From Steroidobacter denitrificans (GTDB lineage Bacteria > Pseudomonadota > Gammaproteobacteria > Steroidobacterales > Steroidobacteraceae): a stretch of DNA of 64,000 bases. Both the position numbers and the translations under genes were made by a program. Positions 1-64,000 of the stretch are shown one piece after another. The notes under the pieces were generated by a model, which did no database searches, had not been told where the DNA came from, and saw nothing but the letters and a program-made list of their open reading frames with translations. The first letter of the stretch is position 1; each line of letters starts with the position of its first letter. Location of the stretch: contig NZ_CP011971.1 in the NCBI RefSeq assembly GCF_001579945.1, positions 894,001-958,000 of the forward strand, given 5' to 3'.

Positions 1-1
1 C

Positions 2-328
2 GCCGGCGGATACCTGTCGCTGCGCGTCGACGGGCAGTTCAAGGGCAAGTACTTGATGACTTCCGACCTGACTCCCGGTGCCGGTCCGACGGCGCAGGAG
101 GATCCGGCGCTGCGCAAGGCGGCGACCTCGCCCGATCAGTGGCTCGTCAATGCACGTCTCGCCTTGAGCGATATCGAACTGCGCAATGCCAGACTCGGGG
201 TCTCGCTCTGGGGTAAGAATGTCTTCAATAATCGTCATATAGCCCAGTATGTCCCGGCCGGCTTCATCGGCTTGGCCATCTATGAGCAGGCGCGGACTTA
301 CGGTTTGGATCTGACCGTCGATTTCTAG
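2..328 (+). CDS. TonB-dependent receptor, C-terminal end (5' truncated by window)
   Basis: Open frame from the window edge to a stop at 326-328, about 108 residues. It is the last part of an outer-membrane beta-barrel transporter that uses TonB energy to import a substrate. It ends in an aromatic residue (VDF), as barrel proteins do for BAM recognition. It aligns without gaps to the C-terminus of the complete receptor at 1501-3951, sharing AQEDP, RKAAT, PDQWLVNAR, LWGKN and RTYGLDL, so the two are close paralogues. The N-terminal plug lies outside the window. The gene converges on the AraC-type regulator downstream. Confidence 0.9.
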   Translation, partial: AGGYLSLRVDGQFKGKYLMTSDLTPGAGPTAQEDPALRKAATSPDQWLVNARLALSDIELRNARLGVSLWGKNVFNNRHIAQYVPAGFIGLAIYEQARTYGLDLTVDF

Positions 329-359
329 TCGGATCAGCAGGAAAGATCAGGCTTCGAAA

Positions 360-398
360 GGTGAGCTGGAAGGGGTGCATACACCCCTTCCGCTCACC
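360..398. terminator. Strong hairpin between convergent genes
   Basis: Left arm 360-377 pairs with 382-398: a 7-bp outer stem GGTGAGC/GCTCACC and a 10-bp inner stem GGAAGGGGTG/CACCCCTTCC, with one bulged T at 367 and a 4-nt loop. It lies between the 3' ends of the truncated receptor (+) and the AraC gene (-), so it probably ends transcription from both sides. Neither side has a long T run, so a classic intrinsic terminator is not certain. Confidence 0.6.
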
Positions 399-465
399 GC
401 GGAAATCCAGCCTTCGATGGGCGCAACTTTGCGCCTCCAATCAAGAACCTCTACTTAGATATTAA

Positions 466-1419
466 TTAGGAGGCTGCCGTTGACCGTGAGGCTCGGCTCC
501 GATAGGCGTGGGGCGTCATGCCAAAGGATTGGTGGAAGCTCCGAGAGAAATACTGGGGATCAGCATAGCCTACGGTAAACGATATCTGCTTGATCGGCAT
601 CTGGGTCGTCTCGAGCAGGCTACAGGCGTGCTGCAGGCGCATACGAATGAAGTAACGCATCGGCGCAAGGCCGGTCAGCTTCTTGAAAGTCCTTAGAAAA
701 TGATAGGGTGAGAGATTGGCGATTCTCGCCATTTCTTCCAATCGCGGAGGATCATCGAGTCGCTCCACCATGAAACCACGAATCCGGTCTAGATCGATGC
801 GATTCTTCTTCTCGTTAGCCTCGTGCGAAGCGAGCATGGGAATGCTGGTCAGAAGCGCCTTCAGAAGATTGGCACAGTTGACGAATCTATTGATCGTGAA
901 ATTTGCCAGTTGCAGATCATGTAGTTGGCACAGCTTCTCGAATTGAACGATCAACTCAGGATTCAGGCCGACGCGAGTCACCTGTTCGGAAGGATCGATG
1001 AACTGGATGTAGTCTGTGCTCAGAGTACCGGAGAATGCCAGCCAATAGAACGTCAGCCGCTTCCCCTTCGTCGTCGCCGTCAACTGAACTCTGCCCGGTG
1101 GGCTGACTGCGATTTCGCCGGGACCGAGCCGCCAGTCATAGTCGTCCGACCTCAACCTTACCTCGCCGCCGACACAATAATAGATGACGTGACACGCCTG
1201 TAGGAAGGCGTTGTGTCCAGGATCCCGGCGGTAATGACCGGCTGCTCGAGTGTAAAGATCGCTGCTCAGTGCGTGTCCGTGCAATGCCCGACGCAGATCG
1301 GTCGGCAGGATGAAGCGCGAGCATCCGTTCGGGATTGGGTACTCCCGGATCGGGTAATCGCGGATCCCGAGGTTGCGCACCTCGTGCAGGTTTGCAGGCA
1401 TGTGGGCAAGAATCTCCAT
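466..1419 (-). CDS. AraC-family transcriptional regulator
   Basis: 317 residues. The C-terminal third (about 213-311) is a double helix-turn-helix AraC DNA-binding domain: the first helix pair includes LEEMARIANLSPYHFLRTFK and the second contains IKQISFTVGYADPQYFSRSF, the classic signature. The N-terminal part resembles an AraC-type cupin sensor (LGPGEIAVSPPG). It is divergent from the receptor at 1501 and convergent with the upstream receptor fragment, so it most likely controls receptor expression in response to the imported compound or a metabolite. The ATG at 1419 was used; an in-frame ATG six codons later is also possible. The effector cannot be predicted. Confidence 0.9.
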   Translation of the reverse strand: MEILAHMPANLHEVRNLGIRDYPIREYPIPNGCSRFILPTDLRRALHGHALSSDLYTRAAGHYRRDPGHNAFLQACHVIYYCVGGEVRLRSDDYDWRLGPGEIAVSPPGRVQLTATTKGKRLTFYWLAFSGTLSTDYIQFIDPSEQVTRVGLNPELIVQFEKLCQLHDLQLANFTINRFVNCANLLKALLTSIPMLASHEANEKKNRIDLDRIRGFMVERLDDPPRLEEMARIANLSPYHFLRTFKKLTGLAPMRYFIRMRLQHACSLLETTQMPIKQISFTVGYADPQYFSRSFHQSFGMTPHAYRSRASRSTAAS

Positions 1420-1434
1420 GCGTTGAGCAACCCC

Positions 1435-1458
1435 GTGTAGCGCAAAAAAATGCTACAC
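1435..1458. promoter_or_regulatory. Inverted repeat in the AraC/TonB-receptor divergent intergenic region
   Basis: GTGTAGC (1435-1441) and GCTACAC (1452-1458) form perfect 7-bp arms around a 10-bp A-rich spacer. It lies between the AraC start (1419) and the receptor start (1501), so it is a candidate operator. No confident -10/-35 pair was found nearby. Confidence 0.4.
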
Positions 1459-1500
1459 CAGCTAGCCTTGACAGGCAATTCCAGCCAGGGGGTTCAGAGC

Positions 1501-3951
1501 ATGATGATGAGCATAGCCCGGTCGGACGACATGGCGGTGAGAAAGGCCCACAGCCTGCGCTCTGTGATACTTGCAGGAGCGGCGCTGGCGACGGTTCTGC
1601 CTATCGTGCAGACGCTGGCAGCCGATCAGGCCTTTGTACTCGAAGAAATTGTGGTGACCGCGCAAAAGCGCAAGCAGAACATTCAGGACGTGCCGATCTC
1701 GGTCACTGCGTTGAGCTCCGATTCGATCGTCGCCAATCGCATCGAGAGCGTGAACGATCTCAGCGCGATCACACCGAATCTCACGGTTCGCCCTGCTGCA
1801 GGTGCCAACAGGAGTCCTCAGTATTCGATGCGCGGCATCTATACATTCGGTAGCGCTCTAGGAACGGACAAAGGCGTATCGCTCTATATCGACGGCGTGT
1901 ATGTGCAGAATGCAGTGGGTTCGCTCTTTCAGTTCGCCGACATCGAGCAGATCGAAGTGTTGCGTGGGCCTCAGGGTACACTGTTCGGCCGCAACTCGAC
2001 TGGTGGTGCGATCAGTATCACCACCCGCAGACCGACCGGAGAGTTTGGTTTCCGTCAGGAGCTGACCTCCGGTAACTACAGCCAGTTTCGGTCGAAGACG
2101 CGCATCGATTTGCCGCGCATGGGGCCGCTCAGCCTGACGGCTTCCTATCTATACTCCGATCGCGATGGCGACACCCGCAATCTCGGCGCCGGAACGGTGT
2201 GGGATCATGGTCCAGCGACCGGCGGTGCTAAGGGGTTTTTGACTTCGCCAAAGAGGCTGGGCGATGAGAAGGTCAAAGGTGTCTTTGTCGCCGCCGAGTT
2301 CGACTTTCATGAAGATTTCGATCTGTCCTATAAATTCGACTTATCCGACACAGATTTCACGCCGCCCGCCGTAGGGGTTGCCTACCTGGCGACGCCGGCT
2401 GCCGCGGAGCTCGGCGGCACCCCTCCTTCCACCACTCCATACGTATTTTACAACGCCAGCCCGAACCTGATGACACCCATCACGACAAAGCGCCCGGACG
2501 CCGTGAATAACTGGTATAGCACTGACGGTGTGACCAAGACCTATGGTCATAACTTGACGGCCAACTGGCGGGTAAACGATTGGGCAACGCTCAAGAACAT
2601 CCTTGCTTATCGCAGGACGAGTCTATACATAAATAACCAAACCGATGGTCTGGGTGGACTAATCGTACCGGGTACCGAGACGCCATTCGTGTTCGTGGCG
2701 AACAATTCCGGAGGATTCGATAAGCAGTGGAGTGACGAACTACAGCTCAATATCACCAGGGATCGATTTGATCTTACCGCCGGACTGATCCACTTCCAGA
2801 ACGATCAGGAAACGTTAGGCATTGCCGGTGCATTCAACTCGCTGCAGGGTGCGGCTCTGATGGGACAGGGAACACTCTTTGCGGGAACTCCCTTCGTGAT
2901 ACCTGCGAATTCCGGATTCTTTCGTCCAAGTGTAAAGGCGAAGTCCGACGCCTTCTATATTCAGCCGGAAATTCATCTTTCTGATAAGTTGGATTTCGTG
3001 GTGGGCTATCGCATCACCAAGGATGACAAGAAGGGAACGGAGGTCATGCCCGGTTCGGTTAGTCCCGTGTACTCGCCATCGTTGGGTCAGTCCTCTCCGA
3101 TCCGCTACAAAGATACCCGTGATACCTATCTCGTCGGTTTCAACTACAAGCCGGCGGATAATCTGCTCACCTATGTCAAGTATGCTACAGGGTATATCTC
3201 GGGCGGGCAGTTAGCCACGATCGAATTCGCTCCGGAGACGGCCAAGTCCTATGAAGCCGGCGTGAAGAGCGAACTCTTAGATCGGCGACTGCGCAGCAAT
3301 CTCGCCGTATATCACGTGAAATATGGCTCGATTCAGCAGGCCGCTTTGGGATCACAGACCGGCATTCCTTCGTCGATTCCTTTCGGTCAAGCCATTATTC
3401 CAACCGCTGATGCGACGGCTTATGGTTTCGAATGGGAAAACACGCTGGTTCCGGTCGATCGGGTGATGCTTGGCGCCGGTGTGGGATACACCCGCTTCAA
3501 GTACGATGACGACACGGTATTTTCGGGATATCGCATTACTCACGGGGCGCCTGGATTTCAGGAATACAATCGCCCGGAGTGGACCGGTAATCTTTTTGCT
3601 CAGTATGATGGCCCGCAGATCTTTGCTGGCGGTCATCTCTCGGCGCGAGTGGATGGACAGTTCAAAAGCAAGTATCTGATGACCTCCGATACGTCGCCTG
3701 GATCCGGGCTGACCGCACAGGAGGATCCTGTCTACCGTAAAGCTGCAACGGCGCCCGACCAATGGCTCGTAAATGCCCGGTTCGCGTTGAGCGGTCTGGA
3801 GGTGCGAGGTTCAAAGGTGGAGCTCTCGCTCTGGGGCAAAAATATCTTCGATAACGGAAATATCGTTCAGTATTCCGGGCTGGGTTTTGCGGGCGCGGTC
3901 ATCTATGAGCGGGCGCGAACCTACGGTTTGGATTTGAATGTCGAGTTCTAG
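1501..3951 (+). CDS. TonB-dependent receptor
   Basis: 816 residues from ATG 1501, which follows AGGGGG (1487-1492) with an 8-nt spacer. An in-frame ATG at 1450 lacks such a site. A basic N-terminus and a hydrophobic stretch (about 19-40) form a signal peptide, followed by the TonB-box/plug entry EEIVVTAQKR (48-57) and plug motifs DVPISVTA, YIDGVYV and VLRGPQGTLFGRNSTGG. The remainder is the 22-strand barrel, ending NVEF. Receptors of this style accompany catabolic loci for hydrophobic natural products in proteobacteria, and the CoA genes downstream fit that. It is a paralogue of the receptor fragment at 2-328. The base composition appears more A/T-rich than later parts of the window. Confidence 0.93.
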   Translation: MMMSIARSDDMAVRKAHSLRSVILAGAALATVLPIVQTLAADQAFVLEEIVVTAQKRKQNIQDVPISVTALSSDSIVANRIESVNDLSAITPNLTVRPAAGANRSPQYSMRGIYTFGSALGTDKGVSLYIDGVYVQNAVGSLFQFADIEQIEVLRGPQGTLFGRNSTGGAISITTRRPTGEFGFRQELTSGNYSQFRSKTRIDLPRMGPLSLTASYLYSDRDGDTRNLGAGTVWDHGPATGGAKGFLTSPKRLGDEKVKGVFVAAEFDFHEDFDLSYKFDLSDTDFTPPAVGVAYLATPAAAELGGTPPSTTPYVFYNASPNLMTPITTKRPDAVNNWYSTDGVTKTYGHNLTANWRVNDWATLKNILAYRRTSLYINNQTDGLGGLIVPGTETPFVFVANNSGGFDKQWSDELQLNITRDRFDLTAGLIHFQNDQETLGIAGAFNSLQGAALMGQGTLFAGTPFVIPANSGFFRPSVKAKSDAFYIQPEIHLSDKLDFVVGYRITKDDKKGTEVMPGSVSPVYSPSLGQSSPIRYKDTRDTYLVGFNYKPADNLLTYVKYATGYISGGQLATIEFAPETAKSYEAGVKSELLDRRLRSNLAVYHVKYGSIQQAALGSQTGIPSSIPFGQAIIPTADATAYGFEWENTLVPVDRVMLGAGVGYTRFKYDDDTVFSGYRITHGAPGFQEYNRPEWTGNLFAQYDGPQIFAGGHLSARVDGQFKSKYLMTSDTSPGSGLTAQEDPVYRKAATAPDQWLVNARFALSGLEVRGSKVELSLWGKNIFDNGNIVQYSGLGFAGAVIYERARTYGLDLNVEF

Positions 3952-4003
3952 AAGGCCTCGATGCACTCAAATGCTGAAATGCTGATGTGAGGATTTTCGG
4001 ATC

Positions 4004-5023
4004 ATGAAAGTCTGGGCTACGGCGGACTTCCAGATGCCCTACAGGCAGTTGGGGGCATTTGCCCAGCGTGCTGAAGCGCTAGGCTTCGACGGCATTAAGG
4101 TTGCGGATCAAGTTTCCGATGGTTTTCTGAACGCGGCAGCAGCGCTCAGTGCCACGACCCGCATCACTGTTTGTGCGCCGGCATTGGTTGCTTTTGCTCG
4201 CAGCCCGATGATCGTCGCGATCGCAGCCTGGGATCTGCGCGGCGCCTTCGGGAAGCGATTCGAGCTTGGACTGGGTCCACAGGTTCGCGGCAACATCATC
4301 CGCCGCTACAGTGAACGATGGGTCCCTCCTGCGCCTCGTATGCGGGAGTATGTACAAGCGTTGCGCATGATTTTCGACTGCTGGCAACACGGTATCCCGT
4401 TACATTTCGAAGGGCGGCACTACACTTTTACGCGAATGCAGGAATTCGTCAAACCGCCACCCATCGAGTATCCCGACGTGCCGATCATCGTTGCGGGTAT
4501 CGGCCCTCTCATGACCGCGGTAGCAGGTGAGGTGGCTGATGCATTGGCGACTCATCCTACCAATGTCGCGCCTCGCTTCATCCGCGAGCGAACTCTGCCG
4601 CAACTCGAGCGTGGTGCGGCAAGAGCCGGTCGCTCTCCAGATGACATTGATCTACGCATTAACTGTCTTTCGGCGACAGGTGTGGACGAGCGTGCGACAC
4701 GAGAGAGTCGCGAGAAGCTGCGAACGATCATGGGCACGCTATTTTCGACCCCGAGCTACTGGCCGATTCTTGAACTGTACGGCTGGCAGGATCGCGGGGC
4801 ACACTTAAACCGCCTCGTGCGCGAGGGGCGATGGCAGGATTTGGCTTGCGTGATCACTGACGAGATGCTCGACGTGTTGATCCCTACCGCACCTTACAGT
4901 GAGATCGCCGATGTCCTGCGTGAACGCTACGCCAATCTCGCCGACAATGTCTCGCTTGCGCTGCCCGAGAATCCGATGCTGGACACGGAGGTTGCCAGGG
5001 TGATCCAGCGATTGCACGAGTAA
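4004..5023 (+). CDS. LLM-class flavin-dependent oxidoreductase
   Basis: 339 residues with the bacterial luciferase-like TIM-barrel pattern: an N-terminal QLGAFAQRAEALGFDGIKVADQ segment (first strand and helix), an RFELGLGPQ segment, and the central VPIIVAGIGPLM. It most resembles the subfamily often named F420-dependent, but gammaproteobacteria usually lack F420, so an FMN-dependent monooxygenase or reductase is more likely. It starts 52 bp after the receptor and ends 9 bp before the CoA-transferase gene, so it belongs to the same transcription unit. It is the only clear oxygenase candidate in the island. The substrate is unknown. Confidence 0.82.
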   Translation: MKVWATADFQMPYRQLGAFAQRAEALGFDGIKVADQVSDGFLNAAAALSATTRITVCAPALVAFARSPMIVAIAAWDLRGAFGKRFELGLGPQVRGNIIRRYSERWVPPAPRMREYVQALRMIFDCWQHGIPLHFEGRHYTFTRMQEFVKPPPIEYPDVPIIVAGIGPLMTAVAGEVADALATHPTNVAPRFIRERTLPQLERGAARAGRSPDDIDLRINCLSATGVDERATRESREKLRTIMGTLFSTPSYWPILELYGWQDRGAHLNRLVREGRWQDLACVITDEMLDVLIPTAPYSEIADVLRERYANLADNVSLALPENPMLDTEVARVIQRLHE

Positions 5024-5032
5024 CGCGCTACG

Positions 5033-7507
5033 ATGAATGATGCATCGTTGCCAATAGTGCCGGCCTCCGGCGGCGCGCTCGAGGGTCTGCGCATCGTGGA
5101 ACTGGCGCAAGGTGTCGCCGGACCCTTCTGCGGAAAGCTGCTCGCTGATTATGGAGCCGATGTTGTCAAGGTGGAGCCGCCGGAGAAGGGTGACGTCACG
5201 CGCAGCTGGGGACCGTTCCCCAGCGATCAGGCTGACGTAGAGAAGAGCGGCCTCTTCTTTTTCCTCAATACGAATAAGCGTAGCGTTACGCTCGACATAA
5301 ACGTTGCAGGTGACAAGGAACGGTTGCTCGACTTGATAAGCAGAGCCGACGTGCTAATCGGTAGCTCACGTCTACGAGAGCTGCAAGAGCAAGGTCTTGA
5401 CTACGACTCACTCGCACGCCTCAACCCGAAGCTCGTGATGATTTCGTGCACACCCTACGGTCAGACCGGGCCGTATGCGGAGTGGAACGGATATGATCTG
5501 AATGCCTACCATCTCTCCGCTACGGGTAGCCGCTACTGCGGACTTCCCGATCGTGAACCACTGGAGAACGGTACCTTCACCGCGGATTTCTTCGGCGGTT
5601 TTGCGGCAGCTGCATGGGGACTGGGTGTGGTTCTAGGGCGCGATCAAGTTGGTGGTGGTCAACACGTCGACTGTTCTTCGGCGGAAGTTCTAGCCGCACT
5701 TGTTGTCGGTTCCTTGAACGTCGGCGGCTACGTTCAGGATAGCGTTTTCAACCGGCGTACCGGCCAAGGAATGGGGCTGGCATGTCCTGCCCGCATCTAT
5801 CCATGTCAGGATGGCTGGGTTTTCATCATCGCCCTGGAAACCCGTCAGTGGAAAGGTCTGTGCCGTGCGATGGGTGATCCAGATTGGGCCATGCCGGAGT
5901 TGTTCCACGAGTTGCATTCTCGTGGTGAAAACCGTGATCTGATCGACCCCATGGTCGAGAAATGGACGCTGGGACGCTCGAAGAACGAGATTATGGAAAT
6001 TTGCCAGGCTCATGGCTGTCCTGCGACTGCACTCTACGATATGGCCGATCTCGCCGGGCTTCCGCATCTTCTGGAGCGGGGTTACTGGACGGAACTGGAA
6101 CATCCTGCGCTGGGTCGCGTGCGTACCCTGGGTGCAGCCATGAGATTACCTGACTGCCCAGGCGGACCACGACTGGGCGCACCGTTGCTGGGGGAGCACA
6201 ACGCGGAGATTTTCGCCGAGTGTAGATCGGCAAAAGCGGTGTCTGCGGTGCAGGTGGAGAGTGCATGCGCTACGAAACCGCAGGCTTCCAGCCAGCTTCC
6301 GCTGAGCGGCATGCGCGTAGCGAACTTCGGTTGGGGGCTGGTCGGTCCGATGGTGGGGCAGCTGCTGTCCTTCCTCGGTGCCGAGGTATACAAGATCGAG
6401 TCGAACGCCCGAATCGACTTCCAGCGTAAAGTACCGCCTTTTCATCGAGGCATACCGGATCCAGATCGTAGTATCCAGAATCATGCCTGCTGGGCGGGCA
6501 ATGGCAGCGTTACTCTCGATCTGAAGCGGCCCGAAGCCCAGGAGTTGGCGCTGAAGCTCGTGGCGAAGTGTGACGTAGCGATCGAGAACTTCAGCCCCGG
6601 TGTGCTGCAGCGGATGAACCTTGGCTATGAGCAGCTGAAATCGGTGCGGCCGGATCTGATCATGGTGTCGATGCCAGCTGCGGGCTTTACTGGTCCGCTG
6701 CACAAGCTGCGTACCTACGGCAACAGTCTAGCGTGCCTTGCCGGGCTCGACTCCGTTACCGGCTACTATGATTCATCTCGACCATTGGGTATGGAGACCG
6801 CGCCGGCTGACATGTTGGGTGGAGTGATCGGTGCGCTCGCCGTGCTGATAGCCGCCTACCATCGCCGGCGCACCGGTAAGGGGCAGCATATTGAATGCTC
6901 GCAGCAGGAGGCGTTCATGCATTTGATCGGACCCGGCTTCCTCGACTACGTATTGAATGGACGCGTGGCTGGACCGCTCGGCAACCGGCATCCCCTCCAA
7001 GCGGCGGCGCCGCACGGCGTCTTTCGCTGCCGCGGCGAGGATCGCTGGATCGCTCTTGCGGTGACCACAGACGAAGAGTGGCGGGGACTCGTGGCCGCGC
7101 TAGGCAACCCAGCATGGGCGTTCGCTCCGGAACTGGCGGAGCTGCGCGGCCGATTGCGCGATATTGACGCCATACACATGCATCTGGCAGCGTGGACTCA
7201 GGGTCACGATGATTACGAACTGGCGCAGCTCCTGCAGCGTCACGGTGTCGCGGCAACGCCAGTTCTGAACGTTGCTGATCTGCTGAGCGACCCACATTTT
7301 CGCGCACGCAGCACTTTTATCGAGGTCATGCACCCACTCGGTTTCACTGAGACTATTTATGGAGCGTACGTTAAATGCAGCCGCAGCAAACCGCACGTGC
7401 ATCCCGGTCCGGCGCGCGGCAGCGACAATGAACGAGTGTTTAAGGGATTACTTGGCCTGACGGAGGCGCGCTATAGGGAACTGGTCGAACGACAGATCAT
7501 CTATTAG
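5033..7507 (+). CDS. Fused double-domain CaiB/BaiF (family III) CoA-transferase
   Basis: 824 residues containing two complete family III CoA-transferase domains, about 1-395 and 423-824, joined by an Ala/Ser-rich linker. Each half starts with the family motif (LRIVELAQGVAGPFCGKLLADYG; MRVANFGWGLVGPMVGQLLS) and each keeps the catalytic Asp that forms the acyl anhydride, D185 in ADFFGG and D593 in ADMLGG. Normal members are about 400 residues and dimerise as interlocked rings, so this fusion may be an obligate pseudo-heterodimer. It probably activates a carboxylic acid to its CoA ester using another acyl-CoA. No acyl-CoA ligase is present in the window, so this enzyme could provide the activation step. 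Confidence 0.9.
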   Translation: MNDASLPIVPASGGALEGLRIVELAQGVAGPFCGKLLADYGADVVKVEPPEKGDVTRSWGPFPSDQADVEKSGLFFFLNTNKRSVTLDINVAGDKERLLDLISRADVLIGSSRLRELQEQGLDYDSLARLNPKLVMISCTPYGQTGPYAEWNGYDLNAYHLSATGSRYCGLPDREPLENGTFTADFFGGFAAAAWGLGVVLGRDQVGGGQHVDCSSAEVLAALVVGSLNVGGYVQDSVFNRRTGQGMGLACPARIYPCQDGWVFIIALETRQWKGLCRAMGDPDWAMPELFHELHSRGENRDLIDPMVEKWTLGRSKNEIMEICQAHGCPATALYDMADLAGLPHLLERGYWTELEHPALGRVRTLGAAMRLPDCPGGPRLGAPLLGEHNAEIFAECRSAKAVSAVQVESACATKPQASSQLPLSGMRVANFGWGLVGPMVGQLLSFLGAEVYKIESNARIDFQRKVPPFHRGIPDPDRSIQNHACWAGNGSVTLDLKRPEAQELALKLVAKCDVAIENFSPGVLQRMNLGYEQLKSVRPDLIMVSMPAAGFTGPLHKLRTYGNSLACLAGLDSVTGYYDSSRPLGMETAPADMLGGVIGALAVLIAAYHRRRTGKGQHIECSQQEAFMHLIGPGFLDYVLNGRVAGPLGNRHPLQAAAPHGVFRCRGEDRWIALAVTTDEEWRGLVAALGNPAWAFAPELAELRGRLRDIDAIHMHLAAWTQGHDDYELAQLLQRHGVAATPVLNVADLLSDPHFRARSTFIEVMHPLGFTETIYGAYVKCSRSKPHVHPGPARGSDNERVFKGLLGLTEARYRELVERQIIY

Positions 7508-7527
7508 ATCGCGCGAGGAGAAACGAA

Positions 7528-8775
7528 GTGTTTCATGGCTGGTGGATCGTGGGCGTGGCCATGCTGGCTCAGGCTGTCAGTATCGGGCTGGCCATCTACT
7601 CCTACGGCCTGCTAGTGGTTCCGGTCGGCGCCGAGTTCGATGCCAGCCGCCTGGAGATGATGTGGGGCAAGACCGGCCTGTCGCTGATGACCATGATGGT
7701 CTCGCCGCTTCTCGGTGCTCTGCTCGATAGCCGCTCGACCCGCCTGTTGATGGTTCTCGGTAGCCTGGCGCTGGGCAGCGCCTTTCTCTGGATCTCGCTG
7801 TCGCGCAGCCTGTGGGAATTCGTATTCGCCTATGCTCTGCTGCCTGCCGCAGCGGTCACCCTGCTTGGAACGCTCGGGACGAGCACCCTAGTAACGCGTT
7901 GGTTCATCGGCAAACGCGGCCGTGCATTGAGCCTGGCCGCCCTGGGCAGCTCCCTTGGCGGACTGTTCATTCCCTATGTTTTTCAGGCGCTCATCGATGC
8001 TTTGGGCTGGCGTGCCGCCTGTGCGTGGATCGGTGCCGGCACTGTGACTTTGTTGCTGCCCTTGATCCTGGTGCTGGTCCGTGACCGGCCTGCCGACCTT
8101 GGCCTACATCCGGACGGCGTGGCAACGACGGTAAATTTCACCGCTCACACTGCATCGACCTCGATGCCCGTGGATGGTCTATTGCGTAGCGGCCGCTTCT
8201 GGCAGATCGCGATCGCCATCGGTGCCGTGTTTGCCGTGAGTGCCGCGCTGCTGGTGAATATCGTGCCCTTCGCCCAGGGCCAGGGCATTGCCTCGAAGCC
8301 GGCTGCACTCCTGGTATCGGCCTATGCCATCAGCGGCGTCGGCGGCAAGCTGCTGTTCAGCCTCATCGCCGATCGTGTCGATCTCAAGCGCGCCCTGCTG
8401 GCAGTCATGACGCTGCTGGTTCCACCCGTCCTTACACTGACCTGGACGGATTCTTACGAGGTGATGATGATTTGCGCCATGGTGCTCGGTGCGGTCTCGG
8501 GTGGATTGATGCCCGGATGGACCGCTTTGCTGGCGTATCTTTACGGACCGATGCACTATGGTCGAGTCATGGGCCGGATGCTGCTGGTCATCGGCATTAT
8601 GGCAGCCCTGATCGTTCCGCTCGTGGGTTTTCTTTTCGATCGGCGCGGCGACTACGATATCGCTTTCCTTTGCCTTGCGGTCCTGGTGCTTGCGGCGACG
8701 GCGCTACTGGCGCGAATACGCCAGGACGACCCTCCTGCGGCAGTGGCCGTGCTGCCGGTACGGGAAGGGACTTGA
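7528..8775 (+). CDS. MFS transporter
   Basis: 415 residues with GTG start at 7528 behind GAGGAG (7515-7520). About twelve hydrophobic segments, a charged central loop (about 190-215) and MFS signatures such as WFIGKRGRALSLAALGSSLGG after the fourth segment mark a Major Facilitator carrier of the monocarboxylate/oxalate-formate-like group. It probably moves an organic acid or the pathway substrate across the inner membrane. It sits in line with the CoA-transferase upstream and the SnoaL-like gene downstream. Confidence 0.88.
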   Translation: MFHGWWIVGVAMLAQAVSIGLAIYSYGLLVVPVGAEFDASRLEMMWGKTGLSLMTMMVSPLLGALLDSRSTRLLMVLGSLALGSAFLWISLSRSLWEFVFAYALLPAAAVTLLGTLGTSTLVTRWFIGKRGRALSLAALGSSLGGLFIPYVFQALIDALGWRAACAWIGAGTVTLLLPLILVLVRDRPADLGLHPDGVATTVNFTAHTASTSMPVDGLLRSGRFWQIAIAIGAVFAVSAALLVNIVPFAQGQGIASKPAALLVSAYAISGVGGKLLFSLIADRVDLKRALLAVMTLLVPPVLTLTWTDSYEVMMICAMVLGAVSGGLMPGWTALLAYLYGPMHYGRVMGRMLLVIGIMAALIVPLVGFLFDRRGDYDIAFLCLAVLVLAATALLARIRQDDPPAAVAVLPVREGT

Positions 8776-8801
8776 TCGATTGATTTGGGAGGAGTAAGCA
8801 G

Positions 8802-9314
8802 ATGCAGACCATCGAGCACGGTGCCATCCCGCTCCGGGAGATGGCGGATCGCATGGCCATCACCGAGGTGATTTACAGCTACTGCAGGGCGATGGATCGC
8901 ATCGATGCCGAACTTGGCTACTCCGTCTGGCATGAGGACGGCGAGGCCGACTATGGCGCGATCTATCGCGGCAGCGGCCGTGGTTTCGTCGACTGGGTCT
9001 GCGAGGTGCATCGCACCATGCAGACGCTCTCGCATCAGGTGTCGAACGTGCTCATCACACTCGATGGTGATCGGGCGAGGAGCGAAAGCTGCGTCACCGC
9101 GACGCTGCGCCGCCAGGACGGCGGACGGCTCCTGCAGACCACGGCGTGGGGGCGTTATGTCGATCGCTGGTCGCGCCGCGGCGGACGCTGGGCGATCGAC
9201 CGGCGCATCTATTTGCACGATTTCGATGAACTGCGTGAGGTCACGGCCAGCGCCACGCCGGTCACCGGTCGCCACGATCGTAGCGACCCGTCGTACTCGG
9301 TGCTGGACCCATGA
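8802..9314 (+). CDS. SnoaL-like (NTF2-fold) protein, bile-acid dehydratase-like
   Basis: 170 residues behind GGGAGGAG. It has the NTF2-fold pattern of the SnoaL_4 family. Y27 and D32 (YCRAMD) plus H78 (SHQ) match in order and rough spacing the Tyr/Asp/His triad known from bile-acid 7alpha-dehydratase BaiE, so a dehydratase or isomerase on a polycyclic or alicyclic substrate is plausible. Its stop overlaps the SDR start (ATGA), implying translational coupling. The family also contains non-catalytic members. Confidence 0.72.
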   Translation: MQTIEHGAIPLREMADRMAITEVIYSYCRAMDRIDAELGYSVWHEDGEADYGAIYRGSGRGFVDWVCEVHRTMQTLSHQVSNVLITLDGDRARSESCVTATLRRQDGGRLLQTTAWGRYVDRWSRRGGRWAIDRRIYLHDFDELREVTASATPVTGRHDRSDPSYSVLDP

Positions 9315-10120
9315 AACTCGGCATCGAAGGCCGCCGGGCACTGATCGTCGGCTCGAGCAGCGGCATCGGCGCCGGCATCGCTGTCATGCTCGCCGCCGAG
9401 GGAGTCGAGGTGATCGTGCACGGCCGGAGTCTCGAGAATGCCGAGGCGGTGGTGGCGGAAATCCGGGCGGCAGGCGGCAGGGCGTCCGCATTGATCGGCG
9501 TGCTGGACAAGCCGGAGGCGGTCGAGCGGCTTGCCGCTGAAACGCTTGCTACAGGTCCGATCGATATCCTTGTCAACAGTGCCGGCGCCACGATCTCCGT
9601 CCGTGGCTGGTTCGAGGTGCCGATGGAGGTTTGGCAACAGCAATACCAGTTCTCGACGCTGTATGCGGTGCAACTGATCCGTGCCCTGGTGCCCGCCATG
9701 CGCGAGCGTGGCTGGGGACGGGTGCTGAACATCAGCAGCGGTGCCGCTTTCAAGCCGATGGCCTTTCATCCCGAGTATTCGGCAGCGAAACTGGCGCTGC
9801 ACACCATCGCCTGCTCGCTGGCGCGCGAACTCGGTGACTGCGGTGTGACGATCAACACCTTGATCTCCGGGCTGGTGATGACCATGAACACTCGGGCGAT
9901 GATACAAAAGACCGCCCAGGCACAGGGCTTCACCGAGACCGGTGTGGAACTGGAGCGGCGCGTGCTGCGGGAAGTGTGGCGTTCGGCCATTCCGATCGCC
10001 CGCGCCGGCAGGGTGGAGGAATTGGCCGCCGCAGCCTGTTTCCTGGTGTCGGAGCAGGCTGCCTATATCACTGGTGCATCGCTGCGTGTCGATGGTGGAG
10101 GGGCAGGCTACGTGAACTGA
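9311..10120 (+). CDS. Short-chain dehydrogenase/reductase
   Basis: 269 residues, a classical SDR. The nucleotide-binding motif GSSSGIG is at 14-20, NSAG at about 89-92, and catalytic S142/S143, Y156 and K160 fit the YxxxK pattern. C-terminal GGGAGYVN follows the usual substrate loop. It probably interconverts a hydroxyl and a ketone on the pathway intermediate; in this island that could generate the ketone used by the carboxylase at 14068-18973. It overlaps the SnoaL-like gene by 4 bp. Confidence 0.92.
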   Translation: MKLGIEGRRALIVGSSSGIGAGIAVMLAAEGVEVIVHGRSLENAEAVVAEIRAAGGRASALIGVLDKPEAVERLAAETLATGPIDILVNSAGATISVRGWFEVPMEVWQQQYQFSTLYAVQLIRALVPAMRERGWGRVLNISSGAAFKPMAFHPEYSAAKLALHTIACSLARELGDCGVTINTLISGLVMTMNTRAMIQKTAQAQGFTETGVELERRVLREVWRSAIPIARAGRVEELAAAACFLVSEQAAYITGASLRVDGGGAGYVN

Positions 10121-10146
10121 AAGGCGGCGGGTTGATTTTGAACGAC

Positions 10147-10611
10147 TCACCCGCGATCGGATGGACCCACGAATAGATGCGCCCGCGCCAGGGTGACAGG
10201 CGCGCTTTCGTCGCTCTGCCAGCAGCTGATGCTGACTGCCGCCACCCGGCGGCCGACGCGCTGAAAACTGCAGCGGGCCAGGAGATCCTGCGGCTTGGCC
10301 TGACTCAAATAATCGATCGAGAAGTTGATGAAGCGGGGCGGGCGCTGTTCGCCGAGTTTGGCGAACGTGGTGACGAGGGCCGTGATCTGCATGAAACTGC
10401 CGATGGCTCCGCCATGGATGGACGGTAGATGGGTATTGCCGATCAGGCGCTGCTGGAATGGGAGCCGCAGCACGATACCGCGATCGTCGCTGCATTCATC
10501 GAGGCAGGCGCCTATCTGGCGCGCGTAGGGCATGCGGGCCAGGAGCAGTGCGGCACGCTCGGCGATGATCTGGGTGCCGGGCATCGCGGCACCTTCAGAC
10601 CGGCCGTTCAT
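10147..10611 (-). CDS. PaaI-type hotdog thioesterase
   Basis: 154 residues. The ATG at 10611 is preceded by AAGGGG with a 7-nt spacer; longer in-frame starts lie inside the upstream gene. Hotdog-fold features include LPSIHGGAIGSFM, the helix that usually carries the acid/base residue, and the following SIDYLSQAK strand. It likely hydrolyses an acyl-CoA to release CoA or rescue dead-end intermediates. It overlaps the neighbouring thioesterase gene by 17 bp, so the two are co-translated and may form a hetero-oligomer. Confidence 0.8.
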   Translation of the reverse strand: MNGRSEGAAMPGTQIIAERAALLLARMPYARQIGACLDECSDDRGIVLRLPFQQRLIGNTHLPSIHGGAIGSFMQITALVTTFAKLGEQRPPRFINFSIDYLSQAKPQDLLARCSFQRVGRRVAAVSISCWQSDESAPVTLARAHLFVGPSDRG

Positions 10612-11056
10612 CGGCATTCCCCTTGAATGAATAAAAAGTTCGCATGAAGGCTCCGGTGGCGCTGGCCACCAGCCGTTGGTGTGGTCCTGAGTGCAGCTCA
10701 CAGCGGACAAAGATGACCGAGCGGGTGACTTGGCAGCAGTCGGCTTCGGCCACCAGATCGTATTTCAGGGGCGCCGACGCCAGGTAATCGACACGCAGAT
10801 CCAGCGTAGACATGGGCTCGGGACGTTCGAGCTGTCGCCCGGCGGCGAGTCCGCAGGCCGTATCGGCCAGACTGAACAGGACGCCGGGAAAGAAATAACG
10901 CGCCTCGGGATCGGCCGCCAGCATCGGCTGCGCGGGAATGCGCATGCGAATTTTTCCGGGCGGCGAATCGAGATCCACTTTCATGCCCACATCCATTGCG
11001 TGCGGCATCTGCTGCTCGATGAGGCGCGCCATATCTTTGATTGATAGTTCGTTCAT
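10595..11056 (-). CDS. PaaI-type hotdog thioesterase
   Basis: 153 residues, distant relative of the gene it overlaps. FFPGVLFSLADTACGLAAG is the central hotdog helix and LDLRVDYLASAP the following strand. The normal His-Gly-Gly before the helix is replaced by FFPGV, so the catalytic arrangement may be altered. First gene of a two-gene minus-strand unit divergent from the crotonase at 11180. Confidence 0.78.
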   Translation of the reverse strand: MNELSIKDMARLIEQQMPHAMDVGMKVDLDSPPGKIRMRIPAQPMLAADPEARYFFPGVLFSLADTACGLAAGRQLERPEPMSTLDLRVDYLASAPLKYDLVAEADCCQVTRSVIFVRCELHSGPHQRLVASATGAFMRTFYSFKGNADERPV

Positions 11057-11076
11057 GCAGTGTCCTTTACGGCATC

Positions 11077-11117
11077 ATAGACCATGCGGACGGCGCCGTA
11101 GTCCAGCATCGGTCTAT
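11077..11117. promoter_or_regulatory. Inverted repeat in divergent intergenic region
   Basis: ATAGACC (11077-11083) pairs with GGTCTAT (11111-11117). The flanking bases nearly extend the symmetry (ATAGACCATGC versus GCATCGGTCTAT, one insertion). It is located between the thioesterase pair (-) and the crotonase (+), so it is a candidate operator or promoter element. Confidence 0.3.
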
Positions 11118-11179
11118 AAGCCAGCGCCGGTTTATATTTCGAGCGGCTGTTCGAGGAGGTTTTCGGTGAGGTTGAAGGC

Positions 11180-11959
11180 ATGAATGCAGCGACTGCACAC
11201 ATCGTCACTGAAAGACTTCAGGGGGTGTTGCGGGTGGAGATCCGCCGCCCGGAGAAAAAAAATGCCCTGACTGCGGCGATGTATGGGCAATTGGCCGATA
11301 TTTTCCAGGACGCTGCCGGCGACAAGGACACCCGTGTGCTGCTGCTCCACGGACAGCCGGGCGTATTCACGGCCGGAAACGACCTCGGCGAGTTCCTGAA
11401 TGATCCGCCCATGAACGAGGATGCGCCGGTCTTTCGGTTTCTAGCGGTCTTCCGGGACTTTCCCAAGCCCTTCATGGCCGCGGTGACGGGACCGGCCGTC
11501 GGCATCGGCACGACGATGCTGCTGCATTGCGATCTGGTCTACGCAGGCGAGGGAGCGAGGTTTCAACTGCCTTTCGTCGGCCTCGGTCTTTGTCCGGAGG
11601 CGGCTTCCAGCCTGTTGCTTCCGGCCTTGGTCGGTCACGCCCGGGCGGCGGAGATCATTCTGCTGGGCGAGCCTTTCGGCGCGCAGCAAGCCCGCGAAAT
11701 CGGTCTGGTCAATGCAGTATTGCCCGATGCCGGACTGCTGGATCATGCGCTTCTCCAGGCCCGCAAGCTGGCGGCGCAGCCTCCGGCGGCGGTGCGGCTG
11801 TCGAAGCAGCTTCTGAAGCGCTCGCAGACGGCCCTGATCGCGGCGGCCATGGAGGAGGAAGATCGGCAGTTCAAGGTGCGGCTGGTTTCGCCGGAAGCCA
11901 AGGAAGCCTTCGGTGCATTTCTGGACAAGCGGCCGCCGGATTTTTCGCAGTTCTCGTGA
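11180..11959 (+). CDS. Crotonase-fold enzyme, enoyl-CoA isomerase (ECI-like)
   Basis: 259 residues. The oxyanion-hole segment AAVTGPAVGIG and HCDLVYAGEGARFQLPF are typical crotonase sequence. The two glutamates of true hydratases are replaced (Thr in the GTTM position, Phe in QLPF), while GLCPEAASS has the Glu that serves as general base in Delta3,Delta2-enoyl-CoA isomerases. I therefore infer isomerisation of a double bond in a CoA ester rather than hydration. It is a single plus-strand gene between minus-strand units. Confidence 0.83.
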   Translation: MNAATAHIVTERLQGVLRVEIRRPEKKNALTAAMYGQLADIFQDAAGDKDTRVLLLHGQPGVFTAGNDLGEFLNDPPMNEDAPVFRFLAVFRDFPKPFMAAVTGPAVGIGTTMLLHCDLVYAGEGARFQLPFVGLGLCPEAASSLLLPALVGHARAAEIILLGEPFGAQQAREIGLVNAVLPDAGLLDHALLQARKLAAQPPAAVRLSKQLLKRSQTALIAAAMEEEDRQFKVRLVSPEAKEAFGAFLDKRPPDFSQFS

Positions 11960-11966
11960 GTCGAGT

Positions 11967-11982
11967 GCCGGGACAGCCCGGC
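11967..11982. terminator. Short GC-rich hairpin between convergent genes
   Basis: GCCGGG (11967-11972) pairs with CCCGGC (11977-11982) around the tetraloop ACAG, in the 25-bp gap between the crotonase (+) and the MaoC/HTD2-like gene (-). Plausible bidirectional terminator; no T run. Confidence 0.4.
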
Positions 11983-11984
11983 CT

Positions 11985-12878
11985 CTACCATGATGCCGTA
12001 GCCTCCATGCATTTTTCTCCGGCAGCCGATTGTGTCCAGCAACGCAGACTGCCGTCGGTCTGACGCCGGCCGCAGACAAGAAATGTTCCGCCGGCAATCA
12101 ACGGGGCGACACCGCGATAGTCGAAGATGCGCGGCGTACCGCCGCCGATCGTGGCCGCGAGATTCAGCAGCAGGCTGGCCTGTAGCGGGCCATGGACGAC
12201 CAGACCTGCGTAACCCTCGGTGCCGGTTGCGTAGGGCAGATCGTAATGGATGCGATGGCTGTTGAAAGTCAGGGCGGAATATCGAAACAAAAGGACGGGC
12301 GATGCCGGTACGCTCCACATCAGATCGCATTGTGGGGCGGGAGCGCTTGTGGCTGCGTCCATGGCGCCTGTTCGAGGCTTGTCCGAGGCCGGGTCTGCGG
12401 CCGGGCTGGAGGCTGGCTTTGCGGCCGGCGGCGCGACGTCCCGATAGACCAGGTCCTGGCGTTCACGGATGGCCGGACCGCGTTCCGTGGTGAACTCGTG
12501 CTCGACGGTGACGAAACAGAGGGTGCCCGAACGGCCTTCCTTGCGGGTGATGGCACCGATCCGGGAGCGACGCATCACCGGGTCGCCCGGTTGCAAGGGG
12601 GCAATCGTTTCCACGCATCCGCCCGCCCACATGCGTCGCGGCAACGGTATCGGCGGCAGGAAATCCCCCGTCACCGGATGGCCGTCGGCGCCGATCCGGG
12701 AGGCCTCGGCGGCTTCGGGTGCAAGACACCAGTGGATCGCCGGCGGTGCCTCGCCGGGCGTGGCGCCGGCGAGATTGGGTGCCAGGGTGGCGCGGTAGGC
12801 GTCGATCAGGCGAGGCGTGAGCGTATCGGCATGCTCGCGAGTGCGGCCGATCCACTGTTCCAGGGCGGAGAGTTCCAA
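11985..12878 (-). CDS. HTD2/mesaconyl-CoA-hydratase-like MaoC-family dehydratase
   Basis: 297 residues with a proposed TTG start at 12878, 10 bp after the stop of the upstream crotonase. This start matches the usual family opening (LEQWIGRT) and avoids a 74-bp overlap from the GTG at 12962. The C-terminal half has the double-hotdog signature FRYSALTFNSHRIHYD with GLVVHGPLQASLL, as in HTD2 and 3-methylfumaryl/mesaconyl-C4-CoA hydratases. The N-terminal half is the MaoC_dehydrat_N-like hotdog. An Ala/Pro-rich linker (about 175-205) separates them. It likely hydrates or dehydrates an enoyl-CoA intermediate. Confidence 0.82.
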   Translation of the reverse strand: MELSALEQWIGRTREHADTLTPRLIDAYRATLAPNLAGATPGEAPPAIHWCLAPEAAEASRIGADGHPVTGDFLPPIPLPRRMWAGGCVETIAPLQPGDPVMRRSRIGAITRKEGRSGTLCFVTVEHEFTTERGPAIRERQDLVYRDVAPPAAKPASSPAADPASDKPRTGAMDAATSAPAPQCDLMWSVPASPVLLFRYSALTFNSHRIHYDLPYATGTEGYAGLVVHGPLQASLLLNLAATIGGGTPRIFDYRGVAPLIAGGTFLVCGRRQTDGSLRCWTQSAAGEKCMEATASW

Positions 12879-12888
12879 GGCGGCGTTC

Positions 12889-13716
12889 TCAATAACCGCT
12901 ATACTTCGGCTCGCGGCCGTCGCGTATGGCGCGGAGCACTTCCTTGGCGTCCTCGCTCGCACTGCATTGCATCATGTTATAGGCCTCGAGTTCGATGACC
13001 TGCTCCAGCGTCATCGATTCCGCGGCATTGAGGCTGCGCTTGATATAGCGGTAAGCCACCGGCGGGCCGCGGTCCAGGCGGTTCGCGAACGCCTGGGTTT
13101 CGGTTTCGAGTTCGGTATCGGGGACGACACGATTGACCAGACCGATGCGCAGGGCCTCATCCGCTGCGATCTTGTCGCCGAGCAGATAGAGCTCCCGCGC
13201 CTTGGCGGGGCCGACGACACGGGGGAGAAGATAACTGCCGCCGAAGTCGCCGGGCCGTGCCGCCCTGACGTAGGCCGTGGCGAACGAGGCCGTCTGCGAG
13301 GCGATGCGGAAATCGCATGCGGCAGCCAGGCACAGACCGGCGCCGACGACAGGGCCGCGCAGCATCGCAATCGTCGGCTTGGGCATGGTGTGCAGCAGGA
13401 TCGGCGATTGGCTGAGCCGCTTGACATGCGAAGCCCGCATGCCGACCGATTTCCACACCGGATCCGCGGACCATCGGACACTGACAGGATCCCCCGCATC
13501 GATCTGTTCGCGGCTGCGCAGATCCCCGCCCGAGCAGAATCCTCGGCCCGTACCGGTCAATACGACGACTCTCACGCCGGGGTCGACGCTGGCTTCTTCC
13601 AGCGCCTCGTTGAGCAGCCGCATCAGCTCCCAGGTCAGCGCATTGAGCTGCGCCGGCCGATTGAGCGTCAGGGTCAGAATGCCCTCGATCTGCTGTTTGA
13701 GCAGCACGGATGTCAT
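12889..13716 (-). CDS. Crotonase-fold enoyl-CoA hydratase/isomerase family protein
   Basis: 275 residues with crotonase landmarks NALTWELM, GRGFCSGGDL and LRGPVVGAGLCLAAACD. The hydratase glutamates are absent (GLCLAAACD; FATAYV). RPGDFGGSYLLPRVVG has an Asp placed like the acid/base of PaaG-type isomerases. Ring-opening or isomerising chemistry on a cyclic CoA ester is therefore possible, but this is inference. It is upstream of and nearly abutting the HTD2-like gene, and preceded by a short ORF. Confidence 0.82.
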   Translation of the reverse strand: MTSVLLKQQIEGILTLTLNRPAQLNALTWELMRLLNEALEEASVDPGVRVVVLTGTGRGFCSGGDLRSREQIDAGDPVSVRWSADPVWKSVGMRASHVKRLSQSPILLHTMPKPTIAMLRGPVVGAGLCLAAACDFRIASQTASFATAYVRAARPGDFGGSYLLPRVVGPAKARELYLLGDKIAADEALRIGLVNRVVPDTELETETQAFANRLDRGPPVAYRYIKRSLNAAESMTLEQVIELEAYNMMQCSASEDAKEVLRAIRDGREPKYSGY

Positions 13717-13730
13717 GTCACTTTCTCGGG

Positions 13731-13859
13731 TCAGGCATACTGGGCGATGACCGTGCCGGCGAAGCGGCGCGGGGCATCGAGCTTGAGCTGCAGATCCTCA
13801 CCGCCTTCGTGGCATTCCAGGGCGTGGCGCAGCCATCGGTGACGCCGGGTAAAGCACAC
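13731..13859 (-). CDS. Possible small protein of 42 residues
   Basis: GTG at 13859 is preceded by AGGAAGGA with a 5-nt spacer, and the frame stays open to a TGA at 13731, 14 bp before the crotonase ATG. The product is charged and rich in Arg, His and Leu with no recognised domain. It may be a leader peptide coupled to the crotonase gene, a genuine small protein, or chance. The good ribosome-binding site and the position are the only support. Confidence 0.3.
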   Translation of the reverse strand: MCFTRRHRWLRHALECHEGGEDLQLKLDAPRRFAGTVIAQYA

Positions 13860-14067
13860 GACGATCCTTCCTGATTGCAATCAGGCTAGTGTCGCAGATA
13901 TTCACACTCATCGTCCATCCGGACTATCGTCTCGTTAGTCCGATCAGACGATGGGGCCGGACGATTCCGGGTCTAGCATGCTGTGTCCGACATCGGCGGA
14001 ACAGTGCATAATTCTTACCGGATCCCGACCACAGCGTACGGATCCTGATCATAGAGGTGATTGTCAG
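13860..14067. promoter_or_regulatory. Divergent control region with a 16-bp palindrome and interlocking dyads
   Basis: Between the crotonase unit (-) and the carboxylase operon (+). CCTGATTGCAATCAGG at 13870-13885 is a perfect 16-bp palindrome that overlaps the minus-strand ribosome-binding site. CGGACTA/TAGTCCG (13920-13926, 13936-13942) and ATCGTCT/AGACGAT (13926-13932, 13946-13952) are two interlocked inverted repeats. A CATAAT hexamer upstream of the carboxylase gene is a weak -10 candidate. Together with the short ORF at 13731-13859 this accounts for the 350-bp stretch without a large gene. Confidence 0.45.
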
Positions 14068-16212
14068 ATGCAGCGATTTCTCGCCGCCTGTGACGCAGGC
14101 GGGACGATGACCGACGTGATCCTTGTCGATGAAACGGGCCGTTCCGTCGTAGGCAAGGCAGCCACTACCCCACACGACGAGAGCATCGGCTACATGGAGG
14201 CGCTTTTCGAGGCGCTCGATTATTTCGAGATTCCCAAGGAAGCGCAGCAAAGCTTCGGAGCTCATCTCGAGACCGCGATCTATACCGGCACCTCGATGCT
14301 CAACTGCGTGATCAATATGTCCGGCTACAAGACGGGCCTGATCACCACGCGGGGCTTCGAGGATATCAATGCCCAGGGCCGCGGCAAGCAGACCTTCATC
14401 GGCCTGCAGTGGTCCGAGATCAGCCACATGCAGTACCGCCGGCATCGCACGCCGCTGGTACCGCGGAAGCTGGCGCGCGGCGTCACCGAGCGCATCGACA
14501 TGTTCGGCAAGGTCATCATTCCACTCTACGAACACGAAGTGGAGCAGGCGGCCCGCGAGCTGATCGTCGATGAGCAGTGCCAGTCGATTGCCATCGTCTT
14601 TCTGCAATCCTACAAGAATGCCGAGCATGAAGAGCGTGCCGAGGCCATTGTGCGAAGCGTCATGCAGAAGGCCGGCCGCGATATCCCGATAGAACTCTCG
14701 AGCCGGGTCGCGCCGACCATGCGCGAGATCTCCCGCGCCAATTCGACCATCGTGCAGGCCTATGCGACCGATCCGGCCCGCAAGCAGCTTTTCCGCATCG
14801 AGGCCGAGCTCAAGAAGATCGGCTACCGGCACAGTCTCAAGACCGTGCTTGGTTATGGTGGCGTGACCAATATTCGCTATCCGCGTCTGTTCGAAGCCGC
14901 CATGTCCGGTCCGGTCGGCGGACTCATGGGAGCGAAATATCTCGGCAGTGTGATCGGCGAGCAGAACATCGTCTGCTCGGACGTCGGCGGCACCTCCTTC
15001 GATGCCGGCTGCATCACGGCCGGCGCCGTGCCGATCGAGCGGGAGCCTGGATTCCAGGACATGTATTTGACGGCGCCGATGCTGAGCATCACTTCGATCG
15101 GTGCCGGAACCGGCACTTACATCCGTATCGATCCGGCCACCAACCGCATCAAGCTGGGGCCTGATTCCGCGGGCGGTACGCCGGGACCGACCTTCATGGA
15201 AGCCGGCAATACCACGCCGACCATCAACGATGCCAATCTGCTCCTGGGCATACTCAACGAGCACAACTATCTTGGCGGCAAGGTCAACGTCAACAAGGAA
15301 ACCTCCTATCGCCTGTTCAAGGAAAAGGTTGCCGAACCGCTGGGTCTCGATGTCTACGATGCCTGCGAAGTCTGTATCGACCTGCTGAACATCCAGATGC
15401 GCGAACATTTGGTGCGCAGTCTCATGGTCGGCCGGGATTTGCGCGACTATGTTCTGCTGGGCTATGGCGGCGGCGGGCCGCTGCACCTCCTGCCCTATGC
15501 GGGCGATCATCCCTATAAAGCCGTGATCACCGTTCCCTGGGCGGGCGGGTTCTCGGCCTGGGGTGGAGCCTGCATGGATTACGCCCATCGGCGTCACAAG
15601 ACGGTATCCGTGGTCGTCGCACCCGACGCCAGCGACGCCGAGCGTCTGGCCGCGGTGCAGCCGATGGTGGAAATCTGGGATCAGCTGCGCAATGAACTGG
15701 TCGAGGAGCTGGTGGCCGAGGGTTTCGCCAAGAATTCCATACGCATTCAACCGGTGGCCTATGTGCGCTACTACGGTCAGCTGGAGGACGTCGAAGTTCC
15801 GCTGCCAGTGGCCAACATCGCCTCGACGAGCGATCTGCAGGCGCTGATCGCGCGCTTCGAGGAAATCTACACGCGCATGTTCACGCTTGCCGGCAAGCCG
15901 GATGTCGGGATCTACCACATCACCGAGGTCTGCGTGGTGGCCACGGTGGAAACCGTCAAGCCGCGGCTGGTCCGCAATGAGCTGGCGGACAAGGCTCCGC
16001 CGGCCAACGCCGTGAAGGGTACGCGCAAAATCTATCAGAAGGGCAAATGGCTGGATGCCAACATCTACAAGATGGAAAACATGCTGCCGGGCAATGAGGT
16101 GGACGGTCTGGCCGTGATCGAGGCCTCCAACACCACTTTGTTTGTTCCACCCGAGTGGCACGTCCGCATCGACGAGTACAACGTCTACTGGATGACGAGG
16201 AAGGATCGATAA
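14068..16212 (+). CDS. Acetone-carboxylase-type ketone carboxylase, beta subunit (HyuA-like)
   Basis: 714 residues from ATG 14068 (AGAGGTGA at 14053-14060). It is a hydantoinase A/oxoprolinase-family ATP-binding subunit, with phosphate-binding motifs CDAGGTMTD (8-16) and SDVGGTSFD (304-312). Length and gene order match AcxA of acetone carboxylase, which splits ATP to phosphorylate ketone and bicarbonate. The next two genes are the matching alpha and gamma subunits, abutting. The family also includes acetophenone and other ketone carboxylases, so the ketone cannot be named. The CoA and hydrotropic genes around it suggest a larger ketone than acetone. Confidence 0.88.
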   Translation: MQRFLAACDAGGTMTDVILVDETGRSVVGKAATTPHDESIGYMEALFEALDYFEIPKEAQQSFGAHLETAIYTGTSMLNCVINMSGYKTGLITTRGFEDINAQGRGKQTFIGLQWSEISHMQYRRHRTPLVPRKLARGVTERIDMFGKVIIPLYEHEVEQAARELIVDEQCQSIAIVFLQSYKNAEHEERAEAIVRSVMQKAGRDIPIELSSRVAPTMREISRANSTIVQAYATDPARKQLFRIEAELKKIGYRHSLKTVLGYGGVTNIRYPRLFEAAMSGPVGGLMGAKYLGSVIGEQNIVCSDVGGTSFDAGCITAGAVPIEREPGFQDMYLTAPMLSITSIGAGTGTYIRIDPATNRIKLGPDSAGGTPGPTFMEAGNTTPTINDANLLLGILNEHNYLGGKVNVNKETSYRLFKEKVAEPLGLDVYDACEVCIDLLNIQMREHLVRSLMVGRDLRDYVLLGYGGGGPLHLLPYAGDHPYKAVITVPWAGGFSAWGGACMDYAHRRHKTVSVVVAPDASDAERLAAVQPMVEIWDQLRNELVEELVAEGFAKNSIRIQPVAYVRYYGQLEDVEVPLPVANIASTSDLQALIARFEEIYTRMFTLAGKPDVGIYHITEVCVVATVETVKPRLVRNELADKAPPANAVKGTRKIYQKGKWLDANIYKMENMLPGNEVDGLAVIEASNTTLFVPPEWHVRIDEYNVYWMTRKDR

Positions 16213-18408
16213 ATGACCAGCCAGCTGAAGCTCAAAGAGCAGCTCAAAGTAAATGATGAGCTGTTCGCGAAAACGGGCTGCATGTTCGGCCTCGAGAAGC
16301 TCACAGAAAAGGAAAACAATCCCGGGCTCTACGAAGCGGTGTGGCATATTCTGCTGAGTGTATGCAATACGGCGTGGGAAGTCGGTTGCAAGGTCTCGGC
16401 CTCGCCGGTCGCCGCAGAGGGCGGCGATGCGCTCTGGGCGCTGCACACCCCGACGGGTGAATGTATTTGTACCTCGTACGGCATCACTGCGCATGTCGGC
16501 TTGCTGGCCGCCATGGTGCGCAAGTTCATCGAGATGGGTTACGAGGATTCGCCGGGCTTCAAGCAGGGCGATATTTTCGAGAACAACGATCCGCACTATG
16601 GCGGCATCCACATGCCCGACATGGATACCGCCATGCCTATCTTTTACAAGGGCAAGCTGGTGGCCTGGGCATCCTCGGTGACCCACGTCGCCGATGCCGG
16701 CGCGGTGCTGCCGGGATCGATCAACTTCATGAATCCCGACACCTTCTCCGACGGCATGCCGGTATCGCTGGAAAGGATCGGTGAGAACGATCGTTACTAT
16801 CCGTGGTATGAACTGCGCATCAAGTCGCGCACGCGGGCGCCGGATTGGGTGCTGGGCGATGCGCGCGGTCGTCTCGCCGGCCTCATCACCGTGCGCGAGA
16901 AGCTGCTGGAGACCATCGAGAAGTATGGTCTGGAATTCTTCGAGAAGGCTTCGCGGGAATATATCGAAGACAGCCGCCGCTATGCGGTGGCGCGCATCCG
17001 CAATCAGGCGGTGCCGGGACGCGTGCGCAAGTCGCAGTTCAAGGATCTGACCTTGAAGGGCAAGGTCGTCATCATGCCCAAGCAGGATATCGACCTGCTG
17101 TCCAATGTGCCGATGGAAATGCGCATCGATGCGAATGCCAATGTACACCTGTCTCTTGCCGGGGCCAGCGGCAGCGTACCCTTCGGCCAGAATATCACCC
17201 CGACGGCGTTGTCCTCCGCGCTGCTCATGGGCTATTCGCATGTCGTGGGCTTCGACATGTTCAACTCGGGGCCGACTTTTGCGCTGACGGTCGATACGCC
17301 GCCGCCGGGCTCGTGGTGCAATCCCTTCCCGGTCGACTGGTTCGCCTCCACCGGCATGGGCTGGTCATCGGCGATTCGCTGGCTGAGTTCGCTCTACGAA
17401 GTCACGGGACGGCTGTATTACATGCGTGGTTTCGTGGAGGAGATGTCCGCCGGTGCGGGCACCACCATGGCAGCCGAGTGGCATGGCACCAATCAGTACG
17501 GGCAGTATGCCGTTTGCCTGACGCTCGAGCAGGCCAGCAACGGCTCTCCGGCGCGCGGCATCGCCGACGGAGAACCAGCCGCCTGGTGTCTGTATACCGC
17601 GAACGCCGACTTCGGCAATGCCGAGGTGATGGAGCTGTATTATCCCTTCATGTATCTAGGCCGGAACATGGAGCCGGATTCGGGCGGCTATGGCAAGTTC
17701 CGCGGCGGCATGGGCCATACCACGGTATGGATGGTGATGAACACCCCGGAGATCCATTATTCGGCGGCCTGCGCCGGCGCAAACAGCAAGATCACGGCCA
17801 ATCACGGCATGTACGGCGCATATCCGATGCCCGGCGATCGGGTTGCCTATGCGGCCGGAACCAACGTCAAGGAATTGATCGAACAACGTAAGCCGCTGGT
17901 GCATGAGCGCGGCCTGGATCCCGATTATCCGACACTGTCCCAAAATATCGTGGCGGATGTTCTGAACAACGATGTCGTCGTTCCCGCAAACATTCCCGAG
18001 ACGCTGCACGAGTACGATCTCGTGATCAATCCGACCTCGGGCTCCCAGGCCATGGGGGATCCCATCGAACGGGATCCGGCGCTCGTCAAGGACGACCTTG
18101 ACAAGGGGTTGACCCGGCCCTGGGTGGCCGAGAACATCCACGGTGTCATTGCCCGCAAGGAGGCCAACGGCGATTGGCTCGTGGATGAGGATGCGACGAC
18201 GGAGAAGCGCCGTCTCATATGCGAGGCGCGCAAGCAGCGCGGCGTACCTTTCAGAGAGTGGTGGCAGCAGGAGCGCAAGCAGATCGTGGCGGGCGCGAAC
18301 ATGGATGAAGCCGTGAAGCGAATGTGGCGCAGCTCCATGAAGCTGTCACCCGGATACGCGGCCGAACTGCGCGCGTTCTGGAACCTCCCTGCCGATTTTG
18401 AATTTTGA
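16213..18408 (+). CDS. Acetone-carboxylase-type ketone carboxylase, alpha subunit (HyuB-like)
   Basis: 731 residues, ATG directly after the TAA of the beta subunit gene. HyuB-family protein carrying the carboxylation site. H133, D136 and H158 have the same 3- and 22-residue spacing as the three Mn ligands reported for Xanthobacter AcxB (as recalled, H150, D153, H175), within NDPHYGGIHMPDMD and SVTHVADAG, so the metal site looks intact. Length is close to AcxB. The predicted reaction joins a phosphorylated enol and carboxyphosphate to give a beta-keto acid. Confidence 0.88.
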   Translation: MTSQLKLKEQLKVNDELFAKTGCMFGLEKLTEKENNPGLYEAVWHILLSVCNTAWEVGCKVSASPVAAEGGDALWALHTPTGECICTSYGITAHVGLLAAMVRKFIEMGYEDSPGFKQGDIFENNDPHYGGIHMPDMDTAMPIFYKGKLVAWASSVTHVADAGAVLPGSINFMNPDTFSDGMPVSLERIGENDRYYPWYELRIKSRTRAPDWVLGDARGRLAGLITVREKLLETIEKYGLEFFEKASREYIEDSRRYAVARIRNQAVPGRVRKSQFKDLTLKGKVVIMPKQDIDLLSNVPMEMRIDANANVHLSLAGASGSVPFGQNITPTALSSALLMGYSHVVGFDMFNSGPTFALTVDTPPPGSWCNPFPVDWFASTGMGWSSAIRWLSSLYEVTGRLYYMRGFVEEMSAGAGTTMAAEWHGTNQYGQYAVCLTLEQASNGSPARGIADGEPAAWCLYTANADFGNAEVMELYYPFMYLGRNMEPDSGGYGKFRGGMGHTTVWMVMNTPEIHYSAACAGANSKITANHGMYGAYPMPGDRVAYAAGTNVKELIEQRKPLVHERGLDPDYPTLSQNIVADVLNNDVVVPANIPETLHEYDLVINPTSGSQAMGDPIERDPALVKDDLDKGLTRPWVAENIHGVIARKEANGDWLVDEDATTEKRRLICEARKQRGVPFREWWQQERKQIVAGANMDEAVKRMWRSSMKLSPGYAAELRAFWNLPADFEF

Positions 18409-18418
18409 GGAGGTCGCC

Positions 18419-18973
18419 ATGGCCGAGTATGACATTTACGACGTCGAGGACATCCGCAAGCTGGTAGACGGGGAGCTTCCCTGGACCACTGTCCAGCAGA
18501 TGATGAAGAACGGCAAGGATCGCGACCGCTTCGACAAGTGGCTCGTGATCCTGCAGGGGCGGGTGCCCTGGAAGGAGAAGATTCTGTTGCCGCTGACCCC
18601 GGCGCTGTTCATCGTGCAAAAGCCGAAGGAGCGCGTGGTGAAATGCCGTTGCGGGCATGAGTTCGGCGATTATCGCGTCAACTGGAAGCTTTCGGCGCTT
18701 ATCTACGTGCGCGATAGCGACGAGAAGATCTCCGAGGTGTATCGCGGCCATGAAAAGCCCGACACCGAGTGGATTCAGTTGCGCGAATATTACTGCCCCG
18801 GTTGCGGCTCGCAGCTGGAAGTGGAAGCCATGCCGCGCGGCTGTCCGCCGGATTTCGAATTCCTGCCCGATCTCGACACCTTCTATCGGGAATGGATCGG
18901 CCGGCCGCTGCCCGAGACGGTCGAATTCGTCGATCGGACGCCGGAGCGAATCAAGGAGTGGACGTCTCGATAG
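18419..18973 (+). CDS. Acetone-carboxylase-type ketone carboxylase, gamma subunit
   Basis: 184 residues from ATG 18419, right behind GAGGAGG; this is better supported than the in-frame start at 18398. Two metal-binding knuckles, CRC (76-78) and CPGC (126-129), match the small zinc-binding gamma subunit of acetone carboxylase (AcxC-like), a fold seldom found elsewhere. Its presence distinguishes this system from hydantoinases and oxoprolinases, which have only A and B subunits. Confidence 0.9.
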   Translation: MAEYDIYDVEDIRKLVDGELPWTTVQQMMKNGKDRDRFDKWLVILQGRVPWKEKILLPLTPALFIVQKPKERVVKCRCGHEFGDYRVNWKLSALIYVRDSDEKISEVYRGHEKPDTEWIQLREYYCPGCGSQLEVEAMPRGCPPDFEFLPDLDTFYREWIGRPLPETVEFVDRTPERIKEWTSR

Positions 18974-19030
18974 CGCCGGGCATGACAGAGACCGTCATGC
19001 AACTGCATCAGGACGCGAGTAAATAACCAG

Positions 19031-19077
19031 CGCCGGCGTGTGCCGGCGGCCGGGCAGTCCCTCGACAGGGCGCTGCC
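19031..19077 (+). other. Two adjacent hairpins in an intra-operon gap
   Basis: CGCCGGC/GCCGGCG (19031-19037, 19042-19048) with a 4-nt loop, then GGCAG...CTGCC (53-57, 73-77) reinforced by CCCT/AGGG (59-62, 67-70). They fall in the 141-bp gap between the carboxylase gamma gene and the acyl-CoA dehydrogenase. They may be a processing, attenuation or RNA-stability element; no T run follows. Confidence 0.35.
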
Positions 19078-19114
19078 TAATGTCCTTCCTGAAAAAATTA
19101 AGTAGGACCGAACC

Positions 19115-20296
19115 ATGGATTTCGAATTTTCTTCGGAGGAACGCCGCTTCCTGGCAGAGGTGGACCAGTTCCTGCAGGATAACTATGACCCCAAGGCCAT
19201 GGACGTCACGCGCGAGAACATGGCGCAGATCTGCGATACACCGGAGCGCCGGGCGTTCGCCAGAAAGCTTGCCAAGAAAGGCTGGCTGGGGATCACCTGG
19301 CCGAAAGCATACGGTGGACAGGAAGGCAGGGGCTTCTACGAGTATCTGTTGAACGAGAAGCTGTCTTCCGTCGGCGCGCCGCAAATCGGCAAGGGTGTCG
19401 GGATCATCGGCAAGACCTTGATCAAGGTCGGTTCGGAAAAGCTCAAACAGGAGTTTTTGCCGAAAATCCTTAACGCCGAAATCGAATTCGCAGTGGGCTA
19501 CTCCGAACCCTCGGCGGGCTCGGACTCCGCCGCCATGCGCCTGAAAGCGGAGCGCCGCGGCGATGGTTGGGTGCTGAACGGACAAAAGGTGTTCAGCACC
19601 TCGGCGCACTTTGCCGACTGGTATTGGGTCGGCGCACGCACCGACCCGGAGGCGCCCAAGCATCATGGCATCACCCTGTTCCTGGTTCGCATGGACGATC
19701 CGGGACTCACGCTGCATGCCATGCCTACGATGGGCGGGGAGCGCACCAACGCGGTGTTCTTCGACGATGTATTCGTACATGACGACTATCGGGTCGGCCA
19801 GCTCAACAAGGGCTTCCAGTACATCGCCGAGGCGCTCGATATCGAGCGCTTCACCATGTTCACCTTTTCACCGATTCGCGCCCGGGTTGAACTGCTGTGC
19901 GACTATGTGAAGCAGGCCACGCAGGATGGCAAGCCTCTGAAGGAGGATCCCGTCATACGCCAGCGGGTGGCGCAGCTCGCCACCGAGTGCGAGGTGGCAC
20001 GGCTGCTCGGCGTACGCTTCGTCGATTCCGCCCTCGATGCTTCGAAAACCCCGACGGTGCCGGCTTCGGAGTACAAGCTTTATGCCACCGAGCTGTCGCG
20101 CCGTGTGGCCGACGCCACCATGGATATCGCCAGCCCGGGTTCGCAGCTAGCCTTGGGTACCGAGGATGCGCCGCTCAAGGGTCGCGCGGAAAGCTGCTAC
20201 ACCTATACGGTGATCGACACCATCGGCGGCGGCTCCTCGGAGGTGCAAAAGAACATCATCTGCAAGCGCAAGCTTGGGCTGCCGCCGAACTTCTAG
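19115..20296 (+). CDS. Acyl-CoA dehydrogenase
   Basis: 393 residues. N-terminal helical domain (MDFEFSSEERRFLAEV), FAD/substrate strand region VGYSEPSAGSDSAAM and TSAHFADWYWVGART, and C-terminal helical domain ending IGGGSSEVQKNIICKRKLGLP, the flavin-contacting tail. It introduces an alpha,beta double bond in an acyl-CoA. A second, divergent dehydrogenase lies at 22543; such unlike pairs often form alpha2beta2 complexes acting on steroid or isoprenoid CoA esters (ChsE-type), which the flanking MaoC pair also recalls. Confidence 0.92.
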   Translation: MDFEFSSEERRFLAEVDQFLQDNYDPKAMDVTRENMAQICDTPERRAFARKLAKKGWLGITWPKAYGGQEGRGFYEYLLNEKLSSVGAPQIGKGVGIIGKTLIKVGSEKLKQEFLPKILNAEIEFAVGYSEPSAGSDSAAMRLKAERRGDGWVLNGQKVFSTSAHFADWYWVGARTDPEAPKHHGITLFLVRMDDPGLTLHAMPTMGGERTNAVFFDDVFVHDDYRVGQLNKGFQYIAEALDIERFTMFTFSPIRARVELLCDYVKQATQDGKPLKEDPVIRQRVAQLATECEVARLLGVRFVDSALDASKTPTVPASEYKLYATELSRRVADATMDIASPGSQLALGTEDAPLKGRAESCYTYTVIDTIGGGSSEVQKNIICKRKLGLPPNF

Positions 20297-20311
20297 GTCG
20301 AGATTTCAGGC

Positions 20312-21472
20312 ATGGCATTGCTCAGCGGTTATAAGGTTCTGGATCTCGCCAGTGTGGGGCCCGCGGCGCGCGCCTCGCGTATCCTGGCTGATTACGGCAT
20401 GGACATCATCAAGGTCGCGCCGGTCTCGGCCAAGGGAGCCAAGCAGATCGAGCCCGTGTTCCATGCCTATGGCGCAGGACGCGGTACCCGGCAGATCCGT
20501 GTGGATCTGAAGTCGCCGGAGGGCAGGCGAGCCGTCGAACGGCTCGTCGAAGGCGTCGATGTGGTGATCGAAAGTTATCGCCCCGGCGTGGCGCACCGGT
20601 TGGGCGTCGGCTACGAGGATCTCAGGGCGATCAATCCCAGGATCGTTTATTGCTCGACCAGCGGTTACGGCCAGGATGGGCCCTGGTCGCAATGGGCGGG
20701 TCATGACATCAACTACGTGGCGGTCAGCGGCTACCTGGCCTGCAGCGGCCGCGATGCCGAGGGCCGCCCCGCCATGCCGGGAGCCACAGTCGGCGACAGC
20801 GCCGGAGGCGGCATGCAGGCGGCATTGGCCGTGATCGCCGCGTTGCTGCATGTGGCGAAGGGGGGTGAAGGCCGGCATCTCGATGTATCGATCACCGACG
20901 GCATGCTCAATCTGATGTCGCTGTATATCGATCGGTTCCTGGCGACGGGCGAAGAGACCCATCCGGGTTCCGATGTGCTGACGGGCAGGTACGCCTGGTA
21001 TGGCGTTTACACTTGTGCAGACGGGCGATATGTCTCGATCGGCCCGGTCGAGGGGCATTTTTTCAAAAACCTTTGCCGCCTGCTGGAGCTGGAGCAGTAC
21101 AGCGCCAGCCAATATGACGATGCCAAACAGGACGAGATGCGTGCGGCGTTCGCGCAGCGCTTCCTGACCAAGGAGCGCGATGCCTGGGTGGCTGCACTCG
21201 CCGGCCAGGATACCTGCCTGGCGCCGGTGCTTTCGATCGCCGAGGTTGCAGCGAGTCCGCATCTGCGGGCGCGCCGGAGTTTCATGCGTGCGCGCCATGC
21301 CGAGCGGGGCAGCTTCGAGCAGCTCGCGCCGGTATTGGCCGGCGGTGAGCGGCAACAGCCCGAACATCAGGTGCGTACCGCCGGCACGACGGATACGGAG
21401 ACCGTACTGGCGGCGGCAGGATTTTCCACCGACGAAATCGCGGAGTTGCGCCGTTGCGGCGCGGTCGAGTAG
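20312..21472 (+). CDS. CaiB/BaiF family protein, alpha-methylacyl-CoA racemase-like
   Basis: 386 residues, single-domain family III protein. WAGHDINYVAVSG with H131, and GDSAGGG with D162, correspond to the His/Asp acid-base pair of alpha-methylacyl-CoA racemase; GHDINY is a strong racemase signature. It probably epimerises a 2-methyl-branched acyl-CoA so that a stereospecific acyl-CoA dehydrogenase can act, as in steroid side-chain or pristane breakdown. A CoA-transferase role remains possible because the same Asp serves both chemistries. Confidence 0.8.
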   Translation: MALLSGYKVLDLASVGPAARASRILADYGMDIIKVAPVSAKGAKQIEPVFHAYGAGRGTRQIRVDLKSPEGRRAVERLVEGVDVVIESYRPGVAHRLGVGYEDLRAINPRIVYCSTSGYGQDGPWSQWAGHDINYVAVSGYLACSGRDAEGRPAMPGATVGDSAGGGMQAALAVIAALLHVAKGGEGRHLDVSITDGMLNLMSLYIDRFLATGEETHPGSDVLTGRYAWYGVYTCADGRYVSIGPVEGHFFKNLCRLLELEQYSASQYDDAKQDEMRAAFAQRFLTKERDAWVAALAGQDTCLAPVLSIAEVAASPHLRARRSFMRARHAERGSFEQLAPVLAGGERQQPEHQVRTAGTTDTETVLAAAGFSTDEIAELRRCGAVE

Positions 21473-21512
21473 GCGGCCAGCGAGTGGCCGGCGAAGTCAG
21501 GAGTAACGACAG

Positions 21513-22037
21513 GTGACAGAGATAGCGAGTGATCTGCCTGCAGTAGTGCGCGAGCTGATCGGCAAGCCGCACTACGTGGAGCAGACCGAGTTTCCCATCG
21601 AAATCGGCTACGTCTATAACATGTGCGCGGCGGTACAGGACGGTAATCCGCTGTACTGGGATCCGGAAGCGGCACAGGCCATCACCGGTGGGCAGATCGC
21701 ACCGCCGGCGATGTTGTCGGCCTGGTTCAAACGGCATCATTGGATGCCGGGCGCCGAGGGCGATCGCAAGCCGATGCAGCTGTATTTCGACATCAAGGAT
21801 ATGGTCGGCCTGCCCGAGGGTATCGTCGCCAGCAACGAAGTAAGCTTCGGCGAGCCGGTGCGTATCGGCGATATACTGACCACCAGCCAGTACTGCCGTT
21901 CACTGGGTGAACTCAAAGACACCAAGCTCGGCCGCGGCCGCTTCTGCACCATGGATGTCGTGACGGTCAATCAGCACAACGACTGGTGCGGCACCGATAC
22001 CTATCATTTCCTCATCTACATCAAGGGTGCCCGATGA
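21513..22037 (+). CDS. MaoC_dehydrat_N-type hotdog protein
   Basis: 174 residues, GTG start behind AGGAG. It has the FAS1-like/MaoC N-terminal dehydratase fold pattern (GGQIAPPAMLSAW, SNEVSFGEPVRIGD). The typical catalytic Asp-His pair is not evident, so it is probably the non-catalytic partner of the next protein. Genes of this kind next to a second MaoC protein form heteromeric enoyl-CoA hydratases such as ChsH1/ChsH2. Its stop overlaps the next start (ATGA). Confidence 0.8.
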   Translation: MTEIASDLPAVVRELIGKPHYVEQTEFPIEIGYVYNMCAAVQDGNPLYWDPEAAQAITGGQIAPPAMLSAWFKRHHWMPGAEGDRKPMQLYFDIKDMVGLPEGIVASNEVSFGEPVRIGDILTTSQYCRSLGELKDTKLGRGRFCTMDVVTVNQHNDWCGTDTYHFLIYIKGAR

Positions 22038-22516
22038 GCACCGTGCGCAATCTGACTTTCGGCGAAGTCGAAGAGGGCCAGGAGCTGCCGCCGCTGACGT
22101 ATCCGGTGACGGCCACCACGGTGGTGCTCGGAGCGATCGCCAGCCGCGACTGGCGGCCCATGCACCACGATCGGGATTTCGCGATCAACCGCAGCGGTAC
22201 TAAGGACATCTTCATCAATACGCCGACCAACGCCGCTTGGTTCCAGCGTTTCGTGACCGATTGGACGGGCCCCAAGGGGCGGCTCGGCAAAATGAAGTTC
22301 AAGATGAAGATTCCGGTATTTCCCGGTGACGCGATGACTCTGTCGGGCCGTGTGACACGCAAGTCGGTGGATGATACCGGCTGTTGCTGGATCGATCTCG
22401 ATCTCGCCGTGTCGGTGGGCGACAAGCTGAATACCGAGTGCCAGGCGCGCTTCGCGCTGCCTGCCGATGCCGACGATAACCCCTGGCAACGCCGCGGCGA
22501 ACGCTGGCGGCCCTGA
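22034..22516 (+). CDS. MaoC-like enoyl-CoA hydratase
   Basis: 160 residues from the ATG at 22034, which overlaps the stop of the upstream MaoC gene by 4 bp; an in-frame upstream start lies inside that gene. DWRPMHHDRDFA contains the Asp/His of the hydratase motif (D-x4-HxD-like), and KMKIPVFPGDAMTLSGRVTRK is the family's C-terminal strand. It is inferred to be the catalytic half of a heteromeric hydratase acting after the acyl-CoA dehydrogenases. Confidence 0.82.
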   Translation: MSTVRNLTFGEVEEGQELPPLTYPVTATTVVLGAIASRDWRPMHHDRDFAINRSGTKDIFINTPTNAAWFQRFVTDWTGPKGRLGKMKFKMKIPVFPGDAMTLSGRVTRKSVDDTGCCWIDLDLAVSVGDKLNTECQARFALPADADDNPWQRRGERWRP

Positions 22517-22542
22517 CCCAGGCGCAAGACGAGGAACTCCGG

Positions 22543-23706
22543 ATGGATCTGAAATTCACCGATGAACAAAACATGCTGCGCGAGACGACTCGAGCGCTAT
22601 GCCGCGACACGAGCGGCGTGGACGTCGTGCGGCAGATGGAGAACGATCCTCTCGGCGTGCCCGAGAAGCTCTGGGCAAACATGCGGGAAGCCGGGTTGAC
22701 GGGGATTCTCGTACCCGAGCAGTACGGCGGCCTGGGGCTGGATCAGCTGAGCTGCGTGGTCATCTATGAGGAACTCGGGCGGGCGCTGGCTCCGGGACCG
22801 CATTTTGGCTCTGCAGTCATGAGCGTGCTGGCGCTGCGCGAAGCCGGCAGTGCGGCACAGCAGGAGGCATTGCTGCCGGGGCTCGCCAGTGGAGAGACCA
22901 TCATCGTGCCCGCCTGGCTCGAACCGGATCGCGGCTACGGTCCCGAGGGCGTGCGGCTCGTGGCCAAGCGCAGCGGCGAGGATTATCGGTTGACGGGTAT
23001 CAAGCGCCACGTGTTCCATGCCAAGGCGGCCGAGAAGCTCCTGGTGCTGGCCCGCACGGGTGAGGGCGCCGATGGAATCGACCTGTTCCTGGTGGATACG
23101 AACGCCAAGGGCCTCACGCTCGAACAACAAAAAAGCATGGCTTCCGATACCCAGTATCGCGTCGCTTTCGACGACGTCGTGGTGTCGGCCGCCCAGCGCC
23201 TGGGGGCTTCCGGCTGCGGCTGGCGCAGTTGGGAGGCGGCCATGTACCGCGGCATCGTTCTGCTGGCTGCCTTTGCCGCCGGCGGGGCGGAGCGGGCACT
23301 GGAAATCACGGTGCAGTACTCGAAGGATCGCCAGCAGTTCGGCAAACCCATCGGCGCCTTCCAGTCGCTCGCCCACTACATGGCGGATGCCAGTCCGGTA
23401 TCCGAGGGAGCGAAAATGCTGGCCTACGAGGCAGCCTGGGCGCACGATCAGGGCAAGGATATTCTGCGTCTGGCACCGATGGCGAAGCTGTTTTGCTGCA
23501 AGGCATTCCGCGACATCACGCATATGGCCCAGCAGGTGCACGGCGGAATCGGCTTCACGCTGGACTACGATATCCAGCTCTATTACCGCCGGGCCAAGCA
23601 GCTGCAGCTGAACTGGTGGGATTCGCGCTATCTGGAGAAACTGATCGCCGCGGATGTGCTCGACCGGCCGAACGTGCGCACCATAGCCGATCCATTTACG
23701 CCCTGA
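22543..23706 (+). CDS. Acyl-CoA dehydrogenase
   Basis: 387 residues behind GAGGAA. Sequence landmarks are MDLKFTDEQNMLRETTR, the YGGLGLDQL core helix, and a C-terminal domain with YSKDRQQFGKPIGAFQSLAHYMAD and QQVHGGIGFTLDYDIQLYYRRAK. It differs clearly from the dehydrogenase at 19115 and may be its heterotetramer partner. Immediately followed by the nitronate-monooxygenase-like gene. Confidence 0.92.
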   Translation: MDLKFTDEQNMLRETTRALCRDTSGVDVVRQMENDPLGVPEKLWANMREAGLTGILVPEQYGGLGLDQLSCVVIYEELGRALAPGPHFGSAVMSVLALREAGSAAQQEALLPGLASGETIIVPAWLEPDRGYGPEGVRLVAKRSGEDYRLTGIKRHVFHAKAAEKLLVLARTGEGADGIDLFLVDTNAKGLTLEQQKSMASDTQYRVAFDDVVVSAAQRLGASGCGWRSWEAAMYRGIVLLAAFAAGGAERALEITVQYSKDRQQFGKPIGAFQSLAHYMADASPVSEGAKMLAYEAAWAHDQGKDILRLAPMAKLFCCKAFRDITHMAQQVHGGIGFTLDYDIQLYYRRAKQLQLNWWDSRYLEKLIAADVLDRPNVRTIADPFTP

Positions 23707-23717
23707 GCGGCGGCACC

Positions 23718-24701
23718 GTGCCAGTCCTGTCATCGATCAAGGATCAGCTGACACTGCCGGTGCTGTGCTCGCCGATGTTCATCGTGTCGACGCCGGCGCT
23801 GGTGTTCGCGCAATGCACGAACGGCATCATCGGCTCCTTCCCCGCGCTGAACGCACGCGGGGAAGGCATGCTCGAGGAATGGCTGACCGGCCTGGAGCAG
23901 CAGCTGGAAATCCATCGCGCGGCGAATCCGGAAAAAAAGGTCGCGCCGTTCGCCGTGAATCAGATCGTGCATCAGAGCAATACGCGTCTGGATGCGGATT
24001 TCGATGTACTGGAAAGGCACAAGGTGCCGCTGGTCATCACCAGCCTGCGTGCGCCCACCGAGTATGTGCCGCGCATTCATGCCTGGGGCGGGCGGGTATT
24101 GCACGATGTGACCAATATCCGGCATGCGGAAAAGGCGCTGGAGGCGGGCGTCGATGGATTGATCCTGGTCTGCGCGGGTGCCGGCGGACACTCGGGCGCA
24201 CTCAGCCCGATGGCGTTGGTGAGCGAAGTGCGGCGCATCTACGACGGCCTGGTGGTACTGGCCGGCAGCATCACCCGGGGTGAGCATATTCTGGCGGCGC
24301 TGGCGATGGGTGCCGACCTGGCATATATGGGCACGCGCTTCATCGCCACCGAGGAGGCGAATGCGGTACCGGATTACAAGCGCATGATCGTCGAGGCAGG
24401 CGCCAGCGACATTCTGTATACGCCTTACTTCTCCAGCACCCACGGCAACTACCTGAAACCTTCCATCCGCGCTGCCGGCCTGGATCCCGACAATCTGGTG
24501 CGCGCGCCGGGCGAAACCGCAAAGATGGCCTTCATCAGCGCCGATGGTTCCCGCAGCGTGGGGGTCAAGACCTGGAAGGACATCTGGAGCGCCGGTCACG
24601 GTGTGGGGGCCGTCGATGACATCCCGTCCGTAACCAAACTGGTCGCGCGTCTGCAGACACAGCTCGCTGCAGCGCGGGCACATCTGTGCGCATCGCTGTA
24701 A
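23718..24701 (+). CDS. Nitronate monooxygenase-family flavoprotein, IpdC-like
   Basis: 327 residues from GTG 23718, 11 bp after the upstream stop. FMN-binding TIM barrel of the 2-nitropropane dioxygenase family: LPVLCSPMFIVS, CAGAGGHSG (active-site His segment) and VVLAGSITRGEHILAALAMGADLAYMGTRF. In steroid ring C/D catabolism a family member, IpdC, acts as a hydroxyacyl-CoA reductase and its gene lies beside ipdAB; the fused IpdAB-like gene next door suggests the same kind of role here. A true nitronate monooxygenase is less likely in this context. Confidence 0.82.
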   Translation: MPVLSSIKDQLTLPVLCSPMFIVSTPALVFAQCTNGIIGSFPALNARGEGMLEEWLTGLEQQLEIHRAANPEKKVAPFAVNQIVHQSNTRLDADFDVLERHKVPLVITSLRAPTEYVPRIHAWGGRVLHDVTNIRHAEKALEAGVDGLILVCAGAGGHSGALSPMALVSEVRRIYDGLVVLAGSITRGEHILAALAMGADLAYMGTRFIATEEANAVPDYKRMIVEAGASDILYTPYFSSTHGNYLKPSIRAAGLDPDNLVRAPGETAKMAFISADGSRSVGVKTWKDIWSAGHGVGAVDDIPSVTKLVARLQTQLAAARAHLCASL

Positions 24702-24725
24702 TGGAGGCGGCGCGAGGAGGTTCTC

Positions 24726-26516
24726 TTGAGTTTGTGGCGTGAGATCGTTGCCCGGCGCATAGCCACCCTCCACGACAGCGCAGCGGACAAGCGCATGGAT
24801 CTGGCGGCGGCGATTCGGCGCTTCGTCCGGCCGGGGATGAAGATCAATCCTGTGACCATGCAGGCGCGGCCGCAGGCGGCCATGTATGAACTTTGTCGCC
24901 AGTTCGCCGGGACCCGGCCGGGCTTCGAGTTCGTTTCCTCGGCGCTCAGCGGCAGTTATCTGCAGCTGGCGCATCTTGGGCTGCTCAGGAAGGCCGTGGT
25001 GTCGTTCGCCGGTGAGGGATATCCCACTCCGGGCCCCAGCCCCGTGACGCGCTGGGCCCTGGAGCGCGGCGATTTCGAGCTCGAAAACTGGACCATGCTG
25101 ACCATCTCCCAGCGTCTGCTGGCGGGCGCCATGGGAGTGCCGTTCCTGACCACCCGTTCCCTGATCGGCAGCTCCCTGGCCGAGGAGCGGCAGACGGCAG
25201 GCGGCTACGCCGAGCTGCCCGATCCGTTCAACCCGGGACAGGTTCAGGGTGTCATCAGCGCCTATCAACCGGACATTGCCTTCGTGCATGTCTGGGCGGC
25301 GGATCGTGCGGGCAATGCCGTTTGTTTTCCTCCGTATCAGGAAAACATCTATGGCGCGCTGGCGGCGCGACAGGGCGTGGTGCTTACGGCTCACCAGCTG
25401 GTGTCCACGGAGTTCATCCGCCGATATTCGCATCTGGTGCGCATTCCCGCCGAGATCGTGCTGTCGGTGAGCGAGGTACCCTACGGGTCGCACCCCTACG
25501 GCAACTACAGCGCAGGTATCCCGGAATTGCGCGCTTATGCCAACGACTACAGCTTCATGAAGGAGCATCGCGAAGCGCAAGGCAGCCGGGAGCGATACGA
25601 TGCCTGGATTCGAGAGTGGATACTCGATAGCGCAGACCAGGATGCTTATCTCGCAAAAGTCGGCGACGAACGCTTGCGGGCGCTGCATCGGGCCGCCGAG
25701 CCTGACGCCTGGCAGGACGAGTTGGAACTTCACTCGGAATCCTTGGACCAGGTGCGCAGGGGGGGTAACGTCGAGGAAATGATCGTCCAGGCGTCCCGCG
25801 AAGTCGCCAAGCGTATCGTCGACAACGGCTACAAAACGGTGTTGGCCGGGGCGGGGCAGGCCTCGCTCATGTGCTGGCTGGCCGCTCATCGGCTGCGCGA
25901 GGAGGGCGTGGAATTTGCCCTGCTCGCCGAAACCGGCATGTACGGCTTCGATCCGCGGCCGGGCGATCCTTTCCTGACCAGCTATCGCAATCTTCCCACC
26001 TGCACCTTGCTGACGGATGTCTTCGAGGCGCTTGGGCTGCACGGCTGCGGCGGCGTCAATGCCTGCATGGGCACCATCGGCGCCGGTGAGATCGACAAGT
26101 ACGGCAACGTCAATTCGACGCGCACTGCCACGGGCGAATTCCTCGTCGGCTCGGGGGGCGCCAACGACATCGTCACCTCGGCCGCCGAGACGGTGGTGGT
26201 TGCGGCTCAGCGGACCCAGACCTTCGTGGAGAAGGTCGGCTATGTGACCAGTCCGGGCGCCAAGATCCGCTGTGTCATCTCCACCATGGGCCGGTTCGAA
26301 AAACTGGACGGCGATGAACTGGTGCTCACCGGGTATCTTCCCGCCGCGGGCCGCGATCGCGAGCAGGCCATCGCGCAAATTCGCCGGCGCTGTGGCTGGG
26401 AGCTGAAGGTTGCCGATCAGGTCGAGGCGCTTCTACCGGCGAGCGAGGAAGACCTGGCCTTGCTCAGACTGTTCGATCCCGAACGCTTCTTTTTGGGCAA
26501 GCCGGCCGACAAATAG
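24726..26516 (+). CDS. Fused class I CoA-transferase-family protein (IpdA-IpdB-like)
   Basis: 596 residues, TTG start with GGAGG upstream. The first half (about 28-300) resembles the alpha subunit and the second (about 350-560) the beta subunit of glutaconate CoA-transferase/IpdAB, usually separate genes. E402 in LLAETGMYG sits where true class I CoA-transferases have the catalytic Glu of the SENG motif; IpdAB hydrolases are reported to lack that Glu. DKYGNVNSTRT and GSGGANDIVTSA are typical beta-subunit motifs. It may be a CoA-transferase or a C-C hydrolase opening a cyclic beta-keto acyl-CoA. It is the last gene of the operon. Confidence 0.82.
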   Translation: MSLWREIVARRIATLHDSAADKRMDLAAAIRRFVRPGMKINPVTMQARPQAAMYELCRQFAGTRPGFEFVSSALSGSYLQLAHLGLLRKAVVSFAGEGYPTPGPSPVTRWALERGDFELENWTMLTISQRLLAGAMGVPFLTTRSLIGSSLAEERQTAGGYAELPDPFNPGQVQGVISAYQPDIAFVHVWAADRAGNAVCFPPYQENIYGALAARQGVVLTAHQLVSTEFIRRYSHLVRIPAEIVLSVSEVPYGSHPYGNYSAGIPELRAYANDYSFMKEHREAQGSRERYDAWIREWILDSADQDAYLAKVGDERLRALHRAAEPDAWQDELELHSESLDQVRRGGNVEEMIVQASREVAKRIVDNGYKTVLAGAGQASLMCWLAAHRLREEGVEFALLAETGMYGFDPRPGDPFLTSYRNLPTCTLLTDVFEALGLHGCGGVNACMGTIGAGEIDKYGNVNSTRTATGEFLVGSGGANDIVTSAAETVVVAAQRTQTFVEKVGYVTSPGAKIRCVISTMGRFEKLDGDELVLTGYLPAAGRDREQAIAQIRRRCGWELKVADQVEALLPASEEDLALLRLFDPERFFLGKPADK

Positions 26517-26640
26517 CGTCAGGCGACACCGATCCCATGGGGCATGCAGGCCGTAAATCCCACTGACCGGCGGGCACAGGTCACGGATGCCGATGCCGCT
26601 TTGGATGTTCCGGTCGATTTTTCCAGGGTTGCGTTGAAAT

Positions 26641-26692
26641 GACTTCGAGCGAAGCCGGCCTGGCGGTACGCCGGGCCCGCCGGCATTCGAGT
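26641..26692 (+). terminator. Interrupted hairpin after the catabolic operon
   Basis: A nested dyad of GACTTCGA...TCGAGTC, GCCGGC...GCCGGC and GGCG/CGCC around GTA. It lies in the 250-bp gap between the IpdAB-like gene and yggS. It may end the long operon. Nothing else was recognised in this gap. Confidence 0.35.
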
Positions 26693-26766
26693 CATCGATA
26701 CGTTGGATTGCGAGATCGAGGCAGGCGATTAGACTTTCATCGGCTGACTTGTATCGAGGCGTGTGC

Positions 26767-27564
26767 ATGAACGCTGATGCTCCTTTGGAAACTTCCACCT
26801 TGCATGATTTGCATGGACGCTGGCCGCAGGCCGAGTCCGTGGAAGATTTTCAGCGAAACCTGGCCGCAGTCCGGGACCGCATCGCGGCAGCCTGCCGGCG
26901 GGTCGATCGCGACCCGGCCGGTGTGCGCCTGTTGCCGGTGAGCAAGACCAAGACGGAAGCCAGCATTCGCTTGTGCTATGCCGCCGGGTGCCGCCTGTTC
27001 GGCGAAAACAAGCCGCAGGAGGCTTACCGGAAATGGGCGGCGATGGCCGACTTGCCGGATCTGCGCTGGTCGGTGATCGGTCATTTGCAGACCAACAAGG
27101 CCAAGCTGGTAGCACGCTGCGCGACGGAATTTCAGGCGCTGGATAGTCTGCGGGTGGCCGAGGCGCTGGAGCGGCGCCTGCAAGCCGAGGGCCGCGGGTT
27201 GGACGTGCTCGTTCAGGTCAATACCTCGGGGGAGGCCGCCAAGTACGGTCTGCCGCCGGACGAGTTGGCGCCATTTCTACGCAAGCTGCCGGCTTTTTCC
27301 GCCCTGCGGGTGCGCGGTTTCATGACCTTGGCGCTGCTGTCGGCCGAGGCCGTGCGCGTGCGCCGGTGTTTCCGGCTGCTGCGCCGATTACGTGACCGAT
27401 TGCGCCAGGATGTCCCGGATGGGATCGTGCTGGACGAGTTATCGATGGGCATGTCCGGGGACTATGAGATCGCCATCGAGGAAGGCGCGACCATCATACG
27501 TGTCGGACAAGCCATCTTTGGCGCGCGCAACACACCGGACACCCACTACTGGCCTGGTTTTTAA
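26767..27564 (+). CDS. yggS: YggS-family pyridoxal phosphate homeostasis protein
   Basis: 265 residues from ATG 26767 with GAGG seven bases upstream; a TTG at 26749 is less likely. K60 in LLPVSKTK is the Schiff-base lysine. FGENKPQEA, WSVIGHLQTNKAK, VNTSGEAAKYG and LSMGMSGDYEIAIEEGATIIRVG are the family motifs. It holds PLP in a TIM barrel and buffers vitamin B6 pools. Somewhat longer at the N-terminus than the usual 230 residues. Its stop codon abuts the left end of the RAYT element. Confidence 0.93.
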   Translation: MNADAPLETSTLHDLHGRWPQAESVEDFQRNLAAVRDRIAAACRRVDRDPAGVRLLPVSKTKTEASIRLCYAAGCRLFGENKPQEAYRKWAAMADLPDLRWSVIGHLQTNKAKLVARCATEFQALDSLRVAEALERRLQAEGRGLDVLVQVNTSGEAAKYGLPPDELAPFLRKLPAFSALRVRGFMTLALLSAEAVRVRRCFRLLRRLRDRLRQDVPDGIVLDELSMGMSGDYEIAIEEGATIIRVGQAIFGARNTPDTHYWPGF

Positions 27565-28458
27565 AAAGGGGACAGATTTATTTTCGCGTATTTTCGCGAT
27601 CTTCGTTAACTCGGCTTGACTTTCTTCTAGACTCTCGATCAGGAGTGTCATGCTGAGGGAACGGTATGCTAAGGATCGGCCGGTTGGTAGTGGAAGGATA
27701 TCCCCATCATGTGGTGCAACGCGGGCACAATCGACACGTCGTATTCGCAGCTCATGAGGATTACGAGCGGTACTTGAGCGACGTACGAGAGTTGAAGCAG
27801 ACGTTTGGAGTTCGGCTGCATGCCTACTGTCTGATGACCAATCACGTACATCTGTTGTTGGAGCCGCGAGAGACACGTGCGGCGCTGGGCACGTTCATGA
27901 AAGCCCTGGCGGCGCGCGCCACTCGCTACCGCAACCGTCTGGAAGGGCGTTCAGGCACGTTGTGGGAAAGTCGCTACAAATCCAGTCTGGTTCAGACGGA
28001 CACCTATCTGCTGGCCTGTTGCCGCTATATCGAACTCAATCCCGTTCGTGCTCGTGTAACAGCCAGTCCAACGGATTATCCGTGGTCGAGCGCGCCGGAG
28101 CGGTTGGGGCAGAAGCCCGCAGACCTGCTGGACTGGAGTCCAAGCTACCTGTCACTGGGGTGCAGCGAAGCCGAGCGCCAGAGCGCCTATGCACGCTATT
28201 TGCTGGAAGCCATCCCGGACAGCGAATGGGTGTTGATTCGAAAATCCCTGCAGCGCGGACAATTGACCGGAGCCGGCAAGTTCGTCGACGAAATCGAGAA
28301 AATCACGGGTATCCGAGTCGAACATCGAGGCCGGGGGCGGCCCAGGAAGCAGGTCGTTGAGGGGAGAGGGCAATAACAGGGGAGGGCGAATAATAAATCT
28401 GTCCCCATTTGTCCGCATTTGTCCGTGTCACGCAGCGATAATAAATCTGTCCCCATTT
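27563..28458. mobile_element. RAYT-type element with inverted ends
   Basis: The left end AAAAAGGGGACAGATTTATT (27563-27582) is inverted relative to AATAAATCTGTCCCCATTT at 28392-28410 and again at 28440-28458, so the right side has two direct copies 29 bp apart. The transposase gene fills the interior. Such ends are typical of REP-associated tyrosine transposases. The element sits between the yggS stop and the Usp gene, whose ribosome-binding site directly follows the outer right copy. Confidence 0.8.
27666..28376 (+). CDS. REP-associated tyrosine transposase (Y1_Tnp, RAYT)
   Basis: 236 residues. The HUH-like metal motif is H60-V-H62 in MTNHVHLLLEP, and the nucleophilic tyrosine is Y121 in CCRYIELNPVRA. 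Conserved VVQRGHNRHVVF lies near the N-terminus and a basic tail at the C-terminus. RAYTs are single-copy, domesticated IS200/IS605 relatives that act on REP-like hairpins. The frame is intact and all active-site residues are present, so the protein could still be functional. Confidence 0.92.
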   Translation: MLRIGRLVVEGYPHHVVQRGHNRHVVFAAHEDYERYLSDVRELKQTFGVRLHAYCLMTNHVHLLLEPRETRAALGTFMKALAARATRYRNRLEGRSGTLWESRYKSSLVQTDTYLLACCRYIELNPVRARVTASPTDYPWSSAPERLGQKPADLLDWSPSYLSLGCSEAERQSAYARYLLEAIPDSEWVLIRKSLQRGQLTGAGKFVDEIEKITGIRVEHRGRGRPRKQVVEGRGQ

Positions 28459-28474
28459 GGAGGGAGAGCCTGTC

Positions 28475-29359
28475 ATGAATTCGATTCGTAAAATCGTCGC
28501 GGCGACCGACTTTTCCTTCAATGCGCATCGCGCTGCCCGCCGGGCGGGCGTGCTGGCAAAAGAACAGGCGGCTGCGCTCCAGTTGTTGCATATCTTGAAT
28601 CGTCCCACGGGCAAGGCTCTGAAGATGATGCTGGGCGCATCGGCCGATATCGAATACGAATTGCTCGGCGAAGCGCAGCGCGCGTTGGATTCGCTGGCGC
28701 AAGACGTCGTCGCGGCCGGCGGTACGGTGGATGCGAGCAAGGTGCGGGAAGGTGTCGTCATCGACGAAATCCTGGCGGCAGCGGCCGGTGCGGACTTGCT
28801 GGTTCTTGGGCCGCGGGGCCTCAACCCGGTGCAGGATTTCGTTCTCGGCACGACTGCCGAGCGGATCGCGCGCATGATCGTGCGGCCTTTGCTCCTGGTG
28901 AAACAGGATCCCGCCATCCGCTACGAACATGTGTTGGTACCGGTCGATTTCTCGGAACATTCCTTGCCGGCGCTGCAATTCGCGCGCATCTTGGCGCCCC
29001 AGGCCGTCATCCACGTGTTCCATGCCTTCGACTGCCCCTTCGAGGGGCGGCTGCGCAGCGCCGGTGTGCCCGAGGACGCGATAAATGAGTACAGTGCGGC
29101 GACGGCCCGCGAGGCTCATGTCAGCATGACCGCGTTGCTCGAACGCGCTCAGGATCAAGGTGCCGTTCCGCTGATCGAGCGGGGGGATGCACGCAGTCTG
29201 ATCACGGCCAGGGCGGCCGACCATGGCTGCACGCTGATCGTCATGGGAAAACAGGGGCGGTCATGGCTTTCGGAGTTCATTCTCGGCAGCGTTACGCGGC
29301 TCATGCTGGAGCGCTCGGCCTGCGATGTCCTGGTCGTGCCGCAGCCGCGCCCCCTGTAG
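28475..29359 (+). CDS. Tandem-domain universal stress protein
   Basis: 294 residues, ATG 28475 behind GGAGGGAG. It has two Usp domains, about 1-148 and 149-294. The second ends with GKQGRSWLSEFILGSVT, the G-x2-G-x9-GS ATP-binding motif; the first has the similar GPRGLNPVQDFVLGTT. A cytosolic ATP-binding stress protein. First of a probable operon that includes cytochromes and another tandem Usp; the RAYT end lies directly upstream, so its promoter may be within or beyond the element. Confidence 0.9.
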   Translation: MNSIRKIVAATDFSFNAHRAARRAGVLAKEQAAALQLLHILNRPTGKALKMMLGASADIEYELLGEAQRALDSLAQDVVAAGGTVDASKVREGVVIDEILAAAAGADLLVLGPRGLNPVQDFVLGTTAERIARMIVRPLLLVKQDPAIRYEHVLVPVDFSEHSLPALQFARILAPQAVIHVFHAFDCPFEGRLRSAGVPEDAINEYSAATAREAHVSMTALLERAQDQGAVPLIERGDARSLITARAADHGCTLIVMGKQGRSWLSEFILGSVTRLMLERSACDVLVVPQPRPL

Positions 29360-29548
29360 AGCAGCAAACGAACGACTGCTTGCAAAGGAGCGCCTGTCGC
29401 GGGGTGGGGTAAGACGCCTCTCCGGTGATCTACTTAAGGAAGCGTCGGCTTTCACGACTGTGCCGACACCAACGTCGTGCTAACCTGAACTTTCAACTAA
29501 TGGTTCAGTGCGCCTGGCGTGGGATGCCGCGCCGCCCGCGGAGATTCA

Positions 29549-30604
29549 ATGATGAACGTCGCGACGAGTGGCAGCAGCCCAAAATCTGTCAATCCACATC
29601 GCTGGGCGCTCGTTCTTGCCGCCGGCGAGGGTCGCCGGCTACGGTCCTTGACGACGACCCCGGCGGGTATTTCGGTGCCGAAGCAGTTTTGTTCGTTGCA
29701 CGGCGGTTCATCGCTGCTGGATGATGCGGTACGACGGGCGCAGGCGATTGTCATGCCGCAGCATGTTTGCGCCGTCGTTGCCGCCGATCATCGCCACTGG
29801 TGGACATCGCTGTCCGAGTCGATTCCGCTGGCGAATATCATCGTCCAGCCCGACAATCGCGGCACGGCGAACGGTCTGTTGCTGCCGCTGCTGCATATCT
29901 TTCGACGAGATCCTGAAGCGATTCTACTGGTACTGCCTTCGGATCACTATGTCCGCAATGAGGGTGTGCTGGCGGCGACGTTGGCTGATACCGCGGCGCA
30001 TCTCGAATCCGGATGTGCGGACATCGTGATGCTGGGTCTGACGCCCGAGGAGGCCGATACGGAACTTGGATACATCCTGCCGGCCGGCGGTGCGGATGTC
30101 GGCGGCGCCAGCCATATCAGCAGTTTCGCCGAGAAGCCCGATGGACCGCAGGCGCGTGAACTCATCGGCCAGGGCGGCCTGTGGAATTCCTTCATTTTCC
30201 TGGCGCGCGCCTCGGCGCTGGTGCAGTTGTTCGAGCGGCAGTTCCCCGAGATCGTCATGGAAATGCGCGGCGTACTGGAGCATTCCGGTCACGATCCGCA
30301 AGGCGGACCGAGTTTGGCCGAATTGTATCGACGGCTGCCGGTGATCGATTTTTCACGCGATGTCGTCGAACGCTTCGCCAGGCAGTTCAAGGTCATGCGG
30401 GTACCGCCCTGCGGTTGGAGCGACCTGGGTACGCCGCGTCGTGTCGCCGAGGTGCTGAATCGGGCCGAGGTGCCGAATCGAGGCAGGCGTTCCCATCGTG
30501 CCGGGGTATCCGGCGAGCGTTATGTCGGTGGATTTCTCGATCTGGCCTCGCAGTACCTGGAATGGCAATCCCAGGTGCCAGCGTCCCGCGGGATGATGAC
30601 GTGA
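29549..30604 (+). CDS. NDP-sugar nucleotidyltransferase, mannose-1-phosphate guanylyltransferase-like
   Basis: 351 residues from ATG 29549 (GGAG at 29540-29543; a second ATG follows at once). LAAGEGRRLRSLT with PKQF is the nucleotide-binding signature, PSDHYV the metal/nucleotide Asp segment and FAEKPD plus NSFIFLARA the sugar-phosphate region of GDP-mannose pyrophosphorylases. It is shorter than the bifunctional AlgA/ManC type and has no C-terminal isomerase. The unusual neighbours (Usp, cytochromes) leave its physiological role open. Its TGA overlaps the next gene's GTG. Confidence 0.82.
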   Translation: MMNVATSGSSPKSVNPHRWALVLAAGEGRRLRSLTTTPAGISVPKQFCSLHGGSSLLDDAVRRAQAIVMPQHVCAVVAADHRHWWTSLSESIPLANIIVQPDNRGTANGLLLPLLHIFRRDPEAILLVLPSDHYVRNEGVLAATLADTAAHLESGCADIVMLGLTPEEADTELGYILPAGGADVGGASHISSFAEKPDGPQARELIGQGGLWNSFIFLARASALVQLFERQFPEIVMEMRGVLEHSGHDPQGGPSLAELYRRLPVIDFSRDVVERFARQFKVMRVPPCGWSDLGTPRRVAEVLNRAEVPNRGRRSHRAGVSGERYVGGFLDLASQYLEWQSQVPASRGMMT

Positions 30605-31017
30605 CGCTGCGCGTACTGCTGGCGGCGGTTTGCGCCGTCCTTGCGGGATGCATCAGTACCGAGCCGAATTCCCGTCGAATGACGGACTTGTCCGGTCCCG
30701 AACTTTTCGAACGATGGTGCGCGAGTTGCCATGGCATCACGGGGCGGGGCGACGGTCCGGTTGCGCCGCTCGTCAAGGCGGGGGTGCCGGATCTTACCCG
30801 TATCGCCTTTCGTGACGGCGGCGAGTTTCCCGGCGAAGATGTGCGTCGAATCATCGATGGCCGTGCCGAGCGTCCGGCGCATGGTCCTCGGGACATGCCG
30901 GTCTGGGGATGGCGGTTCTATGACAGCACGAATCCAGACGATTCCGCCGAGCGGGCGCGTGTCGATATGCTGATTTCCCGCCTGGTCGATTATCTACGTT
31001 CGATTCAACGGCAATAA
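30601..31017 (+). CDS. Monohaem c-type cytochrome lipoprotein
   Basis: 138 residues from GTG 30601, overlapping the previous stop. LLAAVCAVLAGC is a lipoprotein signal with lipobox LAGC, so the mature protein should be membrane-anchored. Haem is bound by CASCH with axial Met probably in RDMPVWG. It resembles the first domain of the next protein (LFERWCASCHG, GRGDGPVAPLV, PDLTRIA), so the two are related by duplication. Likely a periplasmic electron carrier. Confidence 0.85.
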   Translation: MTLRVLLAAVCAVLAGCISTEPNSRRMTDLSGPELFERWCASCHGITGRGDGPVAPLVKAGVPDLTRIAFRDGGEFPGEDVRRIIDGRAERPAHGPRDMPVWGWRFYDSTNPDDSAERARVDMLISRLVDYLRSIQRQ

Positions 31018-31027
31018 ATAATAAATC

Positions 31028-32161
31028 ATGCGATCTATCTACCATGGGGTACTGGGCGCCGCGTTACTGATGACGGGTGCGATACTGCCCGGCGCTGCAA
31101 ATGCTGCGGACTACGTGGCCTTGTCGGGCCGGCAGCTGTACGAGCGATTCTGTGCATCGTGCCACGGTGTGCAGGGGCGCGGCGACGGCCCTGTTGCAGA
31201 TTCGCTGAGGGTCGAGGTGCCGGACCTGACGCGGATCGCCCAGCGCCGGGGAGCTGCGCTGCCGCGCGATCGTATTGCGCGAATCATCGACGGGCGGCAT
31301 GTGCTCAAGGCGCATGGCTCGCGCACGATGCCCGTATGGGGCGAGGATTTGTCGCGAGCCCATGCCGGTGACCCGGATGCGGAGCGAAACACCGAAATCA
31401 TCATCTCCAGGCTGGCCGAGTATGTTTGGTTCCTGCAGCGGCCTGGAGACCAGGACGTGCCCCTCGCGGCGCAGGCACCGGATGCACCGGCGGGCGTCGA
31501 TCAATGGATCCATGCCGCGCTGGAACTCGACCGGAATGCCGAACGCGGTGCGCTGCTGTATGAGCAGCACTGCGCCGATTGTCACGGCGGGCAGGCCTGG
31601 GGCGATGCGGCCCGATCCATCCCTGCCCTGGCAGGCCAGCGGCGTGCCTATCTGGTGAAGCAATTGGCCGATTTCATCGAACTCGAGCGTCGGGGGGATC
31701 AGGAGGCACTTCGGGGGGAGCGTCAGGGACGGGATCAGGGCCGCTCGATGCATGAGGTGGTGTCGTCCGCGGGGCTCGATGATCCCCAGGTCTGGGCCGA
31801 CATTGCCGCCTATGTGAATGGCCTGCCGCTTGCGCAGTCCACACAAACCGGCGATGGCACCGGTCTTGCTCTGGGCGAAGCCGTCTATCGTGAACAATGC
31901 GCCACCTGTCATGAAGAGGACGCCCGCGGCGATGATGAGGGATTCGTACCCTCGCTGCGCAATCAGCATTACGTCTACCTGCTGCGCCAGATGCGAGGCT
32001 TGACCGCCTGGCATCGATCGAATGCCGATGAAGGCCTCATACGCTTTCTGGACAGTCTCGAGACCGAGGAGATGACTGCCGTGGCGGACTACCTGTCGCG
32101 CTTTCGCGGGCCTGTCCGGGATCGCCTGCGAATGCATAATGATGGTACCGTCGGCGACTGA
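31028..32161 (+). CDS. Three-haem c-type cytochrome
   Basis: 377 residues with a cleavable signal ending GAANA (about 26). Three CxxCH motifs: CASCH, CADCH and CATCH, each in a separate cytochrome c domain. Domain one is homologous to the preceding lipoprotein; domains two and three have the spacing of cytochrome c4/c553-like modules. It is periplasmic and may link quinol or cytochrome pools to a terminal reductase not in this window. No clear ribosome-binding site precedes the ATG, but the AATAAATAATAAATC leader is unusually A/T-rich. Confidence 0.87.
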   Translation: MRSIYHGVLGAALLMTGAILPGAANAADYVALSGRQLYERFCASCHGVQGRGDGPVADSLRVEVPDLTRIAQRRGAALPRDRIARIIDGRHVLKAHGSRTMPVWGEDLSRAHAGDPDAERNTEIIISRLAEYVWFLQRPGDQDVPLAAQAPDAPAGVDQWIHAALELDRNAERGALLYEQHCADCHGGQAWGDAARSIPALAGQRRAYLVKQLADFIELERRGDQEALRGERQGRDQGRSMHEVVSSAGLDDPQVWADIAAYVNGLPLAQSTQTGDGTGLALGEAVYREQCATCHEEDARGDDEGFVPSLRNQHYVYLLRQMRGLTAWHRSNADEGLIRFLDSLETEEMTAVADYLSRFRGPVRDRLRMHNDGTVGD

Positions 32162-32179
32162 CTAGCAGGAACCGTGTCG

Positions 32180-33127
32180 ATGCGACAGATCAACAAAATC
32201 CTGGTAATCGTCGATCCGACGGCCGATACGCATCCGGGCGTGGAAAAGGCCGGTGCGCTGGCGCAAAAGCTGGATGCGCGCCTGGAACTGTTCATTTGTG
32301 ATTCGAAAGCCGTCCGCCAGGCGCGCCTGGCGGCCCGTGCTCGTGTCAGGACGCCGCCCGATCCAGCTCGATCGTCCGCGGCCGATCCGGCAGCCCTGCT
32401 GGAGTCGCTGGCGGAACCGCTGCGTGCCGGCGGCATCGCGGTCACGACCGAGACCGAATGCGTGGACCTGCTCCTCCTGGGGCTGATCGATCGTACCCGC
32501 CGCACGACGGCCGATCTCGTCGTCAAGGATACGCATCATCACTCGCTGCTGCGCCGCACCTTGTTGACCAATACGGACTGGCAGCTGATCCGCAGTTGTC
32601 CGGCGCCGCTGCTGCTGACCAAGCCGGCGCCGTGGCGAGCGCCGCCGCAGATCGTCGCGGCCATCGATCCTGGACATGTGAACGACAAGCCGGAAGCGCT
32701 GGATCATGACATTCTTGGGTATGCCGCCGCCGTCGCCGCGGGCCTGCATGGCGACCTGCACGCCCTGCATGCATACCTGCCCATGGCCGTCATGGCGGCC
32801 GCGGCGGCGGTGCCGCCTCTGGTTGCGGCAGTCTCGGATCAGGATCTCAAGGCGGAGGAGGAGGCCAGGCGCAAGGAAATTGCGGCCCTGGTCGCCGGCT
32901 ATGGGATCGATCTGAAAAGAATCCGGCTGGAGGTGGGCGGGCCTGTGGAAGTGCTGCCCCGCGCCGCGGCTTCGTTGCATGCCGATATCATGGTGCTCGG
33001 GGCGATTTCCCGCAGCGGCCTGCAACGTGCGTTCATCGGCAGCACGGCGGAAGACGTGCTCGAACAGCTGCCCTGCGATGCATTGATCGTCAAGCCGCCG
33101 AACTTCGCCGATCTGCTGCCCTTCTGA
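32180..33127 (+). CDS. UspE-like tandem universal stress protein
   Basis: 315 residues from ATG 32180 (AGGA at 32167-32170; GTG 32174 is too close). Two Usp folds: KILVIVDPTADTHPGVEKAGALA opens the first and PQIVAAIDPGH the second, and the C-terminus has LGAISRSGLQRAFIGSTAEDVLEQLPCDALIVKP, typical of UspE. The ATP-binding glycine motif is weakened, suggesting a non-ATP-binding type. Ends the Usp/cytochrome gene run just upstream of the exporter genes. Confidence 0.88.
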   Translation: MRQINKILVIVDPTADTHPGVEKAGALAQKLDARLELFICDSKAVRQARLAARARVRTPPDPARSSAADPAALLESLAEPLRAGGIAVTTETECVDLLLLGLIDRTRRTTADLVVKDTHHHSLLRRTLLTNTDWQLIRSCPAPLLLTKPAPWRAPPQIVAAIDPGHVNDKPEALDHDILGYAAAVAAGLHGDLHALHAYLPMAVMAAAAAVPPLVAAVSDQDLKAEEEARRKEIAALVAGYGIDLKRIRLEVGGPVEVLPRAAASLHADIMVLGAISRSGLQRAFIGSTAEDVLEQLPCDALIVKPPNFADLLPF

Positions 33128-33133
33128 GCTGCC

Positions 33134-34207
33134 GTGGGAGGCAACGCAAAGCATAAAACGGTTCTCGCCGCATCCATCCTGGCCGCCATCGTGGTGGCCC
33201 TGGTGTTGTGGCGCGCACTGCAGCCCGCGGGGCCGGGCGAAGGCTTCATCAGCGGCAATGGCCGTATCGAGGCGACGGAAATCAACGTTTCCGCCCTGCT
33301 AGGCGGTCGAGTGGAGAGCATGCTGGTCAGGGAAGGTGATTTCGTGAAGGCCGGTGAACCACTGGTCCGGATGCAAACCACCGTTCTGGAGGCGCAGCGT
33401 GACGAAGCGCGTGCCTTCCATCAGCAGGCGATCACTGCGGTGGCGACGGCCAGGGCACAGCTCGCCATGCGCCGCAGCGAGGTGGCCGCAGCGCGGGCGA
33501 ATGTCGTCCAGGCCGACAGTCAGCTGGATTCTGCGCAGCGGCGCCTCGCCCGTTCCGAAGCCCTGGCGCAGCAGGGCGCATCTTCGTTCCAGGAGCTCGA
33601 CGACGATCGTACTCGTGCGGGTGCTGCGCGCGCCGTGGTCGCGGCGATGCAGGCACAGACAATTGCCGCGGAGGCTGCGGTTCAGGCGGCGCATGCGCAG
33701 ATCGTGGGTGCCGAAGCCAACGTTGCCGCCGCTGCGGCCACGGTCGCCCGCATCGAGGCGGACATCGCCGATAGCACCCTCACTTCACCGCGCGATGGCC
33801 GGGTGCAGTATCGTATCGCTCAGCCCGGTGAAGTGGTCGGCGCCGGCGCACCGGTATTGAATCTGGTCGATCTAGGCGACGTATACATGACGTTCTTTCT
33901 GCCGGAGAGGGCAGCCGGACGCGTCGCCCTGGGCGCCGATGTGCGCCTCATCCTGGATGCCGCGCCGCATTGGGTGATTCCGGCGCAGGTATCGTTCGTG
34001 GCGGATACCGCGCAGTTCACGCCCAAGACGGTTGAAACCGCCAGCGAGCGCCAGAAGCTCATGTTCCGTGTGCGCGCCCATATCGATCGGGAATTGCTGG
34101 AGCGGCATATCACCCAGGTGAAAACGGGGCTGCCCGGCATCGCCTGGCTCAAACTCGACCCGCAGGCGCAATGGCCGGCGAATCTGGCAATCAAGGTACC
34201 TGAATGA
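33134..34207 (+). CDS. yhiI: HlyD-family membrane fusion protein (YhiI-like)
   Basis: 357 residues, GTG start. One N-terminal membrane anchor ([20 protein letters not shown]), an entry strand [14 protein letters not shown], an Ala-rich coiled-coil hairpin (about 85-200), a second lipoyl half ([15 protein letters not shown]) and a beta-barrel region. It is the periplasmic adaptor of the tripartite exporter whose other parts follow. Gene order matches E. coli yhiI-rbbA-yhhJ. Overlaps the next gene by 4 bp (ATGA). Confidence 0.88.
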
Positions 34208-37053
34208 ACGATGCTGCAGGAGCCGACGCGGCGCCGGTGGCGGTGTTGAGCGGCGTCGGGCTGCGCTATGGCAGGAAGCCAGCCTTGAGCGGTATCGATT
34301 TGGAACTGCCCGGCGGCTGCATGATCGGTCTGATCGGCCCGGATGCCGTCGGCAAGTCCAGTCTGTTGTCCTTGATCGCCGGCGCCCGCGCGGTGCAGCA
34401 AGGCAGGGTGCAGGTGCTGGGCGGCGACATGGCGAACGCGCGGCATCGCCGCCGCGTCTGTGCCGAGATCGCGTATATGCCGCAAGGCCTGGGCAGGAAT
34501 CTGTATCCGACCTTGTCGGTGGAAGAGAACCTGCAGTTTTTCGGCCGTCTGTTCGGTCATGATGCGCACGAGCGCCGCCGGCGCATCGAGGCACTGACGC
34601 AGGCAACGGGACTGCACGCCTTTTTGAGTCGGCCGGTCGGCAAACTCTCCGGCGGCATGAAACAGAAGCTGGGTCTATGCTGCGCGCTCATTCATGATCC
34701 GGCTTTGCTGATTCTCGATGAACCCACCACCGGGGTCGATCCGCTTGCAAGGCGCCAGTTCTGGGATTTGATCGATCGTATCCGCCGTGAGCGTGCCGGC
34801 ATGAGTGTCCTGGTGGCGACAGCCTACATGGACGAGGCCAGCCGTTTCGACCGGCTGATCGGTATGGACGATGGCCGTATTCTCGCCATCGGTACGCCGC
34901 GCGAGCTCTATGAGCGCACCGGTACCCAGTCGCTGGAGGCGGCGTTCATCGCCCTGATGCCGGAGGCCAAGCGGCGCGGACATACACCGATCGTGACTAC
35001 GCCGCCGCCGGACGGCAGGGATCGTGATATTGCTATCGAAGCGCAGGATCTGACCATGCGCTTCGGCGATTTTGTCGCGGTCGATCAAGTCAGCTTTCGT
35101 ATTCCGCGCGGGGAGATCTTCGGTTTTCTAGGTTCCAACGGCTGCGGCAAGACCACCACCATGAAAATGTTGACGGGACTGCTGCCCGCCAGCGCCGGCC
35201 ACGCCAGGCTGTTTGGCCGCAAGGTCGATCCGCACGACATGGCTACCCGACGCCGCGTAGGCTACATGTCGCAGTCGTTCTCTCTTTACAGGGAATTGAC
35301 GGTGCAGCAGAACCTGGCGCTGCATGCAAGGCTCTTCCAGGTGCCTGCACACCGGATTCCAGCGCGCATCGAGGCGATGGCCGTGCGCTTCGGTCTGCAG
35401 AATGTACTCGGAAGCCTGCCGGGCAGCCTGCCGCTGGGCATGCGACAGCGTCTGTCGCTGGCGGTGGCGCTGGTGCATGGACCCGAACTGCTCATCCTGG
35501 ATGAGCCGACGTCCGGGGTGGATCCCGTTGCACGCGATGATTTCTGGCGTCTGCTGCTGGATTTGTCCCGCAAGGATCGGGTCACAATTTTCATCTCGAC
35601 GCATTTCATGAACGAGGGAGAGCGCTGCGATCGTATTTCGCTCATGCACGCAGGCAGGGTGCTGGTCAGCGATACGCCGGCAGCGCTGATGCGCGCGCGC
35701 GGCGCCGATACGCTGGAGCAGGCGTTCATCGCCTATCTGCAAGATGCGGGGCTGCAGCAGGATGGCGAGCGGGTTGGGCGGGCCGGGGACGAGAGCGCAT
35801 CACATGGCGCATTGTCACGGGCTGCGCCGCCGCAGGGTGATACAGCGGCGCGGAGCGCGCCACCGCCACCGCCACCGCCGATGCCGATGCCGATGCCGGC
35901 GATGGCGCCGGCGATGGGGCACCGGCATCGCTTCAGTCTTCGCCGCGCGCTGAGCTACACCCGGCGTGAGACACTCGAACTGCAACGCGATCCGGTGCGC
36001 GGCACGCTTGCCTTGGCGGGGAGCCTGTTGTTGCTGTTCATCATCGGCTTCGGCATCAACATGGATGTGGAAAAGCTGCCTTACGCCGTGCTCGATCGGG
36101 ATCAGACCGTTTTGAGCACCGACTATGCTTTGAACCTCTCCGGGTCACGCTATTTTGTCGAGCGAGCCTCGCTTGCGGATCATGCCGATATCGACCGGCG
36201 TATGCGCAATGGCGAGTTGGCTCTGGCCATCGAGATTCCCTCCGGCTTCGCGCGTGATGTACAGCGCGGCAAGCCGGTGCAGATCGGTGCCTGGGTGGAT
36301 GGCGCGATGCCCCAGCGTGCCGAGACCGTGCGCGGCTATGTGCAGGGCATGCATCAATCCTGGCTGGTCGACACGGTAAAGCGAAGGTTGGGGCAGGTAC
36401 CGGTTGCGCCGATCGACATCGAAACGCGCTTTCGCTACAACCCGGATGTGCGCAGCCTGCCGGCGATGGTGCCGGCGGTGATCCCGCTGCTGTTGCTGCT
36501 GATTCCGGCGATGCTCACGGCATTGTCGGTGGTGCGCGAAAAGGAATTGGGTTCGATCATCAATTTCTACGTCACGCCGGCCACCCGCAGCGAATTTCTG
36601 CTGGGCAAGCAGTTGCCCTATCTGGCGCTCAGCATGGTGAATTTCCTGCTGATGGTCTGGCTGGCGGTCAGCGTCTTCGGGGTGCCGATGACCGGCAGTT
36701 TTGCGACTCTGGCCCTGGCCGCACTCCTGTTCTCCGTGTTCGCCACGGGATTCGGCCTGTTGTGTTCCGTCTTCACCCGCAGCCAGATCGCGGCGATCTT
36801 CATCACCATGCTGGCAACGCTCATTCCGGCGGTCCAGTATTCGGGACTCCTCAACCCCGTTTCTTCGCTCGAAGGAGCCGGTTATCTGTTCGGTCGGGCG
36901 TTTCCCGCGACACACTTCCTGACCATCAGCCGCGGCGTATTCAGCAAGGCGCTGGGCTTCGCGCAGCTGCAATCCTCGTTCTGGCCGCTATTCATCGCCG
37001 GACCGCTGGTGCTGGGGTTGTGCATGGCGCTGCTGAAAAAGCAGGACGGCTGA
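34204..37053 (+). CDS. rbbA: RbbA-type fused ABC transporter (two ATPase domains plus permease)
   Basis: 949 residues. ATPase 1 has Walker A GPDAVGKS (45-52), signature LSGGMKQ (148-154) and Walker B LLILDEP (168-174). ATPase 2 has Walker A GSNGCGKT (310-317), a degenerate signature LPLGMRQ (409-415) and Walker B (429-435). A linker with seven prolines and PM repeats (about 553-570) leads to an ABC-2 permease with several membrane segments. This matches RbbA, known in E. coli as ribosome-associated ATPase, here with a Pro-rich linker. It ends with a TGA inside a tandem repeat, in frame with the next gene. Confidence 0.92.
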
Positions 37054-37097
37054 AAGCAGGACGACGGAAAGCAGAACGGCGGAAAGCAGAATGACGG
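37038..37097 (+). repeat. Four 15-bp tandem repeats across the rbbA/yhhJ junction
   Basis: Units at 37038-37052, 37053-37067, 37068-37082 and 37083-37097 follow AAAGCAG(G/A)A(C/T)G(G/A)C(T/G)G. The stop codon of rbbA (TGA, 37051-37053) is at the unit 1/unit 2 border; the equivalent codon at later borders is GGA. yhhJ starts 2 bp after the last unit and is in the same frame. Confidence 0.85.
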
Positions 37098-37098
37098 A

Positions 37099-38223
37099 AT
37101 GGGCAGCGTAGCCAACATCTATCGCCTGGGCGTCAAGGAGCTGTGGGGCCTGCGGCGCGAGCCGATGATGCTGGTGCTGATCGTCTACAGTTTCACGATC
37201 GCCGTCTATACCGCCGCCACCGCCTTGCCGGAAACGCTGCACAAGGCACCTATCGCCATCGTCGATGAAGACCGCTCCCCGTTGTCGACGCGCATCGTAT
37301 CGGCCTTCTATCTGCCGCACTTCACCGAGCCGGCCATGATTTCGCTCGCCGCGGTCGATTCGGGGATGGATGCCGGCGATTTCACCTTTGCGCTGAACAT
37401 TCCGGCGAATTTCCAGCGCGATGTGCTGGCCGGCCGGCAGCCGGCGCTGCAGCTCAATGTCGATGCCACCCGCATGAGCCAGGCGTTCGCCGGCAGCGGC
37501 TACGTGCAGCAGATCGTCATGGGCGAGGTTACGGAATTCGTCCAGCGCGTTCGTGGCACGGCCGATCCGCCGATCGATCTGGCGCTGCGCATGCGCTTCA
37601 ATCCCTCACTCGATCAGTCCTGGTTCGGCAGCGTCATGGAACTGGTCAACCTGGTCACCATGCTGTCGATCGTGCTGACCGGCGCGGCGCTGATCCGGGA
37701 ACGCGAGCATGGCACCATCGAACACCTGCTGGTGATGCCGATCACGCCCATGCAGATCATGATGTCGAAGATCTGGTCGATGGGGCTGGTGGTGCTGGCG
37801 GCAACCGTGCTATCGCTGATATTTGTCGTCGAAGGCGTATTGCGTGTACCCATCGAAGGTTCGCGGCTGCTGTTTCTGCTGCTGGTGCTGCTGCATCTGT
37901 TCTCGACCACCTCCATGGGCATATTCATGGCGACTCTGGCACGCAGCATGCCGCAGTTCGGTCTGTTGCTCATGCTGACGCTGATGCCGCTGCAGATGCT
38001 CTCCGGCGGGGCGACTCCGCGTGAGAGCATGCCGGAAGCGGTACAGATTCTGATGCTGGCCGCACCGACCACCCATTTCGTCGCTGCCAGCCAGGCGATC
38101 TTGTATCGTGGCGCAGGGTTCGGCGTCGTCTGGCCGCAGCTGTCGGCCATCATTCTTATCGGCGCATTGTTTTTCAGCATTGCGCTACGACGCTTTCGCA
38201 AGACGCTGGCGCAGATGGCGTGA
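37099..38223 (+). CDS. yhhJ: ABC-2 type permease (YhhJ-like)
   Basis: 374 residues. One N-terminal membrane segment (MMLVLIVYSFTIAVYTAA), a large periplasmic domain (about 45-190), then five to six membrane segments, with GAALIREREHGTIEHLLVMP typical of ABC-2 permeases. With the upstream adaptor and ATPase it completes a YhiI-RbbA-YhhJ exporter. ATG 37099 has only a weak ribosome-binding site, so translation may depend on coupling to, or readthrough from, rbbA. Confidence 0.88.
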   Translation: MGSVANIYRLGVKELWGLRREPMMLVLIVYSFTIAVYTAATALPETLHKAPIAIVDEDRSPLSTRIVSAFYLPHFTEPAMISLAAVDSGMDAGDFTFALNIPANFQRDVLAGRQPALQLNVDATRMSQAFAGSGYVQQIVMGEVTEFVQRVRGTADPPIDLALRMRFNPSLDQSWFGSVMELVNLVTMLSIVLTGAALIREREHGTIEHLLVMPITPMQIMMSKIWSMGLVVLAATVLSLIFVVEGVLRVPIEGSRLLFLLLVLLHLFSTTSMGIFMATLARSMPQFGLLLMLTLMPLQMLSGGATPRESMPEAVQILMLAAPTTHFVAASQAILYRGAGFGVVWPQLSAIILIGALFFSIALRRFRKTLAQMA

Positions 38224-38232
38224 CGGCGGGAT

Positions 38233-38276
38233 AGCGGCACCGCGAGACAGCGGCACCGCGGCACCGCGGCACCGCG
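38233..38276. repeat. GGCACCGCG short tandem repeats
   Basis: Four copies of GGCACCGCG begin at 38236, 38252, 38260 and 38268, the last three with 8-bp period and one-base overlap. Located just after the yhhJ stop. No function evident. Confidence 0.6.
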
Positions 38277-38345
38277 ATACAAGACAAGCAAGCACTGGAA
38301 GCGTCTATCGGGGCCATTTCTCCAAGAATACCTAGGTTATCGGGG

Positions 38346-38376
38346 TTGAAGTTCTGCTCTCATCCGGTCTAATAAT
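38346..38376 (+). promoter_or_regulatory. Putative sigma-70 promoter for the ECF sigma gene
   Basis: TTGAAG (38346-38351), an 18-bp spacer and TAATAAT (38370-38376) lie about 48 bp before the ATG of the sigma factor, in a locally A/T-rich stretch. The start codon itself has GGAGGG upstream. Confidence 0.4.
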
Positions 38377-38423
38377 CCTAAAACAGAATTAATCCAGAGG
38401 AAGAGGTCTGGAGGGATATATCG

Positions 38424-38999
38424 ATGCCGGATACACGGGTAGGAATGGCGCGATCCGCAATTCGATCCAGGACGATTCGCGACGGGCGGCTGGCGTCATG
38501 GTTCGTCGAATGGCGGGTGCCCATCCGCAAATGGCTGTCGAGCCGTTCGTCCGTACCCGCTGCGGACCTGGACGATGTGGCTCAGGAAGTATTTCTGCGC
38601 CTGCTGCGCTACAGCGACGACATTGTGATCGACAATCCGCAGGGCTATCTGTTTCGCGTGGCCGCCAATGTCGCCAGTGAATGGCGCGAACGGGCGCGTC
38701 TGCGCTGTCCGCACGATCAAAACTGGCTGCACGATCTATCGATCGAGCCTGCCAACGAACCGGAGAATGCCGTGGCCCGCGCCGTCCTGGGGCAGCATGT
38801 TCGGGCAGCGATCGATCGGCTGCCGCCGCGCCAGCGTACGGCCTTGCTGCTGCACGTCAACGATGGATTGACCTACATGCAGATCGCCGAGCGGCTTGGA
38901 TTGTCCTACCGTGCCGTGATGCGGGATCTGACTCGCGCCTACAGCCGGCTGCGGCTGCAATTGAACGCCGAAGATCCGGGTGGCCCGAACCGCTGCTGA
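38424..38999 (+). CDS. ECF-type RNA polymerase sigma factor (FecI-like)
   Basis: 191 residues. Region 2 has DLDDVAQEVFLRLLRYSD and NPQGYLFRVAANVASEWRERAR, region 4 has IDRLPPRQRTALLLHVNDGLTYMQIAERLGLSYRAVMRDL with the -35-binding helix-turn-helix. Length and style fit iron-starvation (FecI) sigma factors, which are controlled by a FecR membrane protein. The next gene encodes only the cytosolic start of such a FecR. No receptor gene follows, so the inducing signal is unclear. Confidence 0.9.
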   Translation: MPDTRVGMARSAIRSRTIRDGRLASWFVEWRVPIRKWLSSRSSVPAADLDDVAQEVFLRLLRYSDDIVIDNPQGYLFRVAANVASEWRERARLRCPHDQNWLHDLSIEPANEPENAVARAVLGQHVRAAIDRLPPRQRTALLLHVNDGLTYMQIAERLGLSYRAVMRDLTRAYSRLRLQLNAEDPGGPNRC

Positions 39000-39009
39000 G
39001 GGTGTTGCT

Positions 39010-39243
39010 ATGACGAGGCAACTCGATCGAATCAGGATTTCACTGACGAGCCGGGAAGCCGCCGAATGGTTCATCCGTCTCAAGGACACTGCGCCCAGCC
39101 GTGCCGACCATCGCGAATATCTGCACTGGTTGAAGGCCTCGCCCAGCCACATGGCGGAGGCGTTGCATATCGGACGAATGTATGGACTCCTGCGCCGCGC
39201 GCAGTCCGTTTCGAGCGATGCGCCGCAGCAGGCCGGCTCTTGA
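39010..39243 (+). CDS. Minimal FecR-like sigma regulator (DUF4880 domain only)
   Basis: 77 residues from ATG 39010 behind GAGGGT. AAEWFIRLKD...REYLHWLKASPSHMAEAL is the N-terminal DUF4880 motif of FecR/PupR anti-sigma proteins that binds FecI-type sigma factors. There is no membrane segment and no periplasmic domain; full FecR proteins are about 320 residues. The following 190 bp contain no continuation in any frame that I can recognise. Either a truncated remnant or a stand-alone sigma-binding protein. Confidence 0.75.
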   Translation: MTRQLDRIRISLTSREAAEWFIRLKDTAPSRADHREYLHWLKASPSHMAEALHIGRMYGLLRRAQSVSSDAPQQAGS

Positions 39244-39434
39244 CCCCAGTGCTTCCGCGGATGCTCCCGCAGGTACTCAAAAAGCCTTCGAACACGTAAG
39301 CTTCGTGCCTTTCGCGCCTCGTCAGGCCACGGTACCTATCCGGCGCCGTGGGCCGGCGCCGCGCCGGCCCGGCCGGTGGATGGCCGCATCCGAGGCGTTT
39401 CCCTCGCATCGGCGAGGATTTGCAGGAGCTGACG

Positions 39435-40655
39435 ATGAGCTTCGATCTGGTGGCAACGGTGGCGCTTTCCGGGGGGCTGCTGTTCGTGGGTTACGGCATG
39501 CAGCGCCTGATTCCTTGGCTGGCGCGCTTGAATATTCCTGCTCCCGTGATCGGCGGCTTGATCGCATCCGTTGCGGTGTTGTTTGCGCGTATATATGGGC
39601 TGCCGGTGCCGATGTTCGACACGACATTGCAGCGGCCCTTGCTCGTGGCCTTTTTCACGACCATCGGCTTTTCCGCCAGCGTGGCGCTGCTGCGGGTGGG
39701 AGGGCCGCAGGTGGCCTTGTTGCTGGTGATCGTCACGGTGTTTGCGATCCTGCAAAATTTGATGGGCATGGGAATCGCGATCGCCTTCGGGCAGGATCCC
39801 TTGTTTGGCGTATTGACCGGCTCGGTGACCTTGATGGGTGGTCCGGCCACCGGATTGGCTTTCGCGCCCTTGTTCGAAGCGGCAGGAGTGGAGGGCGCGG
39901 CATCGATCGCGATCGCCGCCGCCATGGCAGGCATCGTCATCGGCGGGTTGGTCGGCGGGCCGGTGGCCACCTTCCTGATCGAACGCCATCGATTGCGTGG
40001 GCCGCGCGCCGCGGGGAATGCGCCTGTCGAGGCCGCTGCCATGCAGGTGCGGATCGATCCGCAGCCGGCGCTGCAGCCGGAGGATGATGCCGCGCGGGCA
40101 TATGTAGCGCTCAAGACGGTGGTGATCGTCTTGATGGCGATGTGGTCAGGCTCATGGATCAGCGCAGCGATCAACTCGACAGGGGTGACCTTGCCGGAGT
40201 ACATCGGGGCGATGCTGGCGGCCGCATTGATACGGAATTTCGATGACCGGACCGGCTGGATCGGTCTGCCTCACGCAGCTGTGGATCTGTTGGGCGCCGT
40301 TGCCTTGTCGCTGTTCCTGGTCATGGCCTTGATGACTCTGGATCTTACTCAGTTGGCAGGTCTCGCCTTGCCCTTGATCGTGATTCTGACGGCGCAACTG
40401 GCACTGGTGGCGGCATTGAGCATCTGGCCGATTTTTCAGCTGCTGGGCCGCGATTACGATGCGGCCGTGACCACCGGCGGCACGATCGGTTTTGCATTGG
40501 GCACGACTGCCAATGCCATGGCAGTCATGCGTACCCTGGTGGAGCGGTTCGGTGCTTCACCACGCGCCTTTCTGGTCGCACCGCTGGTGGGGGCATTCTT
40601 TATCGATTTCACCAATGCGCTGGTGATCACCGGCTTTCTGAATCTTTTCGGCTGA
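39435..40655 (+). CDS. gltS: Sodium/glutamate symporter
   Basis: 406 residues from ATG 39435 (AGGAG at 39425); an upstream in-frame ATG gives an improbable Arg/Pro-rich extension. GltS features: GYGMQRLIPWL, IPAPVIGGLI, FFTTIGFSASV, GSVTLMGGPATGLAFAP in the first half and the inverted-repeat counterpart TTGGTIGFALGTTANAMA in the second, with about ten membrane segments. It imports glutamate with sodium. Confidence 0.92.
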   Translation: MSFDLVATVALSGGLLFVGYGMQRLIPWLARLNIPAPVIGGLIASVAVLFARIYGLPVPMFDTTLQRPLLVAFFTTIGFSASVALLRVGGPQVALLLVIVTVFAILQNLMGMGIAIAFGQDPLFGVLTGSVTLMGGPATGLAFAPLFEAAGVEGAASIAIAAAMAGIVIGGLVGGPVATFLIERHRLRGPRAAGNAPVEAAAMQVRIDPQPALQPEDDAARAYVALKTVVIVLMAMWSGSWISAAINSTGVTLPEYIGAMLAAALIRNFDDRTGWIGLPHAAVDLLGAVALSLFLVMALMTLDLTQLAGLALPLIVILTAQLALVAALSIWPIFQLLGRDYDAAVTTGGTIGFALGTTANAMAVMRTLVERFGASPRAFLVAPLVGAFFIDFTNALVITGFLNLFG

Positions 40656-40674
40656 TTCGTGCTGCCGGGCTCTA

Positions 40675-41586
40675 CTATGATCCCCCGTAGGTTACCCGCG
40701 GGGCCAGGCTGCGCAGCACGGCCGGGAGCTCGTGTTCGGGAGAGATACCTTCGCCGGGAATATCCGGGTACTCGGGATCCCAGGGCATGATGACCGTCCG
40801 GGTGCCGGGGAGGATCTTCGGCATCATGGGGATGACGTTGCGCCGCGCCTCGGCGGACAGCAGGGCCGACAAGGTTGTATGTTCCTGCAGAGCCGCGATC
40901 AGTTCGATCGTGGTGCACAGGGTCGGCGTTGCGATCGGCAGCGTCCCTGCGGTTTTGGCGGCGACGAGTGCCGCGGGGCGCATCCATGCCTGCTCCACCG
41001 TCTCGACATCGTCGATCATGGAGGTTTGTCCCGGGGGTACCGCCGCGAGGAAAAAACGGGTATCGAAGCGTTTGGGAGCGAGTGAGGGCGTGATCCAATG
41101 CGCCCAGTAGATCAGCCGGTCGACCTCCAGGAACAACGATTCCTCCTTCAGCAGGCTGGCGAAGCATTCCGGTTGTGCGGCGATGGTGCGCCGGCTGGCT
41201 TGCAGCCGGGCCGTCTGCGCCTGGCTGCAGGGGACGCCGTCCGCCGTGGAGGCCAGCAGCACACCGCTTTCCTCGAAGGTTTCACGGCAGGCGGCAACGG
41301 ACAGTCCCAGGCATTGCTCACGAAGCAGAGGCTCGCCGTACGGGCTGGCAAGACGGGCACAGGCTGCCTGAGAGGCAGGTGGAATACGCTGCAGTGTCGG
41401 GGGCGAAAAATCCGTTGTGGACAAGGCGCCGCCGGGAAAAACCCAGAGGCCGCCCAGGAATGCAAGTTTCTGGTGCCGGCGGGTCAGCAGGACTTCCACG
41501 CCTTCGGGCCCGTCACGCAGCAGCAGCACCGTCGCGGCATGTCGTAGCACGGGAGCTTGGGGTCGAGAGTCGATTGAAGTGTTCAC
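40675..41586 (-). CDS. NUDIX hydrolase (NUDT19-like)
   Basis: 303 residues. The Nudix box is split by a long insert: GGLWVFPGGAL, then AACRETFEESGVLL with the RETFEE catalytic core. This arrangement and length match NUDT19/RP2p-type CoA diphosphatases. It likely hydrolyses CoA or acyl-CoA, which would suit a cell with an active acyl-CoA metabolism. Converges on gltS with a 19-bp gap. Confidence 0.85.
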   Translation of the reverse strand: MNTSIDSRPQAPVLRHAATVLLLRDGPEGVEVLLTRRHQKLAFLGGLWVFPGGALSTTDFSPPTLQRIPPASQAACARLASPYGEPLLREQCLGLSVAACRETFEESGVLLASTADGVPCSQAQTARLQASRRTIAAQPECFASLLKEESLFLEVDRLIYWAHWITPSLAPKRFDTRFFLAAVPPGQTSMIDDVETVEQAWMRPAALVAAKTAGTLPIATPTLCTTIELIAALQEHTTLSALLSAEARRNVIPMMPKILPGTRTVIMPWDPEYPDIPGEGISPEHELPAVLRSLAPRVTYGGS

Positions 41587-41773
41587 AAGGCTATTCTTAC
41601 ATGAAATACAGCCGTCGAATCACGCCGGTTCACGCCGTTACAGGCGGATGCATGCCTGGCTCGAGGCCGCTCCACGGTAATCGGCCGGCCTCGCGCGCCA
41701 CACGGAACCGATCGTGACGGGGAATCCGAAAAGGTTAAACTAGCCGTCCGATTCATCGCCGGCACGCACTCCC

Positions 41774-42421
41774 ATGCCACACGAAGATCCGAGCCTCGAG
41801 ACACTGCTCGAGCGCAACCGTTCATGGGCTCGCAACGTCAAGCAACAGGATCCCGGATTCTTCGAGCGTCTCGCCCGGCAGCAGGCGCCGCACTATCTAT
41901 GGATCGGCTGCGCCGACAGCCGCGTGCCGGCCAACCAGATCATGGGCCTGTCTCCGGGGGAGATATTCGTCCATCGCAATGTCGCGAACATCGTGGTGCA
42001 CAGCGACCTGAATTGTTTGTCGGTCATCCAGTATGCGCTGGAGGTGCTGAGAGTTCGTCACATCATCGTATGCGGTCACTATGGCTGCGGCGGCGTGCGC
42101 GCCGCGCTGCATGACAGGCGTTCGGGCCTCATCGACAACTGGCTGCGCCATGTCCAGGATGTGCGTAATCGTAATCGTGATGAATTACGGGAATTGAAGG
42201 ATGATCATCTTCGCCTGACGCGGCTTTGCGAGTTGAACGCGTTGGCACAGGCGATCAATGTGGCGGAGACCACCTTGCTGCAGGACGCCTGGAGCCGTGA
42301 GCAGCCGGTCTCGATTCATGCGCTGGTCTATGGCCTCGAGGACGGCATCCTGCACAAGCTCGGCACCAGCCTCACGGATGAGGAATCCCTGCAGCGCCGC
42401 AAGCGCGAGTTGGGGTGGTAG
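41774..42421 (+). CDS. can: Beta-class carbonic anhydrase
   Basis: 215 residues. C46, H102 and C105 ligate zinc, and D48-R50 of CADSRVPANQI is the catalytic dyad; HRNVANIV and GHYGCGG are family motifs. It interconverts CO2 and bicarbonate in the cytosol, and could supply bicarbonate for the ketone carboxylase or other carboxylases. Confidence 0.95.
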   Translation: MPHEDPSLETLLERNRSWARNVKQQDPGFFERLARQQAPHYLWIGCADSRVPANQIMGLSPGEIFVHRNVANIVVHSDLNCLSVIQYALEVLRVRHIIVCGHYGCGGVRAALHDRRSGLIDNWLRHVQDVRNRNRDELRELKDDHLRLTRLCELNALAQAINVAETTLLQDAWSREQPVSIHALVYGLEDGILHKLGTSLTDEESLQRRKRELGW

Positions 42422-42460
42422 CGGACGCAGGGTTGCCGATGGGCGCTCGGAACCAGACGC

Positions 42461-43009
42461 TCAAAACAGTTCGATGTCGTGCTGCGGTTCGGCCGGTGCA
42501 GCCGAATCGACGCTATCCTCGATCAAGCGCCTGAAGATCTGCTGCTCTTCTTCGGTGCGATACAGTTGCCGCAGGCTGATCAGCAATTGATCCCATTGCT
42601 TGCGTTGAGAACGTTGCGTGCGATCGCAGGTGAAGGCCGCGAGGCGCAACAGGCTGTGACGCACGTGATCGAGGCGTTGCGTGAGCTTGTCGTGGAATTG
42701 CAGGGCGATGACGGCCGAGTTCATCTGGCTGCGAATCGCGTCGAATTGTCGATTCAAGTTGCCGATGCCCTGCAGATGCAGCGTGTCCTGCAGTTCGCCG
42801 GCCGAGGCACGCATGCTGCGCGAAGTTTCCGATACGGCATTGAAGGCCTGCAGCAGCGTATCGATGGCTGTTTCGGCATCATGCATGGCGGCGCCGATTT
42901 GAGCCTCGCACAATTCGAGCAGGCGTACGATCTGCTGTTCCGGCGACCAGTCGTCAGTCCGGACTCTCGTCTCCAGCGAGGAGGGTAGGCCGAGTTCCGA
43001 TGTATTCAT
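42461..43009 (-). CDS. CheZ-like CheY phosphatase candidate
   Basis: 182 residues, predicted almost wholly helical. LQFHDKLTQRL has D107 and Q111 in the D-x3-Q arrangement of the CheZ active site (FQDLTGQVI in E. coli). The C-terminus ends in an acidic-hydrophobic DIELF, reminiscent of the CheY-binding tail of CheZ. It is 55 bp downstream of a CheY gene on the same strand. Overall similarity is weak, so the call rests on motif plus context. Confidence 0.6.
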   Translation of the reverse strand: MNTSELGLPSSLETRVRTDDWSPEQQIVRLLELCEAQIGAAMHDAETAIDTLLQAFNAVSETSRSMRASAGELQDTLHLQGIGNLNRQFDAIRSQMNSAVIALQFHDKLTQRLDHVRHSLLRLAAFTCDRTQRSQRKQWDQLLISLRQLYRTEEEQQIFRRLIEDSVDSAAPAEPQHDIELF

Positions 43010-43064
43010 CTTGGGAGCTTCCGTATCGATGACTTGCGCAGCCGCGGTGCGGGCGGACCGCGGC

Positions 43065-43451
43065 CTACAGCACCCGTTCGATCGTTTTGAGCAGCTGAGC
43101 CGGATTGAACGGCTTGACGATCCAGCCGGTCGCTCCCGCCTGCTTGCCGCGCTGCCGAGTCTCCTGCCCGGACTCGGTGGTGAGCACCAGCATGGGAGTG
43201 AACTTGTAATTGTCGAGCGCGCGCAATTCGCGCACCAGGGTGATGCCGTCCATGCGCGGCATGTTTACATCGGTGAGCACGAGGTCGGCACCGGCGTGCC
43301 GGGCGTAAGCAAGAGCATCGACACCGTCGGCGGCCTGCACGACGGTGTAGCCGGCGCCTTCCAACGTGTATTTGACCATCTGGCGCATCGAGGCCGAGTC
43401 ATCGACGGCGAGAATCGTACGGTGGGGGAGAGGGCGGTTCGCCGCTGACAT
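43065..43451 (-). CDS. CheY-like response regulator
   Basis: 128 residues, a single receiver domain. D17/D18 bind Mg, D61 in DLVLTDVNMPRMDG is the phosphorylation site, T91/T92 and K113 complete the switch. No output domain. Sequence style is that of chemotaxis CheY. No kinase or receptor gene is nearby; the next gene encodes a CheZ-like protein, so the two probably form a phosphorylation/dephosphorylation pair. Confidence 0.92.
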   Translation of the reverse strand: MSAANRPLPHRTILAVDDSASMRQMVKYTLEGAGYTVVQAADGVDALAYARHAGADLVLTDVNMPRMDGITLVRELRALDNYKFTPMLVLTTESGQETRQRGKQAGATGWIVKPFNPAQLLKTIERVL

Positions 43452-43618
43452 GCATCACGCTCCTTCCACGCAGACGGTCGAACCGGTGGATGCCGGATGC
43501 ATCACGGGGGAGCCGGTAGCGACCGCGGTGGGCAGTTCTTGTAACGGCGTGCCGCAGATGGAATTGAGCCTGCCGCCCTCATGGCCGGGCAAATACGGGG
43601 AATCCCCTAACGGTGTCG

Positions 43619-45145
43619 TCAGGCTCCGGTGGTGAGGGGGATTTTGCCGATGTGTCTGCGCCATTGCGCCGGGCCGGTTTGGTGCACGGACTCGCCGCGC
43701 GCATCGACCGCGACCGTCACGGGCATGTCCTTGACCTCGAATTCATAGACCGCTTCCATGCCGAGGTCGCCGAAGGCGACGACCCGGCTGGAGCGGATCG
43801 CCTTCGATACCAGGTAGGCGGCGCCTCCAACGGCCATCAGGTAGGCGGCCTGATGCCGGCGGATCGCCTCGATCGCTTCCGGTCCCCGCTCGGCCTTGCC
43901 GACCATGGCGATCAGGCCGGTCTTGCCCAGCATCAGTTCGGTGAATTTGTCCATGCGGGTTGCGGTGGTCGGGCCCGCCGGGCCGACCGCTTCGCCCTTC
44001 ACGGGATCGACGGGGCCGACGTAATAGATGACGCGGTTGGTGAAATCCAGACCCTCCGGCAGAGGCTGGCCCGCTCCGATCAATTGACTGATGCGTTTGT
44101 GCGCGGCATCGCGTCCGGTCAACATTCGCCCGGACAGCAACAAGCGTTCACCGGGCTGCCAGGCTGCGACTTGCTCGCGAGTCAGGGTATCGAGATTCAC
44201 GCGCCGGGATTGCGCCGAAGCTTGATAAGTGAGTTTCGGCCACAGGTCCAGATCAGGAGGATCGAGCCTCGCCGGTCCGCTGCCGTCCAGGACGAAATGC
44301 GCGTGACGCGTGGCTGCGCAATTGGGAATGATCGCCACCGGCAGCGAGGCGGCATGCGTGGGATAGTCCTTGATTTTCACGTCGAGCACGGTCGTCAGTC
44401 CGCCCAGGCCCTGTGCGCCGATGCCCAGCGCATTGACCCTGTCCATGATTTCCAGGCGCATTTCCTCCAGCGTATTGCGCGGGCCACGGGCGCGGACCTC
44501 GTGAATGTCGATGGGTTCGAACAAGGATTCCTTCGCCATCACCATGGCCTTCTCGGCGGTGCCGCCGATGCCGATGCCCAGCATGCCCGGCGGGCACCAG
44601 CCCGCGCCCATCGTGGGTACCGTCTGCAGAATCCATTCGATGATCGAATCCGACGGATTCAGCATGACCAGCTTCGACTTGTTTTCCGAGCCGCCGCCCT
44701 TGGCGGCCACGGCGATTTCCAGCGTGTCGCCCGGTACGATTTCCATATGGATCACCGCGGGAGTGTTATCGCGGGTGTTCCTGCGGCTCGATGCCGGCTC
44801 GGTCACGATCGAGGCGCGCAGGGTATTGTCGGGATGGACATAGGCGCGGCGCACCCCCTCGTTGATCATATCGGCGAGGCTCATGGTGGCATCCCAGCGC
44901 ACATTCATGCCGACCTTTGCAAATACAGTGACGATTCCGGTGTCCTGACAGATCGGGCGGTGGCCTTCGGCGCACATGCGCGAATTCACCAGGATCTGTT
45001 TTATCGCATCCTTGGCGGCCTGACTTTCCTCGCGTTCGTAGGCCGCGGCCATGGCTTGGATGAAATCCGGCGAGTGATAGTAGGAAATATACTGCAGGGC
45101 ATCGGCGACGCTCTGGATGACGTCGTCTTGTCGAATGATGGGCAT
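43619..45145 (-). CDS. Class I fumarate hydratase
   Basis: 508 residues from ATG 45145 (MPIIRQDD is the family's usual start; an upstream in-frame ATG only adds translated repeats). C66 (PICQDTG), C184 (GAGWCPPGM) and C276 (PNCAAT) are the ligands of the oxygen-sensitive [4Fe-4S] cluster. The N-terminal Fumerase and C-terminal Fumerase_C domains are fused as in FumA/FumB. It converts fumarate and malate in the TCA cycle. Confidence 0.95.
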   Translation of the reverse strand: MPIIRQDDVIQSVADALQYISYYHSPDFIQAMAAAYEREESQAAKDAIKQILVNSRMCAEGHRPICQDTGIVTVFAKVGMNVRWDATMSLADMINEGVRRAYVHPDNTLRASIVTEPASSRRNTRDNTPAVIHMEIVPGDTLEIAVAAKGGGSENKSKLVMLNPSDSIIEWILQTVPTMGAGWCPPGMLGIGIGGTAEKAMVMAKESLFEPIDIHEVRARGPRNTLEEMRLEIMDRVNALGIGAQGLGGLTTVLDVKIKDYPTHAASLPVAIIPNCAATRHAHFVLDGSGPARLDPPDLDLWPKLTYQASAQSRRVNLDTLTREQVAAWQPGERLLLSGRMLTGRDAAHKRISQLIGAGQPLPEGLDFTNRVIYYVGPVDPVKGEAVGPAGPTTATRMDKFTELMLGKTGLIAMVGKAERGPEAIEAIRRHQAAYLMAVGGAAYLVSKAIRSSRVVAFGDLGMEAVYEFEVKDMPVTVAVDARGESVHQTGPAQWRRHIGKIPLTTGA

Positions 45146-45169
45146 GGGCTCGAACAGTCTTTGAGTTGA

Positions 45170-45246
45170 GGGAACCGGGCCGGGAAACCGGGAATCCGGG
45201 AAACCGATAAAGGGTTGAAAATCCACCAAGGGCTGAAAATCTACCA
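45170..45246. repeat. Short degenerate direct repeats upstream of fumarase
   Basis: Three to four CCGGGAA units (about 45177-45201) followed by two copies of GGG(T/C)TGAAAATC(C/T)ACCA (about 45212-45245). They occupy the fumarase leader. No known function. Confidence 0.5.
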
Positions 45247-45279
45247 TCTGCGCCCGCGCAGCGCACTCGCCGAGACATA

Positions 45280-45299
45280 ATGTTGCGATTGCGCAACAT
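45280..45299. promoter_or_regulatory. Palindrome upstream of fumarase
   Basis: ATGTTGCG (45280-45287) and CGCAACAT (45292-45299) form perfect 8-bp arms with 4-bp spacer, 135 bp before the fumarase ATG. A candidate repressor or activator site. It is also between fumarase and the DUF1841 gene, both on the minus strand. Confidence 0.4.
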
Positions 45300-45402
45300 C
45301 ATACCGTGGCGATGCTCTGTCAGGAACTCCGGGGCTTGGGGCCGGGATCGGCAGCGGCGCGACGGATCGCTGCCATGAGCCCGCGGGGCCGCAGGACCAG
45401 AT

Positions 45403-45837
45403 TCAGGAGATGCCGCGCACGCGCTGCAGGTAGGCTTGTTCATCCGGGGGGCGCCCCGCCCGCTGCGCTTCCCACAGCGCCTCGGCCAGGCATTCGGCGA
45501 AGCGGTGTTCGGCATCGTGCTGCGAGGCCAGCCGGCGCACGGCCTTGTGGAATGCCTCGCGGATGCCGCGCGGCCGATCGGTCGCCAATTGATCACGTAC
45601 GGCAAGGTGCAGGCCCATGTGCAGAAACGGATTGGATTCATCCCCTTCCGGCATATAGTCACGAGCGAGCGCGCCGACAGGCTGTTCCAGTGCCGCCTGA
45701 TATTCCGGATGCAGTTCGATCACGTCTGCGATCTGTATTTCCAGCGGCTCCATCGGCAAACCTTCGCGGCGTTTGCGCCAGGCTTGCACATAGGCCTGCC
45801 GCAGCTGGTCGCGGGAATGGGTGTCGAAGAAAGGCAT
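45403..45837 (-). CDS. DUF1841 family protein
   Basis: 144 residues from ATG 45837 (MPFFDTHSRDQLRQAY fits the family start; the ATG at 45873 is less likely). Conserved family stretches are EIQIADVIELHPEY and NPFLHMGLHLAVRDQLATDRP. Function unknown; the family is largely restricted to beta- and gammaproteobacteria and often lies near nth, as here. Confidence 0.88.
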   Translation of the reverse strand: MPFFDTHSRDQLRQAYVQAWRKRREGLPMEPLEIQIADVIELHPEYQAALEQPVGALARDYMPEGDESNPFLHMGLHLAVRDQLATDRPRGIREAFHKAVRRLASQHDAEHRFAECLAEALWEAQRAGRPPDEQAYLQRVRGIS

Positions 45838-45936
45838 GAGGGTGATTGTACTGCGGGTGAGGTCCATGGGCATGGGCGCACCGGTGTGCCGGATATCGCG
45901 GCGCCTATCGCTGTGCCTCGGGGGTGGGGAGAGCCG

Positions 45937-46590
45937 TCAGTTCGATTCAGGCGGATGAGCCGGCGTCTTGTGCGGATACTCGCATAAATCGGCGATCAGG
46001 CATTGCGGACACTTGGGTGTGCGGGCGAGGCAGACATAGCGGCCGTGCAGGATCAACCAGTGATGAGCATCGTGCAGGTACTCCTGCGGCACGCGCTTCA
46101 GCAGCCGGTCCTCGACCGCGCGCACGGTGGTGCCGCGGGCGATACCGGTGCGGTTGGCGACCCGGAAGATATGGGTGTCCACGGCGATGGTGGGATGACC
46201 GAAGGCGACGTTCAGGATGACGTTCGCCGTTTTGCGTCCCACGCCGGGCAGGGCTTCCAGCGCCTCGCGCGATTGCGGTACCTTGCCGTCGTGCCGCTCG
46301 ATCAGCAATCTACAGGTCGCAATGATATTGCTTGCCTTGGTGTTGAATAGGCCGATGGAGCGGATATATCCCGACAGGCCCTCCACACCCAACGCCAGGA
46401 TCGCCTGGGGTGTGTTCGCATGTTTGTACAGTTCGCGCGTCGCCAGGTTTACGCTTCGGTCGGTTGCCTGTGCCGACAGGATGACGGCCAGCAGCAGTTC
46501 GAAGGAACTGCGGTACTCCAGTTCGGTCCTGGGCGCGGGATTGGCGGCTTTCAGACGCGCAAAGAGAGCGGCTATTTTCGTCTTGTTCAT
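45937..46590 (-). CDS. nth: Endonuclease III
   Basis: 217 residues. K120 (LPGVGRKTA, helix-hairpin-helix) and D138 (VDTH) are the glycosylase/lyase residues, and C187, C194, C197 and C203 bind [4Fe-4S]; all numbers equal those of the E. coli enzyme. It removes oxidised pyrimidines in base-excision repair. Downstream of the rnf operon, as is common in gammaproteobacteria. Confidence 0.97.
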   Translation of the reverse strand: MNKTKIAALFARLKAANPAPRTELEYRSSFELLLAVILSAQATDRSVNLATRELYKHANTPQAILALGVEGLSGYIRSIGLFNTKASNIIATCRLLIERHDGKVPQSREALEALPGVGRKTANVILNVAFGHPTIAVDTHIFRVANRTGIARGTTVRAVEDRLLKRVPQEYLHDAHHWLILHGRYVCLARTPKCPQCLIADLCEYPHKTPAHPPESN

Positions 46591-46630
46591 CGGCTGCAGG
46601 ATGGATTCATTGCTGGGCGGTGGTCATTGC

Positions 46631-46736
46631 CGGGAAGCCGTTCTAGGCGGCAGCCGCCTCGACGAAACTGCCTCGACGAAACTGCCTCGATGAGAGTGGC
46701 CTTGACGGCAAGCTGCCCTCGACGGGAAGCCGTTCT
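46631..46736. repeat. Short direct repeats between rnfE and nth
   Basis: CCTCGACGAAACTG occurs at 46657-46670 and 46671-46684 with a degenerate third copy from 46685. CGGGAAGCCGTTCT flanks them at 46631-46644 and 46723-46736. Noncoding. Confidence 0.6.
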
Positions 46737-46749
46737 GGATGGGAAGACA

Positions 46750-47655
46750 TCATCGATGATGACTACCGTTTTGGTGCATTGTGTTTCGAGCCTGCCGCAG
46801 CTCGAGGCCGTTATTTGTGGATTCGGCGGCGGATATCGTTCTTCTTCGATGCAGCCGGTTGCGCAACGCCAGCAGCAGCCCTAGCGCCAGAAAGGCGCCC
46901 GGCGGCAGCGTTGCCAGCAGCAGGCCGTCGATCCGGAACACCTGGATTCCCAAGCCGCTTGCCCAGCTCCCGAGGAGGTGGGCATCGTGCAGCAGTGAGC
47001 CGTGTCCCACCAGTTCACGGACCGTGCCCAGCAGCAGCAGCAGGGCCATGCCGCCCGCTGTCCTCAGCGCCATCTTCAAAGCGATCCCGAGAGAGATTTC
47101 GTCCGCGATCTCCGAGGTACTCTCCGGGGCGGTCTCCCGAGTGGCTTCCGGGGTGACTTCCAGGACGATCGCGGGCGAAATCTCCGCGGTCGCCTGCGGA
47201 GCGGACACCGCGGCGGGCGGGGGCTGTGCAAACGCCGGCAGGTCGCCGATGCGCGTGGACCAGAAGCCTGCGACCTGATCCAGCAGCACCAGATTGACAG
47301 CCACCAGCGGCAGAAAAAGTCCGAACGACAGCCGCAGCTCCTGCAATCCGGCATCCAGCAGCAGTTCAGCACCGGCGGTCAGGCCGGCCAGGAGAAATGC
47401 CGCGGCGACGAGTCGGGCGGCTGTATCCAGCCAGCGTCGCAGGCCCCAGGACAGCACGACCGCGGCCGGATGGATGAGCAGGATCACACCGCTCATCGCG
47501 ATCGCCTTGGCGAGCGTGTCGCCGACGGCCAGCAAGGGACACAGTGCGAGCAGCTGCACAACGGCGCCGTGTCGAGCACCGGCATCGATGTCATCGCCGG
47601 CCCACGGACCGGGCGCCTTGCCGTAGTAGGCGTGGCCGGATGAAGCCGCGCTCAT
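46750..47655 (-). CDS. rnfE: Divergent RnfE/RsxE membrane subunit
   Basis: 301 residues from ATG 47655 (GGAAG upstream); E. coli RsxE has 231. The first Cys motif VQLLALCPLLAV (C39) is kept, but the second, normally TNCAIIG, reads VNLVLLD (L122). Between the fourth and fifth membrane segments is an insert of about 50 residues (138-186) rich in Pro, Glu, Ala and Thr. GTVRELVGHGSL and PPGAFLALGLLLA are recognisable RnfE motifs. It is part of the ion-pumping ferredoxin:NAD oxidoreductase/SoxR-reducing complex. The C-terminal tail is unusually long and Asn/His-rich. Confidence 0.85.
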   Translation of the reverse strand: MSAASSGHAYYGKAPGPWAGDDIDAGARHGAVVQLLALCPLLAVGDTLAKAIAMSGVILLIHPAAVVLSWGLRRWLDTAARLVAAAFLLAGLTAGAELLLDAGLQELRLSFGLFLPLVAVNLVLLDQVAGFWSTRIGDLPAFAQPPPAAVSAPQATAEISPAIVLEVTPEATRETAPESTSEIADEISLGIALKMALRTAGGMALLLLLGTVRELVGHGSLLHDAHLLGSWASGLGIQVFRIDGLLLATLPPGAFLALGLLLALRNRLHRRRTISAAESTNNGLELRQARNTMHQNGSHHR

Positions 47656-47722
47656 CGCCGGCAGCTTCCGATCGCCAGCGGCATCGTCGCTGCGGCGGTC
47701 TGGAAGGATGAAGCCGCGCGCA

Positions 47723-48457
47723 TCACGGCGCCTCCCCGGCGGGGCCGGCAGGCGAGTGTCCGGGTGAATCGGCGGGGACGTCCGAAGAGGGCAGCGCCGG
47801 GGCCCGATCCGGCCGTGCCGGGATGCCGCAGAGCTGTACGCGCTCCTGCTGGTGATATTCCAGTGCGCGCCGCACGGCGGTGACGATGGCGCGCGAGGTG
47901 ATCGTTGCGCCGGTGAGCGCATCGAAGTCTCCGCCGTCGTGCTCGAGCGCCCAGCGCGCTTGCGGCGGATGGGACAGGGACAAGCCGCTGAATCGTTGCA
48001 GCCACTGCGGCTCGCGTTGTTCGAAGGCGTCGCCCAGGCCCGGCGTCTCATCGTGATTCAGCACCCGCACGCCGATCAGCGTGCCGTCGCAGTCAATGGC
48101 GACCAGCAGTTCGATAGGGCCGCGATAACCGGGCGCAACGGTGCGCATGACGATTGCGGTGGGCTCGCCCGCGCGACGCGCCCGGTAGATCGTGACGGGC
48201 CGGGTTGTGCCCAGCATGTCGGGCGCGGTCACGACGAGCCTATCGTTCAGCGGATCGTTGTCGGCCAGTTGCGCCGGCAGCAGGGCCTCGAGATGTTCCC
48301 GGATCCAGGCTTGCGAGTCATGCTCGCCATGATCGCGCGTACAATGCGCGATGCCGGCGAGCACGGCGCCGATCGATGCCGCCAGCAGGATGATCACCAC
48401 TGCCTGCTTCCAGGGCGCCGGCGGCACGGTGGTCGGTCGTTCAGTGCGCATGGCCAT
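47723..48457 (-). CDS. rnfG: RnfG/RsxG subunit
   Basis: 244 residues. One N-terminal membrane segment (about 18-36) and a periplasmic FMN-binding domain. T185 in DALTGATITS is the covalent flavin attachment site (S/T-GAT). HDETPGLGDA is conserved. The C-terminal 25 residues are Pro/Ser-rich. Its start overlaps the rnfD stop by 17 bp. Confidence 0.93.
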   Translation of the reverse strand: MAMRTERPTTVPPAPWKQAVVIILLAASIGAVLAGIAHCTRDHGEHDSQAWIREHLEALLPAQLADNDPLNDRLVVTAPDMLGTTRPVTIYRARRAGEPTAIVMRTVAPGYRGPIELLVAIDCDGTLIGVRVLNHDETPGLGDAFEQREPQWLQRFSGLSLSHPPQARWALEHDGGDFDALTGATITSRAIVTAVRRALEYHQQERVQLCGIPARPDRAPALPSSDVPADSPGHSPAGPAGEAP

Positions 48458-49499
48458 AGATCCGTGGAATGGTGAGGCGATCGATCAAAGGTACCGATAG
48501 ATTCATCAACAGTACCGCGAAGGCGACGCCGTCGGGATAACCTCCCCAGGTACGAATGACATAGGTCAGCACGCCGATGCCCGCCGCATAGATCAATCGT
48601 CCCCGATTGCTGGTCGCTGCCGATACCGGATCGGTGGCGATGAAGAAGGCGCCGAGCAGGCTGGCACCGGAAGTCAGATGAAATATCGGTCCGGCGCAGC
48701 TGCCAGGATCAAGCGCCGCCATGATCGATGCGCAGCCGGCGATCGCTCCCAGCATGGCCACCGGAATGTGCCAGCGGATGATGCGGGCGGCGAGCAGCCA
48801 GAGGCCGCCTGCCAGCACCGCGAGATTGATCCATCGCCAGGCATCGAGGCCGAGCGGATCGGCGGCGGGAGCATGCGGCTCGTCCAAGGTCATGTCCCTG
48901 TTCAGGCTCTCGCGCAGTGCCGTCAGCGGCGTAGGCGAGGTGACGGTATCCCAGCTCAATCTTTGCGGCAATGCACCGGTGGCGATCGTCTTCAAGGTTT
49001 CCGGCAGATTCAGCCGGGTGGCTTGCCGTTCCAGTATGTGATCCATCCGCTGAGTCGGCGGTTGCGGCGGCAGCCATTGCATCAACTGCAGCGGGAAGGA
49101 CACCAGCAGGATCGCATAGCCGGCCATCGCCGGATTGAAGATATTTCTTCCCAGGCCGCCGTAGGCATGCTTGACGAGCAGGATGGCGAATGCGGTGCCG
49201 GTGACGATGAGCCACCAGGGCGCAAGCGGCGGCAGGCACAAGGCCAGCAGCACCGCGGTGAGAACCGCGCTGCCGTCGCTCAGGAACGGCATGAGCGGCC
49301 TGCGCCGCAGTTTCAGCGCCAGCGCCTCGCAGGCCAGAGCGGTGAGGGTGCCGAGCAGGATCTGGATCAACAGCCCTATGCCGAAACAGGCCACATGCAT
49401 CAGCACCGCGGGTACCAGGGCGTACAGGACGGTGCGCATGACCCGCCCGACACTGTTGGACGCGACGACATGCGGAGGTGCCGCGGTGTCGAAGATCAT
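48441..49499 (-). CDS. rnfD: RnfD/RsxD subunit
   Basis: 352 residues from ATG 49499. Nine or so membrane segments; GGLGRNIFNPAMAGYAILL and ATDPVSAATSNRGRLIYAAG are RnfD hallmarks, GGYPDGVAFAVLLMN the C-terminal one. T190 in DTVTSPTPL aligns with the covalent FMN site (DGISQATPL in E. coli, T187). Thus the flavin site is kept although the membrane Fe-S partners look altered. Confidence 0.93.
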   Translation of the reverse strand: MIFDTAAPPHVVASNSVGRVMRTVLYALVPAVLMHVACFGIGLLIQILLGTLTALACEALALKLRRRPLMPFLSDGSAVLTAVLLALCLPPLAPWWLIVTGTAFAILLVKHAYGGLGRNIFNPAMAGYAILLVSFPLQLMQWLPPQPPTQRMDHILERQATRLNLPETLKTIATGALPQRLSWDTVTSPTPLTALRESLNRDMTLDEPHAPAADPLGLDAWRWINLAVLAGGLWLLAARIIRWHIPVAMLGAIAGCASIMAALDPGSCAGPIFHLTSGASLLGAFFIATDPVSAATSNRGRLIYAAGIGVLTYVIRTWGGYPDGVAFAVLLMNLSVPLIDRLTIPRIYGHAH

Positions 49500-49590
49500 G
49501 GCCGCTGCCGCCCGGCCGGTTGCCTCGTGGCATGGCGCGCGCGCCGTCCCTGCCGGGAGGGCGCCTGGGGGCGGCATGCGGGGCGGTAAG

Positions 49591-51135
49591 TCATCCGGAC
49601 CGCGGCTCCCCGGGCCGCCGGCGTTTCGCGGCCAGCCTGGCGCGATGCTCCTCCTCCAGGCGCGCGAGCCGCACATTGCGCGCCTGGAAGCGAGCCCGGG
49701 CTGCGGCGGCTTCGACGGGCTGCATCCGTGCCCGTTCCAGCGCCGGCTTGGCCTCCCGGAAGCGTTCCACCAGCGGGATTTGACTGGGACAGACGTAATC
49801 GCAGCAGCCGCACTCGATACAATCCATCAGTCCATGGCGTTCCAGCGCCTCGAGATTCCCCGCGGCCTCGAGATTCTCCATGTGTACATGCCAGTGAAGC
49901 TGCTGGGGCAGCAGGCGTGCGGGACAGACCTGGGCGCAGTCGCCGCAGCGTATGCAGGGCATCTCGGCCGAGCGCGGCTGTAGATCCAGGGACGATGCCG
50001 CGATGATGCACTGGCTGGCCTTGATGATCGGCAGTGCATCGTGCGGCAGCGAGACACCCATCATGGATCCTCCCATGATGAGCCGGCTCATGCGCGGGGT
50101 ATAGCCGCCGCAGTCCTCGATCAGCGTTGCGATGGGCGTACCGAGGAGAACCTCGAGATCGGCAGGCTCCCTGACACCGTCGCCCGTCACGGTGACGATG
50201 CGCCGGATGAGAGGTTCGCCATCGCGCAGCCAGCGCGCGGCGGCGGCGGCGGTGCCGACGTTCTGGCAGATCACACCCACATCGGCGGGCAGGCCGTCGA
50301 ACGGGACTTCGATGCCGAATAGGGTCTCGATCAACTGGCGCTCGCTGCCGGCGGGATAACGCCGCGGCAGGATCACGATACGGATGCGTTCATCCGCGGC
50401 TTCGGCGAGCGCCTCGCGCACGGCCTGCTCGGCCTGCGGAGTGTCGTCTTCCAGGGCGATCGTACAATGCCGGGCGCCGATCGCATGCATCAGGATGCTA
50501 GCGCCCAGCAGCACGTCGCGAGCATGCTCGCGCAACAGCATGTCATCGCAGCTGATATAGGGTTCGCACTCCATGGCATTGAGCAGCAGCCATGTCGGTC
50601 TGTCGCCGGTCGTTGCCCGGCGGGTGTGGATGGGAGCGCTCAGCAGTTTCGAGGCGGCGGGAAAGGCGCCGCCGCCCAGGCCGACGATGCCGCCGCGGCC
50701 GATGTGTTCGCATAATTCGCGCGGCGAGTATTGCTCGAACGAACGCTTGGTCTGGTATTCACCCCGCCGGTCACGCCCGTCGTTGGCGATGACGACGCTG
50801 AGCGTGGGGGCACCGAGATGCTGCGCGGCAGGGCGCAGTTCGATCGCCTTGACGATACCCGAGACCGGCGAATGCAGCCAGGCACCCGCCGCCTCGCCGA
50901 TCACCTGGCCTGTTAGCACCGATTCACCCGGGCGGACTCGTGGCGTGGCCGGTGCGCCGACGTGCTGGTCCAGCGGCAGCACATACATGTCCGACTCGCC
51001 GGCCGCGCGTAGCGGGCGGCGGGTCGAGCGTTGTTTATGGCCATCCAGGCGCAGGCCGCCGTGCATGCGACCGCCCGGCGCCGGCGGGACCGTGAGACTC
51101 GTGTCACGCGCCTCGCGCCGCGGTGCCGGACTCAT
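49591..51135 (-). CDS. rnfC: RnfC/RsxC subunit
   Basis: 514 residues from ATG 51135, overlapping the rnfB stop (ATGA). [19 protein letters not shown] is the FMN/NADH Rossmann-like motif. Two [4Fe-4S] clusters are set by [12 protein letters not shown] and [25 protein letters not shown] is also conserved. It is the cytosolic NADH-oxidising or NAD-reducing subunit. The C-terminal extension is Ala/Arg-rich. Confidence 0.95.
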
Positions 51136-51695
51136 GAGGATCTTTGCCGCGGCTGCGCCGGGGGTGGACGCATTTCGATGCAGTCCACCGGACAGGAAGG
51201 CACGCACAGTTCGCAGCCCGTGCAATGAGCGCTGATGACCGTGTGCATGTAGCGCGAAGCGCCGACGATCGCATCGACGGGACAGGCCTGGATACATTTG
51301 GTGCAGCCTATGCATGCTGCTTCATCGATCCAAGCCGCGAAAGGCACGGCGGGTACGACTCCGAACGCCGGATCCACCGGCTTGGGCTCGCGGCCCATCA
51401 GCCGTGCAAGCGCGGCAGCGGTCCGTGCGCCGCCCGGCGGGCATTGATTCGTGTCGGCCTCGCCCTGTGCGATCGCGTGCGCATAGGGCAGACAGCCGGC
51501 GTAGGTGCACCGGCCGCACTGGGTCTGCGGCAGCAGCGCATCGAGCCGATGGACCAGAGTGCTGCCGGGTTCCGTTTCCGTGATGCTGCGTTGCGCGCCC
51601 AGGATGCTCAGCATTGCCAGTCCCGCCAGCAGAGTCATCAGCAGCATGGCCGCCGGCACGGTGGCCGTAACCGGCAGTGCGGCGAGCAGACTCAT
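51132..51695 (-). CDS. rnfB: RnfB/RsxB ferredoxin subunit
   Basis: 187 residues from ATG 51695, overlapping the rnfA stop (ATGA). An N-terminal membrane anchor (about 10-32), a [4Fe-4S] Fes domain with C60, C63, C68 and C85 (CGRCTYAGC), and a two-cluster ferredoxin ([12 protein letters not shown] at 128-139; [12 protein letters not shown] at 158-169). All expected cluster ligands are present. Confidence 0.95.
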
Positions 51696-52270
51696 TCCTG
51701 GAAAAGTCCCGTAAAGCCCATGAACGCCAGCGCCATGATGCCCGCGGTGAGCAGCGATAGCGGCGCATCGCCAAAGACTGCCGGTACGTCGGCATGACGC
51801 AGACGCACCCGCAGCGCAGTGAACGCGAGCAGCAGGAAGCCCAGCGCGACGGCGGCGGCCAGCGAAAAACCGAGTACAGCCAGGGGAGTCTGCAGTTGGC
51901 CGCTCGCCAGCAGCGCGGTGCCAAGTAGAGCGGCATTGGCGATCATCAGCGCCATGAAGCCCGGACGTTCGGGAATCGATCTGCCGCAGCGCCGCAACAT
52001 GATTTCCACCAGCGGCACGATGGTCAACACCCAGGCGACAAAGACAGGCGTACGCAGGTAAGTCATCGCCAGGGGTTCCAGAAGCTGCGTGAACAACAAC
52101 CAACTTCCCAGTACGAGCGGCGGCAGGGCGATCAGGTGGGCGAGGGCCAGTGTGCCCGCCGCCGCGAACTCATCGTTCATCGGTGTGAACGGACGCCAGT
52201 GCGGCGCGCCGTTCATGGCGACGACGTTGATCAGCATGCTGCCGAGCAGGAGCACCAGCAGTGTGCTCAT
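51692..52270 (-). CDS. rnfA: Divergent RnfA/RsxA membrane subunit
   Basis: 192 residues from ATG 52270. The frame of conserved features (YLRT at 71-74, [25 protein letters not shown]) identifies RnfA. Both cysteines that hold the intramembrane Fe-S centre are replaced: GLCPF corresponds to HWRPF (R26), and TNCAVLG to ANAALLG (A113). Six membrane segments remain. It is the first rnf gene, 55 bp after metG, which probably shares its transcript. Confidence 0.88.
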
Positions 52271-52325
52271 GCTCGGCATACCCCGCATACCTGGCATACC
52301 CGGCCTGCGGCTGGACGCAACGAGA

Positions 52326-54437
52326 TCATTTTACTTTCATCCCCGGCGCCGCGCCGGCATCCGGGGAAAGCAGGAAAATATCCTTGCCGCCCGGGCCTGC
52401 CGCCAGCACCATGCCCTCGGATACTCCGAAACGCATCTTGCGTGGTTTCAGGTTCGCCAGCGTCACCGTCAGGCGCCCCACCAGCTGCTCCGGAGCATAG
52501 GCCGAGCGCACTCCGGCGAAAACGATGCGCTGACCGCCGTCTTCATCCGGGCCGAGGTCGAGGCTGAGTTTCAACAGCTTGTCCGCACCCTCCACGGCTT
52601 CGGCAGCGACGATCTTCGCGATGCGCAGATCGATTTTCGCGAAATCCTCGATCGTGATCTCGGCGGGCCGGCTGGCGGCCGGCTCGGGTTGCCGGGCGGC
52701 CGTTTTCGCCGACTTGGCGCTCGCGCCGTCTGCCGGCGAGGCGCCGGTATCTATGTCCAACAAGGCATCCAGCTGCTGCGGATCCACGCGCGTCATCAGA
52801 TGCTCATAGGCGTTGATTTCATGGCCGGCCGGCAGCGCCTCGAACGGTCCCCAGCGCAGCGGTCCGCTGCGCCGCAGGAAGGCCTGGACCTTGGCGGCGG
52901 TCTGTGGCAGGACCGGCGCCAGCAACACGGTGAGACACCAGAAAAAATCCAGGCTGCTGGAGCAGATGGCGTGCAGCCGCTGGTGTTGTGCCGGATCCTT
53001 GGCCAGTTCCCAGGGCTTCTGGCCATCGATGTACTGGTTGACGCGATCGAGCAGTTCGCCGATTTCGCGCAGCGCCTTGCCGAATTCGCGTGCCTCGTAC
53101 AGTGCGCCGATGCGTGACCAGCAGGTATCGGCGCGAAACAGCGTATGCAGCGCTTCGGCCTGCGCATCGCACGGCCCCAGGCGGCCGTCGAAGCGCTTGG
53201 TGATGAAGCCGGCGGTACGGCTGGCGATATTGACGTACTTGCCGACCAGGTCGGCGTTGACCCGGGCGATGAAATCGTCCGGATTGAAATCGATGTCCTC
53301 GACATTGGCGTTTAGCTTGGCGGCGATGTAATAGCGCAGCCATTCCGGATTCATGCCGATATCCAGATAACGCAGGGGGCTGATGCCCGTGCCTCGCGAT
53401 TTGGACATCTTCGCACCCGATACCGTGATGAAACCATGCACATAGACATGGTCGGGCACCTTGCGCCCCGCATATTTAAGCATCGCCGGCCAGAACAAGG
53501 TATGAAAGTAGATGATGTCCTTGCCGATGAAGTGGATCTGCTCGACCGTGTCGTCCGCCAGGAACTCCTCGAAGCTGCGCCTCTCGCCTTGTGCGCGTGC
53601 CTTGCCGCTTTCGAAATAGTGCTTGAGGGAGGCCAGATAGCCGATCGGCGCATCCAGCCACACATAGAAATACTTGCCGGGCGCATCCGGAATTTCGATA
53701 CCGAAGTAAGGCGCATCGCGCGAGATGTCCCAGTCGCTCAACCGCATGTCGCCCTTGCCGCTCAGCCATTCGCCGGCTTTGTTGGCCACCGAGGATTGCA
53801 GGCGTCCCGGTTCGCCGACCCAGCGGGTCAGGAACTCGACGCAGCGCGGATCGGACAGCCGGAAGAAGTAGTGATCGGAGGATTTGCGCACCGGCGTGAC
53901 GCCCGAGAGCGTCGAATAGGGATCGATGAGGTCGGTGGGTGTGTATACCGTGCTGCAGACCTCGCAGGCATCGCCGTACTGATCCTTGGCGTGGCATTTG
54001 GGACATTCGCCCTTGATGTAGCGATCCGGCAGGAACATCTGCCTGGCCGGATCGTAGAACTGCTCGATCGGCTTCACATAAATGAAGCCGGCCGCCTTCA
54101 GGCTGCGATAGATGGACTGGGACAGTTCGATGTTTTCCGGCGAGTGGGTCGAGTGCCAGTGATCGAAGCTCAGATGAAAGCCTTGCAGATATTTCGGCCG
54201 CTCCGCGGTCACCTTCGCGACCAGGGCCTCCGGGATGAGACCTTCGGCCTGCGCCTTGAGCATGATCGGGGCGCCGTGGACGTCGTCGGCACCCATGAAA
54301 TGCACGGTATGGCCCTGCATGCGCTGAAAACGCACCCAGATGTCGGCCTGGATGTATTCCATGATATGGCCGATATGGAACGGCCCGTTGGCGTAGGGCA
54401 GGGCGGTGGTGACGAACAGGCTGCGGGGACTGGACAT
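52326..54437 (-). CDS. metG: Methionyl-tRNA synthetase
   Basis: 703 residues from ATG 54437; longer in-frame starts run into the hairpin repeat. HIGH at 21-24, KMSKS in GAKMSKSRG, a zinc knuckle CPKC...CEVC, and a C-terminal EMAPII-like tRNA-binding/dimerisation domain (from about 590, [12 protein letters not shown]). An Ala/Pro-rich linker separates it from the body. It charges tRNA-Met. Upstream of the rnf operon; in many gammaproteobacteria it is divergent from mrp, but here other genes intervene. Confidence 0.97.
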
Positions 54438-54576
54438 GGCGGATCGGTCGGAGCTGCGGAGGATGCAGTGGCCGATTATGCCATGGCGCTGCCGTCTGGA
54501 CGGTCTTCGGCCTGCGGCGTCGGCAGTTGATTGTTGAATCCTGCTTTCGTTGAATATTTTTTCGTTGATATCGAGG

Positions 54577-54647
54577 CAGTCCCGCTCGAAGCCCTTGCCG
54601 GCCGTGCCTGCGGGATTCACCGCCGGCAAGGGCTTCGAGCGGGACTG
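54577..54647. repeat. Long perfect hairpin, copy 1 of a local repeat family
   Basis: Arms 54577-54602 and 54622-54647 are perfectly complementary over 26 bp, with a 19-nt loop. On the minus strand the loop reads GGTGAATCCCGCAGGCACG, closely similar to the loops at 56956-57000 and 57039-57108. It lies between the downstream PilT-family gene and metG and could act as a terminator or RNA-stability element, but no T run follows. Confidence 0.9.
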
Positions 54648-54694
54648 TCGCTGTAAACGGGTTCGTGGAACGGTACCGAATTCGCGGCGCGGCC

Positions 54695-55801
54695 TCAGCC
54701 GCGGTCTTTCACGGCCTCGAACTTGCTCTTGTTGATTGCCTTCTTGTAGGCCTCCTTGCCGGTGATGATGGCCTTGTCGAGCAGATCCTGGATGGCCGAA
54801 TCCATGGTGCGCATGCCGTGGGCAGCGCCGCTTTGCATGGTATTTTCGAGTTGATCGAGCTTGCCTTGGCGAATGAGGTTTGCCACTGCCGGCGTGTTCA
54901 CCAATATCTCCAGCGCCGCGACCCGTCCGGGCTTGCCGGCCCGGGGAATCAGTTGTTGGGAGATCACGCCGCGCAGGGACGTGGAGAGCATAGCGCGCAC
55001 GTGCGATTGCTTGTCGGCCGGAAAGGAGTTGACCATGCGATCGACGGTCTGTGCCGCGCCGTTGGTATGCAGGGTGCCCATGACCAGGATGCCCATCTCT
55101 GCGGCGGTGATGGCGATGCTCATGGTTTCATAGTCGCGCAACTCGCCGACCAGGATGACGTCGGGATCCTCGCGCAGGGCGGAATGCAGGGCGTGGGTGA
55201 AGGACGGGCTGTGGGTGCCGACTTCGCGCTGGCTGATCAGACAGTTCTTACGCGGATGCACGAATTCGATCGGGTCCTCGATCGTGAGGATGTGCCCCTT
55301 CAAGCGGGCATTCATGTCGTCGATCATGGCCGCCAGGGAGGTCGACTTGCCCGAGCCGGTCTTGCCGGTGACCAGGATGAGGCCGTTGTTCACCTTGCAT
55401 AGATTGTGCACGGCGTCGGGCATATCGAGTTGTTCCAAGGTCAGCGCCTTGGAGGGGATGGCGCGGCACACGCAGCCCAGGCCGTACAGATGGCGCATGA
55501 TGTTGACGCGAAAGCGCGAGACGCCGGGAATGATGTAGGCGAAGTCGGCGCCATGCTTTTCCTCGAGGCGCGCCAGCGCGGCGCGCGGCATCATTTCGCG
55601 CAGCGTTTCTTCCACGAATTGGGGCGAGAGAACCTCGGAACGCAGGGGTTGCAGCTCCCCATACAGGCGCACGCGCGGCGGATCGCCGGCGATGAAATGC
55701 AGGTCGGAGCCGTTCTTGCTCAGAACTTCCTTGAGGAACTCGTCGATCCGGCGCGGGACGTGGGTTCCGGTGGCGGCCAAGGTGGGTTGCTCTGCGCTCA
55801 A
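54695..55801 (-). CDS. PilT-family retraction ATPase (second gene)
   Basis: 368 residues. N-terminal PAS-like domain (about 1-120) and RecA-like ATPase: Walker A GKTGSGKS (146-153), Asp box EDPIEF, Walker B DVILVGE (214-220), His box [11 protein letters not shown]. The C-terminal [21 protein letters not shown] and GMRTMDSAI are typical of PilT/PilU. It powers depolymerisation of type IV pili at the cytoplasmic base. It sits downstream of another PilT-family gene with a 20-bp gap; which is PilT and which PilU cannot be decided. Confidence 0.92.
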
Positions 55802-55821
55802 GTGTGAAAACCTCGGGATCT

Positions 55822-56916
55822 CTAACCCGGCGCCAGGTCGAGCTTGGGCAGGATGCTGGTGTCGGTTACATGACGGGCAAACAGGCGCTTGTCGGTGGCA
55901 TAGACATAGGCGTCATCAGGGTCTATTTCCTTGGCCTGGATGTTGGCGAGCAGCGCTTGATCCAGCATCTGCATGCCCAGATCCTTGCCGGTCTGCAGCT
56001 GCGAGGGGATCTGGTGGGTCTGGTCGGTCATGATCAGCTTGGCGATGGCGCGCGTCACCAACATGACTTCGCAAATGGCCTTGCGACCGCGCTGATCGGC
56101 GGTTTTCACCAGAACCTGGGTGATGACGGCGATCAGGCTTTGCGCCAGGAAGCTCTTGGTCTGTTCGCGTTCATCGGCAGGCAGCGCATCGACGATACGG
56201 TCGATCGTTTTCACCGCTCCAGTGGTGTGCAGTGTGCCCAGGACCAGGTGTCCGGTCTCCGCCGCGGTCATCGCCCAGCGAATCGTGTCGGCATCGCGCA
56301 ATTCGCCGACCAGGATGACATCCGGATCCTGGCGCATGGCGGCACGCACGCCTTCCGAGAAGGAGGGCAGGTGGGTGTCGAGTTCACGCTGGATGACCTG
56401 GCTTTGCTTGCTTTTATGCACGAACTCGATCGGATCCTCGAGGCTGATGATGTTCAGCCGGCGGGTGGCATTCAAATGATCGATCATCGCCGCGAGCGTC
56501 GTGGACTTGCCGGTGCCGGTCGAGCCGGTGACCAGGATCATGCCCTGATGATGATCGCACAGCTTTTTCACGATCGGCGGCAGGCCCAAGCGGTCGATCG
56601 TAGGCACTTCCGCGGGGATGGCACGGAAGGTGGCGCCCACACCGGTGTCCTTGCGAAATACGTTGACACGAAAGCGGCCGCCGTTGGCCGCGACATAGGA
56701 GAAATCCACGTCATGCCCGCGGCGCAGCTGGTCCTGGTGGGTACGGCTGGTGATCTCGGCGATATAGCCTTCCAGTTCCGGCTGACTCAAGTCGCGGAAC
56801 TTGATGGGCAGCAAATCGCCATGCATCCGCAGCATGGGCGGCAGGCCCACGGCGAAATGGATGTCCGAGCAGCCTTGATCGGTGCCGAGCTTCAGGAATG
56901 CATCGATGCGTGCCAT
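55822..56916 (-). CDS. PilT-family retraction ATPase (first gene)
   Basis: 364 residues from ATG 56916; an in-frame start at 57081 would translate the hairpin repeat and is rejected. Walker A GSTGTGKS (131-138), [19 protein letters not shown], Walker [31 protein letters not shown], and AIAKLIMTDQTHQIPSQLQTG near the end. All catalytic boxes are intact. No pilin or assembly genes are in the window. Downstream of the HEAT-kinase gene on the same strand with 226 bp between, most of it repeats. Confidence 0.92.
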   Translation of the reverse strand: MARIDAFLKLGTDQGCSDIHFAVGLPPMLRMHGDLLPIKFRDLSQPELEGYIAEITSRTHQDQLRRGHDVDFSYVAANGGRFRVNVFRKDTGVGATFRAIPAEVPTIDRLGLPPIVKKLCDHHQGMILVTGSTGTGKSTTLAAMIDHLNATRRLNIISLEDPIEFVHKSKQSQVIQRELDTHLPSFSEGVRAAMRQDPDVILVGELRDADTIRWAMTAAETGHLVLGTLHTTGAVKTIDRIVDALPADEREQTKSFLAQSLIAVITQVLVKTADQRGRKAICEVMLVTRAIAKLIMTDQTHQIPSQLQTGKDLGMQMLDQALLANIQAKEIDPDDAYVYATDKRLFARHVTDTSILPKLDLAPG

Positions 56917-56955
56917 AGAGGTCCGTGCATGATCAGGAATGAACCTGGGTGCGTG

Positions 56956-57000
56956 GCAGTCCGCTCGCAGTTCTTGCCGGCCATGAATCCGCAGGCATGA
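56956..57000. repeat. Half copy of the hairpin repeat
   Basis: One arm (GCAGTCCGCTCG, a diverged middle, GCCGG) plus the loop CCATGAATCCGCAGGCATGA; the complementary second arm is absent or decayed (57001 onward). It is followed 38 bp later by a complete copy. Confidence 0.8.
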
Positions 57001-57038
57001 CCTCCAGGCGTTCTTGCGCGATGCCGCCCTGGGGGGGA

Positions 57039-57108
57039 GCAGTCCGCTCGTAGTCCTCGCCGGCCATGAATCCGCAGGCATGACCGGCGAGGACTACGAG
57101 CGGACTGC
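57039..57108. repeat. Long perfect hairpin, copy 2 of the local repeat family
   Basis: Arms 57039-57063 and 57084-57108 are perfectly complementary over 25 bp around the 20-nt loop CCATGAATCCGCAGGCATGA. It lies between the HEAT-kinase stop (57143) and the PilT-family gene start (56916). Perfect arms with differences from copy 1 imply compensatory change or gene conversion, that is, selection for pairing. Confidence 0.9.
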
Positions 57109-57142
57109 CGCAAGCTTCGATCGGAATGGACTGGCCGGCTGC

Positions 57143-59542
57143 TCACAGCAGCTTCTCCAGTGCCGTCCGCAGCTCTTCCATGCTCTGGAAGCGCTTGAGC
57201 TTGTCCACGGCCATGGCCTTGGTGACCAGGGCGGAGACTTCCGGCGGCAGCTGCGGGTTGACGTCGAGCGGCGATTTGGCCTTGCCTTGCACGTGCTGAT
57301 ACATCACGGACATGTGGTCGCCGCGGCTGTAGGGAGGCTGACCGGTCACCATCTCGTACAGGATCACGCCCAGGCTGTAGATATCGGCGCGCTCGTCGAC
57401 TTTTTTGCCCAGGATCTGTTCGGGCGCCATGTATTTCGGCGAACCGATGACATAGCCGGTCTTGGTCAGCTGGGTATCGCCTTCCTTGTGAGCGGCGGCC
57501 ACGCCGAAGTCCACGATCTTGAGCAGCCGCTCGTCGTTGATCAGGATGTTGGCGGGCTTGAGATCGCGATGCACGATGCCGGCCTGGTGCGCGATCGTCA
57601 TGCCGGTGGCGATGTCGATACCGTACTGCAGCGCGACGGGCAGGGGCAGCGGCTTGTCGTTGACGATTTCCGCTCCCAGCGTGTGCGAGGGGAAATATTC
57701 CATGGAAATGGCATAGTTGCCGCGCATATACAGGAAATCGTAGATACGGATGACGTTCTTGTGCGTGATTTTTCGCGAATAGCGCAGCTCATGCACGAAG
57801 CGCTTCATCATTTCCTCGTCCTGGGACACGTTCGGATTCAGGAACTTCAGGATCAGACGCTCATCGACAACCGTGTCCTCGACCAGCACGACCGTGCCGA
57901 ACGCGCCCTTGCCGATCTTTTCGATGTATTTGTAGCGCCCTTCGATGATGTCCCCGGATTTGAGCGTGGAAATATCGAGCTTCATCGTGGCCGCAGCGGC
58001 ATCCTCCGCCTTCTTGATGACGGCATCGACGTCGCTGCGTTCGATCAGCAGGGTGCGGGCGGGCTCGGCCATGCGCGCGGCCTGCGCCTGCGCGGCCAGG
58101 GCGGTGCCGGAATAACGGCTGTCGATGTCCTCGATCGCGCGGATGGCGGCGTGCTGGATGGTCTGGTCGGCGATTTCCGCGCCGGCGGCCTGGATGTAAT
58201 TGCGGACAGTATCGGCGCGCTTGTCGTCGGCCAGTCGTGCCAGTGCATTGATGGTCTCGACCTTGATTTCCTTCTCCGGACGATCGAGCAGGCGGACCAG
58301 AGGCTCGATGACCCGAGTGTCACCCAGTTTTCCCAGGGCACGGGCGATCGTCGGCAGGGACCGGGTGTTATTGGTATCGAGCAGTTCCAGCAGCGCCGGT
58401 ACGGCTTTTTTACTGCCGATTTCGGCCAGTGCGTCCACTGCCCGTTCGCTGACCCACCAGTCCTTGTCCTTGGTGGCTTCGATCAGGAAGTTGACGGCAC
58501 GTTCGTCCTTGGTCTGATTCAGGATTTCGATCGCCGCGCGCCGCACATCCTCGTCTTCGTCGCGAATGAGTTCGATCACGGCGTCCACCACCCGCGGACC
58601 GCCGATTTTGCCCAGCGCATCGGCTGCCCGTGTTCGCACCCACCAGTCGTCATCCTTGATGGCCTGCAGCAGATGCTTGATGTCCCTGGCGGTGCCGAGG
58701 TGATTGAGCACCTCCACCGCGGCGCGCCGGGCGTAATCGTTCTCATCCTTGAGCACATCGATCAGGTGCTTCATGGTGTCCGGATCCTTGGCGCGTACGA
58801 CCACATCGATCGCGTGGTTCGCCACCTCCAGGTCCGGGTCGCGCAGCATCTGGCATACCGGGCCGACATTGACGGGGCCGCTGATGCGCGACAATGCGGC
58901 GAGCGCCGCCTGACGGATCATCTTGTTCGGATCGCGCAGCTGGTTTTGCAGTGCCGCGGATACTTCGGGCCGGTCGAATCGCCCCAGAATATTGATGATA
59001 TGTATGCGCGCCGCGGAATCCTTGCCCTCGATGCGGCTGATCAGCTCCGGAATCGTGGACTCATCGGCAAGTTCGCCGATGATGCGAAACAGCGCGGCTT
59101 TCTCGTTTGCCTCCTGACCGTAGGCGTGCTGCAGCAGGTCGCGCACCGGATAGCGGTCTTTCTGTGCGCCGATGATTTCCAGCACCGCGGCCTTGGGGAT
59201 GTCCGCGCGGCCGAGCAGCTCGATGAGCAGGCCGGGGGTGTAATTGGTGCTGCGGGTGAGCGCCCAGCCGATGGCCGAGATCGTACGCGAGTTGCCGTCG
59301 GCCAGTCCCTGCGCCAGATAGGGAAAGGATTTGTTGTCGATCAGCTGGGAAAGAATCTCCATGTACGAGGCGCTTTCCTTCTTGTCCGCGACGGCCAGAG
59401 CGTCGAGGATCTTGGGGATGGCGCCCGCGCCGAGACGGGCAAGCTTCTGGAACGCTTTTTGGGCGTTCGGATGCGTGGGATCGTTGATCCCGCGGATCTC
59501 CGCGATCAGGCGCTCGGCTCTCAGATCGGAAAAGAAGCTCAT
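57143..59542 (-). CDS. Ser/Thr protein kinase with N-terminal HEAT repeats
   Basis: 799 residues from ATG 59542 (GGAACGAG upstream). Residues about 25-475 are HEAT/PBS-lyase-type helical repeats, two of which carry DWWV (299-302, 361-364). The Hanks kinase domain spans about 534-799: glycine loop IGKGAFGTV (543-551), K566, E585, HRDLKPAN (658-665), DFG (678-680), APE (706-708). All catalytic residues are present. There is no membrane segment, so it is cytosolic; the kinase is C-terminal, opposite to the usual bacterial order. It precedes two PilT-family genes, suggesting a role in pilus retraction control. Substrate unknown. Confidence 0.92.
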   Translation of the reverse strand: MSFFSDLRAERLIAEIRGINDPTHPNAQKAFQKLARLGAGAIPKILDALAVADKKESASYMEILSQLIDNKSFPYLAQGLADGNSRTISAIGWALTRSTNYTPGLLIELLGRADIPKAAVLEIIGAQKDRYPVRDLLQHAYGQEANEKAALFRIIGELADESTIPELISRIEGKDSAARIHIINILGRFDRPEVSAALQNQLRDPNKMIRQAALAALSRISGPVNVGPVCQMLRDPDLEVANHAIDVVVRAKDPDTMKHLIDVLKDENDYARRAAVEVLNHLGTARDIKHLLQAIKDDDWWVRTRAADALGKIGGPRVVDAVIELIRDEDEDVRRAAIEILNQTKDERAVNFLIEATKDKDWWVSERAVDALAEIGSKKAVPALLELLDTNNTRSLPTIARALGKLGDTRVIEPLVRLLDRPEKEIKVETINALARLADDKRADTVRNYIQAAGAEIADQTIQHAAIRAIEDIDSRYSGTALAAQAQAARMAEPARTLLIERSDVDAVIKKAEDAAAATMKLDISTLKSGDIIEGRYKYIEKIGKGAFGTVVLVEDTVVDERLILKFLNPNVSQDEEMMKRFVHELRYSRKITHKNVIRIYDFLYMRGNYAISMEYFPSHTLGAEIVNDKPLPLPVALQYGIDIATGMTIAHQAGIVHRDLKPANILINDERLLKIVDFGVAAAHKEGDTQLTKTGYVIGSPKYMAPEQILGKKVDERADIYSLGVILYEMVTGQPPYSRGDHMSVMYQHVQGKAKSPLDVNPQLPPEVSALVTKAMAVDKLKRFQSMEELRTALEKLL

Positions 59543-60175
59543 CGACTCGTTCCGGTACTCAATCTGGCGTATTGCGGAGCGCAGTTCCCCGGGGCGGCGC
59601 GTATTCCGCGACGGTCCGCAGGCCGGCTTTTTCTCCAGCGCGAAAACGGTGCCGTCGGGCAAAACGGCTATTTACATTAAGAGTTAGTCCGCATTATGCC
59701 ATGCCCGTCGCATCGAAAAATGCGCACCGCGGCAGGTTATGACAAACACAAAGAGCCATACCGGATCTGCGGCCATGGAAAACCGGTTCGATGAGGCGGA
59801 CAGGAATGCCGGCCGGAGCGGCGATACGGCCGTTCCGGTCCCGCTTGAAGCTACTTCAACGAGCAGGACCGGCTGCGCCGAGAGCGGCGGCACGGCCGTT
59901 CCGGTCCCGCCCGATGCCGTTTGCTGCTGGAGTGTCGGCGGCGCCAGGGCTGATTCGGCGCCACACCCGGCCCTGAGAGCGGTGCCGATCCATTATAATA
60001 AGAGCTCGTTCCCGGTGGCGCCTCCGGGATCCCGGACCGTTTGCTTGCTTCGGTGCCGCCGTTCGCCGGCTGTCCGACCGGGGTATATCCGGAGGCGGCG
60101 GGGACGGTCCTGGAGCCATCCCTGACAGCGATCCCATCCCGGATATGACCCCGGATATGATCCACAAGAGACATC
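59543..60175. other. Intergenic region of 633 bp with short repeats, no convincing gene
   Basis: Divergent region between the kinase (-) and mrp (+). It holds a 19-bp direct repeat ACGGCCGTTCCGGTCCCGC (59826-59844 and 59892-59910), a small hairpin TTGAAG/CTTCAA between them, a TATAAT hexamer at 59994-59999 with a poor -35, and a repeated CCCGGATATGA (60138-60148, 60150-60160) just before mrp. A 128-codon open frame at 59739-60125 is low-complexity and judged noncoding. Confidence 0.6.
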
Positions 60176-61270
60176 ATGAGCACACAGCGTGAAGCTGCCC
60201 TGCGCAGCGCGATGGAAACCTATACCGATCCCTACCTTGGCATCGACCTGGCAAGTGCCGGGGCGGTCAAGTCCGTCGAGATCGACGGCGATCGCGCGGT
60301 GGTGCTGGTGACGCTGTGCTTTCCGGCCGGGACGTACGGGACGGAACTGGCTGCCGCGCTCAGGGAGCGTGCATTGGGGATCGAGGGCATCCGCCAGGCC
60401 GATATCCAGGTCGATTGGCAGATCGGCTCGCATGCCGTCAAGCACAACCTGAAGCCGATACAAGGCATCCGCAATATCATCGTGGTCGCCTCGGGCAAGG
60501 GTGGAGTCGGCAAGTCGACCACGGCGGCGAATCTGGCGCTGGCGCTGGCGCACGAAGGCGCCAAGGTCGGCCTGCTGGATGCAGACATCTACGGGCCGAG
60601 TCAGCCGCAGATGATGGGACTGAGCGCCGAACGTCCCAGCACGACCGACCAGCGCAGCATGGTGGCGCCGGTCGCCTATGGGGTGAAAGTGATGTCGGTC
60701 GGGTTTCTGGTGGATGTCGACCAGCCGATGATCTGGCGCGGACCCATGGTGACTCAGGCGTTGGTGCAGTTGCTGGAGACGACTCGCTGGGAAGAGCTGG
60801 ACTATCTGGTGGTGGACATGCCGCCGGGCACGGGCGATACGCAGCTTACGCTGTCGCAGCGGGTGCCCGTCAGCGGTGCGATCATTGTGACGACGCCCCA
60901 GGACATTGCACTGCTGGATGCCCGCAAGGGGCTGCGCATGTTCCAGAAGGTGGAGATACCCGTGTTGGGCATCGTGGAGAACATGAGCACGCATATATGC
61001 TCGAACTGCGGCCATGAAGAGCATATTTTCGGCGCCGGCGGCGGGCAGCGCATGGCGCAGCAGTACGGTGTGGCCTTGCTGGCCGAGCTGCCGCTGGATA
61101 TTCGCATTCGCGAGCAGACCGACGGCGGCAAACCCACGGTCGTGGCCGAGCCCGACGGCCCGCTGGCGCGGGCATATATCGAGCTGGCACGACGGGCTTC
61201 CGCAGGTCTGGCGCGCAGCTCGCTGGAGGGCGGCGCGGCATTTCCCTCGATCAGCATCGAAGATACCTGA
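60176..61270 (+). CDS. mrp: Mrp/ApbC Fe-S cluster carrier ATPase
   Basis: 364 residues. An N-terminal MIP18-like domain (about 5-90), the deviant Walker [10 protein letters not shown] (107-115), switch motifs [10 protein letters not shown] and DMPPGTGD, and CSNC, the cluster-bridging CxxC near residue 280. A dimer binds [4Fe-4S] and hands it to apo-enzymes. In this window the candidates include the class I fumarase, Nth and the Rnf subunits. Its usual neighbour metG is 5.7 kb away, separated by the kinase/PilT genes. Confidence 0.95.
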
Positions 61271-61343
61271 TCGCCACGGACGTCCGCCCGGTTTTCGCAA
61301 CGCGGTGCCGTTCACGGCGCATAAATTCCATTCGGGAGATTGC

Positions 61344-61910
61344 ATGAGCATCAAGTCCGATCGCTGGATTCGGCGCATGGCCGGACAAGGCATGATCGAA
61401 CCGTTTGCGGCGGATCAGGTTCGGACGGGGAAGGATGGCCAGCGGATCGTATCCTATGGCACATCGAGCTACGGCTACGATGTGCGCTGCGCGAGCGAGT
61501 TCAAGATCTTCACGAATATCAATTCCACGATCGTCGATCCGAAAAACTTCGAATCAGGCACTTTCGTGGACCTGACCGCGGAAGTCTGCATCATTCCGCC
61601 GAACTCGTTCGCACTGGCGCGTACGGTCGAGTATTTCCGCATTCCGCGCAATGTATTGACGATCTGCCTGGGAAAGAGCACCTACGCGCGCTGCGGCATC
61701 ATCGTCAACGTCACGCCCCTGGAACCGGAGTGGGAGGGGCATGTCACGCTGGAGTTCTCGAATACGACACCGCTGCCGGCGAAGATCTACGCGAACGAGG
61801 GAGTGGCGCAGATGCTGTTCCTGGAGTCCGATGAGGTTTGCGAGACCTCATACAAGGATCGTGGCGGCAAGTATCAGGGACAGCGCGGCGTCACCTTGCC
61901 GCGCACGTGA
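61344..61910 (+). CDS. dcd: dCTP deaminase
   Basis: 188 residues from ATG 61344 (GGGAG upstream). RGKSTYAR-like [42 protein letters not shown] with the catalytic Glu, and [11 protein letters not shown] at the C-terminus that closes over the nucleotide. It deaminates dCTP to dUTP for dTTP synthesis. It follows mrp on the same strand with 73 bp between. Confidence 0.96.
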
Positions 61911-61964
61911 GCTGAATGCCTGACCTGCGCACACGGCAAGATTCTGCATTGGCTGCCGTGAGCG

Positions 61965-62912
61965 CTACTGCGACAGTGACAGCAGCTCCATTACGGTTTC
62001 GGTCCGGCCTTTCCTGATCTGTTCGACACGCACCGGCAAAAAATCGAATTTGGGCGCGAGCCACAGGCGTGATACCCGGCTCGAGCCCGGGCGCGAGCTT
62101 TCATACATCAGCGTATCGAGCGTGCCTATTTTCGTCGACCGGCGTTCCTGGCCTTGCAGGACATAGCTGTAGTGCTTGATGCGATTATCGTCGACGAGCG
62201 GAATCGTACCGGGTTGGCGGCCTCGCAGCAGGGCGGTGCTCACGGCAATCTGCAGGGAGGAGCGGTCCTGCAATCCTGTTTCGATGGGCAGATCGACGGG
62301 TTCGGCTTCGACCTCGCCGCTGACGCGCCGGTCGATCCAATCGAAGTGCAGCTCGCCGTCCTTGTTACCGGATGTGCCGTCGTCCAAGGTCCAGAGCAGC
62401 GGCCGTACACCTTGCGAGTCGATCTGCATCACGCTGCGCTCCACGGCTCGGCGGCTTACGAACAGCCGCGCCAGTGCACTGGGATGCGGGCGGGTTTCGA
62501 AGTGATAGTGGCCGCCGGCGGCATCCTGGGCGAAGGTGAAGGTGATCGTGCCGGCGCCGAGACCGCGATAGGTCACCGTGTAGGTGGCGGCGAATGCGCG
62601 CGGGACGGCGGTCCGCACGCCGTTTTCGACTGCATCTTGAGCCGATGCCGGGTGCGGGACTTCGTGACCCGGGATTTTGTGACCTGGGGTTTCGCTGCCT
62701 GGGATTTCGTGGCCTGGTATTTCGTGACCCGGGGTTTCGTGACCTGGGGCTTCTCTGGCGGCGGCGTGCGCATGCACGGCCGGCAGGATGCAGGCTGCAA
62801 CGCCGGCGAGCAGCGCCACCACCAGCTCCGAGGCACTGCGCCGCGCGGGATGCGGGACGAAAGATTTCGCGGCAAGTCTCGGGCTCATGCTCGACATCAT
62901 CATTGCATTCAC
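61965..62912 (-). CDS. DUF3108 periplasmic protein with PGHE repeats
   Basis: 315 residues. Signal peptide region about 28-52 (VVALLAGVAACILPAVHAHA). Residues 56-85 are tandem PGHE(T/I/V) pentapeptides encoded by a degenerate 15-bp DNA repeat (about 62655-62750). The C-terminal domain (from about 105, FAATYTVTYRGLGAGTITF to EQIRKGRTETVMELLS) is DUF3108, likely a beta-rich envelope protein of unknown function. Located downstream of purN, as often seen in this group of bacteria. Confidence 0.87.
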   Translation of the reverse strand: MNAMMMSSMSPRLAAKSFVPHPARRSASELVVALLAGVAACILPAVHAHAAAREAPGHETPGHEIPGHEIPGSETPGHKIPGHEVPHPASAQDAVENGVRTAVPRAFAATYTVTYRGLGAGTITFTFAQDAAGGHYHFETRPHPSALARLFVSRRAVERSVMQIDSQGVRPLLWTLDDGTSGNKDGELHFDWIDRRVSGEVEAEPVDLPIETGLQDRSSLQIAVSTALLRGRQPGTIPLVDDNRIKHYSYVLQGQERRSTKIGTLDTLMYESSRPGSSRVSRLWLAPKFDFLPVRVEQIRKGRTETVMELLSLSQ

Positions 62913-62988
62913 GCCTTTGCCCGGCTTTTCACCAGACCGGGCATTGTCGGGCGCCGCTCATGTTCATCGGCGCCGGCCATCGGTGCGG

Positions 62989-63657
62989 CTATTTCGTGGC
63001 GGGATCGAGCGGCTCGTCGAGACGCTTGCCGTCCAGCCAGGCATGGTGGTCCCGAAACGCCAGCCGACCTTGTGCGTACCACTCCAGAACCCGCGGATAG
63101 ATTCTGTGTTCGCATTGCTGAACTCGGGCTGAAAGGCTGTCTTCGGTGTCCGCCGGCGTGACCGGGATGCGGGACTGGAGAATGACCGGGCCGCCATCGA
63201 GTTCCTCGGTGACGAAGTGCACACTCACGCCATGCTCGGCGTCTCCCGCCTCGAGTACGCGCCGATGAGTGTGCAATCCCCGGTATTTCGGCAGCAGCGA
63301 AGGATGGATGTTCAGGATGCGTCCGGCGTAGGCGCCGATGAAGTCCGGCGTCAGGATGCGCATGAAGCCCGCCAGCACGATCAGTTCGGGTGCGTAGCCT
63401 TGCAGCACTTCGAGCAGTGCCCGATCGAAGCTGGCGCGATCGGGAAACTTGCTTGGTTCGAGTACTTCGGTGGGGATGTTCATCGCACGTGCGATACCGA
63501 GCCCCGCGGCGGTCGGCTGATCGCTGAGGACGACCCGCACGTCGGTCATGAGCGCACCTTTTGCGGCCTGCTCCGCGATGACGCGCATGTTACTGCCGCG
63601 GCCTGAAATCAGGATGGCGATCGGCAGCCGCCTCGTCGCGGCCTCGGCTGTGACCAT
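62989..63657 (-). CDS. purN: Phosphoribosylglycinamide formyltransferase
   Basis: 222 residues from ATG 63657, which overlaps the purM stop (TGATG). ISGRGSN is the phosphate-binding loop, ILNIHPSLLP carries catalytic Asn and His, and TEELDGGPVI the catalytic Asp. It transfers formyl from 10-formyl-THF to GAR in purine synthesis. Co-translated with purM. Confidence 0.96.
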   Translation of the reverse strand: MVTAEAATRRLPIAILISGRGSNMRVIAEQAAKGALMTDVRVVLSDQPTAAGLGIARAMNIPTEVLEPSKFPDRASFDRALLEVLQGYAPELIVLAGFMRILTPDFIGAYAGRILNIHPSLLPKYRGLHTHRRVLEAGDAEHGVSVHFVTEELDGGPVILQSRIPVTPADTEDSLSARVQQCEHRIYPRVLEWYAQGRLAFRDHHAWLDGKRLDEPLDPATK

Positions 63658-64000
63658 CAGCGGATGATCACGCCGCCGCTGCCGCGGCGTACCTCGCCGA
63701 TGACGATGGGCCGCTCTCCATGCTGACGCAGCATTTCGAGGGCCTGATCGCAATGTTCCGATGCGACGCATACCGTCATGCCGATGCCGCAATTGAAGGT
63801 GCGATACATTTCATCGTCGGGGATGCTGCCGGTGCGCTGCAGCCAGTCGAAGATAGGGGGACGTTCCCAGGTCTGCGTGCCGATGAACGCTTCCAGGCCG
63901 CGCGGCATGACCCTGGGCAGATTCCCGGCGATGCCTCCTCCGGTGATGTGGGCGATGCCATGCACCGGAATGGTTTTGCTGAGCGCCAGCAGGGGCTTCA
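63657..64000 (-). CDS. purM: Phosphoribosylformylglycinamidine cyclo-ligase, C-terminal part
   Basis: About 113 C-terminal residues; the gene continues beyond the window edge. HITGGGIAGNLPRVMP, PIFDWLQRTG, MYRTFNCGIGM are PurM (AIR synthetase) motifs. Its TGA overlaps the purN ATG, giving the standard purMN pair. Confidence 0.95.
   Translation of the reverse strand, partial: KPLLALSKTIPVHGIAHITGGGIAGNLPRVMPRGLEAFIGTQTWERPPIFDWLQRTGSIPDDEMYRTFNCGIGMTVCVASEHCDQALEMLRQHGERPIVIGEVRRGSGGVIIR

Follow-up and report, generated by a model that had tools for sequence, protein, structure and literature searches.

A ketone carboxylase-type locus in Steroidobacter denitrificans and its possible role in anaerobic steroid degradation

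What would an enzyme of the acetone carboxylase type carboxylate when its genes lie in a locus of acyl-CoA enzymes? We consider this question for a stretch of 64,000 nucleotides from Steroidobacter denitrificans, called the window below, for which an original prediction had proposed a complete carboxylase in a steroid-type acyl-CoA setting. Full-text literature searches returned no paper linking acetone carboxylase with this organism or with IpdAB, and none linking the term "ketone carboxylase" with steroids. The features of the locus are collected in Table 1.

Table 1. Features of the carboxylase locus, in window coordinates.
Feature	Coordinates	Strand	Basis and remarks
AraC-type regulator, TonB-dependent receptor, luciferase-like oxidoreductase	466..5023	-, +, +	Pfam
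Fused pair of class III CoA-transferase domains	5033..7507	+	CoA_transf_3 twice
SDR, short-chain dehydrogenase	9311..10120	+	PF13561; 84% in L004
ECH1, enoyl-CoA hydratase superfamily	11180..11959	+	PF00378; 84% in L004, L005
FAS1_DH/MaoC-type hydratase	11985..12962	-	PF13452; kept upstream of acxA in L004, L005
ECH2, enoyl-CoA hydratase superfamily	12889..13716	-	PF00378; 89-92% in L004, L005
acxA-like beta (nucleotide-binding) subunit, putative ketone carboxylase, 714 aa	14068..16212	+	Hydantoinase_A N/core/C domains
acxB-like alpha (metal) subunit, 731 aa	16213..18408	+	Hydantoinase_B
acxC-like gamma subunit, 184 aa	18419..18973	+	Acetone_carb_G PF08882, E=1e-39
ACAD1, acyl-CoA dehydrogenase subunit	19115..20296	+	Pfam ACAD domains
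CaiB2, CaiB/BaiF-fold, 2-methylacyl-CoA racemase-like	20312..21472	+	PDB matches, motifs
MaoCa, MaoC-type hydratase subunit a	21513..22037	+	FAS1_DH_region; orthologues in relatives
MaoCb, MaoC-type hydratase subunit b	22034..22516	+	MaoC_dehydratas; 4-bp overlap with MaoCa
ACAD2, acyl-CoA dehydrogenase subunit	22543..23706	+	Pfam ACAD domains
NMO-family FMN oxidoreductase	23730..24701	+	PF03060
Fused family I (glutaconate-type) CoA-transferase, 596 aa	24726..26516	+	PDB matches, alignments

The carboxylase and its relatives

The three frames at 14068-18973 are all intact, adjoin one another and carry the expected domains, in agreement with the complete acetone-carboxylase-type enzyme of 714, 731 and 184 residues described originally; HyuA-like, HyuB-like and PF08882 gamma subunits are all represented. 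The best PDB match of the beta subunit is acetone carboxylase beta (5svb, 540 bits), and the best solved relatives of alpha and gamma are 5m45 alpha (362 bits) and 5svb_C (154 bits), whereas acetophenone carboxylase gives lower scores for beta, alpha and gamma (317, 163 and 39 bits, respectively). In the alpha subunit, the predicted Mn site was recovered: in the alignment, H133, D136 and H158 occupy the positions of H150, D153 and H175, the Mn ligands of 5m45. The mobile fourth ligand, E89 in 5m45, corresponds to D72, a natural Glu-to-Asp change, such that all four ligands of the AcxABC type, including a carboxylate at position 89, are present. Of the XaAC variants at this position, E89D stays active while E89A is dead (PMC12250083), and D72 should thus be compatible with catalysis. 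The gamma subunit has a four-cysteine site (C76, C78, C126 and C129) that aligns with the XaAC gamma cysteines, as expected for the zinc site. Judged from these sequence comparisons, the enzyme is very probably a ketone carboxylase.

With AcxABC of Xanthobacter autotrophicus (5m45/5svb/5svc; PMC5543143) it shares the three subunits including gamma, the His/Asp/His ligands with a mobile carboxylate, and the nearly gapless beta-alpha-gamma gene order. Its alpha subunit, on the other hand, is 31% identical to that of the Xanthobacter enzyme, has Asp instead of Glu89 and is shorter (731 vs 776 residues), and its neighbours are of the steroid type. In the alpha-subunit tree, the window protein and its close relatives form a separate deep clade (100/100) on a long stem, which lies outside the 13-row clade holding the Xanthobacter enzyme (100/99), and hence outside the characterised acetone carboxylases, and also outside the characterised acetophenone carboxylases. 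The objection that the original prediction had anticipated, namely subunits placed within the true acetone or acetophenone carboxylases and neighbours lacking conservation, does not apply, as the neighbours are also conserved.

Acetophenone carboxylase (Apc) of Aromatoleum aromaticum (5l9w; PMC5214803) uses ATP to carboxylate a bulky methyl ketone, as proposed here for the window enzyme, and in the printed alignment it has Asp at the E89 position, like D72. However, the Apc core consists of two HyuA-type subunits and a separate epsilon subunit, while the window locus has one HyuA-type gene, and Apc models score far below cut-off on the window proteins. The two alpha subunits are 25% identical, and the gamma-type match is weak (39 bits).

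The neighbouring genes and their identities

The genes of the locus are almost gapless and their orthologues keep this arrangement at 74-91% identity, which places it far beyond chance. The acxA-like orthologues in relatives are 84-91% identical, and the block at 466-5023 is conserved at 66-86% in the KLAP178 locus L024. In promoter and terminator scans, matches were no more numerous than in shuffled sequences. The ACAD pair, the MaoC pair and the methylacyl-CoA racemase-like protein of the original description are all present, but the label "IpdC/IpdAB-like" for the last two genes had to be given up: the NMO protein resembles the IpdC of this genome (g84699) only weakly (30% over 139 aa), and the fusion is a CoA-transferase. 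Operons of three related genomes (G639, G026 and G672) contain orthologues of ACAD1 (84-86%) and ACAD2 (71-76%), and the AtcA cluster described below holds paralogues of ACAD1 (37%) and MaoCb (35%). In loci L025 and L027, no ACAD2 was seen in the interval from MaoCb to NMO. The two halves of the class III fusion have counterparts in separate genes next to the HIP cluster, g102621 (50% identity) and g103878 (58%).

The fusion at 24726-26516 has the catalytic Glu of family I CoA-transferases in the ExG motif of its beta half; this residue, E402, lines up with SENG of 5dbn_B and 8k9h_A, and the surrounding motif AETGMYG is invariant in two relatives. Its identification as IpdAB was rejected because this Glu is present and the best matches are to glutaconate CoA-transferase; IpdAB structures gave no match even at E=10. 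The M. tuberculosis IpdAB (6co6) belongs to the same superfamily but differs from the fusion in the catalytic Glu, which is absent in IpdAB, and the true IpdA/IpdB pair of the genome is located elsewhere. The C−C cleavage originally ascribed to the fusion is thus not upheld, and the remark that an acetoacetate CoA-transferase is lacking is weakened, since the fusion itself falls in that superfamily. The window operon contains no Ltp/DUF35 aldolase and no thiolase, which counts against the pathway scheme given below.

CaiB2 is best matched in the PDB by MCR (1x74, 218 bits, vs 141 for formyl-CoA transferase), and both the His and the Asp motifs of the MCR/AMACR type are found (H131 in GHDINY; VGD at 160). 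Being closest to 2-methylacyl-CoA racemase, it makes an unlikely CoA-activating enzyme, and its proposed activation of the beta-keto acid is not borne out.

Links to steroid genes in the genome and in relatives

The HIP cluster with IpdAB that is required by the anaerobic 2,3-seco pathway is present at 81-86 kb, separate from the window, with IpdA (6co6, 244 bits), IpdB, DUF35, Ltp, IpdC-like and EchA20-like genes. At 780996 there is an AtcA-like molybdenum enzyme together with AtcB/C-like genes, a KstD-like dehydrogenase, an aldolase and an ACAD pair; the putative assignment as AtcA is based on family (one enzyme of PF02738) and on gene neighbours, which include FAD and 2Fe2S partners and steroid genes. 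The steroid-type setting assumed originally is supported, and considerably more strongly than the original prediction could tell. A catabolic island upstream, at 854-894 kb, contains many acyl-CoA, luciferase-like and SnoaL-like genes. From its gene content, the bacterium looks equipped for oxygen-independent steroid breakdown. Its HIP cluster, KstD-like dehydrogenase and putative AtcA would likewise fit the anaerobic 2,3-seco pathway (AtcABC; Steroidobacter, Sterolibacterium; PMC6678751), for which, unlike in the scheme proposed here, no carboxylation step is described.

Among the 217 genomes of the whole family, several of the relatives being fragmented MAGs, the carboxylase occurs in four and AtcA, counted at a minimum of 57% identity, in six, and all four carboxylase genomes have AtcA (p=1.7e-7). 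At the genus level, the two occur in an identical set of four genera out of 25 (p=7.9e-5). A scan of genomes for related loci gave two close loci only, both truncated. In the class-level sample, neither the carboxylase clade nor AtcA was found outside this genome, and this sample is therefore uninformative on betaproteobacterial degraders.

In G639 the gene order is ACAD1-CaiB2-MaoCa-MaoCb-ACAD2-ECH-CaiB-AcxA-B-C-CaiB-CaiB-ECH-Ltp-DUF35, that is, acxABC shares one operon with the ACAD pair, the racemase-like protein, the MaoC pair and an Ltp/ChsH2-type aldolase. The G000 orthologues (73-82%) of its flanking CaiB/CaiB/CaiB/ECH genes lie at 105184-109891, just downstream of the HIP cluster and near methylmalonyl-CoA mutase. 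G639 has the carboxylase without the CoA-transferase fusion, and the co-occurrence of the two expected in the original prediction is thus incomplete. In G026 (100% complete) and G672, AtcA and the surrounding operon are kept while acxABC is absent, which means that the carboxylase is either not essential to the operon or replaced there; an amidohydrolase next to the operon is a candidate for such a replacement. The three operons contain the same enzyme classes as the known steroid C3 side-chain module, in which a heteromeric ACAD, a heteromeric hydratase and an aldolase take off the side chain and release propionyl-CoA (PMC8399759), together with a 2-methylacyl-CoA racemase-like protein. They differ from it by several class III CoA-transferases, by acxABC in the case of G639, and by their occurrence in genomes with androgen-type ring-degradation genes. 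A steroid-pathway role for the carboxylase is, on these genomic grounds, probable.

A possible pathway role and its alternatives

We somewhat favour the reading that AcxABC carboxylates a ketone with ATP and bicarbonate and was recruited to anaerobic steroid degradation of the 2,3-seco type. More tentatively, the 1,5-diketone that remains once ring A has been opened could be carboxylated and thiolysed and its ring B opened to yield HIP. By the mechanism of the family, both bicarbonate and the enolised ketone would be phosphorylated by the beta subunit and then joined to a beta-keto acid at the metal site of alpha. The likeliest substrate would be the C1 methyl ketone (C2 being the CH3 group) of 2,5-seco-3,4-dinorandrostane-1,5,17-trione, or its ring-B-opened form; we infer both the substrate and the order of the steps. 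The beta-keto acid would be converted to the CoA thioester by the fused class III or the fused family I CoA-transferase, and thiolysed to acetyl-CoA and the C1 acyl-CoA. Ring B would be opened hydrolytically at C5−C10, and the remaining C9-CH(CH3)-CO-SCoA unit would be epimerised by CaiB2, dehydrogenated by ACAD1/2 and hydrated by MaoCa/b, after which an Ltp/ChsH2-type aldolase would split it into propionyl-CoA and HIP. The carbon count of this scheme closes (C17 + CO2 = acetyl + propionyl + C13 HIP), and the genome has two paralogous modules, in keeping with the two retro-aldol rounds that the scheme requires. The oxygen-independent logic of carboxylation followed by activation, already part of the original prediction, is supported.

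The enzyme may instead act elsewhere on the steroid, either on the pregnane C20 methyl ketone (progesterone type) or on a cyclic ketone with subsequent retro-Claisen ring opening. Steroids include both kinds of ketone, the racemase-like protein and the ACAD and hydratase pairs also suit a side-chain route, and two atcA genomes without acxABC are what an accessory entry route predicts. We nevertheless consider this option rather unlikely: the thiolysed pregnane C20 ketone would give a ring carboxyl-CoA and not a 2-methylacyl-CoA, to which the racemase, the two pairs and the aldolase are suited, and methyl ketones are the substrates of those acetone and acetophenone carboxylases that have been characterised. 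It is very unlikely that we are dealing with an ordinary acetone or butanone carboxylase for small ketones, placed by chance next to unrelated acyl-CoA genes. Its nearest characterised relatives are indeed acetone carboxylases, and its product would need a CoA-transferase, of which one of family I is nearby, but the 31% identity to XaAC alpha and the long-stem clade separate it from these enzymes. In addition, its neighbours are kept across four genera and recur in a steroid operon, it occurs exclusively with AtcA in the 217 family genomes, and sigma-54 regulators, found beside three of the plasmid-borne acetone-carboxylase-type loci examined, were not seen at the window locus.

The co-occurrence with AtcA also speaks against a further alternative, quite unlikely in our view, in which a paralogue of the steroid module has been recruited to break down some isoprenoid or branched ketone that is not a steroid. 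The large island at 854-894 kb and the locus's own TonB receptor and AraC regulator would fit such a route, but orthologues of flanking genes are directly beside the HIP cluster and also next to a second AtcA-like enzyme. The least probable is the route proposed originally, in which a CaiB/BaiF protein activates the beta-keto acid made by the carboxylase, and C−C cleavage falls to an IpdAB-like fusion. The genes are adjacent in the window, and in part again in L025 and L027, but, as discussed above, the fusion has the CoA-transferase Glu and no IpdAB structure match, CaiB2 is racemase-like and G639 has no fusion.

A role of AcxABC in the anaerobic 2,3-seco pathway would bear on the opening of ring B, which is unexplained according to reviews of 2019 (PMC6678751) and 2021 (PMC8399759), no candidate genes having been found in Sterolibacterium (PMC6678751). 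The locus supplies named genes and a scheme with a closed carbon count for this step, and the question thereby becomes testable. If the scheme is correct, the range of the ATP-dependent ketone carboxylases would reach beyond small and aromatic ketones to include steroids, and CO2 would be a co-substrate in hormone degradation in anoxic wastewater.

Identity of the carboxylase

The three adjoining reading frames that the original prediction assigned to an acetone-carboxylase-type enzyme are intact and have the expected sizes (714, 731 and 184 residues). In the domain search, the beta subunit AcxA contains all three hydantoinase-A domains, the alpha subunit AcxB is a hydantoinase B, and the gamma subunit AcxC belongs to the acetone carboxylase gamma family (PF08882). 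The closest solved relative of each is its counterpart in the Xanthobacter acetone carboxylase (540, 362 and 154 bits for beta, alpha and gamma), followed by acetophenone carboxylase, Apc (317, 163 and 39 bits), and, with lower scores, by caprolactamase and hydantoinases. Against the NCBIfam models for acetophenone carboxylase and caprolactamase, the subunits score far under the cut-offs. The predicted Mn site of the alpha subunit, H133/D136/H158, aligns to the metal ligands H150, D153 and H175, and four cysteines of the gamma subunit are kept at the aligned positions of the structural zinc site.

A tree of 25 alpha-subunit rows places the window protein in a single clade on a long stem (support 100/100) with the proteins of two relatives, KLAP178 (90% identity) and G639 (74%). 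This clade falls outside both the 13-row clade with the Xanthobacter enzyme (100/99) and the Apc group, and the alpha subunit is thus not nested within the true acetone or acetophenone carboxylases, the outcome that would have spoken against the prediction. All other alpha relatives found are at most ca 35% identical. Six alpha columns that are invariant in 19 other acetone-carboxylase-type proteins are altered in all three members of the clade, one of them being the mobile fourth metal ligand, E89 in Xanthobacter and D72 here; in the printed alignment, acetophenone carboxylase likewise has an aspartate there. Since the E89D variant of the Xanthobacter enzyme has approximately wild-type activity, while E89A is dead (PMC12250083), this change should, by analogy, be compatible with catalysis. 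The window enzyme is a new deep-branching form of a known enzyme kind.

G639 and G149 each encode a further three-subunit carboxylase of a different type (order alpha-gamma-beta, ca 29-30% identical); its neighbours in G639 are acyl-CoA dehydrogenases, an enoyl-CoA hydratase and a TonB receptor. It possibly represents another undescribed ketone carboxylase group.

Coordinates of the features discussed (G000 is the S. denitrificans genome)
Feature	Location	Position
AcxA (beta)	window	14068-16212
AcxB (alpha)	window	16213-18408
AcxC (gamma)	window	18419-18973
ACAD1	window	19115-20296
CaiB2	window	20312-21472
MaoCa, MaoCb	window	21513-22516
ACAD2	window	22543-23706
NMO	window	23730-24701
596-residue fusion	window	24726-26516
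IS200-type (Y1) transposase	window	27666-28376
Carbonic anhydrase (Pro_CA)	window	41774-42421
HIP-type cluster	G000	ca 81-94 kb
CaiB, CaiB, CaiB, ECH	G000	105184-109891
AtcA-like gene set	G000	777-795 kb
PF04909 amidohydrolase	G000:C1 (L049)	783351-784331
Catabolic island	G000:C1 (L051, L052)	854000-894000
CitE/HpcH-type lyase	KLAP178 (L004)	5181-6053
Second AtcA-like enzyme	G639:C129	
Second AtcA-like enzyme	G026:C3	115177
Second AtcA-like enzyme	G672:C4	68622
Second carboxylase	G639:C97 (L028)	
Second carboxylase	G149:C21 (L039)	

The carboxylase genes are linked to steroid genes

S. denitrificans carries genes for steroid degradation, among them a HIP-type cluster. Its IpdA (244 bits to the solved IpdA) is followed by IpdB, DUF35, thiolase-like Ltp and IpdC-, EchA20- and FadE-like genes, and the cluster also holds a thiolase and an SDR scoring above their family cut-offs. 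Elsewhere, the sole MoCoBD_1 molybdenum enzyme of the genome occurs with FAD and 2Fe2S partners, an amidohydrolase, an acyl-CoA synthetase, two to three MaoC proteins, Ltp with a ChsH2-type DUF35, an acyl-CoA dehydrogenase pair and a KstD-like dehydrogenase. This is how the anaerobic 2,3-seco steroid pathway based on the molybdenum enzyme AtcABC should appear, and we infer that the molybdenum enzyme is AtcA.

The amidohydrolase, directly after the AtcA-like gene, has counterparts of 85-86% identity after that gene in G026 (L095/L096), G672 and G622, and the same placement in G755; it is a candidate ring-A beta-diketone hydrolase. G026 and G672 have a second AtcA-like molybdenum enzyme, 57-58% identical to the first and accompanied by ETF-like genes, in front of their ACAD1 operon, and in G639 a similar block occupies a separate contig; S. 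denitrificans has a single such enzyme. The catabolic island just upstream of the window contains numerous acyl-CoA dehydrogenase, luciferase-like, SnoaL-like and KstD-like genes.

Searching the complete set of 217 Steroidobacteraceae genomes, we find the carboxylase clade in four, each of a different genus (S. denitrificans, G622, G755 and G639). An AtcA-like enzyme (at least 57% identity) is found in six, which include all four with the carboxylase (Fisher p = 1.7e-7, which is optimistic owing to shared ancestry; counted by genera, again the same four out of 25, p = 7.9e-5).

The neighbourhood is conserved as well. KLAP178 keeps everything from the AraC regulator through the alpha subunit at 66-91%, plus one inserted CitE-like gene, and has CaiB2-MaoCa-MaoCb-NMO-CoA-transferase on other contigs. 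The inserted gene, absent from the window, separates the two enoyl-CoA hydratase genes that precede acxA. The G639 operon reads ACAD1, CaiB2, MaoCa, MaoCb, ACAD2, ECH, CaiB, AcxA, AcxB, AcxC, CaiB, CaiB, ECH, Ltp (thiolase-like) and DUF35 (a ChsH2-type OB/zinc protein). Its CaiB, CaiB, CaiB and ECH have S. denitrificans orthologues (73-82%) outside the window, a short distance downstream of the HIP cluster and next to methylmalonyl-CoA mutase, and this ties the carboxylase operon physically to steroid ring degradation and propionyl-CoA.

It is important to point out that G026 and G672 have an AtcA-like enzyme and an operon of ACAD1, CaiB2, MaoCa, MaoCb, ACAD2, CaiB, CaiB, ECH, CaiB, CaiB, CaiB, ECH, Ltp and DUF35, and G026 also the HIP cluster (mostly 75-92% identity), but acxABC is absent from both genomes searched. 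Since the operon and the AtcA-like enzyme are kept without it, two readings are left: acxABC is an optional component, or it is one of two alternative ways of accomplishing a step. Both genomes have an extra amidohydrolase after the operon, ca 40% like the one beside the AtcA-like gene, which is not seen at the corresponding place in S. denitrificans.

Neighbouring enzymes and proposed pathway

The finding itself holds up and is of greater interest than the scheme originally attached to it, several labels of which are wrong. The 596-residue fusion, thought to be an IpdAB-like enzyme cleaving a C-C bond, matches glutaconate, acetate and butyrate-acetoacetate CoA-transferases in the structure-sequence search; IpdAB structures give no hit, even at E=10. 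Its E402 aligns to the catalytic Glu of the CoA-transferase SENG motif, at which position the organism's own IpdB has TDSEAW. Judged by sequence, the fusion should be a CoA-transferase, possibly serving to activate the beta-keto acid in the manner known from acetone metabolism. Its expected co-occurrence with AcxABC is incomplete: G639 has the carboxylase without the fusion, and two adjoining class III CoA-transferases could take over the activation there. CaiB2, originally cast as the CoA activator, best matches 2-methylacyl-CoA racemase (218 bits, formyl-CoA transferase reaching 141); the motifs GHDINY and VGD are both present. The FMN oxidoreductase NMO, labelled IpdC-like, resembles IpdC only weakly. 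The transposase gene lies just past the end of the catabolic block. The beta-class carbonic anhydrase, ca 23 kb downstream of the carboxylase, is probably unrelated to it, though bicarbonate supply would suit a carboxylase.

The 2,3-seco pathway hydrolyses a ring-A 1,3-diketone to a C1 ketone carrying C2 as methyl, and retro-aldol loss of acetyl-CoA (C3, C4) leads to 2,5-seco-3,4-dinorandrostane-1,5,17-trione. Methyl ketones are what acetone and acetophenone carboxylases act on. The route from the trione to HIP, ring-B cleavage included, is called unknown (PMC6678751, PMC8399759), and no candidate genes for ring-B cleavage were identified in Sterolibacterium (PMC6678751).

We propose that AcxABC would carboxylate C2 of the C1 methyl ketone in the trione. 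The product would be activated with CoA and thiolysed to acetyl-CoA and a C1 acyl-CoA, which, with its C5 oxo group, would be a cyclic beta-ketoacyl-CoA whose C5-C10 hydrolysis would open ring B. This would leave the C8 propanoate of HIP and a C9-CH(CH3)-CO-SCoA unit, on which 2-methylacyl-CoA racemase, heteromeric ACAD, heteromeric hydratase and Ltp/ChsH2 aldolase would act, the last releasing propionyl-CoA and the C9 ketone of HIP. The carbon balance closes (17 + 1 = 2 + 3 + 13), and the two paralogous ACAD/MaoC modules of S. denitrificans (ACADs 37%, MaoCs 35% identical) match the two retro-aldol rounds required. What the genomes show are the gene links; which substrate is used, in what order the steps run and which proteins serve as thiolase and ring hydrolase are what we infer here. 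The literature searched describes no carboxylation step in this steroid pathway.

Follow-up and report, generated by a model that had tools for sequence, protein, structure and literature searches.

The gene at the end of a conserved cluster in Steroidobacter denitrificans encodes, in a single 596-residue chain, what sequence comparison supports well as a family I CoA-transferase of the glutaconate CoA-transferase (GCT) branch. The cluster, located in the window (the whole 64,000-nucleotide stretch analysed here), comprises genes for three acetone carboxylase-like subunits (HydA, HydB, and gamma), acyl-CoA dehydrogenases (ACADs), a CaiB-family protein, two hydratase subunits, an NMO flavoprotein, and the fusion. 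We tentatively propose that the fused enzyme works within this cluster by loading CoA onto the beta-keto acid made by carboxylation of a methyl ketone during steroid breakdown, a reading with a fair chance of being right. The features are as follows.

466-3951: divergent AraC-type regulator plus TonB-dependent receptor at the start of the cluster (assigned by eye on reading the translation; gene order shared with genome G347)
4004-13716: upstream part of the cluster, with an LLM oxidoreductase, tandem CaiB fusion, MFS, SnoaL, and SDR, and also two thioesterases, two enoyl-CoA hydratases, and a fused MaoC (syntenic in G347)
14065-16212, plus strand: hydantoinase A / carboxylase beta-type subunit, HydA (reading frame open from 13951)
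16213-18408, plus strand: acetone carboxylase alpha-type subunit, HydB (5m45_A, E 6e-107)
18422-18973, plus strand: acetone carboxylase gamma-type subunit, AcxG (5svb_C, E 2e-44)
19115-20296, plus strand: acyl-CoA dehydrogenase 1, ACAD1 (best PDB match 6wy8 chain B, Tcur3483, then 4x28)
20312-21472, plus strand: CaiB-family protein, nearest to alpha-methylacyl-CoA racemase (MCR, 1x74, E 2.7e-63)
21513-22037, plus strand: FAS1-dehydratase-type hydratase subunit (domain match)
22031-22516, plus strand: MaoC-type hydratase subunit (domain match)
22543-23706, plus strand: acyl-CoA dehydrogenase 2, ACAD2 (second-best PDB match 6wy8 chain A, Tcur3481)
23718-24701, plus strand: NMO/FabK-type flavoprotein, 327 aa (GTG start; Pfam NMO, E 2e-24)
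24726-26516, plus strand: fused GctA-GctB-type protein, 596 aa (TTG start; Glu402 codon at 25929-25931)

The fused protein probably belongs to an uncharacterised branch of glutaconate-type CoA-transferases

A first-pass annotation had described a flavoprotein gene followed by one two-half chain of 596 residues, and both open reading frames were confirmed, the second preceded by AGGAGG; AETG occupies residues 401-404 of the chain, and the numbering of Glu402 is correct. Both the A and the B CoA-transferase domains are present, as judged by matches to GctA and GctB: the N half matches Pfam CoA_trans; a phmmer search of the PDB with the fused protein finds GctA best (E 8e-21) and GctB at E 2e-7; and a 12-sequence profile finds GctA at 8e-47, IpdA at about 1e-21, and GctB at 2e-19. 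The fused protein matches no NCBIfam family. We ruled out a fused SCOT or acetate CoA-transferase, as SCOT reaches about 1e-13 with the profile versus 8e-47 for GCT, and the succinyl-CoA:acetate type appears at E 0.1 in phmmer and is absent at E<=0.01 in the profile search; the protein thus does not group with the fused acetate/propionate CoA-transferases, a grouping that the first-pass annotation had named as counting against its reading.

Full-length homologues with 31-84% identity occur in several phyla, members having been seen in Proteobacteria, Myxococcota, Dehalococcoidia, and Actinomycetota, and all 12 homologues examined are fused, so that the fusion is not a matter of chance; a read-through or frameshift artefact was rejected as its source, the same 12 being both fused and open. 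Phylogeny of both halves, a check suggested at the outset, places the fused family in one clade, apart from the IpdAB of the same genome. In other genomes the fusion adjoins SDRs, CoA ligases, or P450s with no carboxylase nearby (a statement that, for G422, G423, and G424, applies to the neighbourhood of the fusion rather than to the whole genome), and hence the fused family is not tied to carboxylation.

Glu402 and the choice between transferase and hydrolase

Alignment indicates that Glu402 occupies the CoA-transferase active-site position, as first proposed. Specifically, i) the active-site Glu of GctB aligns with Glu402 in a profile alignment; ii) so does Glu46 of CtfAB, for which PDB entries are titled 'E46S active site mutant inactive' and 'E46D active site mutant hydrolase'; iii) Glu402 aligns with a Glu in 8 of 10 two-gene B subunits, again by profile alignment; and iv) Glu402 is invariant in the fused homologues (12/12). 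Neither sequence nor profile thus suggests a place outside the active site. A whole-chain model built from six sequences (mean pLDDT 56.7, with residues 401-445 below 50) was not used, and a model of the C half (pLDDT 73.9) falls below 50 at its residues 70-110, which closely follow Glu402 (residue 68 in that model), so that the position of Glu402 rests on alignment rather than on the model. GctB is the top structural match of the C-half model (Z 18.0, rmsd 3.5 over 218), but IpdB, at Z 17.4-17.6, comes within 1 of GctB, which amounts to a tie.

This shared fold of IpdB bears on enzyme class, for which the first-pass annotation had offered a CoA-transferase, a ring hydrolase, or something intermediate; we favour the CoA-transferase and keep the hydrolase as a rival. 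The fused enzyme would then be a ring-opening beta-ketoacyl-CoA hydrolase, IpdAB- or BadI-like, with Glu402 as general base, and its substrate could be ring B, as a C1/C5 beta-diketone, or else a cyclic beta-ketoacyl-CoA derived from a carboxylated, CoA-loaded ring ketone. The title of the CtfAB E46D entry implies that such a site is capable of hydrolysis, and the fusions of Rhodococcus jostii RHA1 (plasmid pRHL3) and Azoarcus KH32C come after an SDR gene, which could make a ring beta-ketone, in clusters that also contain ACAD, crotonase, and thiolase genes. We nevertheless consider a hydrolase improbable: the genome carries its own IpdAB, and a presumably catalytic Glu of IpdA, present in 6co6 but changed to Ala in 6coj, corresponds to Met124 in the fused chain and to a residue other than Glu in 12/12 fused homologues. 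Moreover, the Glu kept throughout the fused family is replaced by Ser in the IpdB of this genome and, according to a published report, by Gly57 in the IpdB of RHA1. Inspection of such residues can tell probable transferases apart from hydrolases of the IpdAB type.

AibAB and GCT are both near the fused protein in fold and sequence, and the chain might therefore have lost CoA-transferase activity and be, like AibAB, an enzyme of that fold acting as a decarboxylase or as a simple thioesterase. We regard this as highly improbable, since AibB has Cys56 (a residue varied in PDB entries) instead of Glu at what is presumably the position equivalent to Glu402, whereas the Glu is invariant in the fused family.

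The flavoprotein is not the IpdC of an IpdAB locus

The best PDB match of the flavoprotein is a FabK-type enoyl reductase, and the NMO partners adjoining the fusion in two Steroidobacteraceae metagenome-assembled genomes (MAGs) are 84-87% identical to it. Its similarity to the IpdC-like protein of its own genome is limited to 30% identity over 139 aa, and the gene for that separate protein lies beside an echA20-like gene. The canonical ipdA-ipdB-ipdC-echA20 cluster, in an order that agrees with the one published for S. denitrificans, is found at about 81-94 kb in the genome, some 800 kb from the window at 894-958 kb, and the fused gene lies outside the ring C/D (HIP) cluster that holds ipdC, echA20, and fadE32. 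The original naming of the two genes after ipdC, ipdA, and ipdB was therefore abandoned: given the separate ipd cluster, the retained Glu402, Met124 in place of the IpdA Glu, and the partial resemblance to IpdC, the fused protein is not IpdAB and the flavoprotein is not its IpdC. The flavoprotein has no role in the scheme proposed below.

The carboxylase cluster and its association with AtcA-like proteins

The alpha, beta, and gamma carboxylase subunits are encoded together, with gaps of 0 and 13 bp. The closest solved relatives of the CaiB-family protein are racemases (MCR at 2.7e-63 versus 5.8e-40 for the best CoA-transferase), and it shares with MCR the stretch aGHDINY, to which we assign, as an assumption, a catalytic meaning; the Tcur3483/Tcur3481 pair matched by the two ACADs presumably has a role in steroid side-chain breakdown. 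The cluster has no gene for a thiolase or an aldolase, and a promoter and terminator scan gave no more matches than expected.

The carboxylase is found together with AtcA-like molybdoenzymes, which belong to anaerobic steroid degradation; 'AtcA' is assigned here to the sole MoCoBD_1 protein of the genome rather than taken from a named record. HydB orthologues were found in 4 of 148 relatives, all four among the six that have an AtcA-like protein of at least 57% identity (hypergeometric 8e-7, for relatives that are not independent); under a strict cut of at least 80% the overlap is 3/4 (p 7e-5, with the same non-independence). A Halieaceae genome with both the fusion and HydB also encodes an AtcA-like protein (68%), compared with a base rate of 1 in 369 genomes of the class at E<=1e-200, so that both HydB lineages examined carry AtcA-like proteins; in a Halieaceae MAG the fusion is immediately 5′ of HydA-HydB-AcxG. 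AtcA-like proteins are nonetheless often found without HydB (2/6 relatives, and 3/4 at 66% or above in the Halieaceae set), and the carboxylase is thus not obligatory for the anaerobic steroid pathway. ACAD1 at 62% or above is present in all six genomes, this one included, that have the fusion at 62% or above (base rate 1/369 class genomes at E<=1e-140). Genome G299 has the ACAD1-CaiB-hydratase-ACAD2 module at a distance of about 9 kb from an AtcA-like gene. Genome G328 has kept carboxylase and module with no fusion orthologue. On plasmids, HydB matches did not exceed 32.2% identity among the best 15 of 874 records, nor AtcA matches 38.5% among the best 6 of 1021, all being below 60%.

Acetone-carboxylase-type enzymes act on methyl ketones, and this scope leaves room for a CoA-transferase of the kind proposed but a cluster devoted to some other methyl ketone, which might be the one at C20 of progesterone-like pregnanes or might come from outside the steroids, for example from a terpenoid. 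The frequent absence of the carboxylase from genomes with AtcA-like proteins is what an optional peripheral route would predict. We think this unlikely, although it deserves some weight, because the two ACADs and the racemase-like CaiB protein suit an alpha-methyl-branched CH(CH3)-CO-CoA unit, which would not arise from a C20 ketone by carboxylation and thiolysis, and because AtcA-like proteins are present in both HydB lineages.

A possible CO2-fixing step in anaerobic steroid breakdown

For a GCT-type enzyme that loads CoA onto a carboxylated steroid-derived methyl ketone, we envisage the following scheme. HydA/HydB/AcxG would carboxylate the methyl ketone to a beta-keto acid, onto which the fused enzyme would load CoA: Glu402 would attack an acyl-CoA donor to give an acyl-glutamyl anhydride and then a glutamyl-CoA thioester, which would hand its CoA to the carboxylate. 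A thiolase encoded elsewhere would release acetyl-CoA and an alpha-methyl-branched acyl-CoA; the latter would be broken down by the racemase-like CaiB protein, the two ACADs, and the two-part hydratase, probably with an aldolase, to yield propionyl-CoA and the C9 ketone of HIP in the absence of oxygen. More broadly, it is possible, though we hold it with considerable doubt, that anaerobic steroid breakdown includes a CO2-fixing step, in which the butanone side chain left after opening of rings A and B is carboxylated and CoA-activated and the rest is removed as propionyl-CoA, giving HIP. If true, such a route would explain how the C9-C10 bond is cleaved without oxygen, and the cluster offers a concrete gene-level proposal for anaerobic breakdown of steroid rings A and B.

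One paper reports an intermediate, 2,5-SDAT, that from its name we judge to be a methyl ketone, and a review attributes the opening of rings A and B and the cleavage of C9-C10 by denitrifiers in the absence of oxygen, the later B-ring steps included, to 'so far unknown reactions'. A literature search, with the 2013-2016 pathway papers outside its coverage, found no paper pairing 'acetone carboxylase' with Steroidobacter denitrificans, with testosterone, or with steroid plus anaerobic; 'carboxylase' occurs 0 times in the available portions of PMC5554518, PMC9980454, PMC8399759, PMC7448270, and PMC12507874.

Comparison with known systems

GctAB of Acidaminococcus fermentans (PDB 1poi), the best sequence match and top C-half fold match, resembles the fusion nearly end to end in both halves and has its active-site Glu in an E-x-G motif, but consists of two subunits rather than one chain, shares 20-24% identity with the C half by structural alignment, and is found in a different operon context. 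The COCHEA-CoA hydrolase IpdAB (PDB 6co6, 6co9, 6coj, 6con) shares its fold with the fusion, whose N half is recognisable by profile as IpdA-type and whose host degrades steroids; it differs in that the B-side Glu kept in the fusion is lost in IpdB, the IpdA Glu changed in 6coj has no counterpart in the fusion, and its two chains are encoded in the HIP cluster whereas the fused chain is encoded elsewhere. ACAD1 and ACAD2 match the two chains of the Tcur3483/Tcur3481 complex (PDB 6wy8) but, unlike that pair, are tied to a carboxylase in a cluster lacking an aldolase. Finally, HydA/HydB/AcxG share with acetone carboxylase AcxABC (PDB 5m45, 5svb) a three-subunit composition, with alpha and gamma aligned over nearly their full length; the sequences are divergent, however, and here the carboxylase genes are followed by those for a CoA-transferase, ACADs, a racemase, and a hydratase.

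Catalytic residues and class of the fused chain

Both open reading frames claimed by the first-pass annotation are present, and the AETG motif that it placed around Glu402 occupies residues 401-404:

23718-24701, plus strand: NMO/FabK-type flavoprotein (NMO)
24726-26516, plus strand: 596-residue chain of GctA-GctB type (the fusion), its TTG start preceded by a strong ribosome-binding site

Four comparisons bear on the class of the fusion. Specifically, i) profile searches place Glu402, in the C-terminal half, opposite the Glu of IVESG in the glutaconate CoA-transferase (GCT) subunit GctB, and align the same half with CtfAB at CENG, whose Glu is chain residue 46 when counted off the printed alignment, the residue for which PDB titles read 'E46S active site mutant inactive' and 'E46D active site mutant hydrolase'; ii) profile-profile comparison pairs AETG with YESG of two-gene B subunits (99.9% probability); iii) when 24 B sequences are aligned together, Glu fills the Glu402 column in each of the 12 fused proteins and GctB, as well as 8 of 10 two-gene B subunits (the remaining two show a gap and Ser), and Ser takes its place in the IpdB of the same genome; and iv) the two IpdA entries 6co6 and 6coj are distinguished by a Glu to Ala change, and the counterpart of this Glu is Met124 in the fusion and Met, Ile, Leu or Asn in 12/12 fused proteins. 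With Glu402 kept and the IpdA Glu position occupied by other residues, the fusion therefore carries, residue by residue, the transferase signature and neither IpdAB signature.

In maximum-likelihood trees, one per half (23 rows each, the L027 pair excluded), a fully or almost fully supported branch separates all 12 fused proteins from both GCT and the genome's own IpdAB, the Ipd rows being long branches. We consider it likely that the fusion is a CoA-transferase. The earlier IpdC/IpdAB framing is set aside: the IpdAB signatures are missing, the fused clade stands apart from the genome's IpdAB, and a separate ipd cluster lies at ~81-94 kb, far from the window at 894-958 kb, in the order IpdA-like, IpdB-like, two ORFs, NMO, crotonase, two ACADs, thiolase, SDR, two ACADs, SDR. 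Table 1 of PMC5380842 gives the same gene order for S. denitrificans locus numbers 00310 to 00370.

Two-gene GctAB-like pairs, several of the same family, occur in other Gammaproteobacteria (L002, L005, L022, L037, L038, L040, L041, L043). The Glu is retained in 8 of the 10 examined, and 7 of them have His where IpdA has Glu; such pairs could be annotated as IpdAB, and look like a further uncharacterised transferase group.

Organization of the cluster

466, divergent: AraC-type gene at the start of the catabolic cluster, with a TonB-type receptor beside it (both named by eye)
4004-5023: luciferase-like (LLM) protein, scoring over the NCBIfam cut-off of the F420-dependent family TIGR03617
5033-7507: 824-residue protein joining two family III (CaiB) CoA-transferase units in tandem, a second fusion in the cluster
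10147-11056 and 11985-13716, minus strand: gene pairs overlapping by 116 and 74 bp, in a cluster otherwise on the plus strand; their starts may be wrong
14065-18973: HydA, HydB and AcxG, acetone-carboxylase-type beta, alpha and gamma subunits, followed by ACAD1, CaiB (20312-21472), FAS1DH, MaoC and ACAD2
27666-28376: ORF near the cluster end, by eye resembling a REP-associated (Y1-type) transposase

From HydA to the fusion the intergenic gaps are, in order, 0, 13, 141, 15, 40, -7, 26, 11 and 24 bp, and these short distances mean that 14065-26516 can be a single transcript; 232 bp separate the fusion from a YggS-like gene (named by eye), and beyond 26516 the window switches to non-cluster genes, recognised by eye only.

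A relative of the luciferase-like gene adjoins AcxG in a Halieaceae MAG, and another, identified by eye, lies upstream of the AtcA-like gene. Both tandem CaiB halves have unfused homologues that are adjacent to each other, in genome G299 and also in the own genome next to its ring C/D cluster (L076:17582-19999, 50 and 58%).

Nearly the whole of HydB aligns with the alpha subunit of acetone carboxylase (E 6e-107), and AcxG aligns with its gamma subunit (E 2e-44); CaiB matches alpha-methylacyl-CoA racemase far ahead of any CoA-transferase. The best match of ACAD1 is Tcur3483, and the second-best of ACAD2 is its partner Tcur3481, the two forming a steroid side-chain ACAD. Genome G347 is syntenic from AraC through HydB (66-91% identity). 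G328 retains the order ACAD1-CaiB-FAS1DH-MaoC-ACAD2-crotonase-CaiB-HydA-HydB-AcxG; NMO and the fusion are absent from that contig, and a fusion orthologue from the whole G328 genome. Two fusion genomes (G422, G423) have the ACAD1-to-ACAD2 module on contigs other than the fusion's, with no carboxylase in the neighbourhoods examined.

Relatives of the fusion

Fused homologues, with identity to the fusion
Steroidobacteraceae MAGs: 84%
Halieaceae MAG: 69%, carboxylase as neighbour
Proteobacteria MAG: 64%
Myxococcales MAG: 62%
Dehalococcoidia MAG: 42%
Plasmids of Rhodococcus, Azoarcus and Streptomyces: 31-38%

Neighbouring genes encode a CoA ligase (L031), ACAD and crotonase (L032), SDR, ACAD and crotonase (RHA1 pRHL3 and Azoarcus), or P450 and aldehyde dehydrogenase (Rhodococcus). 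Fused proteins thus take part in several degradation routes, and the S. denitrificans fusion is the member tied to a ketone carboxylase. On a plasmid of Streptomyces sp. NBC_00388 (L046), a fused homologue sits amid ketosynthase and AfsA-like genes, which suggests a biosynthetic rather than degradative use.

Co-occurrence with AtcA-like proteins

The only MoCoBD_1 protein encoded in the genome is taken as AtcA, which forms the molybdenum subunit of 1-testosterone hydratase/dehydrogenase. Among 148 relatives, all 4 genomes with HydB orthologues (E<=1e-100) fall within the 6 whose AtcA-like protein reaches at least 57% identity (hypergeometric p 8e-7), and 3 of the 4 within the 5 at an AtcA cut of at least 80% (p 7e-5); since these genomes are related and not independent, both p values look stronger than they are. 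The 195 relatives of the Halieaceae MAG represent a second lineage, where HydB is confined to one genome, the MAG itself, which is one of 4 genomes of that set with AtcA-like proteins of at least 66%. AtcA-like genomes lacking HydB are common in the two lineages (2/6 and 3/4), so the carboxylase marks only a subset.

Across 369 genomes of the class, AtcA-like proteins (E<=1e-200) and ACAD1 (E<=1e-140) were each found in one. A search of ten records plus the own genome detected ACAD1 in all six genomes, the own included, with a fusion of at least 62% identity, and also in G328, G299 and G359, with no match in two plasmid records. In G299 the ACAD1-ACAD2 module lies ~9 kb from an AtcA-like gene; the interval contains genes for an ETF subunit and a thiolase-family protein. 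We judge it fairly probable that the cluster is linked to anaerobic steroid breakdown.

Proposed pathway

According to PMC6208644, androstan-1,3,17-trione is hydrolysed to DSAO, and CoA activation followed by a proposed aldolytic reaction yields 2,5-seco-3,4-dinorandrost-1,5,17-trione (2,5-SDAT). The name of 2,5-SDAT implies two ketones flanking C10, a methyl ketone (C1, C2) and one at C5. Were this beta-diketone hydrolysed between C5 and C10, ring B would open, giving the propanoate of the ring C/D intermediate HIP with a CH(CH3)-CO-CH3 group on C9; C2 might then be carboxylated to a beta-keto acid, CoA transferred onto it, and the beta-ketoacyl-CoA thiolysed to acetyl-CoA and C9-CH(CH3)-CO-CoA; racemase, ACAD pair and hydratase pair would convert the latter to a C9 tertiary alcohol, and retro-aldol cleavage would release propionyl-CoA and leave the C9 ketone of HIP.

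The enzyme classes are all within the window, thiolase and aldolase excepted, and the scheme would use neither NMO, the LLM protein nor the tandem CaiB fusion; we advance this specific butanone step only tentatively. Its last three steps would repeat the known removal of the C17 isopropionyl side chain, for which other genes seem to be present in the genome, such as the lipid-transfer-protein-type thiolase at L074:13395-14585.
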